The notes: generated by a model not told the origin, from the sequence alone. Shown: positions 1-40,459, counted from the stretch's first letter. The stretch: 40,459 bases of DNA from Candidatus Latescibacterota bacterium (GCA_019038625.1 JAHOYU010000089.1:1-40459); one strand, 5' to 3'. Numbers and translations are program-made.

Positions 1-2
1 GC

Positions 3-3000
3 ATGAGAAAGATTCAAACGACTCTGTTGTTACTTCTCATCCCAACGATCCTGTCAGCTGGAGAATACAGGATTTTACATGAGGATAACTCCAGCGTCAC
101 AGTAGAATTTTCTCCAGCCCGGCCGCTGGTCGAGCAGATGGGGGCCGTAGAGGGTGGATTCCTTGCCAGGATCGCCGTAGAGGGATACATGCCTGAGAGA
201 GTGGAAGGAAGACCGGTCCTTCCCGTTCAGAGATATTTTTTCCAGGTGCCAGCAGTAGAAGGAATCAGGTTTCAGGTATTGGATGTCGATCTGGTCATGC
301 TTGACGGCATCCTGCCTGAAGTCTGGTTTTCCGGGAAAGTCGACATAGATGACCACTTGAGAGCTCTTCGTGACAGGGATGTGATGAAGGGTATCGAGCA
401 CGCGATCCTGGCTGGTACCGGCACGATGAGCAGGAGAAAGCTAGCCCTTGTAGATATATACCCGGTCATATGGGATCCTGGTACGTCATCGCTGGGCTAC
501 GCGGAGCGTATAGTTGTCAGGCTGTCCTTTGCTCCGCAAGAGATATCAGGGAAGACTACAGGCAGGAGAGGTTTCGGTGACAGTCATATAATCAACGCCG
601 ATCAGGCTGCAGGCTGGATAAAGCCAACTACGACCGAATCTTCTGCATTGAGGACCCCGTTTGAATTTTCGCTCGCCGACGACTGGCTCAAATTGAAAAT
701 AGCGGATACAGGAGTCTATGTGGTGACCTATACTGATATCCTTTCCGCGGGTCTCGATCCGGGTGAAATAGATCCAGCCACTATCCGTGTCTTCACTGGC
801 GGTCCTCTGCAGCAGCCTGCTGCGGCTGATGATGGTGGGAGTTTTGAGGATGACTACCATCTCGATGAATGCGCGGTGCTCTACAGGGGAGACAACTCAG
901 GTTCATTTTCTCCCGGTGATTCGATCATTTTCTACGCTCCCGGGATCGAGGGATGGATGAACGATCTCGATCCATCCGCCGATGTCATAGAATGGTATGA
1001 GCACGATTATGCTGAAAATTCTAACTACTGGCTCTCATGGGGACATGGCTTTGCGGGACAACCTCTCAGGATGGAAGAGCGGGATGTCAGTATTGCCGGT
1101 GTAACCCCGGATCTTGATGTAACTACATATGAGGAGAGGATACACAGGGAAGAGGATAATCTCTATGATCCGAAGTACACTGAGGACAGGTGGTACTGGA
1201 GATCCCTCGGAGCCGGGAGTTCATCGTTTACCGACAATTTCACTCTGGACAGCGTGGTGGGGAATGGCAGGTTCCGCACCCTCGGTTACGGTCCATACAA
1301 CTCATATGACATTATCAATCCGACTTACTATATCAACGGGGCGGAGGTAGGGACACTGGCCTGCTCGGTGGCCATCTACTCTTTTGATCCAGAGACGCTC
1401 GATGTTGCCATCAACAACCTGGTGAATTCGACAAACACGTTCAGAGTCGTCAAGGAACCGGGCGATATGGTCTATGTCCTCTGGTACGAGATCTATTACG
1501 AACGATATCTGAACGCGACAGGTGGGGAGTTGAATTATTTCAGCCCGGATGAGATCGGGCAGGCACGATTCCAGTTGAACGGATTCTCGACGGGTGAGAG
1601 GTTCCTCTTTGATGTCACTTCGTTCAAGTCTCCAGTATTATTGACGCATTTCAGCAGCACCGCAGAAAATATAACATACATTGACGGATTATCCGGTTCT
1701 CCGGCACATTACTTTGCGATGCAGGCCCATGCTCTCAGACATCCGGAGATAGAGAGATACTCCCGTTTAACGGGCAGCCTGGTCTCTTTGAGAGATGAAC
1801 CGGCCTGCCCGAATATGGTGATCATCTACAACAGCAGGTTTGAGGCGGCGGCGAGCGAGCTCGCTTTGTACAGGTCATCGCACCTGCCCCTGGTGGAAGA
1901 CCCGCTGGTAAAAGCCGTGGATGTCCGGCAGATCTATGATAATTTCTCTGGCGGCATGAAAGACCCGGTCGCGATCAGGAACTATCTGAAATTCCTTTAC
2001 GATAATTTCGATGATGGGATCGAGTCTGAGATAAAGTACGCCCTTCTGATGGGTAACGGTACTTATGATACGAAAGATATCCTGGGAACCGGGATAGACT
2101 ATGTGCCCCTGTATGTAAAAGATTATGGGCGAGAGATGGTCGAAGACGACGACTTTTTCGCGAGACTCGATGGGGACAACGACAGGCTAATAGATCTCGG
2201 CCTTGGCAGGATGACGGTCCTTTCGGCATCTGAGGCTTCTGCATGGGTGAGAAATATCATCGCATACGAAGCGGATGTCGAACCTGGAGCATGGAAGAAC
2301 AAGGTGATGCTGGTCGCCGATGATGAATTTTCCGCAAACACGAACTGCGACTACAGTTTTATGATAGACACTGAATACATGAGTCAGGGATACACATATT
2401 TTCCGGATTTCATCGATTTAAAAAAGATATACCTTCATCATTATCCGTTCAGTGGTGATCTGAAGCCTGAGGCGTCAAACGACCTGCTGGACGGATGGAA
2501 CGATGGCGCTCTGATCGTAAAATATACCGGGCACGGATCTCCCCAGCAGATGGCCGATGAGCGCGTGATGCAGAAATCCGATGTATATTCCCTGAGAAAC
2601 GGGGACAGGAGGCCACTCTTCCTGGCATTTTCATGCTCGGTAGGCAATATCGAATCTCCATATCAGAGGAGTATCGCTCAGGAGATGGTCGTACGGGATG
2701 ACGGTGGCGCGATTGCGACGATCACAGGTACAGGAGGCACTCTTGGAATACCAAACAGGGAACTCTGTTTTTCCCTGTTCAAGACTTTGTTCACATCAGA
2801 GGACAGCACCGGAACATGGCCGTTGGGGACTACGATGATGCTGGCCAAGCCCTGCTGCGCGGTTTTCGGGGACGGTATGAATAATTCCCAGTATATTCTT
2901 CTCGGTGATCCGGCTATGATGCTGGCTATGCCCGGTTATACGGTCGAACATGAAGTGAGCACCATTGACACGATGCTGACCGGTGCCAGGTATACTCTGG

Positions 3001-3965
3001 ACGGCAGGGTCATGTCAGGAGGAGCCGTACTCACCTCGTTCAATGGTAACGCCGACATCATCGTACAGGAATCATTCGAAAATGTTAATGATGGACCGAT
3101 CACATGCTATTACGGGTATGAATTGAAATATTACCTGCCCGGCAAGGAGATATTCAGAGGGTCGGTCGATGTAAGCGCGGGACGCTTCAATATCGATTTT
3201 GTCATTCCAATCCGATGCAAGACGGGCCCTGAGGCGAGGGTCAGGTCGTATGTGACCACAAATGGTGAGGACGGTGTAGGCGCAGAAGATTCCCTGTTAA
3301 TAGTGAGCAACCCGGATATTCCCCAGAATTCGGGGCCACCATCGATAAATATCTTTTTCAGCGGACAGGCAACGAAGGTGAAACAGGGTGCCTCGCTGAA
3401 CGTGGAGATCTCCGACGATGACGGGATCGCGATCCTTGGCAGTGACCCGCAGAGCTCCATCTTTCTCGAGTTCGATCGGAGCGGCTACCCGATATTTGTC
3501 ACCGATTATTTCACCTATGATCATGGATCTTCGACAACTGGCAGGGTCGAATATCCCCTGCATTCAGGATTCAGCCCGGGCCCCCATTCAGTTATCGTCA
3601 GAGCGTTCGACAATCTGGGGGAATCTTCCACCGATACGCTCGCGTTCGATGTGGTCGAGGAGGGGCTCTACACGGTAAGCGATGTGTTTAATATGCCGAA
3701 TCCCTTTACGGAAACTACGAATTTCGTCTTCCAGCTCAGTAACGACGCGGATGTCGTCCTGCGAGTGTACAATGTCTCTGGAAGAGAGATATGGAGCCGT
3801 AAGACCTATGGGGAGGAAGGATTCAACAGTATTTATTGGGATGGAAGGGATTATGGAGGAGACAGGCCCGCGAACGGGACTTATCTCTATCTCCTGGATG
3901 TTTCATTCAGAAACTCTTATAACCGCTGTGAAACTGTTTCAGGAAAGGCGGTTTTGCTACGATAA
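3..3965 (+). CDS. porU: PorU-like type IX secretion sortase, C25 (gingipain-family) peptidase
   Basis: In T9SS bacteria, PorU is the outer-membrane-associated cysteine peptidase that removes the C-terminal sorting domain from cargo and attaches the cargo to the surface. The 1320-residue product opens with a clear signal peptide (about residues 1-19, a run of Leu ending in SAG), so the ATG at 3 is probably the true start although its ribosome site lies outside the window. After a long beta-rich N-terminal region comes the C25 peptidase core, with the catalytic His in YTGHGS (H844) and Cys in FSCSVG (C878). The C-terminus (about 1225-1320) has an NPF motif and a FlgD-Ig-like fold signature (YWDGRD, NGTYLY). 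Seen next door is a PorV-family gene, and porU and porV are also neighbours in Porphyromonas. The alternative is a secreted C25 protease cargo rather than the sortase itself. Confidence 0.78.
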   Translation: MRKIQTTLLLLLIPTILSAGEYRILHEDNSSVTVEFSPARPLVEQMGAVEGGFLARIAVEGYMPERVEGRPVLPVQRYFFQVPAVEGIRFQVLDVDLVMLDGILPEVWFSGKVDIDDHLRALRDRDVMKGIEHAILAGTGTMSRRKLALVDIYPVIWDPGTSSLGYAERIVVRLSFAPQEISGKTTGRRGFGDSHIINADQAAGWIKPTTTESSALRTPFEFSLADDWLKLKIADTGVYVVTYTDILSAGLDPGEIDPATIRVFTGGPLQQPAAADDGGSFEDDYHLDECAVLYRGDNSGSFSPGDSIIFYAPGIEGWMNDLDPSADVIEWYEHDYAENSNYWLSWGHGFAGQPLRMEERDVSIAGVTPDLDVTTYEERIHREEDNLYDPKYTEDRWYWRSLGAGSSSFTDNFTLDSVVGNGRFRTLGYGPYNSYDIINPTYYINGAEVGTLACSVAIYSFDPETLDVAINNLVNSTNTFRVVKEPGDMVYVLWYEIYYERYLNATGGELNYFSPDEIGQARFQLNGFSTGERFLFDVTSFKSPVLLTHFSSTAENITYIDGLSGSPAHYFAMQAHALRHPEIERYSRLTGSLVSLRDEPACPNMVIIYNSRFEAAASELALYRSSHLPLVEDPLVKAVDVRQIYDNFSGGMKDPVAIRNYLKFLYDNFDDGIESEIKYALLMGNGTYDTKDILGTGIDYVPLYVKDYGREMVEDDDFFARLDGDNDRLIDLGLGRMTVLSASEASAWVRNIIAYEADVEPGAWKNKVMLVADDEFSANTNCDYSFMIDTEYMSQGYTYFPDFIDLKKIYLHHYPFSGDLKPEASNDLLDGWNDGALIVKYTGHGSPQQMADERVMQKSDVYSLRNGDRRPLFLAFSCSVGNIESPYQRSIAQEMVVRDDGGAIATITGTGGTLGIPNRELCFSLFKTLFTSEDSTGTWPLGTTMMLAKPCCAVFGDGMNNSQYILLGDPAMMLAMPGYTVEHEVSTIDTMLTGARYTLDGRVMSGGAVLTSFNGNADIIVQESFENVNDGPITCYYGYELKYYLPGKEIFRGSVDVSAGRFNIDFVIPIRCKTGPEARVRSYVTTNGEDGVGAEDSLLIVSNPDIPQNSGPPSINIFFSGQATKVKQGASLNVEISDDDGIAILGSDPQSSIFLEFDRSGYPIFVTDYFTYDHGSSTTGRVEYPLHSGFSPGPHSVIVRAFDNLGESSTDTLAFDVVEEGLYTVSDVFNMPNPFTETTNFVFQLSNDADVVLRVYNVSGREIWSRKTYGEEGFNSIYWDGRDYGGDRPANGTYLYLLDVSFRNSYNRCETVSGKAVLLR

Positions 3966-4025
3966 GCTGTTAACGAGCTTTTGATTACGGATGCAGGTAT
4001 TAGCTTTCCGCGTGTGCCAAAAAGC

Positions 4026-4052
4026 TTGACCCGGGTCCGTGTGGAATATAGT
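4026..4052 (+). promoter_or_regulatory. weak sigma-70-like promoter candidate upstream of porV
   Basis: TTGACC (4026-4031) and TATAGT (4047-4052) resemble -35 and -10 boxes, but the 15-base spacer is short. They lie in the 123-base gap between the PorU-like and PorV-like genes. FCB bacteria can use divergent promoter consensus sequences, so this is only a candidate. Confidence 0.28.
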
Positions 4053-4088
4053 TTTATAGAAGGAGTCTAATACTAGAAGGAGATAAAT

Positions 4089-5102
4089 ATGGTTAAGGTT
4101 TTCAGGACAATATCAGCCGTTTTGCTTATTTCCGCCCTATGCGCAGGGCAGGCGCTGGCCCAGGGAGAATCGGGTGCGAGTAGTCTGATCATTCCTCCCA
4201 GCGCAAGGGCGAACGCGATGGGGCAAAGTTTTGTTGCTCTGTCCGAGGATGCTACGAGTCTTTGGTGGAACCCGGCCGGAATGGCTTTCCAGAAAAGAGC
4301 CGTGGACTTCATGCATACTCAGCTGGTTCCCGACCTCGCTTCGGATGTCTTCTTCGAATACCTTGGAGTGATATACGAGATCGAGGGGCTAGCCGTTATC
4401 GGTGCTAATATCCAGTATCTTACATATGGTGAGTGGGAAGCGACAAGCGAGACAGGAGAGGATCTTGGAACTGCCAAGTCTTATGAGTTCGTTCCCACCA
4501 TCGGTGGAGCCATAAGGATAACAGATAATCTGGCTGTCGGGTTGAATCTTAAATTTATCTATGTGAATCTGGCTCCCGCCTGGGCGACAGTCGAGCAGAT
4601 CGACGGAACGGGCCATTCTGTCGGAGTCGATTTCGGTGTGCTTTGGAAGGTGCCTGATTTCAGTGTTGCCGGATATAAGATCAGCAGGTTGAGGCTCGGA
4701 TCCAGTGTAGTGAATATCGGCCCGTCGCTGACATACAAGAACCGTGACCAGGCCGCCCCGCTTCCGAGGAATCTCAGGGTGGGTTTCGCTTATACTCCGG
4801 TACAGGACGAGGGTATGGAGATCACTATGGTCGCCGATGTCAACAAGTCTCTCGTCGACTATTTCACAGATGAAGATTACAAGCGATCGAACACTTATCA
4901 TGTGGGTGCGGAATTTGTTTATGCGGCTCTTCTCGTGATACGCGGTGGGTATATTCAGGACAAGGATGGGGATATCAAGGCTCCAACCTATGGCTTGGGA
5001 TTTCTCATGCTCGAGAATAAATTGAGGATCGATTTCGCCAGTATTCCCCAGGCGTCAGATCTCGAGAGGGTATATCGCTGGTCGGTCGGATACAATTTCT
5101 AG
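4089..5102 (+). CDS. porV: PorV/PorQ-family outer-membrane protein of type IX secretion
   Basis: PorV is a FadL-like outer-membrane barrel that receives T9SS cargo from the translocon and hands it to PorU. The 337-residue product has a signal peptide ending in ALA (about residue 24). This is followed by the family's usual N-terminal signature: GASSL, then PPSARANAMG, then a short stretch with WWNPAGMA, typical of PorV/PorQ/UPF0164 proteins. The rest is amphipathic beta-strands and the chain ends in an aromatic residue (GYNF), as barrels do. The ATG at 4089 is supported by an AAGGAG site (4077-4082) six bases upstream. It sits 123 bases after the PorU-like gene, matching the porU-porV pairing known in Bacteroidota. 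It could be a PorQ-type or orphan paralogue; the family call is much firmer than the exact member. Confidence 0.8.
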   Translation: MVKVFRTISAVLLISALCAGQALAQGESGASSLIIPPSARANAMGQSFVALSEDATSLWWNPAGMAFQKRAVDFMHTQLVPDLASDVFFEYLGVIYEIEGLAVIGANIQYLTYGEWEATSETGEDLGTAKSYEFVPTIGGAIRITDNLAVGLNLKFIYVNLAPAWATVEQIDGTGHSVGVDFGVLWKVPDFSVAGYKISRLRLGSSVVNIGPSLTYKNRDQAAPLPRNLRVGFAYTPVQDEGMEITMVADVNKSLVDYFTDEDYKRSNTYHVGAEFVYAALLVIRGGYIQDKDGDIKAPTYGLGFLMLENKLRIDFASIPQASDLERVYRWSVGYNF

Positions 5103-5129
5103 ATCCACCCCTGGGAAAGGTTCAGCCAC

Positions 5130-8100
5130 TTGGCAGCGGTTAGCTATAATATGCGGACAGGCCTGGCACTGTTTCTGTTGACCATCTTTGCAGCTTTGTT
5201 GTCCGATGCATATGCTTCGGGCAGGAAAGCTCCCGTCCTCAGAAGATCGGATAACGGGACCTTCGTCTATTCAGGCGAGAGGAAAGACGTTCCGGATTAC
5301 GACAAGCCACCGAGAAAAATATTCGATTACGACGATGTATCCCGTAGACTGGCAAGTCGTGCGATGTTGACTAAGGGGGGCGGCCCCGGAGTGGTTGAAG
5401 GGACCATACGTGTTGTCGTACTGAGGATCGCATTCAGAAACAACAGCATGCCCGGACTCACCAGTATATCTACCGATGGAGATTTCGATCTGACTCCCGG
5501 CGGCACATCGCTCATCGATCCGACTCCTCATAATTCAGTATATTTCAGCGGACATATGCAGGGCCTCCATAATTATATCGATCTTCAGTCCTGCGGTAAG
5601 CTGCAGGTCGAATGGGACATCCTGCCGCAGGAGGAGAACGGTTCCTACAAACTATCTGACATAGCCGATTACGGGCCGGGCAGCGGTGGAGGATGGACGA
5701 CTCCCCAGCTGGCTCACTTTCTTTATGACGCGGTTGTCACAGCCGACCAGGAACTGGCTGATCAGGGATATCCCGTCAGGCTTTCAGATTACGATGCAGT
5801 CATCCTGGTGCATGCGGGCGCCGATCTCCAAAGTGATTATTATTCGGACAGCCCTAACGACATCCCCTCGTTTTTCGCGCGACTTGGTGATGTGGACCAG
5901 ATACCTATCGAGGGCGGCTCGACGATAATATCGGAAATATCAGTTGTGCCTGAGACAGCTACGCAGGATGGTATCCACGGGAGCCAGGCGTCCGTGCTGG
6001 CCCATGAATTCGGACATGTCCTGGGGCTTCCAGACCTCTACGATGTCTATTATGGAATGCCGATCGTGGGAGTATGGGACCAGATGGATTCCGGCAGCCA
6101 GGTCGGGGTATACCTGATCGATGGTGATGAGGAGATATATGTCCTCGGTATCCTGCCCGCCGGATTCGGTGCCTGGTCAAAATACATGTTGGGATGGCTC
6201 GATGTCGACACGGTCCAGACTTTCGACAATGAGATAGCTCTCAGTGCCCTGGAGAAATGCCCATCGCGAGCTGTCAGGGTCGATATAACCGGTGATGAAT
6301 ACTATCTGATAGAGAACCGTGCCGCGGAGACGGACGACATATATACTCAGCCCGTCTGGGATCCCGTATCAGGAGTCGTGATCGGCTGGGGCAACTGTCT
6401 GAATTGTGATGAGGGTGAAGTAGATGAATACGAATGGGAACTTGTCAACACCTACGACATTCTGTTGCCCACCGAATCTGATTATCCTTCGAGCGACGGG
6501 GGGCCAGGCTTGCTCGTCTGGCATATAGATGAAAGTTTCATTGCCGACCGGTGGTATGAGAACGAAGTGAACTCCAGATGGCCTTTTGGAGTCTGGCTGG
6601 TTGAAGCGGGTGGAGAGACAGACCTCGGCAATCCATATTCCGGTTACAGGATGGGGTGGTTTGACGACGCGTTTTATGCCGGCAACTCCGAGGTGATGTC
6701 TGACTCGACTTTTCCTTCGGCGTGGAGTAACTGGGGTGTGCCCTCGGGAGTAAGGCTCGAGAATGTATCGGGTAGAGATACATTGATGACATTCGGCGCG
6801 GGGGTAAGGGATATCGATTATTCGGAGCCTTTTGTCCCGGCGACCACGATTCCCGATGGAGGAGCGCTTCACCTTGCGGGCCAGAACAGATCGGTCCTGG
6901 TCGACGCTTTCGGTGGAGTATATGTCACGGGCCATGATGAGATGGTGGCTCATGTAGCTGTTCCTGCTATGACACCGATGCTTCTTGCTCCGGGATTCGA
7001 TTCTTCTGACGGGGCGGATGCGGTTATTATCGTTGGCGCGGATGGGTTGTTTCATGCATTGAGTACTTACGATTGGGAAGCGATCAACGATTCATGGCCA
7101 GCTTCGTTCGGAGCGGGACCTGTCACTCATCCTGCGCTGTTTACCGCTGATGAGGATGTAATGATCGCGGCAGTCTTTGATGACGGCAGTATGCGGCTGA
7201 CAGGCAGATCCGCTGTGGATGAAGTCGATCCGTACTATTTACCTGACGGTATGAGTTTTTCCGGAAACCTTGTCATAGAAGATGATGGGACAGGAAATTC
7301 GACACATATGGTGATTCTTGTCACAGGCCAGGTTACAGGGGAGACAAGATTGTCCCGTTTTTCTCCTGTTGATGGCAATATTGTACAATTGTTGGGTTGG
7401 GATCCCGTAATCCCGCTATCACAGACCGATATGTCAGGGAGGATCGTTCTGCTCGGTGGAGATCTCGATCCCGCTGCCGATGGATATGAATTCTATGTAG
7501 TGGCGATGTCGACCGGCAGGGTGATATGTTGCGGCCAGGACGGAATCATATCGGACAGAAGTCTTGGGAAAGCTGTCATAAGCGTACCCGCCCTTCAGGA
7601 TATGAACGGAGATTCATATATTGATATCGTAATGACCGACGGGATCAATATCCATGTCAGGGGAACCACAGGATCAAGCATCACGGGATGGCCAAGGAAT
7701 ATCAACGATATGTTCGTGCTTCCGATGGAAATCAGGATAACAGCGGCGTTGACAACCGCATCTTCATCGGAGGGAGCCTGGGTAGCGGTCGGTACAGACG
7801 CAGGCATCTTCTTTATCCTGGATCACATGGGCGAACTTGTCCCTGGCTACCCGAAGAGAATAGCCTCCAGTCTGAATCAGCCTGTAGAGCTGACAGTGTC
7901 CGGAGAAGAGGGACAATATATTTATCTGGATATGATCTATAATCATGGAATAAATGAATTTTACGATTTCAGGCCTCCAGGCGGCTCAGTCAAGTGGCGC
8001 AGGGGTGATTTTGGACCTCCGGACCCTGATATCTCCTGGCCGATGCTTTATGGCGATACAGGACGTACAGGCTTCGCGTCCGGTTCAAGCGGGTTCGATA

Positions 8101-8396
8101 CTGCCATTCCTGCCTGGACCGAACTGGAAGAAGGGATAACCATTTATCCGAATCCTTCGAGGACGGGTAAAGTCTCGGTCCATTTCAGTGCGCCTGAATC
8201 CGGCAAAGCCAGTATAAGGATTATGACCCTTACCGGCGAGTTAATCTTTGAAGAGACAAAACAACTCTCCGGGGGAGAAGATGAATTTGAGATTTCGATG
8301 TTGGATAAGGCTTCCGGTGTATATATCTGCAGGCTCGAGATAGAGGCTGGCAGCAGAAGCGTGAGTATAAACAGGAAATTCGCAGTTATCAGATGA
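5130..8396 (+). CDS. secreted M6-family metalloprotease with T9SS type A sorting domain
   Basis: This is a predicted extracellular zinc protease of the immune-inhibitor-A (M6) family and a likely T9SS cargo. The product (1088 residues) has a signal peptide ending near DAYA. The zinc site is HEFGHVLGLPD (H292, E293, H296), the M6 form of the HExxH motif. Residues about 570-960 look like a repetitive beta-propeller with short Asp/Gly-rich repeats (FG-GAP-like). The last ~85 residues form a T9SS type A sorting domain beginning IYPNPS and ending with GVYICRLE and a basic tail. The start is uncertain: TTG at 5130 has GGGAAAGG nine bases upstream, while the ATG at 5151 is also in frame before the signal peptide. 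It begins 27 bases after porV, so it may be co-transcribed with it. The peptidase family is firm; the substrate is unknown. Confidence 0.85.
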   Translation: MAAVSYNMRTGLALFLLTIFAALLSDAYASGRKAPVLRRSDNGTFVYSGERKDVPDYDKPPRKIFDYDDVSRRLASRAMLTKGGGPGVVEGTIRVVVLRIAFRNNSMPGLTSISTDGDFDLTPGGTSLIDPTPHNSVYFSGHMQGLHNYIDLQSCGKLQVEWDILPQEENGSYKLSDIADYGPGSGGGWTTPQLAHFLYDAVVTADQELADQGYPVRLSDYDAVILVHAGADLQSDYYSDSPNDIPSFFARLGDVDQIPIEGGSTIISEISVVPETATQDGIHGSQASVLAHEFGHVLGLPDLYDVYYGMPIVGVWDQMDSGSQVGVYLIDGDEEIYVLGILPAGFGAWSKYMLGWLDVDTVQTFDNEIALSALEKCPSRAVRVDITGDEYYLIENRAAETDDIYTQPVWDPVSGVVIGWGNCLNCDEGEVDEYEWELVNTYDILLPTESDYPSSDGGPGLLVWHIDESFIADRWYENEVNSRWPFGVWLVEAGGETDLGNPYSGYRMGWFDDAFYAGNSEVMSDSTFPSAWSNWGVPSGVRLENVSGRDTLMTFGAGVRDIDYSEPFVPATTIPDGGALHLAGQNRSVLVDAFGGVYVTGHDEMVAHVAVPAMTPMLLAPGFDSSDGADAVIIVGADGLFHALSTYDWEAINDSWPASFGAGPVTHPALFTADEDVMIAAVFDDGSMRLTGRSAVDEVDPYYLPDGMSFSGNLVIEDDGTGNSTHMVILVTGQVTGETRLSRFSPVDGNIVQLLGWDPVIPLSQTDMSGRIVLLGGDLDPAADGYEFYVVAMSTGRVICCGQDGIISDRSLGKAVISVPALQDMNGDSYIDIVMTDGINIHVRGTTGSSITGWPRNINDMFVLPMEIRITAALTTASSSEGAWVAVGTDAGIFFILDHMGELVPGYPKRIASSLNQPVELTVSGEEGQYIYLDMIYNHGINEFYDFRPPGGSVKWRRGDFGPPDPDISWPMLYGDTGRTGFASGSSGFDTAIPAWTELEEGITIYPNPSRTGKVSVHFSAPESGKASIRIMTLTGELIFEETKQLSGGEDEFEISMLDKASGVYICRLEIEAGSRSVSINRKFAVIR

Positions 8397-8411
8397 CCGT
8401 GGAGGAATCAG

Positions 8412-9359
8412 ATGAGGAGTGATCATAGAATCCTGCTGGTAGTGGCTGTATTATCCCTGATGGCAATAATTCCCCATCCGATATTTGCGATCGATGGTGA
8501 AAGGCCCATGGATGCTACTTCATCGATATTCAAAGAGGACAGGGGGTTCGACCTCGAGAGATACAAGAGCAGGGAGACTCTCAGTCTGGGTGGAAGGAAG
8601 CTCGACAGGCCAATGGCTTCGAGAGCAGATGTCCTTGCCCCTGCGGGAGTGAGAAGGAGCGCTATGCGGCCCGGAGGCAAGAGGAAGATGGCAATCTCTG
8701 TGCTGGCATCCGCTCTTCTTCCCGGACTCGGAGAATTGTATCTTTACCTCGATTCCGGAGAGAAGAAAGCGCTGTACAGGGCCCCCGTGTTCATGGCTCT
8801 TGACGCCTATCTCTGGTATGGTTACAAGGATAATTACGACAGGGGCAAGGATTTCAAAAGAGAATACGAGGCATACTGCGATGCCCACTGGAGTGAAGAG
8901 AGATTCCTCGCGCAGCATCCCGAATGTATTGGGTACGGAGGGTGCGATGACTGGGAGATGTACAATGAAATCGGGCCTGCGAGTCAGGATTTTTTCTTTA
9001 TCTATATACCGAGGGACCTGGACAGGGAAGAATATTACGAGAACTGCGGCAAGTATGATGCTTTCGTCTTCGGGTGGGACGACTGGGACGACACTGGATG
9101 GGACTATCAATACGAGACTTTCCAGCCATGGACTCCTCACAGGACTGAATACTGGCGCATCAGGGACGAAAGCGATAAGTACCTGGTCAGGGCCGACCAG
9201 CATATCATGTTGGCGATAATAAACAGGGTCGTCTCGATGCTCGACTCCGCCTGGCTGGCATATACGATAAACAGGGGCAGCGTCGATGACGGCGGACTGA
9301 CTCTCGATTTCACGCCTGGACGGGAAATGTCCACTGTGGGAATAAGCTACCGTTTTTAG
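8412..9359 (+). CDS. envelope protein of unknown function, PGLG-motif family (first of two tandem paralogues)
   Basis: I do not recognise a named function. The 315-residue product has an N-terminal signal peptide or membrane segment (residues about 8-25), a basic linker, then ALLPGLGELY followed by a hydrophobic stretch (FMALDAYLWYGY). This arrangement recalls DUF5683-like proteins of FCB bacteria, though that assignment is from memory of the motif. The middle (about 150-250) is acidic and very rich in Asp, Tyr, Trp and Glu, and contains several Cys. Near the end RVVSMLDSAWLAY is hydrophobic, and the last residues (GISYRF) form a beta-strand ending in Phe. The next gene shares the PGLG block, the RVVSM block and the aromatic ending. 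The start is fixed by GGAGGA (8401-8406) before ATG 8412. It is the first gene of a compact five-gene run. Confidence 0.6.
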   Translation: MRSDHRILLVVAVLSLMAIIPHPIFAIDGERPMDATSSIFKEDRGFDLERYKSRETLSLGGRKLDRPMASRADVLAPAGVRRSAMRPGGKRKMAISVLASALLPGLGELYLYLDSGEKKALYRAPVFMALDAYLWYGYKDNYDRGKDFKREYEAYCDAHWSEERFLAQHPECIGYGGCDDWEMYNEIGPASQDFFFIYIPRDLDREEYYENCGKYDAFVFGWDDWDDTGWDYQYETFQPWTPHRTEYWRIRDESDKYLVRADQHIMLAIINRVVSMLDSAWLAYTINRGSVDDGGLTLDFTPGREMSTVGISYRF

Positions 9360-9370
9360 GGGGTTTCAGT

Positions 9371-10210
9371 TTGAGAACGATGATCATTATGATGATTCTG
9401 TTTACCTGCTCTCTTTCGGCTGCGGAAGCGTCTAATGTTTTTTCCGATCCGGCTTCAGGTGTCGATGAGGGTTTTGATAACAGCGGAGTCAGACTTGAGA
9501 TTGCCTCTCCGTCGGTGATAGCCTGCGCGGGACCTTTTTCCATGTCAGTGGGGCAGGATCCGAAAGAAAAAAATCAAGGTGGTCTTTCCGGTCTCTACAG
9601 ATCACCGGCAAAAGAAGCCGGATTGTCATTCCTTCTTCCCGGACTGGGACAGCACAGGATGGGAAACGATCTCAGGGCGAAGGTATATTTCGGACTGGAA
9701 GGAGTCGGTTGGGTAGCAGCTGGAGCTTTCTTCTACCAGTCGCTCGTACGCCGTGATGAGTATGAGGAGTATGCCGATGTCTATGCTGGCCTGAATGGGT
9801 CGGGGTATGGTGAGAGTTATTACGAGACGATAAGTAACTACATCAGCAACGACGGGCCGGGAGGCTACAACGAATATGTGCTCAGAGAGGCCAGAAACCT
9901 ATATTACCCGGACAAAGCCGCGATGGATGACTATTATGAGGAAAACGTGATCACTGGAGATATGAGCTGGAGGTGGGAGACAGACAAAGCCTACTATAAT
10001 TACAGGGAACTCTTCGCTGGTAGTGATACATCCAGGAGGCGTGCCGTATATGCCCTGTTCTTTATCGTCGGGCTAAGGGTCGTCAGTATGGTCGATGCTC
10101 TCAAACTTGCAAGGGATTCCAACGAAAGAATGGACAGAGAGCCGGGAATATCGATCCATGTCGAACCGGAGCGTGGCGGGTTCAGGATGTCCTTATGCCG
10201 TTCGTTCTGA
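9371..10210 (+). CDS. envelope protein of unknown function, PGLG-motif family (second tandem paralogue)
   Basis: The function is unknown. The 279-residue product has an N-terminal signal peptide ending around SAAEA. It then shows LSFLLPGLGQHRMGN, a hydrophobic segment (VGWVAAGAFFYQSL), a Tyr/Glu/Asp-rich middle, and a second hydrophobic block (ALFFIVGLRVVSMVDALKLA). It ends in a short strand finishing with Phe. The order of these blocks matches the gene just upstream, so the two look like an old tandem duplication. The start is TTG at 9371 (an in-frame ATG follows at 9380), 11 bases after the previous stop. The 3' end overlaps the next gene by 16 bases, which suggests translational coupling. 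A DUF5683-type relationship is possible but not proved here. Confidence 0.58.
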   Translation: MRTMIIMMILFTCSLSAAEASNVFSDPASGVDEGFDNSGVRLEIASPSVIACAGPFSMSVGQDPKEKNQGGLSGLYRSPAKEAGLSFLLPGLGQHRMGNDLRAKVYFGLEGVGWVAAGAFFYQSLVRRDEYEEYADVYAGLNGSGYGESYYETISNYISNDGPGGYNEYVLREARNLYYPDKAAMDDYYEENVITGDMSWRWETDKAYYNYRELFAGSDTSRRRAVYALFFIVGLRVVSMVDALKLARDSNERMDREPGISIHVEPERGGFRMSLCRSF

Positions 10211-11196
10211 GAAGGACCCGGACTATCAGACTCTTGTCCGGCTCCTTTATCATCTTTTTAATTCTACTGCTGACATCTGATCAGTCAATGCCCGGGCCCA
10301 GGATTGCCTCGACCCGGTCCGATGACGATCCTGAGATAGCCGGGAACGAGTATATATCCGGTGAGATGGAGCTCTTTCTGTATAAAGAGACGATCGTTCT
10401 CGGAAAAGGCATTCTTCGAGAACCTCTTGGACTGGATGTCTCACCGACAGGAGAAATCTTTGTAGCCGATGCAATGACTGGAAAGATCTTTATCTTTGCT
10501 CCGGATGGTGCCGTGGTAGAATTCGAGGATCCTCCCCTGGGCAGTTCGATTTATCCGATAGACCTTGCTGTCAACGGCACATTCGTATATGTGCTCGACT
10601 ACTCCGATAACAGGCTTCTGCGTTATGACCGGAACGGTACGTTCCTTGACGTCCTGATCTCATTCGGACTTTACGACAGAATGAGGCCTTCTTCGGTCAG
10701 TGGCGGTGGGGGAGGGCGTCTTCTGACTACGGATATGAAGAACCATGGATTGACCATATGGACTCCCCTTCTTGATATCGAATTTTTGTGGAATGAGTTC
10801 GGGTTTATGGAGGGGGCTCTCGACAGACCGGCAAAGGCCGTTCTCCTTCTGGATGAAAGAATAGCCGTAGCAGAGACTGGAAACAAAAGGGTGCAGATAT
10901 TTTCGCCATCAGGCAGATATGAGTCAATACTTGTACTGCCGGATGATACAGGTTTCGAGAAACCCCGTTCCATCTGTGTCGGCAGGGATGGAAATATTCA
11001 TGTAGCCGATACGGATGCGGGCGCGGTCTTTATCTTTTCCCCGGATCTTTCCTTTCTTGGAAAGATAGACTCCTTTGGCGGAATGAAGATATCTCCATCT
11101 GCAGTAGCCGTCGGCTGGAACGGTGGACTGTACATAGCCGATATAAGATCCGGCTCGATCCTCGTCATGAAACGGGTTGATAGCGTCGACGAATGA
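10195..11196 (+). CDS. membrane-anchored or secreted NHL-repeat beta-propeller protein
   Basis: This is a predicted six-bladed NHL beta-propeller, a fold that usually binds proteins or glycans and is often not enzymatic. The 333-residue product has a hydrophobic N-terminal segment (about residues 12-28, FIIFLILLLT) that would act as a signal anchor. Repeats then follow with the NHL pattern of a Gly-x-(I/L)-(F/Y)-(V/I)-A-D core: GEIFVADAMTGKIFIF near residue 85, RIAVAETGNKRVQIF near 220, and NIHVADTDAGAVFIF and LYIADIRSGSILVM near the end. No catalytic residues are apparent. It overlaps the upstream gene by 16 bases and the downstream barrel gene by 4 (ATGA), so it is probably made together with them as a partner or scaffold in the envelope. 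Ligand unknown. Confidence 0.72.
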   Translation: MPFVLRRTRTIRLLSGSFIIFLILLLTSDQSMPGPRIASTRSDDDPEIAGNEYISGEMELFLYKETIVLGKGILREPLGLDVSPTGEIFVADAMTGKIFIFAPDGAVVEFEDPPLGSSIYPIDLAVNGTFVYVLDYSDNRLLRYDRNGTFLDVLISFGLYDRMRPSSVSGGGGGRLLTTDMKNHGLTIWTPLLDIEFLWNEFGFMEGALDRPAKAVLLLDERIAVAETGNKRVQIFSPSGRYESILVLPDDTGFEKPRSICVGRDGNIHVADTDAGAVFIFSPDLSFLGKIDSFGGMKISPSAVAVGWNGGLYIADIRSGSILVMKRVDSVDE

Positions 11197-14100
11197 AGAC
11201 TCTGATAAATATCAATATATTTATGGCAACCGCCTTGATCCTGATCTGCTCCGGTTCGCAGGCCTTTGCCAGCGATACCGTTCTTTCTACGGACGTTCCC
11301 GGAAAACTTGTCAGAATACCACTCAGGTACGCTTACAGGCAGCAGGCTCTGAGAGTCCTCGAGTCTGGGGAGGACAGGATAGACCTTGGCCGGTCATTCC
11401 TCATCCCCGGGAGTGATTCTGTATGGGTAGATGGCCGCCTTCTAAAGAGGGAGATCGAATACCGGATCAATATTCTCAGGGGTTCTGTCATCCTCGTTTT
11501 GCCCCCGGTCGGTGGAGAAGTTTTCAGGGCGACCTGGTCGAGGTATCCATTTTCATATGCTCCCGTCTTTGCATCGCGTTTTCCAGGGGAGAAGCCTGCA
11601 TCGGCGGTAGATCTTCCTGATGCGGTCGACTCTGAAAGAGAGAAGAGTCGACAGGCCAACCCTTACAGACTGAACCTTTCAGGAAGCAAGACCGTCGGGT
11701 TTTCAGTCGGGTCCAGCAGGGGGTTGGGTATCGACCAGAGCATGAAGGTGACCATGGCCGGCAAACTGGCTCGAGACCTTGAGGTGAAGGCCTTTCTTAC
11801 AGACGACAATCTTCCCGTACAGCCGGAAGGAAATACCGAAGAACTCAAACATCTCGACAAGATATATGTACAGATCAACAGCAAGCATATGGAGGCAAGG
11901 CTTGGTGATTTTCCTACAGGACTCGAGTGGTCCGGATTCTCCAGTTTTAAGAGGGAATTGAGAGGAGCGTCCATAAAGGTGGATGTCGGTGGGCAGGAAT
12001 TCACGGTCGGTGGAGGAATCGCACAGGGAAGATTCAAAACGGCCGAATTCCGCGGCAGAGATGGCGTTCAGGGGCCATACGAGCTTCTTTCCGCGAGGCG
12101 GTTCAACGGGATCATTATCCTTCCTGGTTCTGAGAGTGTCCTGCTGGATGGAAGGGAGATGAAGCGGGGTAATGAAAACGATTTCACAATCGATTATGTG
12201 CGGGGGACCATCACATTCACGGAGAGAAATACGATCAGTGTAGATTCCGAGATCATCGTTGATTACCAGATGGGCGAAGATGATTATGAAAGAACCACTG
12301 TCACGGCTGGATGGTCCGCTCCGTTCCTCGACGACGCGGTCAGGCTCAGGACCTTCTTCTTCCGTGAAGGAGACAGTTCCGGTAAGCCGATCCGTGGCAG
12401 CCTGACAAGAGAAGAGACCGCTGTTCTTGAGGCAGCCGGAGATGACGCGGGGTCTGCTGTCACAAGTGGAGTCGAGGAGGTGGAAGACGCTGAAGATGCC
12501 TACATCCTGATTCCGGCCGGCACTCTCCCTGAGCATTATCAATTTATCGAGATCGGTGGGAGATACAGGTTGAGTTTCCACGAGACCCGGCCGGGCGAAG
12601 GAGATTATGAACCTGATGGATTTACGAAAAGGGGAGAAGTCAGATACAGATATGTCGGAGCTGGAAACGGAAGTTTTTCGGTCGGCAGGCCTCTTCCCCT
12701 GCCAGAGATGAAACAGGTGTTCACCCTGGGGTTTGAAGCCAAAAAGGGAGTCTTATATCTGGATGGAGAGGGAGACGTCAGTCTCTATGACAGGAATACT
12801 CTTTCCGGGGTCGATGACGATGATAACACCGGTGGAGCCATGAGGGTCGGAGGAGGCATCAGAGGCCTCTCCATGCCTCTGGGCAAGCTTGACATCAAGG
12901 GTGAATATTCGATGCTGGAGGAGAGGTTCGCGCCGGCGGATAAAGCGAGATCATCGTACTTCTATAGAAACTGGAACCTCGAAGATGTTCCCCTGGAAGG
13001 AAAGGAAGAGATCAGCGGAGGATCGATCTCCTGGGTGGCCGATTCACTGTGGGACATAAGCGGTAGTTACAAAAGATTGGTGAGAGGCGATTCTCTGTCT
13101 GCTGTAAGGAGCGATCTTTCTGCAAATATCGGAGACCTGCGTAGACGAGGGATTTCAATAAATGCCTTTGATTCGAGGACCGGTGATGACAGGGACAGAA
13201 AGTCCGCCGAAGTCGATGCATCGTTCTCCTTCTGGCATCTGGCACCTCGGTTCCGGTTCGATACCGAACGATACCGGGCTTTCGATCGGGCGGCGGCGGA
13301 TACGGGAAGGTACTACTATGAGAATTCATTCGGTCTGGCTGGAAGAGGACTGGGGGGGTACAGGGCAGATCTATCCCTGGTGACAAGACGTACTGACCTG
13401 ATGTCGACCGCAGGCGAGATATGGTCGCGCGCCAGGGAGACCGATGAAATAAGACTTGATGCCGGATATTCCGGCGGGTCGAGAGTCGTGGACCTGTTTA
13501 TCTCCCACAGGACCACACGTGACGCCTCTGGAGGCGAAAGCAAGCACGATCTTGCAAGGATCAGATACCGGGAGGTACTGAGATCAGCGGGGATAACGAG
13601 CGATATTGGTTACAGGATCAGTTCGGGTGAGGACAGGAGACTGGAGAAGACTGTAATATTCGTGGGAGAGAACGAGGGAGACTATGATGAGGAGGGAAGG
13701 GAAGTCGGGCAGAAAAGGGGAGATTATATGGTGCTGTACCTGGCCGGTGGGGAAGTCGAGGCGGTCAGGACCGTAGAGCTTACATGGCGGATGAGTTATG
13801 GAAGCGGGATCAGGGGAATTTCTTCAGGGTCGTACGGAAACGGGATCCTCGGTGTTATCAGAAGGAATCTTTCGGTGGATCAATTCGTCTCGGTCCTGGA
13901 GAAGTCAGGGACAGACGAGCTGTTGAGACTTTATCTCCTCGATCCTGATATTCTTCAAAGGGACGATCTCACTCTCTACGGAAAAAATAGTTTGAGGCAG
14001 GAATGGTCTCTGCTGAACGACGTCAGCAGATACGATCTCAAGTTCGTCTTTTTCCGTGAGGATGAAGAGGATAATCGTTCAGGTGATGTTTCAACCTCAA

Positions 14101-14621
14101 GGTATAACAGGGAGATCGAGGTGCAGCTTGAAGTCGCAGCCGGTAACGGTCTCTCTTTCACTCTCGAAGCGGGGAAAAGACTGAGAGAGAGAGAATCCGG
14201 GGAACAGACATCACAGAGATACAGGGTGGAATCGTTATCAGGCGCTTTGATCACCGGCTACCGGCCACGCCCGTCAGTAAAGATATCCATGGAGCTTGGA
14301 AGCGAGAACAGGAAAGACGAGGTCTCGGGAGCCGGGCAGACATCCTGGTCGGTTACTCCTGCAATGAACGCGTCATTAGGGAGGAAGGTCAATCTTACCT
14401 CGATGCTCAAGTTTACCTATACGTCGATTGACGTAGGTCAGACCAAGCCTCTTTTCTTTCTTGAAGAAGGGATGAGGGAGGACTGGAACGTGATCGGCCA
14501 ATACAGGTTCACAAGAAACCTGAGTTTTGGCCTTAACTATAACGGCAGAAGAGAAAAAGATTATGTGGGGGAGGTGAAGACCATCCATGCGCTCAAGATG
14601 GAATGCCGAGCATTTTTCTAG
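11193..14621 (+). CDS. large predicted outer-membrane beta-barrel protein with duplicated N-terminal module
   Basis: I do not recognise a characterised family. The 1142-residue product has a signal peptide ending near AFA (residue 26). Two related modules follow: about 68-112 and 308-360, each reading PGS-x-SV, then DGR, KR, an aromatic-I-(N/D) strand and RG followed by a hydrophobic strand. Between them, residues about 155-260 form a highly ordered block (SGSKTVGFSVGSS, PEGNTEELK, then ARLGDF). From about 360 to the end the chain is a long series of alternating polar/hydrophobic strands with Gly-rich turns and ends in RAFF, consistent with a large barrel. It overlaps the NHL gene by 4 bases (ATGA) and the Omp85 gene by 35, so the three are coupled. 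It might be a T9SS-translocon-like (SprA-type) protein, but it is only about half SprA's length, and that link is inference. Confidence 0.65.
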   Translation: MKTLININIFMATALILICSGSQAFASDTVLSTDVPGKLVRIPLRYAYRQQALRVLESGEDRIDLGRSFLIPGSDSVWVDGRLLKREIEYRINILRGSVILVLPPVGGEVFRATWSRYPFSYAPVFASRFPGEKPASAVDLPDAVDSEREKSRQANPYRLNLSGSKTVGFSVGSSRGLGIDQSMKVTMAGKLARDLEVKAFLTDDNLPVQPEGNTEELKHLDKIYVQINSKHMEARLGDFPTGLEWSGFSSFKRELRGASIKVDVGGQEFTVGGGIAQGRFKTAEFRGRDGVQGPYELLSARRFNGIIILPGSESVLLDGREMKRGNENDFTIDYVRGTITFTERNTISVDSEIIVDYQMGEDDYERTTVTAGWSAPFLDDAVRLRTFFFREGDSSGKPIRGSLTREETAVLEAAGDDAGSAVTSGVEEVEDAEDAYILIPAGTLPEHYQFIEIGGRYRLSFHETRPGEGDYEPDGFTKRGEVRYRYVGAGNGSFSVGRPLPLPEMKQVFTLGFEAKKGVLYLDGEGDVSLYDRNTLSGVDDDDNTGGAMRVGGGIRGLSMPLGKLDIKGEYSMLEERFAPADKARSSYFYRNWNLEDVPLEGKEEISGGSISWVADSLWDISGSYKRLVRGDSLSAVRSDLSANIGDLRRRGISINAFDSRTGDDRDRKSAEVDASFSFWHLAPRFRFDTERYRAFDRAAADTGRYYYENSFGLAGRGLGGYRADLSLVTRRTDLMSTAGEIWSRARETDEIRLDAGYSGGSRVVDLFISHRTTRDASGGESKHDLARIRYREVLRSAGITSDIGYRISSGEDRRLEKTVIFVGENEGDYDEEGREVGQKRGDYMVLYLAGGEVEAVRTVELTWRMSYGSGIRGISSGSYGNGILGVIRRNLSVDQFVSVLEKSGTDELLRLYLLDPDILQRDDLTLYGKNSLRQEWSLLNDVSRYDLKFVFFREDEEDNRSGDVSTSRYNREIEVQLEVAAGNGLSFTLEAGKRLRERESGEQTSQRYRVESLSGALITGYRPRPSVKISMELGSENRKDEVSGAGQTSWSVTPAMNASLGRKVNLTSMLKFTYTSIDVGQTKPLFFLEEGMREDWNVIGQYRFTRNLSFGLNYNGRREKDYVGEVKTIHALKMECRAFF

Positions 14622-16287
14622 GATCATAATGGGACTGGTCTTGACTCTGATCCTTTCGGAACCTCTCCTGGGCAGTGGAATATCAGGGGGGAGGATCGAA
14701 TGGCATGCCGAAGGAAGGCTGTTGGTCGAAGATATTACGAGTGGCACTCTTCTCTCGCCTGGATCGACATTTTCGGATTCATTACTTCGGGTGGAATTTG
14801 CCCGGATCGATTCCATATGTTTTGCCGCTGGATATCTTGACTGTGAGGTCGAGATAGATACGATCCCGGGTTCCGATGGCGACAAGATACGGATCACCCT
14901 GTATTCCGGAGAGAAGGCAAGGGTGGGTCGTATCAATGTGACGGGACAGGGCGCGATGAGTGAAGACGCGATTCTTGAAGTCCTGGGAATCACGTCAGGG
15001 TCGGAGTTCGATCCTGTCCGGCTGGAAGTGGCGATGGGAAGGTTGGTGCGGACATTGAATGAAGATGGGTATCCGTTCGCCCAGGCATGGATCACTGGAG
15101 TCGGCCATGAACCGGGGAGTGGGACCATCGATCTGTCTATCTCCCTGATCGAAGGAAAGTCAGCCTTCGTATCCGATATATATTTCGAGGGTATTTCCAG
15201 GACAGACTCTACCATCGCATTAAGAATTTCCAGACTGAAAAAGAATGTCCGTTTCGATGAAAAAGCTCTGAACAGGGCGCGAAAATATCTGGTTTCGTCC
15301 CGTCTTTTCGAGAGAGTGGGTAAGGCTCGGGTCACTGGAACCACGGGGAACAGAGTCGATCTTGTTATTCCCGTAGAAGACAGGAAGAGAGCAAACTATT
15401 TTTCCGGAGCGTTTGGTTTCTCCAGGAAGGAAAACGGAGATTACCGGATGAACGGTGCCGTGCAACTTGAATTGAAGAACATAGCTGGCACTGGTCGTAA
15501 TGCCGGGTTCGACTGGCTCAACGACGGCCTCGGGTATTCGAGGACCAAACTGGTCCTGATGGAACCCTTTCTCTTTTCGACTCCCATGAGCCTGGATCTT
15601 GAGGTCGGGCAGACGGTAAACGATACGTTGTACGATATGGTCTCTGCCGGTGGGTATATCAGTTTTCCTATAGGGCCAGTCTGGTCTGTGAGTGGTGGCC
15701 TGGCTGGTGACAGGACCACCTTCGGTGATGGTTCCGGGCTGGAAAAGAGTTCACGAAAGCGTTACAGGATTGGCCTGACGGGAGAACCAGGGACATGGTG
15801 GAGGTTGAGGATCGACCTCGAAGGAGCAATGAAGACGAACAGCTTTGTCGATGGGAACAGCGAGGACGAAACTCAGTTGATCTACTATTTAGAGTCTTCA
15901 GTCGAGGCAGGTTTTTCAGATTCACAGGCTTTCTTTGCCAGAATGGCGGCAAGTGGGATCGTCTCATCGGGTGATATCACTCTTTCAGAGATGTTCACGC
16001 TTGGTGGGGCAAGGACATTGAGGGGATACAGGGAAAACCAGTTCCGTGCCGAACGGACAGGATTTATAAATCTCGAATACAGATTTGGAGGAGAGAGCCG
16101 GATATTTCTGTTTGACGATGTCGGCGGTTTTTTCAGGGAGTCTGAAGGTTGGACAGTAAAGAATGGTTTTGGATTCGGTATCAGGTCGACTTCCAAAGCG
16201 GGCACTGTGGAACTGAGTTTCGGCCTCGGAGACAAGATCTCACTGAACGAGACGAAGATACATATCTCGCTGATAGAGGTTTTCTAG
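14587..16287 (+). CDS. Omp85/TamA-like outer-membrane assembly protein with POTRA domains
   Basis: This belongs to the BamA/TamA superfamily, which inserts or exports outer-membrane proteins. The 566-residue product has an N-terminal hydrophobic signal segment (residues about 14-28), then two to three POTRA-like domains (about 40-280, including RVGRINVTGQGAMSEDAILE and AFVSDIYFEG). The remaining ~280 residues form a barrel. The L6-loop motif typical of Omp85 proteins is visible as LGGARTLRGYREN, and the chain ends in Phe. It is shorter than a normal BamA (~800), so it is more like TamA or a specialised paralogue. ATG 14587 has GGAGGT about 11 bases upstream; a second in-frame ATG at 14629 is possible. 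It is the last gene of the envelope operon and may assemble the large barrel encoded immediately before it, which is inference from overlap. Confidence 0.82.
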   Translation: MRSRWNAEHFSRIIMGLVLTLILSEPLLGSGISGGRIEWHAEGRLLVEDITSGTLLSPGSTFSDSLLRVEFARIDSICFAAGYLDCEVEIDTIPGSDGDKIRITLYSGEKARVGRINVTGQGAMSEDAILEVLGITSGSEFDPVRLEVAMGRLVRTLNEDGYPFAQAWITGVGHEPGSGTIDLSISLIEGKSAFVSDIYFEGISRTDSTIALRISRLKKNVRFDEKALNRARKYLVSSRLFERVGKARVTGTTGNRVDLVIPVEDRKRANYFSGAFGFSRKENGDYRMNGAVQLELKNIAGTGRNAGFDWLNDGLGYSRTKLVLMEPFLFSTPMSLDLEVGQTVNDTLYDMVSAGGYISFPIGPVWSVSGGLAGDRTTFGDGSGLEKSSRKRYRIGLTGEPGTWWRLRIDLEGAMKTNSFVDGNSEDETQLIYYLESSVEAGFSDSQAFFARMAASGIVSSGDITLSEMFTLGGARTLRGYRENQFRAERTGFINLEYRFGGESRIFLFDDVGGFFRESEGWTVKNGFGFGIRSTSKAGTVELSFGLGDKISLNETKIHISLIEVF

Positions 16288-16329
16288 CCGGGACCATCCG
16301 GTAGTCTGCCCCTTATAAAATGATTCCGC

Positions 16330-16358
16330 TGTACAGACCAGGTACTGTCGTATATAAT
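16330..16358 (+). promoter_or_regulatory. sigma-70-like promoter for thiC
   Basis: TGTACA (16330-16335) and a perfect TATAAT (16353-16358) are separated by 17 bases. The start of transcription would be near 16365, leaving a leader of under 30 bases before the TTG start at 16392. I see no TPP-riboswitch core in the interval. The promoter lies inside an in-frame upstream extension of the gene, which argues against the more upstream ATG. Confidence 0.55.
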
Positions 16359-16377
16359 GGGCGCCCTGAACACCGAG

Positions 16378-16383
16378 AGGAGG
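16378..16383 (+). promoter_or_regulatory. ribosome binding site that fixes the thiC start
   Basis: A perfect AGGAGG lies eight bases before TTG 16392. The in-frame ATG at 16320 has no comparable site, and the GTG at 16386 is too close, so TTG 16392 is the most likely start. Confidence 0.6.
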
Positions 16384-16391
16384 CCGTGGAT

Positions 16392-17666
16392 TTGACAGAA
16401 TACGAGATAGCGAAATCGGGCAGGATCAGCGATGCTTTAAAGGCAGTCGCCGAAGAAGAGAATATCGATCGGGAACAGCTCAGAGAGCTTGTGGCGACCG
16501 GCAGGGTGATCATCACGGGGATGGCTAGAAAGCATTCCAGGGTCATTGGTATTGGAGAGGGCCTGACGACAAAGGTCAACGCTAATATCGGTACCAGTCC
16601 CGACCACACCGATATGGACATAGAATTAGAAAAACTTAAAACGGCCATCGATGCCGGCGCCGACGCGGTGATGGACCTTTCGACCGGAGGCGATATAGGA
16701 GCGATCCGTCGACTGGTCCTCAAGGAAAGCACAGTGGCGGTAGGCACAGTGCCGATCTATGAGTCGATCGTGAACGTGACCAGGTCGGGCAGGGAAGTGG
16801 CCGACTGCAAGGTAGATGAATTTTTCTCTGTAGTGGAAGATCAGGCCAGGGAAGGCGTCGATTTTATGACCATTCACTGCGGCCTGGTAAAGAGGTTGGC
16901 TCATGAAGTAGCCGGCCGGAGAACCGCTGGTGTGGTAAGCCGGGGTGGGTGTTTCCTTCTGCAGTGGATCATGAAGAACAAAATGGAAAATCCGTACTAC
17001 GAACATTACGACAGGCTACTGGATATAGCTCATGAATACGATTTTGCTCTGAGTCTGGGCGACGGGCTCAGGCCGGGCGCAATAGCTGATTCCACAGACA
17101 GGCCCCAGATAGGTGAACTTCTCGTGATAGGCGAGCTTGTCGAGAGAGCCCGCGAGAAAGGTGTCGCAGTCTTTGTCGAGGGCCCGGGACATGTGCCGAT
17201 CAACGAGATACAGACCAACATGCAGATTCAGAAGAAGGTCTGTAAAGGCGCTCCCTTCTACGTTCTCGGACCTCTTGTGACTGATGTGGCGCCGGGGTAT
17301 GATCATATAACGGCAGCGATCGGAGGCGCAATGGCTGCATGGCATGGAGCAGATTTCCTCTGCTACGTAACGCCTGCAGAACATCTCAGGCTTCCCTCTG
17401 TCGAAGATGTCAGAGATGGGGTCTTCGCGACCCGGATAGCGGCTCACGCCGGTGATATCGGCAAGGGGATAAAAGGTGCGGCTGATTGGGACCGCAGGAT
17501 CTCCAGGGCAAGGGCTGAGCTTGACTGGGAAAAGGCACATGACGAAAGTATAGATCCTGTAAGGGCCAGGAAGATTTACGACAAAAGCCCTGACGCAAGT
17601 GATCAGTTGTGTACGATGTGTGGCGAGTTCTGCGCGATCCGGGGGAACATGCGAAGCAGGGAGTAA
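16392..17666 (+). CDS. thiC: phosphomethylpyrimidine synthase ThiC (short form)
   Basis: ThiC is a cytosolic radical-SAM enzyme that rearranges aminoimidazole ribotide to HMP phosphate, the pyrimidine half of thiamine. The 424-residue product carries VNANIGTS, MDLSTGGDIG, GTVPIYES, DFMTIHCG and EGPGHVP, all ThiC hallmarks. Length matches the short bacterial/archaeal form (~430) rather than the ~630-residue enterobacterial form. The C-terminal iron-sulphur Cys residues are C407, C410 and C414, i.e. CX2CX3C, one residue tighter than the CX2CX4C described for long ThiC. TTG 16392 is preferred because of its AGGAGG site and the promoter just upstream. Short ThiC-like proteins include 5-hydroxybenzimidazole synthase (BzaF), but no cobalamin genes are near, so ThiC is the better call. 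No other thiamine genes are in the window. Confidence 0.9.
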   Translation: MTEYEIAKSGRISDALKAVAEEENIDREQLRELVATGRVIITGMARKHSRVIGIGEGLTTKVNANIGTSPDHTDMDIELEKLKTAIDAGADAVMDLSTGGDIGAIRRLVLKESTVAVGTVPIYESIVNVTRSGREVADCKVDEFFSVVEDQAREGVDFMTIHCGLVKRLAHEVAGRRTAGVVSRGGCFLLQWIMKNKMENPYYEHYDRLLDIAHEYDFALSLGDGLRPGAIADSTDRPQIGELLVIGELVERAREKGVAVFVEGPGHVPINEIQTNMQIQKKVCKGAPFYVLGPLVTDVAPGYDHITAAIGGAMAAWHGADFLCYVTPAEHLRLPSVEDVRDGVFATRIAAHAGDIGKGIKGAADWDRRISRARAELDWEKAHDESIDPVRARKIYDKSPDASDQLCTMCGEFCAIRGNMRSRE

Positions 17667-17686
17667 ATGCCTGTCGGGGTGGGCTG

Positions 17687-20047
17687 ATGACTGTGGGAAA
17701 GAATGGGGAAAAGGCAGGAACAGGTCAGGATCTCGAGAGGACGATCGAGGTGTTTCGTCCATTTGTGCCCTCTGCTGATGCCCATGAGCAGGCTGCCGAC
17801 CTCAAGAAAATTATAATTAATAATCTTTCCCGAAGTCCCGTGCCCTTGGTCACGATTATCGACCTGGCCCGCCGTTCAGACTTTCCAGGACAGGGATTGA
17901 TCGAGGAGGCTGCTTCGGCGCCTTGTGGGAGCCAGGTGGAAGTGGGAAGTCTATCAACGGCACCTGCATCCGAACAGGCCCGATATTCCGGTATCGATGA
18001 GATCGATACTTGTTTTGCCTACATCTCGGGACGTCTCGGTGAGGTCCGGGATGGACAGATCGAAATGGCCCACACCGTCCTTGACGTCTTTGAGAACAGT
18101 GGCACGGCTTTTATCGAAGCAGCAACGGGAACCGGCAAATCGCTTGGCTATCTCGTTCCCTCCATCCTTCATGCAGCACAGGCAGGCGCAAGGGTGATGA
18201 TATCCACCCATACCAGGAACCTCCAGGACCAGCTCCTGAAAGGAGAGATGGTCCTCCTGAAACCGCTCGCTGGAGCGGAGCTCAAAGTGAGGCGACTGAT
18301 GGGCAGGGAGAACTACATCTGCGCGAGAAAACTGACTTCCCTGGTCATGAAGCGTGGAATTGATGATCCGTGGGGAGGGCTGGCTCTGGCACTATCCGCG
18401 GCTCTTTGTGGTGAGGGGATAGTGGAAAGTCTTCCCGCAGATGCTGGTCTGGAGCGGTCGTCGCAGATCTCCGCTCCTTCCAGATGCAGGATGAAAGGCT
18501 GTGACAGTGGAGAGTTCTGTCAACTTGTGCAGGCGAGGACAAGAGCAAGATCCGCTTCGATTGTGTTCGTCAATCACGCTCTTGCGCTTACCGATTATCT
18601 TCAGGGAGGCGCGATACTTGGCCCCTACCAGTCGATCGTATTCGATGAGGCTCATCATCTGGAAGACTGTGTCATGGACAATCTGTCGGTCAGTGTGACC
18701 ACCTCCGACCTGGACAGGATATTCGACCAGTTGACGCCGGTCAGCCCGTCATCCGAGCGATGGAAATTTCTGGCCGGAGAACTTTCCCCCGGCGGAGACG
18801 GGGCTGAATGGAGAGACAGGATCGTCGGGATATCCTCATCATATTCAAGACTGGATTCAATGATATCCCGTTTTTTTGAAGAGATATCGGAGGAGCTGGG
18901 TGCTGGAAACAGATACCGTTCAATCAGGACAAGGTATTATGATGGCAGGGACGCCTTTGGAATGAGCCGTGATACAATCAGCGACATCCTCTCTAATATA
19001 AACGAGTTAAAGGAATTACTTAAACCATTTGCAGCGGCAAAGGTGACAGCCGCTGGACAACAGCTCCAGCAGGAGACTGGTATTGCGATCGATGAACTCA
19101 ATGCGCTTGGCGAAGAGCTGGATTTTCTCGTCTCTGCTTCTGACGAGGAAAGTGTGTTCTGGATCGAATGGTCTCCGGCAGGTAAGGCGGTAGCCTTGTG
19201 CGGCTCCCCACTTGAAGTTGGAAGAAGGTTTGCCGATTTCATCCTTGAAAGCTGTGAGTCGGCTATATTCACATCGGCCACGATCGCCCAGAACGATTCA
19301 TTCGACTTCATCAGGGAAAGGCTGGGAGTACGTTATTTCGGCCGAGAAGTAAAAGAACTGGTGATCGATTCTCCATTCGACCTCGAAAGTAACTGCAGGA
19401 TCGTACTGCAGACCGATCTTGGCGATCCGAACGGCAACGGTTTCGCTCTTGAAGTAGCCGAAGAGATTGCTCTTCTTGCCAGGTCGACCGGGGCGGCCAT
19501 AATGACCCTGTTGACGTCATACAGACTCTGCAACGCCATTGCCGGGCATCTAGGCAGGATGGAACTTCCTGGCCCTCTTTTCGTTCAGAAAGGAAGTGGG
19601 AACAGAGAGCTTCTCGCCAGCAGATTCAAGCAGTCCGAGAATCCTGTCCTGCTCGGTGTGGCGAGTTTCTGGGAGGGAGTAGATTTTCCGGGTGAGCAAC
19701 TTGAGATGTTGATAATACCCAAATTACCATTTCCAGTACCTACAGACCCGATAACTGAAGCGAGGTCGGACAGGTTGAAAAGATTCGGTGAAAATCCTTT
19801 TACAAGTCTTCACCTTCCCATTGCGGTGCTTCGACTCCGGCAGGGAATAGGAAGGCTTATCCGCAGAGCCAGTGACAGGGGGGTCGTTGCGATCCTGGAC
19901 TCAAGGATGGCTACGCGGCAGTACGGAGGAGCAATATCCTCTTCACTCCCTGTCGAAGTGCTCAGAAGTGGTTCGATGCATGAGACAGCCAGGATGGCCT
20001 CGGAGTGGTTGGTTGGTATGAGCAGAAATGGAGGGAGCAATACTTGA
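17687..20047 (+). CDS. dinG: DinG/XPD-family ATP-dependent DNA helicase
   Basis: This is a superfamily 2 helicase of the XPD/DinG type, which unwinds DNA 5' to 3' and acts in repair or on R-loops. The product (786 residues) has a ~125-residue N-terminal extension of unclear role, then Walker A (EAATGTGKS, K151), the DEAH box (D320-H323) and motif VI (RQGIGRLIRR) near the C-terminus. Four Cys between motifs Ia and II (C212, C267, C272, C278) match the 4Fe-4S ligands of XPD/DinG. The ATG at 17687, 20 bases after the thiC stop, is the best start; the frame stays open further upstream into thiC, but no start with a good ribosome site is seen there. Conservation is firm to family, and dinG versus a yoaA-type paralogue cannot be told apart here. 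It probably shares transcription with thiC. Confidence 0.85.
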   Translation: MTVGKNGEKAGTGQDLERTIEVFRPFVPSADAHEQAADLKKIIINNLSRSPVPLVTIIDLARRSDFPGQGLIEEAASAPCGSQVEVGSLSTAPASEQARYSGIDEIDTCFAYISGRLGEVRDGQIEMAHTVLDVFENSGTAFIEAATGTGKSLGYLVPSILHAAQAGARVMISTHTRNLQDQLLKGEMVLLKPLAGAELKVRRLMGRENYICARKLTSLVMKRGIDDPWGGLALALSAALCGEGIVESLPADAGLERSSQISAPSRCRMKGCDSGEFCQLVQARTRARSASIVFVNHALALTDYLQGGAILGPYQSIVFDEAHHLEDCVMDNLSVSVTTSDLDRIFDQLTPVSPSSERWKFLAGELSPGGDGAEWRDRIVGISSSYSRLDSMISRFFEEISEELGAGNRYRSIRTRYYDGRDAFGMSRDTISDILSNINELKELLKPFAAAKVTAAGQQLQQETGIAIDELNALGEELDFLVSASDEESVFWIEWSPAGKAVALCGSPLEVGRRFADFILESCESAIFTSATIAQNDSFDFIRERLGVRYFGREVKELVIDSPFDLESNCRIVLQTDLGDPNGNGFALEVAEEIALLARSTGAAIMTLLTSYRLCNAIAGHLGRMELPGPLFVQKGSGNRELLASRFKQSENPVLLGVASFWEGVDFPGEQLEMLIIPKLPFPVPTDPITEARSDRLKRFGENPFTSLHLPIAVLRLRQGIGRLIRRASDRGVVAILDSRMATRQYGGAISSSLPVEVLRSGSMHETARMASEWLVGMSRNGGSNT

Positions 20048-20230
20048 GGGCAGGGTTGTCCTGTCCGGGGAATAGTGGCTAAATGATGGGGATGCCACCT
20101 TTCCGGTTGATATGGGAGTGAAAAAGATGTAATCTTGTCCGATGATGGCAGGCTTGTGCGGTGGCGATGTATAGTACGTATTAACAATGTGTTGCAGTGT
20201 TTGTTAAAACCTGTTTCGGAGGTGAGCCCG

Positions 20231-21886
20231 ATGTGTTCCGAAGTGATCAGAGCTCCAAGGGGAAGTGAGATCAGCTGTAAGGGATGGTTTCAGGAAGCAG
20301 CGATGAGGATGCTGATGAACAATCTGGACCCCGAGAATGCTGAAAATCCCGATCAGCTGGTGGTTTATGGAGGTACGGGAAAGGCAGCCAGGAACTGGGA
20401 AAGTTATCACGCGATCATCGATTCGCTGAAAAACCTGGAGAATGACGAGACCCTTCTAGTGCAGTCCGGCAAGCCGGTAGCTGTATTCCCAACACACGAG
20501 GGTGCGCCAAGGGTACTTATCGCCAATTCTCTGCTCGTTCCTAAATGGGCGACGTGGGAGCATTTCTGGGAGCTGGAATCGAAGGACCTCATGATGTATG
20601 GGCAAATGACAGCAGGCTCCTGGATGTATATCGGGACACAGGGTATCCTGCAGGGGACATACGAGACTTTTTCAGAATGCGCGAACATGCATTTCGGCGG
20701 TAGCCTGGCAGGTCGTTTCGTCCTCTCGGGTGGGCTTGGAGGGATGAGTGGAGCTCAGCCACTGGCAGTTACGATGAATGGCGGAGTATGTCTCATCGTC
20801 GAAGTGGATGTGGAGCGGATCAAAAGAAGACTCGATACCAGGTATTGCGATATCATGGAGACCGATCTCGACATTGCCCTTGGGAAGATCGATGAAGCGG
20901 TCAAGGCAAAGAAGCCCCTGTCTATCGGACTCGTTGGGAATGCTGCGGACGTTTTCCCCGAACTTGTAAAAAGGGGTATAGTTCCCGATGTCGTTACAGA
21001 CCAGACTTCGGCCCACGATCCGCTGAACGGTTATGTTCCGAAGGGAATGTCGCTTGAGGAAGCACTGAAACTACGATCGGAAGACCCGGACCGGTATATC
21101 AAGGAAGCGATAGACTCGATGGTCCATCATGTCCAGGCGATGATCGACCTTCAGGATAAAGGCTCGATCGTATTCGATTATGGTAACAATATCAGGGGAA
21201 TGGCGGAAAAGGGTGGATTGGAGAACGCTTTCTCCTTCCCCGGTTTCGTACCTGCTTTTATCAGGCCGATGTTCTGCATAGGGAAGGGGCCCTTCCGATG
21301 GATCGCCCTTTCCGGCAGAAAAGAGGATATCTACAGGACCGACGATCTGATCCTGGAACTCTTTCCTGAGAACGAATCTCTCTGCAGGTGGATACGCCTG
21401 GCCAGGGAGAGGGTGGCCTTCCAGGGCCTGCCTTCAAGGATATGCTGGTTGTCATACGGAGAAAGAGAGAAATTCGGGCTTGCTATGCATGACCTGGTGG
21501 CCAGTGGTGAGATCAGTGCTCCGATAGTAATAGGCCGTGACCATCTTGACAGTGGTTCTGTGGCTTCACCCTACAGGGAGACAGAGTCGATGAAGGACGG
21601 AAGTGATGCCGTGGCCGACTGGCCGATACTCAACGCTTTGCTGAATACGTCGAGCGGCGCCGCGTGGGTCTCGGTGCATCATGGTGGTGGAGTAGGTATG
21701 GGACTTTCGATTCACGCCGGTCTTGCTGTATTGGCTGACGGAACGCCGGAAGGGCGTGTAAAACTAGCGCGTTGTCTCAATAATGACCCTGGCACAGGAG
21801 TTGCAAGACACGCAGACGCGGGCTATGATATAGCCATTGAAAAAGCTAAAGATGCGGGGCTAAAGATCCCTATGCTGGGAAAATAG
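20231..21886 (+). CDS. hutU: urocanate hydratase
   Basis: HutU is the cytosolic NAD-dependent enzyme that hydrates urocanate to imidazolonepropionate, step two of histidine breakdown. The 551-residue product matches the usual ~555. The urocanase signature [10 protein letters not shown] is intact at residues 397-406, with the catalytic Cys at 405. The nucleotide-binding stretch [13 protein letters not shown] and the C-terminal [18 protein letters not shown] block are also present. ATG 20231 is chosen because GGAGGT (20218-20223) lies seven bases upstream; an earlier in-frame start at 20135 would add 32 residues unlike the family. The 183 bases upstream separate it from the helicase gene, so it probably has its own promoter, though I could not pick one convincingly. 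hutI follows after 122 bases; hutH is not in the window. Confidence 0.95.
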
Positions 21887-21892
21887 AATCCT

Positions 21893-21915
21893 CTCCATCG
21901 GCTCAGGCCGTGGAG
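21893..21915 (+). other. GC-rich hairpin between hutU and hutI
   Basis: CTCCA and CGGC (21893-21902, with one bulged T) pair with GCCG and TGGAG (21907-21915) around a TCAG loop. No T-run follows, so it is not a standard terminator. It could be an attenuator or mRNA-stability element between the two hut genes; this is inference. Confidence 0.4.
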
Positions 21916-22008
21916 TGTGTGTAGAAGCTGTCAGGATCCGCACGTGTAAGTAATAGCAATTTGCCTGGATTATCCAGGCGACGGTTATCATTCTGCAAGG
22001 AGAGGCGC

Positions 22009-23307
22009 TTGCCTGAGACCATCGATCTTTTACTGCTTGGCGCCGGTCAGCTGGTCACCTGCGGGAGGTCCGGAAAGGGACCCCGGCGAGGTCCGGCTCT
22101 GTCTGATCCGGGGATAGTAAAGGGTGGTGCCATTGCTGTCAGTAAAGGCAGAATATTTGCCATAGGCAGTGAAGATGAAGTTTTAAGCGTGATCGACGGC
22201 GCTCAACCCGCAAAGACTATTGATGCCGGGGGTCGGGTAGTCATGCCCGGCTGGGTAGAACCCCACACCCATGCTGTCTTTGCCAGTTACCGGGCTGACG
22301 AATATGAGGCCAGGATCAAGGGTGACAGCTATCTCGATATTGAGCGAAGAGGCGGCGGGATCAAAAAATCTGTAAGGGACCTGCGGGCGATGGACGAAAA
22401 TATCCTGTTCGAGAAGAGCAGGAGACGGCTCATGAGGATGCTTGAAGAGGGTATCACAACGATCGAGATCAAATCGGGATACGGTCTGGATCTCGAAAAC
22501 GAGATGAAGATGTTGCGAGTCATTGACAGACTTGGCGCCGAGACGCCTCTGGACGTTGTGGCGACCTTCCTGGGCGCGCATCAGGTACCCCCTGATTTCA
22601 ATGATACAGACTCCTATGTCGATGTGGTGATAGATGAGATGTTGCCGGCTGTTGTGGACAGTGGGCTTGCCAGGTTCATGGACGTTTTTTGTGAGAAGGA
22701 TGTGTTCGATGCCGCACAGACAAGACGGCTTCTGGAGGCAGGCAGGAATCACGGTCTTGGACTCAAGGTGCATTCAGACGAAATATTCGCTATTGGCGGT
22801 ACAGAAGTGGCCATCGAACTTGGCGCGGTCAGTGCCGACCACCTCACAAAGATCACTCCTGACGGAATACGGATGCTTGCTGAAAGCGGGACGATAGGTG
22901 TACTTCTTCCTTCGACTTCATTCGGGCTGGCGTCAAGACATTTTGCTCCTGCGCGAGATATGGTGGAGGCAGGAGTGGCGATAGCGCTTTCGAGCGATTT
23001 TAATCCGGGCAGTGCTCCATCGAGTTCTATACAACTGGCTGTCTCGATTGCATGTTCACAGATGAGGATGGTTCCTGCAGAGGCTATAAACGCTGCAACC
23101 ATCAATGCTGCCTGCGCAATCGGTATGGATTCGGAAATAGGGTCTTTAGAAATCGGGAAAAAAGCCGATATAGTATTGTACGATAATGAAGATTACCGCG
23201 AGATTCCATCCAGGGCAGGGTCGAACCACGCTGTCCTCGTCATAAAGAATGGATGCGTGGTCTGGGAATTGAGCGATTTCAGAAGCAGAAGTGAGGTCGG
23301 GTTGTGA
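22009..23307 (+). CDS. hutI: imidazolonepropionase
   Basis: HutI is a metal-dependent amidohydrolase that opens imidazolonepropionate to formiminoglutamate, step three of histidine breakdown. The 432-residue product is of normal length. Visible motifs are PHTHAVF (metal ligands H86 and H88), the HutI-typical IEIKSGYGLD, VHSDEI and SADHLTK (further His ligands), and SSDFNPGSAPSSS (metal-binding Asp). TTG 22009 is preferred because AAGGAGAGG (21997-22005) lies just upstream; a TTG at 21961 is also in frame but has no such site. It follows hutU in pathway order. The stop overlaps the start of the next gene (GTGA), so translation of the TPR gene is probably coupled. The formiminoglutamate step enzymes (hutG or hutF) are not in the window. 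Confidence 0.94.
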   Translation: MPETIDLLLLGAGQLVTCGRSGKGPRRGPALSDPGIVKGGAIAVSKGRIFAIGSEDEVLSVIDGAQPAKTIDAGGRVVMPGWVEPHTHAVFASYRADEYEARIKGDSYLDIERRGGGIKKSVRDLRAMDENILFEKSRRRLMRMLEEGITTIEIKSGYGLDLENEMKMLRVIDRLGAETPLDVVATFLGAHQVPPDFNDTDSYVDVVIDEMLPAVVDSGLARFMDVFCEKDVFDAAQTRRLLEAGRNHGLGLKVHSDEIFAIGGTEVAIELGAVSADHLTKITPDGIRMLAESGTIGVLLPSTSFGLASRHFAPARDMVEAGVAIALSSDFNPGSAPSSSIQLAVSIACSQMRMVPAEAINAATINAACAIGMDSEIGSLEIGKKADIVLYDNEDYREIPSRAGSNHAVLVIKNGCVVWELSDFRSRSEVGL

Positions 23308-24707
23308 GTAAGGTTAGTCAGCTGAGACAAAAGGCACAGACTTTCCTCAAGAAGGGGAAGATCGACAAGGCGATCGAGGAGTACAAAAAGCTTCTCTCGG
23401 TGGAGTCGCGCAATCCAAATCTATATAACGAACTGGGTGATATATATCTGAGGGCAAGTGACAGGGTCCAGGCAGTCTCCGCTTTTGAGAAGGCTTCGGC
23501 CAATTACGAGAAAGTAGCCCTGTACAATAACGCAGTGGCCGTATGTAAAAAGATATTGAGAATAATACCGAACCGGCTCGAGACGATTTTCAAGCTTGGA
23601 GAGCTCAAGGGTAAGCAGAAACTCCTGGGAGAAGCCGAGAATTATTTTTCGCAGTATTTCGATGCTATAATCGCAGACCCAAAATCGGCCGGAGAAGAGA
23701 TACAGGAAAGAATAGAAGGTGTCCTGGAACTCATTCCTGATTGTGAGGGAATCTGGTCCAAAGCTTCGGATGTCTTCAGCCATCTGGAGATCAAATCCCG
23801 TGCTGCAGAGATCCTTGCGGAACTGATCGCCAGGAACTCACTCAGTGGTGACCCACAGAGGATCAATTTCTACAGGTCCAGGCTGGATCTACTGAAACAG
23901 GCGTTGAAACGTGATGAGATCGAGAAAATAGATGCCATAATCTCCGTTGCTGCAGCTGATACTCCAAAGGTGGAGACTCCCGGCACGCCAGATACTTCCG
24001 GCCCGGAAGCAGACCTTGACGGTGCGGGCATAAAACTGACAGATTATGCGAGTGAAGTAGCCAGTGACCAGAATGCTGCGATGGGTGAGCCCGCGGCGGT
24101 CGAGGCAGAGCATGTCATCGAGGAGGAGCCAGCAGCAGTCGAGACAGAGCATGTCATCGATGAGGAAGCTACAGCAGGCGAAAACGAATATGCTATCGAC
24201 GAGGAAAATGACAGCGGTGCGGTAGATACTTCAGGCTCCGGCGACCTTTCCGACCTTCTGGAGGAAGAGGACGCAATAATCGAAAACGAATCTTCGATAA
24301 AGAATCTGGCTGAAGAGATAACCAGCAATGTGGAAGAAGATGATTTCAGGAGTCATTACGATCTTGGAATGGCATATATAGAGATGGGATTATTCGGTGA
24401 TGCGGTTAAAGAACTCCAGATCTCGGCAAGGTCCGAGCAGCTTCAGCTTCAGAGTCTTGAAATGGTCGGCCTTTGTTTCCTCTCGATGGATACACCTGGA
24501 CTTGCGGTAAAGCAGCTTGAGAGGGGCCTCCAGATATCGAAGCAGTCCGGGGGAGAAAGCATGGGAATCCATTATAATCTGGGACTGGCTTTTGAAGCTC
24601 TCGATGACCCTGAAAAGGCGAGGGAGCATTTCGAGGAAGTATACATCGTCGATGTGACCTTTCGTGATATCTCCGAAAAAATGAAGAAATTCAGCACTGT
24701 TTCCTGA
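23304..24707 (+). CDS. TPR-repeat protein with acidic tandem-repeat linker
   Basis: The 467-residue protein has no signal peptide and appears cytosolic. Residues about 1-200 hold several TPR-like helical pairs (for example KGKIDKAIEEYKKLLSVE and ASDRVQAVSAFEKASANYEKVALYNNAVAVCKK). A long acidic Ala/Glu linker follows (about 215-335), containing three tandem 13-residue repeats, and a second TPR block occupies 345-467 (LGMAYIEMGLFGDAVKELQ, HYNLGLAFEALDDPEKAREHFEEVY). TPR proteins are scaffolds, and nothing here shows an enzymatic role. The GTG start at 23304 overlaps the hutI stop (GTGA) with GAGGT about ten bases upstream, so it is coupled to the hut genes. The PHP gene follows 11 bases later. 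The partner is unknown, and calling it a hut regulator would be speculation. Confidence 0.78.
   Translation: MSKVSQLRQKAQTFLKKGKIDKAIEEYKKLLSVESRNPNLYNELGDIYLRASDRVQAVSAFEKASANYEKVALYNNAVAVCKKILRIIPNRLETIFKLGELKGKQKLLGEAENYFSQYFDAIIADPKSAGEEIQERIEGVLELIPDCEGIWSKASDVFSHLEIKSRAAEILAELIARNSLSGDPQRINFYRSRLDLLKQALKRDEIEKIDAIISVAAADTPKVETPGTPDTSGPEADLDGAGIKLTDYASEVASDQNAAMGEPAAVEAEHVIEEEPAAVETEHVIDEEATAGENEYAIDEENDSGAVDTSGSGDLSDLLEEEDAIIENESSIKNLAEEITSNVEEDDFRSHYDLGMAYIEMGLFGDAVKELQISARSEQLQLQSLEMVGLCFLSMDTPGLAVKQLERGLQISKQSGGESMGIHYNLGLAFEALDDPEKAREHFEEVYIVDVTFRDISEKMKKFSTVS
24087..24203 (+). repeat. three tandem 39-base in-frame repeats
   Basis: Units 24087-24125, 24126-24164 and 24165-24203 each encode 13 residues of the form EPAAVE-x-EHVI-(E/D)-E. 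Units 1 and 2 are nearly identical and unit 3 has diverged (EATAGENEYAIDE). They lie in the acidic linker of the TPR protein and could change copy number by slippage. Confidence 0.85.
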
Positions 24708-24718
24708 AATGGATCAGG

Positions 24719-25555
24719 ATGAACCGACCTGAAAAAGTCTGCGACCTTCATCTCCACTCATTCTATTCAGATGGGAGCCTTTCTCCGACCGAGATCGCCT
24801 CACGAGGGAAAAAGGCCGGACTCGCCGCGATTTCCATAACCGACCATGATACGCTGGCAGGACAGAATGAAGCTCTTCAGGCAGCGAAGGATCATACTGT
24901 GGAAGTACTGCCTGGAATAGAATTCAGTGTGATGATCGACAAAAAAGAGATTCATATCCTCGGGTATTTAATTGATATCTCCAATCGGGAAATAACAGGT
25001 TGCTGTGATGGCCTCGAAGAAGCCAGACGTGAAAGGGCTGTACGTATAGTTGAAAAACTCCGCGGCCTTGGCCTGGATATTTCGATGGACGAAGTGTCCG
25101 CGCTCTCCGGTCTCGGGACGATCGGGAGACTTCATATCGCACGGATTCTCCTGTCAGGTGGATATATTTCTAATATACAGGAGGCTTTCATAAAATATCT
25201 GGGCGATGGTAAGGCCGCTTTTGTCCCGCGTAAGATACTGTCGCTTACCGACGCGACGGGAGTGATAAGAAGAGCAGGCGGCGTTGCCGTCTGGGCGCAT
25301 CCGGGAAGTGCAATCAGATCTACCGGAATGATTCGAAAGATACTCGATGCTGGTATATCGGGAATAGAGGCATATCATCCTAACCATACGCCAGATATTA
25401 CGAGGGATATACTGGCGACCAGTGAAAAATATGATCTGGTATGTACTGGAGGATCGGATTTTCATTTTACAGAAGCGATGAAGGCTGATATCGGAGGTGT
25501 CTATATTGAATATGGCGTCGTCGCCAGGCTGAAAGAACTTGCCGGAGACATTTGA
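24719..25555 (+). CDS. PHP-domain phosphoesterase (RNase AM / YciV-TrpH-like)
   Basis: This is a polymerase-and-histidinol-phosphatase (PHP) domain hydrolase, a metal-dependent phosphoesterase; relatives such as YciV act on nucleoside 3',5'-bisphosphates and RNA 5' ends. The 278-residue length is normal for that group. The metal-binding motifs are all visible: HLHSFYSDG near the N-terminus, ITDHDT, LPGIEFS, WAHPG and the terminal GGSDFH. There is no signal peptide, so the protein is cytosolic. ATG 24719 lies 11 bases after the TPR stop and is preceded by GGATCAGG. It is probably the last gene of the hutI-TPR-PHP run. The exact substrate cannot be read from sequence; a general house-cleaning phosphatase role is the best inference. 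Confidence 0.85.
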   Translation: MNRPEKVCDLHLHSFYSDGSLSPTEIASRGKKAGLAAISITDHDTLAGQNEALQAAKDHTVEVLPGIEFSVMIDKKEIHILGYLIDISNREITGCCDGLEEARRERAVRIVEKLRGLGLDISMDEVSALSGLGTIGRLHIARILLSGGYISNIQEAFIKYLGDGKAAFVPRKILSLTDATGVIRRAGGVAVWAHPGSAIRSTGMIRKILDAGISGIEAYHPNHTPDITRDILATSEKYDLVCTGGSDFHFTEAMKADIGGVYIEYGVVARLKELAGDI

Positions 25556-25591
25556 CTTGACCCCGAGGAAACATCCTCTTAAAGTCCCGCT

Positions 25592-27460
25592 ATGAGAACA
25601 GTTATCAATCCAGGCCTTTTTTCCATCCGCAGTCGGGAAGTTGTATTTCTTTTCGCGGCACTTCTTATTGCAGGTGTTTTTCTTGTCGCTACGGATGCTG
25701 AAAGCCGGGGAAGCTTTCATGGTTCGGTCGTGGCGGATTCTCTGGCATTTCCAGGAGAAGTCTTCGTCATATCATCCGATGAACTGGCAGACCGAAGGAT
25801 CAATAGCCTGGAGGACATTCTCGACCTGATACCTGGAGTCTCATACAGTCGGAGTGGTCCGACTGGTTCGGCCCTCTATATCTCGGTCGAGGGGCGCCCG
25901 ATGACGGGAGTCCAGCTGTTGCTCAACGGACATCCATTTTCCGATCCCTGGGACGGCAGGCCTCTTGCGAGGTTCATACCGATGTCCAGGTTGAGGCAGG
26001 TGGAGATCATATATTCATCATCTCCTGCCATTACAGGAAGATCCGGTAGCGGAAGCGTGATAAATCTGATAATTGAGGAGGGGGGCAGGAAGGGGCCGCT
26101 GGCGGTAGGCGATTTTTCCAATGGCCGGGGAAATCGGCGATCGAGGCGGTTCTGGTTTTCAACTCCCGAGTCGTTCATCAATCTTACGGTCGCCTATGAT
26201 GAATACCTTCAGGATGCATCCGAGGCCATTGTGTCAGAACCTGGATATCTTATCGGACAATACAATTCGAGATCGTTTATGAGTGAACTCAGGATCATCA
26301 CCGACAACGACGAATCTCTTCTTCTTCATATACAGAGATATGAGGACACATATAGAGGGACATCGAATGTCCCGGCTCTTCCAGGTGAAAGCGATTCAGG
26401 AGAGGATATCAGATACAGTGGAGTCGATTCCCGGATCGAATTGAGAAAAAACGGGTTGGAGCTTTCAGTCGGGCAGCGGCTGGTAGAGATGAAGAGAAAT
26501 ACAGGGATCACTTCAGGTCTTGTTCTGAGCGCAGGGGGAAGGTGGCATATTTCTTCTGGAGGACTCGATCTGAGAATGTTCCTGACAGGTGAAAGGGTTG
26601 CTTTTGAGAACAGGGTCTCAGGCAGTTATTTTGGGCCCGAATACAGTGATCTCAGGGGAGGGATCTCGGCTGGTGGAGATGCTGGTGGAGCAGGAATCAG
26701 GTGGCGCGGGGGGATTTATTCAGGACACCACGACAGGGTGGGATACTGGACGGGTGGGGAGGCAGGCCTGACCAGGGGATCTCCCGACGGTTTCTATCAG
26801 AAAGTGATGTTGTCAAGGCGTCTGACACTACCGGTGGCTGAACAGCTTTTTCATCCGGCGGTGGATCCGGGATTGTCCGGAACGGAACCGGCAATAGCTG
26901 GCAATCCTGATCTGACGGCAGGAGTGATGGATGAGATCTCCGCGGGGGTGGGGTTCTACGGGAAGCTGAGTCTCGATCTCTTCGCCAGAAGAGAACGGGA
27001 AAGAAGCTTCTACAGTGAGGAAGACCCCCTCGTCTGGAATTCAGGTGGAGAAAGTGAGGTGGCGGGTGGCAGGCTGAAATATTCGGATAACGGGAGTAGA
27101 TTCGGGATCGATTACGGATATTTGTTATCAGCAGAATATTTTTCGAACAGAAGTAAATTTACATACGGAGTTCCTGAGTACCGTCTCCTTGGCGGTATTT
27201 TTCTCAAGAGACTGTCTTTCAAGGACACAGAGACCATCACGCTCAGGATGGATTCAGTCGCGAATGGCGAGAGGGACTGGCCCGGAGCAACGCTTGGAAG
27301 ATACACTGTCCATAACCTGAGTTTTTCATGTACTGTCATGTCGGCTGTCATACATCTTCAGTACAACAATATCTTTGACACCAGGTATGAGACCATACCA
27401 GGGTATTTTATGGATAGACGGCATTATCGTTTCGGATTTATCTGGTACATCTTCGATTGA
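25592..27460 (+). CDS. TonB-dependent outer-membrane receptor
   Basis: This is a predicted active-transport barrel of the outer membrane, powered by TonB-ExbB-ExbD. The 622-residue product has a hydrophobic signal segment (about residues 16-35). The plug domain follows: INSLEDILDLIPGVSYSR, then SVEGRPMTGVQLLLNGHP, VEIIYSS and GSGSVINLII, all typical of plug domains. The rest is beta-strands with Gly/Ser-rich loops, ending with YNNIFDTRYETIPGYF and a C-terminal strand. It is on the small side for the family (~650-800). The substrate is unknown; no siderophore or cobalamin genes are nearby. It starts 36 bases after the PHP gene without a strong ribosome site. A long non-coding stretch follows, then the pil locus, so it closes this operon. 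Confidence 0.84.
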   Translation: MRTVINPGLFSIRSREVVFLFAALLIAGVFLVATDAESRGSFHGSVVADSLAFPGEVFVISSDELADRRINSLEDILDLIPGVSYSRSGPTGSALYISVEGRPMTGVQLLLNGHPFSDPWDGRPLARFIPMSRLRQVEIIYSSSPAITGRSGSGSVINLIIEEGGRKGPLAVGDFSNGRGNRRSRRFWFSTPESFINLTVAYDEYLQDASEAIVSEPGYLIGQYNSRSFMSELRIITDNDESLLLHIQRYEDTYRGTSNVPALPGESDSGEDIRYSGVDSRIELRKNGLELSVGQRLVEMKRNTGITSGLVLSAGGRWHISSGGLDLRMFLTGERVAFENRVSGSYFGPEYSDLRGGISAGGDAGGAGIRWRGGIYSGHHDRVGYWTGGEAGLTRGSPDGFYQKVMLSRRLTLPVAEQLFHPAVDPGLSGTEPAIAGNPDLTAGVMDEISAGVGFYGKLSLDLFARRERERSFYSEEDPLVWNSGGESEVAGGRLKYSDNGSRFGIDYGYLLSAEYFSNRSKFTYGVPEYRLLGGIFLKRLSFKDTETITLRMDSVANGERDWPGATLGRYTVHNLSFSCTVMSAVIHLQYNNIFDTRYETIPGYFMDRRHYRFGFIWYIFD

Positions 27461-27700
27461 CAGAAAAAAAACCATGCCGGAGAGATTTGTGGCAGGTAAT
27501 TTCTATTTTGCAATCCCCTTCAGATGTCTTTGCATTGTGCGATTTCTCTTGCAAGCTGCATAAATCTGAGACTTTTTATTACATCTCACGTTAATCTCCC
27601 CCACTCTGTAACTAATAATATTACAGCATGTTACGATAAGTTTGCCCGGGATTCTGGTTCCCCGGCCAGTCGATTTCAGGGTGATTTCAGGCCGCAGAAC

Positions 27701-27713
27701 CTGTTTTAAACAG
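27701..27713. promoter_or_regulatory. palindromic candidate activator site upstream of pilB
   Basis: CTGTTTTAAACAG is a perfect palindrome with a single central base. It lies about 52-64 bases before the predicted sigma-54 transcription start. Its AAAACAGG half (on the minus strand) recurs upstream of pilM, and AAAACAG recurs upstream of pilA, so it is a candidate PilR-binding element (inference). Confidence 0.4.
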
Positions 27714-27738
27714 TGATGTTAGACTGAATCGGAGCAAA

Positions 27739-27753
27739 TGGCATATATATTGC
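27739..27753 (+). promoter_or_regulatory. sigma-54 promoter of pilB
   Basis: TGGCATATATATTGC has GG at -25/-24 (27740-27741) and GC at -13/-12 (27752-27753), with the exact 12-base separation required by sigma-54. The predicted transcription start is near 27765, giving a ~110-base leader. It should drive the pilBTCSR run. Confidence 0.75.
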
Positions 27754-27874
27754 GATTCGGAATTTTTTGTTCAGTACCGTGAAATTATTGCCGATACATG
27801 ATAGTGCGTCATAAGTCCAGTGGTTAGAAAATTGCATAAGAAATCCGGGAACCCAATTGAGGGTGGAGGACTGT

Positions 27875-29554
27875 TTGAAAGACAATATAGCCAATCAGTT
27901 GGTCGAGTCCAGTCTGATCAGTAAAGAACAGATGGATCTCGCGCTGCATGAACAGGGAAATTCGGGTGGAAGCCTGGGGTATAACCTCGTCAAGACAGGG
28001 GCTATTTCGGAGAAGGCATTCTCGGAGTTTCTCTCACAGCAGTTTCAGGTACCTGCTGTCGATCTCGACGAGCTGCAGGCCGATGAACATTCTGTTGAAC
28101 TTATTCCAGCCGAAGTCGCGACAAAATTCCAGGTAGTCCCGGTCGAAAGGGAAGGCAGGGTCCTGACTGTGGCTATGGCCAATCCGGACAATATCTTCGC
28201 GATCGACGATATCAAATTTATCACCGGACTTGAAGTACGTCCCGTCGTTGCGACAGAGACATCGATCAAAAGAGCAATCGATCGTTTTTATGACAGTGCA
28301 GATTCCCTCGCCGAAGTAATGAGGGATATGGAAGAGGATTTCGAGATCGTGGAGGAGATAGAAGACGATCTCGGACTTGCCGAAGCACAGAGCGAGGACG
28401 CTCCTGTCGTCAAGCTTGTCAATTCACTGATCTCAGACGCGGTAAACAAGGGTGCGAGCGATATACATGTAGAACCTTTCGAAAAAACATTGAGAGTACG
28501 ATTCAGAATAGATGGACAGCTTCACGAGATGATGTCACCTCCTCACAAGATGAAGGGCGCGATCACATCAAGGCTGAAGATCATGGCCGAACTGGATATC
28601 GCCGAAAAGCGTATCCCACAGGACGGTCGAATCAGGATAAGGATCGGCAGCAAGAAGATCGACCTCAGGGTCAGTACCCTGCCTACGATCTTCGGCGAAA
28701 AAGTCGTGATGCGAATCCTCGACAAGAGTAACCTCGAGGTGGACCTGACCAAGCTTGGGTTCACTCCCGAATCACTCGAAAAATTTCTCAAAGCTATAGA
28801 ATCTCCATACGGAATGGTCCTTGTGACGGGCCCCACAGGTAGCGGTAAGACTACGACACTGTATTCTGCGCTGGCAAACATCAACCTTCCACACCACAAT
28901 ATCATGACCGCCGAGGATCCGGTCGAGTACAACCTCGAAGGTATAAACCAGGTAATGGTCCATGAAGAGATCGGGCTGACTTTTGCTTCGGCTTTGAAGG
29001 CTTTTCTGCGGCAGGATCCCAATATCGTGATGGTCGGTGAGATCAGGGATCTCGAGACCGGTTCTATCGCGGTCAAGGCTGCGTTGACCGGCCATCTGGT
29101 CCTCAGCACTCTTCATACTAATGATGCTCCAAGTACTATCAACCGTATGATCGACATGGGGATCGAACCGTTTCTTGTGGCCAGCTCGACCAACCTTATC
29201 CAGGCTCAGCGACTTATCAGAAGACTTTGCGAACAATGTAAAAAACCGGTAGAGATCCATCCGGAGGCTCTTCGCGAACTTGGGATCCCGAACGAGGAAC
29301 CCTTCCAGATATTCGAAACTGAAGGATGTCCGAAATGCAGCGGAACAGGGTACAAGGGAAGGCTTGGTCTTTATGAGGTCATGCCGATCTCACCGGAGAT
29401 AAGAGAGATGATCCTCAATCGCTGTTCGTCTATGGAGATCAAGGATCAGGCGGTCAAAGAGGGTATGCTCACTCTTCGTGCCGACGGGATAATCAAACTA
29501 AAGATGGGTATCACTTCCCTCGCGGAAGTACTCAGGGAAACGACAAACAAGTAA
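27875..29554 (+). CDS. pilB: type IV pilus assembly ATPase PilB
   Basis: PilB is the hexameric cytosolic ATPase that powers pilus extension. The 559-residue product has the N-terminal MshEN/GspE_N domain (about 1-150), a linker, and the secretion-ATPase core. The core shows Walker A (GPTGSGKTTTLYS, K325), the Asp box (TAEDPVEYNL), Walker B (VGEIRDLETG) and the His box (TGHLVLSTLHTND). The extension-ATPase zinc site is present as CEQC followed by CPKC. TTG 27875 is chosen because GGAGG (27865-27869) lies five bases upstream; TTG at 27857 would place that site inside the gene. A sigma-54 promoter lies 110 bases upstream. pilT follows after 36 bases, so pilB leads a pilBTCSR operon. Confidence 0.94.
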   Translation: MKDNIANQLVESSLISKEQMDLALHEQGNSGGSLGYNLVKTGAISEKAFSEFLSQQFQVPAVDLDELQADEHSVELIPAEVATKFQVVPVEREGRVLTVAMANPDNIFAIDDIKFITGLEVRPVVATETSIKRAIDRFYDSADSLAEVMRDMEEDFEIVEEIEDDLGLAEAQSEDAPVVKLVNSLISDAVNKGASDIHVEPFEKTLRVRFRIDGQLHEMMSPPHKMKGAITSRLKIMAELDIAEKRIPQDGRIRIRIGSKKIDLRVSTLPTIFGEKVVMRILDKSNLEVDLTKLGFTPESLEKFLKAIESPYGMVLVTGPTGSGKTTTLYSALANINLPHHNIMTAEDPVEYNLEGINQVMVHEEIGLTFASALKAFLRQDPNIVMVGEIRDLETGSIAVKAALTGHLVLSTLHTNDAPSTINRMIDMGIEPFLVASSTNLIQAQRLIRRLCEQCKKPVEIHPEALRELGIPNEEPFQIFETEGCPKCSGTGYKGRLGLYEVMPISPEIREMILNRCSSMEIKDQAVKEGMLTLRADGIIKLKMGITSLAEVLRETTNK

Positions 29555-29590
29555 TCCGGGCCATTGACCCGGGTAGGGGAGAAACAGGAA

Positions 29591-30673
29591 ATGCTGAATC
29601 TGAGAGACCTGCTCCAGGAAATGATCGAGAAGAAGGCAAGTGACCTTCATATAACTGCCGGCGTGCCGCCGATGCTGCGGGTGGACGGTGTCATTCACAA
29701 GACCAATCACCCGGTGACTACGCCCGAGATAAGCAAACAGATCGCTTACAGCGTACTTACCGAGGAGCAGCAGAAACGTTTCGAGAATGAGAAAGAGTTG
29801 GACTTTTCATTCGGTGTACAGGGTCTCTCGCGCTTCAGGGCAAATGTCTATCAGCAGAGGGGCGTGACAAGCGTCGCCATCAGGCAGATCCCCTTCGAGA
29901 TCCTCGACTTTGGTAAACTCGGTCTGCCTCCGGTCGTGAAGACTTTTGCTGACAAACAAAAGGGCCTCATCCTTGTGACAGGCCCTACGGGAAGCGGGAA
30001 ATCGACCACACTGGCAAGCCTGATAGACAAGATCAATAATGAGCGGCAGGCGCATGTGATCACCATAGAAGATCCGATAGAGTATATCCATCAGCACAAA
30101 CAGTGTATTGTAAATCAAAGAGAAGTCAGAGCCGATACAGAGACTTTCGCTTCAGCCCTCAAACATGTATTGAGACAGGATCCCGATGTCATCCTTATAG
30201 GAGAGATGCGTGATCTCGAGACGATGCAGGCAGCTCTGACAATAGCCGAGACGGGCCATCTCGCTCTGGCTACCCTCCATACAAACTCGACATTCGAGTC
30301 GATCAACAGGATAGTCGACAACTTTCCAGCTGCACAGCAGTCACAGGTAAGAGCACAGCTCGCGTTCGTTCTGGAGGGAGTGCTTACCCAGCAGCTGATA
30401 CCGCATATTTCAGGCAGGGGAAGGGTTCTGGTCGCCGAGGTGATGATGTGTACTCCCGCAATCCGGGCGGTCATCCGCGACGACAAGATACACCAGATAT
30501 ACGGCCTGATGCAGGCCGGCCATAAATACGGGATGCAGACCATGAATCAGGCTCTTTTCGCGGCCTATTGTGACCGGAAGATCTCACTCGAAGAGGCGAT
30601 GAGAAGGACTTCAGACTCGGTCGAACTCGAGCAGATGCTTGGCGAAAGAGCTGGAACCGGGATGAAGTACTAG
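29591..30673 (+). CDS. pilT: type IV pilus retraction ATPase PilT
   Basis: PilT is the hexameric motor that disassembles pili, driving twitching motility. The 360-residue product is of normal size. Visible are the N-terminal PAS-like region (SDLHITAGVPPMLRVDG), Walker A (GPTGSGKSTTLAS, K137), the Asp box (IEDPIEYIH), Walker B (IGEMRDLETMQ) and His box (GHLALATLHTNS). The PilT-specific C-terminal AIR motif appears here as AIRAVIRDDK, and the tetracysteine site of PilB is absent, which separates the two. ATG 29591 is preferred over an upstream in-frame ATT/TTG region because GGGGAG (29577-29582) lies eight bases before it. The gene sits 36 bases after pilB and 29 before pilC. Confidence 0.94.
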   Translation: MLNLRDLLQEMIEKKASDLHITAGVPPMLRVDGVIHKTNHPVTTPEISKQIAYSVLTEEQQKRFENEKELDFSFGVQGLSRFRANVYQQRGVTSVAIRQIPFEILDFGKLGLPPVVKTFADKQKGLILVTGPTGSGKSTTLASLIDKINNERQAHVITIEDPIEYIHQHKQCIVNQREVRADTETFASALKHVLRQDPDVILIGEMRDLETMQAALTIAETGHLALATLHTNSTFESINRIVDNFPAAQQSQVRAQLAFVLEGVLTQQLIPHISGRGRVLVAEVMMCTPAIRAVIRDDKIHQIYGLMQAGHKYGMQTMNQALFAAYCDRKISLEEAMRRTSDSVELEQMLGERAGTGMKY

Positions 30674-30702
30674 ATCCTCTACGTTACCTAAGGGGGAACG
30701 AG

Positions 30703-31911
30703 ATGGCGACGACATTCATATGGAAAGGCAGGACACCGACAGGAGAAGTATTGTCGGGAGAGTATACTGCCGAGAGCAAGACGGAGTTGATAAATCATCT
30801 GCGTAAGCGCAAGATTATCATCACTCATATCAGGAACAAACCGAAGGATATCCAGATCAACTTCGGCCTGAACAACAAGATATCGGTGAAGGATATGAGT
30901 ATCTTCACAAGGCAGTTCGCGACGATGATCAATGCGGGACTTCCGATGGTGCAGTGTCTTGATATCCTCTCGAGCCAGCTTGAGAAACCACGCTTCAAGC
31001 AGATCGTGACCGAGGTGATGAGCGATGTCGAGTCGGGAGCGACCCTTGCTGAGGCATTGAACAAACACGATGATTTCGGTGAGCTTTTTGTCAACATGGT
31101 CGATGCCGGCGAAGCAGGTGGTATTCTCGATATCATCCTCACCAGGCTTGCCCAGTATCTCGAGAAGGCAGACGCGCTGAGAAGGAAGGTCAAGGGCGCG
31201 ATGACTTATCCGACCATCGTCTTCTGCGTTGCGGGCGGTGCCACCATCTTCATGCTAATGGTGATCATTCCGACATTCGCGAAGATGTTCAGCGATTTTG
31301 GTGGGGAGCTGCCTCTGCCTACACAGATAGTGATGATGCTCAGTGATTTTCTTCGGGCCAACTGGTACCTCCTCCTCGGAGGGCTTATCGGTTCGGTCAT
31401 CGGAATAAAGAAGTATTACAAGACCGAGAGCGGACATTTCCGGATCGACCAGATGATGCTCAGGCTTCCCATTCTGGGCAACGTGGTCCGTAAGGGCGCG
31501 GTCGCCAGATTCACGAGGACACTGGGGACTCTTATCTCAAGTGGTGTCCCGATACTCAACGGCCTTGAGATCACGGCACGTACTTCCGGCAACAAGGTCA
31601 TAGAAAAAGCGATCATGGATACGAAACAGAGTATCAGTGAAGGTAATACTATCGTAGACCCGCTCAGAAAGTCCGGAGTGTTTCCTCCGATGGTCGTACA
31701 GATGATCGGAGTAGGTGAGCAGACCGGTGCTCTTGATGAGATGCTCGACAAGGTGGCGGATTTCTACGATGACGAAGTAGATACTGCAGTCGATGCGCTT
31801 ACAGCGGCTATTGAGCCGATAATGATAGTCGTCATGGGATTCATAGTCGGTGGAATGCTGATCGCGATGTATCTGCCGATGTTCAAACTCGTCACTGTAG
31901 TTGGCGGGTAA
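30703..31911 (+). CDS. pilC: type IV pilus inner-membrane platform protein PilC
   Basis: PilC is the inner-membrane platform on which PilB and PilT act. The 402-residue product has two GspF domains: one from about residue 65 (MSIFTRQFATMINAGLPMV, SGATLAEALNKH) and one from about 270 (ARFTRTLGTLISSGVPILN, EGNTIVDPLRKSGVFPPM). Transmembrane stretches are visible near 170-190 (IVFCVAGGATIFMLMVIIP), 215-230 and at the C-terminus (IEPIMIVVMGFIVGGMLIAMYLP). The two domains and three membrane spans are what the family should show. ATG 30703 has AGGGGG about ten bases upstream. It is 29 bases after pilT and 23 before pilS, so it is in the same operon. Confidence 0.94.
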   Translation: MATTFIWKGRTPTGEVLSGEYTAESKTELINHLRKRKIIITHIRNKPKDIQINFGLNNKISVKDMSIFTRQFATMINAGLPMVQCLDILSSQLEKPRFKQIVTEVMSDVESGATLAEALNKHDDFGELFVNMVDAGEAGGILDIILTRLAQYLEKADALRRKVKGAMTYPTIVFCVAGGATIFMLMVIIPTFAKMFSDFGGELPLPTQIVMMLSDFLRANWYLLLGGLIGSVIGIKKYYKTESGHFRIDQMMLRLPILGNVVRKGAVARFTRTLGTLISSGVPILNGLEITARTSGNKVIEKAIMDTKQSISEGNTIVDPLRKSGVFPPMVVQMIGVGEQTGALDEMLDKVADFYDDEVDTAVDALTAAIEPIMIVVMGFIVGGMLIAMYLPMFKLVTVVGG

Positions 31912-31934
31912 CAGGTTTCGGAGGTTACAAGGCT

Positions 31935-33689
31935 ATGAGCCTCTTTCCGCGTGCATTTCCTCTTGATGAGGAAGGAAAGTTGAAAAGACTGATCCTGCTC
32001 CGGATGATCATGTCCACGCTGATCATCGGTGCGGCGATAATGGTAAGGCATCTGCGTGCAGGAGCCGGACCGGTCGTGCCGTTTTACAGTATCCTCGGAC
32101 TTTACTATCTGAGTAACGCGGCAACCTGGTTCGCAATACTTAATAAAATAGAGATCAAGCTTCTTGTAAGGTTAATGACGGCCATCGATATAGCCACGCT
32201 GATGATCGTCACTCACTATACCGGTGGTGCCTCCTCGTATTTTACGATCCTCCTTGTTCTGCCCATCGTGATTTCCGGTGAATATTTTCAGGTCGCGGGT
32301 GGACTGACAGCGGCAGGGCTGGTGACATCGCTGTATTTTTCATATTCATTTCTGGAGATGGGTGGGATCATCGAGATTCCCGTGGGTAACTGGACAGGGA
32401 ACAGCGCCGGGATGGATATGGTCGGGCAACTTCTCCGGGGATATCTCCATATGGTGTTGTTTGTCCTGACGGGCCTTCTCAGCGGATATATATCACAACA
32501 CATCCTTCATAAGGGCGAGCAACTGGCCGACAGGGAAAAACAGATCCGACAGATCAAACTCGATACAGACAGTATTCTGATGAACATGAGCAGCGGACTG
32601 GTCGTGATCAATATGGGTGGTGAGGTCCTCTCCCTGAATCCCTCGGCCATGAGTATTCTGAAGCTCGATCAGGATGAGAAGTACAAGGGGCAGGCAGTCG
32701 ATATAGTACTCAGGCATATGCCGGAGTTGGTTGATGAACTCGAATTTGTGCTGGAAAGCGGAATGCCCAGAAAGAGACATGAGGTCGAACTGGCCAATGC
32801 TGATGGAAGCATGCTTCCACTTGGGATCAGCATTTCTCTACTCAAGGACGAGTCTGGAGACACGCGCGGTGTAATAGCTATCTTTCAGGATCTGACCGAA
32901 GTCAAGGAGATGCGTGAGAAGATGCGCCAGGCCGATCGCATGGCGGCCGTAGGTGAACTTTCGGCGGCGATAGCTCACGAAGTCCGTGCTCCACTTGCTT
33001 CGATCTGTGGATCGATAGAGATGCTGAAAGGTGAGTTCGAGCTTACTGGAGATAATGCCGAGCTGATGGACCTGATCATCAGGGAATCGGACCGCCTGGA
33101 CAGGATCATCTCGGATTTCCTCGAGTACTCCAGACTTCGCAAGCCATCGTTCACTCCGACCGATATGGATAAATGTCTGAGGGATACGGTACTTCTGCTC
33201 AAACATGCTCCGAATGTGAGTTACAACGCGAAGATTCATTTCGACAGGAAAACCCCCGGAGCCAGGATATACGCTGATGAGGAACAGATACGGCAGATCC
33301 TGCTCAATCTGGGGATCAACGCCTGTCAGGCCATCGGGAGGAATGGAAACCTGACTATTTCCTTGAATAAGGTTATGAGCAGGTTGTCAGAGAATGGACA
33401 CGAAGAGGAATGTGTCCGGATAGACTTCGAGAACGACGGGCCCGAGATACCGGAAGAGGTGCTGCCTCATGTCTTCGAGCCTTTCTATACAACCCGTGAA
33501 GGCGGGACAGGACTCGGACTGGCGATCGTCGCGAGAATTGTGGAGAGCCATTCCGGTCTTATCAATGTGCGTAGTACGAAAAATGAAAACACGGTTTTCT
33601 CGGTAATACTTCCCGTGTATTCGGTACGCGCCGATGACGATCAGGAGATCGTCAATGAAGAAGAATCCAATTATTTGCAGGGTGTTTAA
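31935..33689 (+). CDS. pilS: PilS-type sensor histidine kinase
   Basis: PilS is the membrane histidine kinase that controls pilin transcription through PilR. The 584-residue product has about six N-terminal membrane spans (residues ~15-190, for example YFTILLVLPIVISG and YLHMVLFVLTGLLSGYI). A PAS domain follows (about 205-320), then the HisKA dimerisation helix with the phospho-accepting His in AIAHEVRAPL (H348). The HATPase domain shows an N box (LGINACQAI) and G box (GGTGLGLAIV). This six-span PAS-NtrB-like layout is the known PilS layout. GGAGGT (31920-31925) lies nine bases before ATG 31935. pilR begins 17 bases after its stop. The signal it senses is not evident; in pseudomonads PilS senses pilin itself. 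Confidence 0.9.
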   Translation: MSLFPRAFPLDEEGKLKRLILLRMIMSTLIIGAAIMVRHLRAGAGPVVPFYSILGLYYLSNAATWFAILNKIEIKLLVRLMTAIDIATLMIVTHYTGGASSYFTILLVLPIVISGEYFQVAGGLTAAGLVTSLYFSYSFLEMGGIIEIPVGNWTGNSAGMDMVGQLLRGYLHMVLFVLTGLLSGYISQHILHKGEQLADREKQIRQIKLDTDSILMNMSSGLVVINMGGEVLSLNPSAMSILKLDQDEKYKGQAVDIVLRHMPELVDELEFVLESGMPRKRHEVELANADGSMLPLGISISLLKDESGDTRGVIAIFQDLTEVKEMREKMRQADRMAAVGELSAAIAHEVRAPLASICGSIEMLKGEFELTGDNAELMDLIIRESDRLDRIISDFLEYSRLRKPSFTPTDMDKCLRDTVLLLKHAPNVSYNAKIHFDRKTPGARIYADEEQIRQILLNLGINACQAIGRNGNLTISLNKVMSRLSENGHEEECVRIDFENDGPEIPEEVLPHVFEPFYTTREGGTGLGLAIVARIVESHSGLINVRSTKNENTVFSVILPVYSVRADDDQEIVNEEESNYLQGV

Positions 33690-33706
33690 AAGGGGGGTCC
33701 CGTTTA

Positions 33707-35086
33707 ATGGCAGGAGAAAAGATCCTGATAGTAGATGATGAAAAGAGCATGTGTCAGTATTTGTCGATCATGTTGAAAAAGGAAGGATATGCAGTTAAGA
33801 CTGCTAATAACGGCAAGAAAGCGGTTTCCGAGATAAAAAGCTCCAATTTCGATGTAGTCATAACCGATATAAGGATGGAGGGGATGGACGGCATCGAGGT
33901 GCTCAAATCGGTGAAGGAGATCGATTCGACTCTGCCCGTGATAATCATGACGGCCTATGCTTCCCAGAAGACGGCGATCGAGGCTCTCAACATGGGGGCA
34001 TACCACTATCTTGTCAAGAGAGCTGCCAAGAATGAAGAGATCAAGATGGTGGTGCGGAACGCTCTGGACATGCACAAGGTCAAAAGCGAAAACAGATTTC
34101 TCAAGAAACAACTCAAAAGAAAAGACTCTCCGAGGGAGATCATTGGCAAGAGTGAGGAAATAGAAAAAGTATTCAGGCTTATCGACAAGGTCGCCGACAC
34201 CGACAGCACTATTCTGGTATGTGGGGAAAGTGGTACTGGCAAGGAACTGGTCGCCAGAGCGATTCATTACAGGAGCGGCAGGGCGGGTGAACCCTTCGTG
34301 TCGATCAACTGCGGAGCCCTACCGGAGAATCTGCTCGAGAGTGAGTTGTTCGGTCATGTGAAGGGATCTTTCACCGGAGCCATCAGGGATAAGGATGGTC
34401 TGTTCAAGGTGGCAAGCGGAGGTACGTTCTTTCTCGACGAGGTGGGAGAGACCTCTCCGGCAATCCAGGTCAAGTTGCTCAGGGTCCTCCAGGAGAGAGA
34501 GATCATACCTGTCGGCGGAACGACTTCGATAAAGGTCAACGCGAGGCTGATAGCGGCCACCAATGCAGATCTGGAGACCGCGGTCCAGGAGGGAAACTTC
34601 CGGGCGGACCTCTACTACAGGTTGAATGTGATTCCCATAGTGATTCCGCCTCTTCGTGACAGAAGTGACGATATTCCCCTTCTGGTGAATCATTTCCTGA
34701 AGCTCACTTCAGAAAAAACAAAGAAGGAAAAGACTATCTCCGATGAGGCCATGGATCTACTCAGAGGATTCGAATGGCCGGGGAACGTCCGTGAACTGGA
34801 AAACATCATAGAGAGGGCAGTGATACTTCAGGACGGAGATCATGTAGAGGCCTGCGAACTGCCCGACAAGATCCGCCTCCACTCGCGGGAGAAAAGAAAG
34901 ATCTGTGTCGACAAGGCTCAGATGACCCTCGAGGAGCTGGAGAAGGAATACCTCATATCGGTACTGGAGGAGACCGGATGGCAGAAGAAGAAGGCCAGCT
35001 CTATCCTCGGTATCAATGCCTCGACTCTCTACAGAAAGATACAGAGGTACGAACTGGAGCGTGAAGGAGAGAAGGTGATCAGCTGA
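33707..35086 (+). CDS. pilR: PilR sigma-54-dependent response regulator
   Basis: PilR activates sigma-54 RNA polymerase at pilus promoters. The 459-residue product has a receiver domain with phospho-acceptor Asp in VITDIRMEG (D54), and a AAA+ domain with Walker A (GESGTGKE, K179). The sigma-54-contact loop is GSFTGA (G220-A225), where the usual form is GAFTGA. A C-terminal Fis-type helix-turn-helix follows (KKKASSILGINASTLYRKI). ATG 33707 follows AGGGGGG about ten bases upstream. It is the last gene of the pilBTCSR run. Three sigma-54 promoters in this same locus (before pilB, pilA and pilM) are its natural targets. One unusual point is the Ser in the GAFTGA loop, which is known in some activators but can reduce activity. 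Confidence 0.92.
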   Translation: MAGEKILIVDDEKSMCQYLSIMLKKEGYAVKTANNGKKAVSEIKSSNFDVVITDIRMEGMDGIEVLKSVKEIDSTLPVIIMTAYASQKTAIEALNMGAYHYLVKRAAKNEEIKMVVRNALDMHKVKSENRFLKKQLKRKDSPREIIGKSEEIEKVFRLIDKVADTDSTILVCGESGTGKELVARAIHYRSGRAGEPFVSINCGALPENLLESELFGHVKGSFTGAIRDKDGLFKVASGGTFFLDEVGETSPAIQVKLLRVLQEREIIPVGGTTSIKVNARLIAATNADLETAVQEGNFRADLYYRLNVIPIVIPPLRDRSDDIPLLVNHFLKLTSEKTKKEKTISDEAMDLLRGFEWPGNVRELENIIERAVILQDGDHVEACELPDKIRLHSREKRKICVDKAQMTLEELEKEYLISVLEETGWQKKKASSILGINASTLYRKIQRYELEREGEKVIS

Positions 35087-35236
35087 ACGGGACTTTATTT
35101 CCGTCCGGCCGAATAAATTGCAATGAGAGAAAGCATTAAGGCAAATTACAACCCACAGCGGGAAAACAGATGAAAGGGGGATGTCATAAATTGTTGATTG
35201 TCAACGGATACGGTCTTTGAGCAAGCAGATCCATCT

Positions 35237-35251
35237 TGGCATGTTACTTGC
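35237..35251 (+). promoter_or_regulatory. sigma-54 promoter of pilA
   Basis: TGGCATGTTACTTGC has GG at -25/-24 (35238-35239) and GC at -13/-12 (35250-35251), with exact sigma-54 spacing. Predicted start near 35263, giving a 113-base leader before pilA. A TTGGCAC downstream (35271-35277) has no matching -12 element and is not a second promoter. Confidence 0.75.
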
Positions 35252-35278
35252 GAATTGACTGATTGTCCGGTTGGCACA

Positions 35279-35351
35279 GAACCGGTTCAGAAGAGAGATC
35301 AGCGACTCTCCGGGGTCGTAGACTAAAGGTGTCGGGACGAAACAGTCCCGA
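35279..35351 (+). other. structured 5' leader of pilA mRNA
   Basis: Three foldable elements lie in the predicted pilA leader. GAACCGGTTC (35279-35288) is a perfect 10-base palindrome. A hairpin follows (35303-35318): CGACTC pairs with GGGTCG, with one G-T pair, capped by a TCCG loop closed by C-G, i.e. an RNA UNCG tetraloop. A seven-pair hairpin then occupies 35332-35351, its TCGGGAC and GTCCCGA arms enclosing GAAACA, and ends 12 bases before the pilA ribosome site. Function is inferred: mRNA stability or translational control. Confidence 0.55.
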
Positions 35352-35375
35352 ATAATTGTACCAGGGAGGTGCAAG

Positions 35376-35813
35376 ATGAATAACAAGGGTTTCACTCTTA
35401 TCGAGCTTATGATCGTAGTGGTCATTATCGGTATTCTCGCTGCTATAGCGATTCCGAACTTCATCAACATGCAGTCAAGGGCCAAGGAAGCCTCTGTCAA
35501 GTCGAGCTGTCATACGCTCCAGCTTGCCGCTGAGGATTTTGCCGTACAGAACCAGGGTGTCTATGCTGCGCTCGCCGCGGACGCTGTTCCGAACGGTGAC
35601 ACGATGGTGGATCTGCTTCCGGGCGGAGTCCTGATGACAAACTCGTTCACCAAGGCTGTTGCTGAGCCGTCCGTATGGGGTGGCGCTGGCGCGACTGCCG
35701 GCCAGATCGGCTATCAGGCTGTCGTAGTCAATACTTCCAACGTTGGTTACACCATCACGGGTGTTGGCAAGGACGACGGTACGACTGTTATCACTCTGAC
35801 CAGCGGTCAGTAA
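35376..35813 (+). CDS. pilA: type IV major pilin PilA
   Basis: This is the pilus subunit, exported and cleaved by the prepilin peptidase encoded downstream. The 145-residue product has an unusually short five-residue leader ending in Gly, then FTLIELMIVVVIIGILAAIA, the type IV pilin N-terminal helix with Glu at mature position 5. Cleavage is expected between G5 and F6, leaving a ~140-residue mature pilin. The C-terminal half is Gly/Val/Thr-rich and looks like the pilin beta-sheet. Only one Cys is present (SSCHTL), so the usual C-terminal disulphide is absent. GGGAGGTG (35364-35371) is an excellent ribosome site. It has its own sigma-54 promoter and an intrinsic terminator, so it is a separate, highly expressed unit. 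Confidence 0.93.
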   Translation: MNNKGFTLIELMIVVVIIGILAAIAIPNFINMQSRAKEASVKSSCHTLQLAAEDFAVQNQGVYAALAADAVPNGDTMVDLLPGGVLMTNSFTKAVAEPSVWGGAGATAGQIGYQAVVVNTSNVGYTITGVGKDDGTTVITLTSGQ

Positions 35814-35839
35814 GGGATAACCTTATTTCGAATACTTGA

Positions 35840-35871
35840 GGGCGGCTCACGCGGGCCGCCCTTTTCTTTTT
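35840..35871 (+). terminator. intrinsic terminator after pilA
   Basis: GGGCGGC (35840-35846) pairs with GCCGCCC (35855-35861) around an eight-base loop. The stem is followed at once by TTTTCTTTTT (35862-35871). It lies 27 bases after the pilA stop and should separate pilA from the ABC genes. Confidence 0.93.
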
Positions 35872-36015
35872 GCCTGATCGATACTATCTGGAATATTTCC
35901 ATTTCCGGGGGCATGAATTCTGCAAATACAACTTATTGCATTGATTTATAGCTGCGGGTGCCTGAAATTCTGCCGATCCTGAGTCCTGAACTGGAGCCTT
36001 GTCAGATTTTCAATT

Positions 36016-36046
36016 GAGTTAACCCTGTAGCAGAGCGAGAGTTAAC
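36016..36046. repeat. two GAGTTAAC octamers upstream of the ABC genes
   Basis: GAGTTAAC occurs at 36016-36023 and 36039-36046, 23 bases apart (about two helical turns), 37 bases before the ABC ATPase start. The same octamer lies in GAGTTAACTC (39682-39691) before pilM. It may be an operator, but this is weak inference. Confidence 0.3.
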
Positions 36047-36082
36047 GGTTAGTGGAACAAGCAGAAGGGAAAGGACAGGAAA

Positions 36083-37084
36083 GTGTCAGTCGAAAGGGAG
36101 ACTCTGAGAGTAGATGCGATACGAAAGACCTTCCGGGGAGAGCTTGGTATGGCCTCGAAGGAAGTCCTTCACGGTGTCTCGTTTGAGGCGCATAAGGGTG
36201 AGATCCTTGGATTCCTGGGACCGAACGGGACAGGAAAGACTACTACGATCAAGATCATCCTCGGCCTCATGAGACCGGATTCAGGAAAAGTCACGATATT
36301 TGGAAAAGAGGCAGGTGACAGGATGGCTCTTGCCAGACTCGGGTATCTGCCCGAGAACCCCTATTTCTTTCCGCATCTGACTCTTCGTGAGTTTCTGAAG
36401 TATTGTGGCAGCTTGAGCGGGATCGATGACGATCTGCTCGGCATCCACTGCGACGAGATGATGTCTCTTACAGGACTCGCAGAGAGTGCCGACCGCAGAT
36501 TAAAGGGGTTTTCCAAGGGGATGACCCAGAGAGCCGGACTGGCCCAGGCGATACTCCATGACCCTGATTTCCTCATCCTCGACGAACCATTTTCCGGGCT
36601 CGACCCCCTGGGCAGGAAGATGGTCAGGGATATTCTGCTGGATCTTAAGAATAAGGGGAAGACGATATTCTTTTCCTCCCATATCCTGCCTGACATGGAA
36701 GCGCTTTGCGACCGAACGGTGATCATCCGTGACGGAGTGATTGTTAGAAACGTCAGTATGGATGAGGTTTTTAACATGGCTGGAAGTGGCACAGAAGTAA
36801 TAGCACGGGAATGCAGTGAAGATATCATGGAAGGAATTACAGATTACATTGACAGGGCGGCCAGCAGGGGCAGGGAGACATTCATGCATGTCAAAAAGCA
36901 GGAGTATCTTCGGACAGTCATCCAGCACCTTTACAATAATGGGGCCGAAGTCCTCAAGGTCGTTCCCGAACAACCCTCTCTGGAAGAAATATTTATCGGT
37001 GAGATCTCCGGTGGTCCAGCGGAGGTTGGAATGAAGGTGAACCAGAGGGCAGCGGTGCTTCCCGGAGGAAAGGAGGCCCCATGA
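36083..37084 (+). CDS. ABC transporter ATP-binding protein of the pil locus (PilH-like position)
   Basis: This is the nucleotide-binding subunit of an ABC-2-type exporter. The 333-residue product has Walker A (GPNGTGKTTT, K52), the signature motif as FSKGMTQR, Walker B (LILDEPFSGLDP) and the H-loop (SSHILPD), followed by a ~100-residue C-terminal tail as in ABC-2 and NosF-like ATPases. The GTG start at 36083 is preceded by AGGACAGG. The permease start overlaps its stop (ATGA, 37081-37084), so they form one transporter. Its place between pilA and pilD matches the pilG-pilH-pilI ABC genes of Myxococcus xanthus, where the transporter is needed for pilus formation; that functional link is by synteny only. 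The transported substrate is unknown. Confidence 0.88.
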   Translation: MSVERETLRVDAIRKTFRGELGMASKEVLHGVSFEAHKGEILGFLGPNGTGKTTTIKIILGLMRPDSGKVTIFGKEAGDRMALARLGYLPENPYFFPHLTLREFLKYCGSLSGIDDDLLGIHCDEMMSLTGLAESADRRLKGFSKGMTQRAGLAQAILHDPDFLILDEPFSGLDPLGRKMVRDILLDLKNKGKTIFFSSHILPDMEALCDRTVIIRDGVIVRNVSMDEVFNMAGSGTEVIARECSEDIMEGITDYIDRAASRGRETFMHVKKQEYLRTVIQHLYNNGAEVLKVVPEQPSLEEIFIGEISGGPAEVGMKVNQRAAVLPGGKEAP

Positions 37085-37854
37085 TGAACAGGATATCATC
37101 TATAGCGGTCAATACCTTCAGGGAGTCGGTCAGGGAGAAACTGTTGTATATCGTGATCCTCTATGGAGGAATACTGCTTCTCAGTACATTTATTCTTTCT
37201 CCCCTGTCAGTCGGAGCGGCAGGCGGGAAGATAATCACCGACGTGGGGCTCGCAGGCATTTCGTTGCTCGGTGTCCTGACCGCAATAATGGTCGGAAGTA
37301 CCCTTGTTCACAAGGAGATCGAGAAGAAGGCAGTCTTCATGGTGATGACCAGGCCTGTATCGAGGCAGGAATATCTTGTCGGGAAGTTTTCCGGCATGGT
37401 CATGGCGTTGGGACTTCTGATGATCATAATGACCGCCGTTATGGCAGTGATGATATTCATCGGGAGGGGAGTGCCCGGAGGGCCGGTTTTTCTGGCAGCT
37501 TACCTCTCTCTTCTTGAGATGGCCGTCATGTCATCGATTGTGATATTTTTCAGCACTTTTACGACGCCGATCCTGACGTCGTTCTTTTCTATATGTATTT
37601 TTGTGGCGGGAAACCTCAGTGGAGATCTAAGGGCCTTCGCGAAGAGATTCGGCGGCCCGTTAGTCGGATACATCACTGAAGTGTTTTATTATCTTCTTCC
37701 GAACCTCAAGGTATTCAATCTGAGGAATGAAGCTGTGCATGACCTCAGGTTCAGCGGGAGTGATATCGCGCTTGCCACGATCTATGCGGTGATTTATTGC
37801 GGCGCTGTCCTGTATTTTTCTTATCTGGTGTTCAGGAGAAGGGAATTTTCCTGA
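37081..37854 (+). CDS. ABC-2-type transporter permease of the pil locus (PilI-like position)
   Basis: This is the membrane subunit that pairs with the ATPase just upstream. The 257-residue product has about six hydrophobic spans, for example LLYIVILYGGILLLSTFIL near residue 25, VGLAGISLLGVLTAIMVGS near 60, GLLMIIMTAVMAVMIFIG near 115, and a C-terminal AVIYCGAVLYFSYLVF. The short N-terminal amphipathic helix (NTFRESVREK) before the first span is typical of NosY-like ABC-2 permeases. It overlaps the ATPase stop (ATGA) and the next TPR gene start (ATGA), so all three are translationally coupled. A role in pilus assembly is inferred from locus position only. Confidence 0.86.
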   Translation: MMNRISSIAVNTFRESVREKLLYIVILYGGILLLSTFILSPLSVGAAGGKIITDVGLAGISLLGVLTAIMVGSTLVHKEIEKKAVFMVMTRPVSRQEYLVGKFSGMVMALGLLMIIMTAVMAVMIFIGRGVPGGPVFLAAYLSLLEMAVMSSIVIFFSTFTTPILTSFFSICIFVAGNLSGDLRAFAKRFGGPLVGYITEVFYYLLPNLKVFNLRNEAVHDLRFSGSDIALATIYAVIYCGAVLYFSYLVFRRREFS

Positions 37855-38570
37855 TGAGGATCATCCACCTGGTAATAGTATTTGCCGTTATCGGTGTAAT
37901 GGTGATATCTGCTAGGAGCGTCGAGACGATCGCCCAGCAAAAGACCGCTCTCGAAGTATCATACCTTCCATCGAGCGAGTTCATGCAGATGGCCTCGCTG
38001 GGATACAGGAACCTTGCTTCCGATCTGCTATGGTTCAAGGCCGTTCAGTACTACGGAGGATATGTACTTGCACAGAACGGCATCAGGTTGTTCAGCCATC
38101 TTGCTGACGTGATCACCGATCTTGACCCGAAGTTCGTTGGCGCCTACAAGTTGAGCGCGCTGATCATAACGGAGGATCTCGGTGAGTACGAGGAAGGGGT
38201 GAAATTGATGGAGAAGGGGCTGAGGAACAATCCCGACGATTACTGGCTCACATATGAGATGGGATTTCTTCATTATCTGGGTGGACGCGATTACGCTGCT
38301 GCCGAAAAATATTTCAGGCTTGCAGCGACCATCCCTGGTGCTGATGAGAGAGCGGCCCGATTTGCGGCCGACGCTGCAAAGAAGGGCGGCGACTACGAAT
38401 CAAGCATCGAACTCTGGGCCGAGTTGGCCGATAACAGCGATGACAAGTATATACGCGATCTTGCCAGGAAGTATATTGCTGAGATAGAGGCCAGGATGCA
38501 TGCTGAGAAGACCGACATGGGTGCGGGAAAAATTGAAACCGGAAACCGGGAAGGAAAGATCGAAGAATGA
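37854..38570 (+). CDS. membrane-anchored TPR-like protein of the pil locus
   Basis: Not recognised as a named gene. ATG 37854 overlaps the permease stop as ATGA and gives a 238-residue protein; the frame also extends upstream to 37797, but that would run into the permease gene. A single N-terminal membrane anchor (IIHLVIVFAVIGVMVISA) is followed by a soluble part with TPR-like helices (SLGYRNLASDLLWFKAVQYY, YEEGVKLMEKGLRNNPDDYW, DYAAAEKYFRLAATIPG). The C-terminus is charged and low-complexity. The topology suggests it faces the periplasm. It is sandwiched by overlaps between the ABC permease and the prepilin peptidase (both ATGA), so it probably works with the ABC transporter, but the role is inferred. 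Confidence 0.75.
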   Translation: MRIIHLVIVFAVIGVMVISARSVETIAQQKTALEVSYLPSSEFMQMASLGYRNLASDLLWFKAVQYYGGYVLAQNGIRLFSHLADVITDLDPKFVGAYKLSALIITEDLGEYEEGVKLMEKGLRNNPDDYWLTYEMGFLHYLGGRDYAAAEKYFRLAATIPGADERAARFAADAAKKGGDYESSIELWAELADNSDDKYIRDLARKYIAEIEARMHAEKTDMGAGKIETGNREGKIEE

Positions 38571-39334
38571 CTGATGCAGTGATATATGTTTTTGTCGCGG
38601 TCTTTGGCCTGATGACAGGGAGTTTTCTCAACGTCGTCATTTACAGGTTGCCCGTCAAAAAGTCGATAGTCAGGCCAAGGTCAGCATGTCCGTCCTGCGG
38701 CCGGGTAATAAAGTGGTACGAGAATATCCCGGTATTCAGCTACATGTTTCTGAAAGGAAAGTGCAGGGGGTGTGAGGCTTCGATATCAGTCAGGTATCCG
38801 GTAGTCGAATCGATCGGCATGATTCACGCTGTCCTCTCACTCTACGTATTCGGATATAGTATCGACATGGTCTTCGCGTATGCCTTCCTGATGGCGCTTA
38901 CCGCGATAACCTTCATCGACTGGGATCACAGGATCATCCCGGACGAGATCAGCCTCTCATTTATCATCCTCGGCCTTGCCTGGAGTCTCTTCAGTCCCCG
39001 GCTCGTCTTTTCGCAGTCATTACTGGGTGTTATCGCCGGTGGAGGCGGGCTCTGGCTTGTAGGAGTGATTTACAGGTTTCTCAGGCACACGGAGGGCATG
39101 GGTGGAGGAGACGTCAAGCTGATGGGAATGATCGGAGCATTTCTGGGTGTCAAGCTCGTACTGCCCGTAATAGTGATCGCCTCATTCTTCGGTTCGATCT
39201 ATGGTGTCTACCTGCTCAGAAAAGGCGGAGAGGGAAAGACGGCAGTCGCTTTTGGATCATTCCTGGCCCCCGCGGCCGCTGTCTGCCTGGTTTTTGGTCC
39301 CTGGCTGCTCGACTGGTATTTCGGCAGGTTCTGA
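38567..39334 (+). CDS. pilD: prepilin peptidase / N-methyltransferase PilD
   Basis: PilD is the inner-membrane aspartic protease that cleaves prepilin after Gly and methylates the new N-terminal residue. The 255-residue product has the N-terminal methylase-linked zinc site CPSC...CRGC (C41, C44, C66, C69), and the peptidase Asp motifs FIDWDHRIIPD (near residue 118) and GGGDVKL. About eight hydrophobic spans make up the rest. The ATG at 38567 overlaps the TPR stop (ATGA), so it is the last gene of the ABC-ABC-TPR-pilD run. The pilin (PilA) with its short leader is the expected substrate. No terminator is obvious after the stop; a 375-base non-coding region follows. Confidence 0.93.
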   Translation: MTDAVIYVFVAVFGLMTGSFLNVVIYRLPVKKSIVRPRSACPSCGRVIKWYENIPVFSYMFLKGKCRGCEASISVRYPVVESIGMIHAVLSLYVFGYSIDMVFAYAFLMALTAITFIDWDHRIIPDEISLSFIILGLAWSLFSPRLVFSQSLLGVIAGGGGLWLVGVIYRFLRHTEGMGGGDVKLMGMIGAFLGVKLVLPVIVIASFFGSIYGVYLLRKGGEGKTAVAFGSFLAPAAAVCLVFGPWLLDWYFGRF

Positions 39335-39418
39335 TACCTGAACAGACCCCTCATTTTTCCAATATATTCCCAAAAATGGCAGGTTTTTTCTAATGTTTTG
39401 CCTGTTTTCAGACGATTA

Positions 39419-39442
39419 CCAATAGGACAAGTTTCCTATTGG
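39419..39442. repeat. nine-base inverted repeat upstream of pilM
   Basis: CCAATAGGA (39419-39427) and TCCTATTGG (39434-39442) form a perfect inverted repeat with a six-base loop. There is no following T-run, so it is not a good terminator. It is centred about 163 bases before the predicted pilM transcription start, where an enhancer-binding protein could sit. Confidence 0.55.
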
Positions 39443-39566
39443 AAGGCCAGTGGCAGATTGCAAGTAGAAGTGCAAATGAAGGGACAGAAATTTCACCGTA
39501 AAACAGGTGGTGGCGTGTAATCTCTTGTGTAGTAGACGCTTATGGTAATAGTCGGCATGGTTCTGT

Positions 39567-39581
39567 TGGCACATTTGTTGC
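39567..39581 (+). promoter_or_regulatory. sigma-54 promoter of pilM
   Basis: TGGCACATTTGTTGC matches the sigma-54 consensus, with GG (39568-39569) and GC (39580-39581) at the exact 12-base separation. It is the best match of the three in this locus. Predicted start near 39593, with a 117-base leader before pilM. Confidence 0.82.
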
Positions 39582-39639
39582 GTGTAAAGGATTCGAGGAA
39601 TAAAGCCGTACTATTTTGCATTTAATGGATGTTTATTGA

Positions 39640-39658
39640 ACGATTTTCTGTAAATCGT
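39640..39658 (+). other. hairpin in the pilM leader
   Basis: ACGATTT (39640-39646) pairs with AAATCGT (39652-39658) around a TCTGT loop. It lies in the predicted transcript about 47-65 bases after the start. No T-run follows, so it is not a standard terminator; function unknown. Confidence 0.45.
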
Positions 39659-39709
39659 GGGAAAAGACTAGACACATAGCTGAGTTAACTCGAAAAGGTT
39701 GGTGCGAGA

Positions 39710-40459
39710 ATGATCTCATTACCTTTCAGAAAAAAGACTTCGACGGTCGGATTGGATATCGGCTCGAGTCTTATCAAGATGATCGAGATCGATCATTCCG
39801 GGGATGTTCCCAGGATAGTGCACTTTGGGATGAACAGGTTGTTGCCTGAGGCTATCGTCGAGGGCGAGATCATGGATCGCAACCTGGTCATCGACGGAAT
39901 ACGGGAGTGTATGGAACAAGCTGGTATAACCTCGACGGAAGTTGTATCGGCTGTATCCGGGCGAGCGGTCATAGTCAAAAAGGTGGTCATGGACAAGATG
40001 GCTCCCGAAGACGCCCAGGAAGCAATATTCTGGGAAGCTGAACAGCATGTGCCTTTCGACATCGATGATGTATGCCTCGATTTTCAGATTTTGAAGGAAG
40101 ATATCGGAGCCAACCAGATGGAGGTCCTTCTGGTCGCGGCGAAAAAGGACATGGTCAACATGCATGCCAGTCTGATCCGAGAAGCGGAACTTGTACCCAA
40201 GGTGATCGATGTCGATTCGTTCGCAGTGCAGAACTGTTTCGAGACGAACCAGTTCACCGATGATCTCGAACTGAACGAGGACGACGAAATGCCTGCGGGT
40301 GATGACGAGAAAGTGATAGGGCTGATAAATATCGGCAGTGATGTGACGAACATAAATATCATACAGGGCAGCAGTCCTCACTTCACCCGTGACATCAGTG
40401 TAGGGGTGAGGAGCTATATAGAGAACCTCCAGAAAGATCTCTCTATCAGCTATGAACAG
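39710..40459 (+). CDS. pilM: type IV pilus assembly protein PilM (cut by window end)
   Basis: PilM is the actin-like cytosolic ATP-binding protein that joins PilN, PilO, PilP and PilQ in the pilus alignment complex. The first 250 codons are visible with no stop, out of the usual ~350, so the gene runs off the right edge. The N-terminus has the ATP-binding motif VGLDIGSSLIKMIEI (near residue 14), and later AIFWEAEQHVPFDID and GLINIGSDVTNINII, all typical of PilM/FtsA-like folds. ATG 39710 is the first in-frame start and is 117 bases after the predicted sigma-54 start; its ribosome site is weak. The next genes are expected to be pilNOPQ, as in most pil loci. Confidence 0.9.
   Translation, partial: MISLPFRKKTSTVGLDIGSSLIKMIEIDHSGDVPRIVHFGMNRLLPEAIVEGEIMDRNLVIDGIRECMEQAGITSTEVVSAVSGRAVIVKKVVMDKMAPEDAQEAIFWEAEQHVPFDIDDVCLDFQILKEDIGANQMEVLLVAAKKDMVNMHASLIREAELVPKVIDVDSFAVQNCFETNQFTDDLELNEDDEMPAGDDEKVIGLINIGSDVTNINIIQGSSPHFTRDISVGVRSYIENLQKDLSISYEQ

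Follow-up and report, generated by a model that had tools for sequence, protein, structure and literature searches.

The Type IX secretion system (T9SS) has so far been described with a single giant translocon, SprA, the barrel of which has 36 strands (PMC10994853). An additional T9SS-associated barrel of P. gingivalis, the TonB-receptor-like PorF (PG0534), also emerged from comparing genomes with and without a T9SS (PMC5053529, PMC5445135). Because the cited searches for T9SS components began from P. gingivalis proteins, proteins that are absent from that organism or highly divergent in it would be missed. Our analysis of a 40,459-nucleotide stretch of DNA (the window) indicates that a second large outer-membrane barrel of the Type IX machinery has probably been overlooked. 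This protein, here called BAR, is a widespread, unnamed relative of SprA that accompanies SprA and is not a lineage-specific replacement for it. No description of, or experiment on, the BAR family was found in the open-access papers searched. If our reading is true, a second SprA-class barrel would be a missing part of the T9SS, present in most of the sampled T9SS-bearing Bacteroidota and in nearly all Krumholzibacteriota, there together with PorU and PorV.

The five reading frames that the earlier note had described as a compact envelope operon were reproduced exactly, all on the + strand, with a gap of 11 bases followed by overlaps of 16, 4 and 35 bases. They encode two DUF5683-like envelope proteins, P1 (8412..9359) and P2 (9371..10210), an exported NHL-repeat beta-propeller (10195..11196), BAR (11193..14621; 1142 aa), which is predicted to be a half-size giant outer-membrane barrel of the SprA family, and an Omp85-family assembly protein (14587..16287). 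The 35-base overlap is not an accident of annotation, since both the overlap and the Omp85 start recur in relatives. The five genes are real but the unit is larger than had been proposed. Directly upstream, in the same direction and equally conserved, lie the genes for the PorU sortase (3..3965, beginning at the contig end), a PorV-family outer-membrane carrier (4089..5102) and an M6-type metalloprotease-like T9SS substrate (5130..8396), with gaps of 123 bases between porU and porV, 27 between porV and the M6 gene and 15 between the M6 gene and P1. Together these eight genes form a Type IX cluster, porU-porV-M6 protease-P1-P2-NHL-barrel-Omp85, of which the five first described are the conserved end. 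The next gene is thiC (ThiC), which is outside the conserved unit in some families. Scans for promoters and terminators gave chance-level, uninformative results.

The PorU protein is a C25 peptidase with a T9SS C-terminal sorting domain (NF033707, 571.7 bits against a cut-off of 420; Peptidase_C25, 2e-74), and the carrier matches NF033709 with 220 bits (cut-off 90) and PF19572 (8.8e-26), while scoring under the PorV equivalog cut-off. The M6 protein has a type A sorting tail; its nearest NCBIfam model is that of an 'inactivated' M6 metalloprotease, yet the HEFGH zinc motif is intact. The claim that P1 and P2 are paralogues is upheld by hhalign (E 1.8e-25), and each has the PGLG motif, P1 at residue 104 and P2 at residue 90. 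Both share a weak likeness to DUF5683 (PF18935), which includes the PGLG motif, but neither reaches the Pfam gathering score of 26.7 (P1, E 0.01, 16.3 bits; P2, E 1.6e-5, 25.4 bits). The propeller is borne out by its NHL repeats (PF01436, 6e-22). The last gene product has the marks of the Omp85 family, namely at least two POTRA domains (2.2e-15) and the RGY/F motif of loop 6, in which R479 and G480 are invariant and Y481 nearly so. It shares the POTRA domains and the RGY-type loop with BamA and TamA, but it is 566 aa long, scores under the cut-offs of the BamA and TamA models and is genetically tied to BAR. Eight further Omp85-family matches were found in the host genome; some outscore the Omp85 of the cluster and could be the BamA of the genome. 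The export signals ascribed to all five proteins were judged by eye only, from N-terminal hydrophobic stretches that are compatible with them.

The nearest named relatives of the window genome are Candidatus Krumholzibacteriota/Krumholzibacteriia metagenome-assembled genomes (MAGs), and the genome is itself a Candidatus Krumholzibacteriota MAG. BAR was found in 77 of 80 Krumholzibacteriota genomes, as a single copy. The order porU-porV-(M6)-P1-P2-NHL-BAR-Omp85 is retained in the phylum loci examined, and among loci with enough sequence to test each gene, porU was kept in 33/34, porV in 34/35, M6 in 31/35, P1 in 42/42, P2 in 45/45, NHL in 50/53 and Omp85 in 42/46. This order persists although identity to the window BAR falls to 25-30%, which argues for strong selection for linkage. 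A search for the five genes in relatives, as the earlier note had suggested, finds them kept together across the phylum. Two contigs with other labels, 'Gemmatimonadales' and 'Fibrobacter sp.', carry a Krumholzibacteriota-type P1-P2-NHL-BAR arrangement and are probably misnamed or misbinned MAG contigs.

BAR had been said to have no recognised identity. This holds in Pfam, where no family covers it, and neither Pfam nor NCBIfam has a model devoted to the large unnamed family to which BAR belongs; however, the NCBIfam SprA model (TIGR04189) matches residues 305-358 with E 2.6e-5. The match is 21.6 bits over positions 600-651 of a model of about 2300 positions, below the cut-off of 200 bits. When 39 BAR members were compared with NCBIfam, the SprA model was the commonest match (12 members; best E 8.3e-8). 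A search of PDB sequences with BAR gave nothing meaningful. Profile-profile alignment of BAR with SprA by hhalign gave three colinear matches, one N-terminal (columns 145-276 to 190-332, E 1.2e-6), one central (297-380 to 654-736, E 5.7e-9) and a third, weaker, at the C-terminal side (1002-1129 to 2002-2153, E 3.7e-4). When the SprA set was enlarged, the central match stayed strong (E 1e-9, score 102) and both ends dropped to between E 3e-4 and 4e-3. A reversed-SprA control profile scored at most 25.6, against 102 for real SprA, and profiles of Omp85 and PorV gave no match to BAR. The part most clearly common to the two proteins, approximately residues 303-358 (12102..12266, + strand; TIGR04189; hhalign E 1e-9 to 6e-9), lies in the SprA-homologous quarter (residues 145-416), which holds 44 of the 70 BAR columns that are invariant or nearly so. 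We rejected the 54-residue SprA domain by itself as proof of homology, as phage tail families also match some BAR-family members; the claim is based on the separate colinear segments together with the negative reversed control. Judged by these profile comparisons, BAR is a distant colinear homologue (paralogue) of the T9SS translocon SprA and is half as long. A match of the barrel to a transporter family unrelated to secretion, which would have counted against the earlier note, did not appear.

With SprA/Sov (TIGR04189; PDB 6H3I, 8GL8), BAR shares this colinear homology, a DGxxLxxGxDYxIDYxxG domain and an occurrence only alongside a T9SS, and the strand number predicted for its giant barrel is comparable; it differs in being half as long, in scoring under the model cut-off and in coexisting with full-length SprA. 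BAR is not the missing or split SprA of the window genome. The SprA of that genome was found on two other contigs, divided between the end of one (C114) and the start of the other (C97), which probably adjoin. Identity with PG0534/PorF (a 92 kDa protein with a TonB-dependent receptor annotation) or with PG2092/Plug (419 aa) was also rejected; both were set apart from BAR by reported size and annotation. In several Krumholzibacteriota loci (L058, L060, L061, L064 and L065), sprA adjoins two divergent genes for membrane proteins that by eye resemble LptF/LptG permeases.

AlphaFold2 models of two proteins that are about 20% identical, the window BAR (pLDDT 84.9) and a homologue from Fluviicola (pLDDT 84.5), have the same predicted architecture, a small N-terminal beta domain followed by 37 strands, a figure that counts strands of at least 10 residues in monomer models. 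When the models were compared with the PDB by Foldseek, SprA structures ranked 1, 2, 3 and 5 for the window BAR and 1, 2, 3 and 8 for the Fluviicola protein. The TM-scores of both models to SprA are only 0.21-0.25, barrels of LptD and TonB receptors also score, and the ranking is tilted to SprA because it is the longest barrel among the matches. The Foldseek matches reflect a common local strand pattern and not a superposable fold, and they support a shared fold without proving it. Neither model places the most conserved motif of BAR, DNLPVQPEGNT (approximately residues 205-215), with confidence, and the invariant PEGNT loop (about 208-215) has a pLDDT below 50 in the monomer. Low confidence is expected of a site that binds a partner, which suggests that this is a putative partner-binding loop.

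A scan of GTDB genomes found relatives of BAR in KSB1, Calditrichota, Raymondbacteria, Marinimicrobia and Bacteroidota (61% of those sampled), and the suggestion that the system is lineage-specific does not survive. The NHL-BAR-Omp85 trio recurs in KSB1, Raymondbacteria and Marinimicrobia, and the barrel-Omp85 pair in Calditrichota. In these phyla outside Bacteroidota, an Omp85 of the same type follows BAR in all five testable loci and a propeller precedes it in four of six. The proposed pairing of BAR with the Omp85 thus gains support from gene linkage in five phyla. In Bacteroidota, BAR is a lone gene linked neither to T9SS genes nor to an Omp85. One branch of the BAR tree splits off Krumholzibacteriota and another splits off Bacteroidota, as is expected of vertical descent. 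The plasmid collection yielded no BAR homologue. A record labelled 'Glaciecola amylolytica THG-3.7' (CP034120.1) has a BAR region with Fluviicola gene order and closely similar proteins; the same genome has a Bacteroidota-type SprA, and the public record looks mislabelled.

In every genome tested, BAR was seen only where SprA occurs. SprA is present in 80/80 Krumholzibacteriota genomes and in 12/12 genomes reached through BAR loci. Among 198 Bacteroidota sampled, BAR was found in 121 and SprA in 154; full-length SprA accompanies BAR in all 121, and BAR is absent from each of the 44 genomes without SprA (Fisher p=2.6e-23, the relatedness of the genomes being ignored). The idea that the locus is an alternative to the T9SS translocon, in the sense of replacing SprA, is not supported, as SprA too is present in every one of the 80 Krumholzibacteriota genomes. 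What stands is an outer-membrane machine tied to the T9SS, for which conserved linkage, homology to SprA and occurrence only with SprA all speak. BAR was not detected in 33 of the 154 SprA-bearing Bacteroidota and hence is not an essential part of the T9SS everywhere; unless the profile missed some members, it is an accessory of many, but not all, T9SSs. In the SprA-bearing Bacteroidota, BAR is present in 72/77 genomes with NF052323, an M6-like family of T9SS substrates related to the M6 gene of the cluster, and in 49 of the 77 that lack this family (odds ratio 8.2, p 8e-6).

The reading that we favour, and consider moderately likely, is that the cluster specifies the outer-membrane portion of a T9SS, in which BAR would work beside its paralogue SprA and give the PorU/PorV (type A) branch a second pore or a barrel to dock on. 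BAR would have approximately 36-40 strands in about 1140 residues and lack most of the inserted domains of the SprA protein (about 2100-2400 residues). The analysis itself shows the conserved gene order, the homology to SprA, the giant-barrel prediction and the nesting of BAR in SprA-bearing genomes; that T9SS substrates pass through BAR or dock on it is our inference. The adjacent Omp85 may be dedicated to BAR, folding and inserting this unusually large barrel, and the propeller and the two DUF5683-like proteins would be its envelope partners. The alternative, that BAR is a platform that anchors PorU/PorV (an attachment complex) at the cell surface and binds the propeller and the M6 protein with no substrate pore, would fit the encoding of BAR with the sortase and carrier and not with SprA, the association with NF052323 and the poorly modeled PEGNT loop. 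However, a giant SprA-homologous barrel would be a costly anchor, and the attachment complex of P. gingivalis is described without any BAR-like protein; we regard the platform as unlikely.

If BAR had a general envelope function, for example in adhesion or in the export of glycans or lipids, and its link to SprA reflected only shared ancestry of the host lineages, this would explain why nearly every genome of the phylum has a single BAR, as with a housekeeping gene, why it stands alone in Bacteroidota and why LptD and TonB-receptor barrels are among the Foldseek matches. This reading is hard to reconcile with the lack of BAR in every sampled SprA-free Bacteroidota genome, with its place beside the porU/porV cluster in Krumholzibacteriota and with control comparisons in which BAR is homologous to SprA and not to Omp85 or PorV, and we consider it quite unlikely. 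Very improbable is a scheme that gives the leading role to the Omp85, as an assembly factor for barrels in general, and makes BAR an ordinary client adjacent by chance. Omp85 proteins do assemble barrels generally and the genome has eight other matches to the family; but some of those score better and could act as BamA, and the Omp85 adjoins BAR in KSB1, Calditrichota, Raymondbacteria, Marinimicrobia and Krumholzibacteriota. With its natural Omp85 partner, BAR offers a half-size relative of SprA for studying how giant barrels are built.

The GldM/PorM model found nothing in 80 Krumholzibacteriota genomes and, at E <= 0.001, nothing in six other non-Bacteroidota, while eight of nine Bacteroidota controls were over the cut-off. 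The GldL/PorL model was over its cut-off in 0/14 non-Bacteroidota and 7/8 Bacteroidota controls. Both models were also negative in one Bacteroidota genome that has SprA. As a lead, the T9SSs of non-Bacteroidota, in which SprA, PorU and PorV are present, may have either a motor too divergent to detect or a different means of powering. It is conceivable, if rather doubtful, that the T9SS was ancestrally a two-barrel system, consisting of SprA and a SprA-derived BAR with its own Omp85 inserter, and that it runs without a PorL/PorM motor in the non-Bacteroidota FCB lineages. Elsewhere in the window (27857-35086) is a type IV pilus-like cluster with two T2SSE-type ATPases, a PilC-like protein and PilS/PilR-like proteins.
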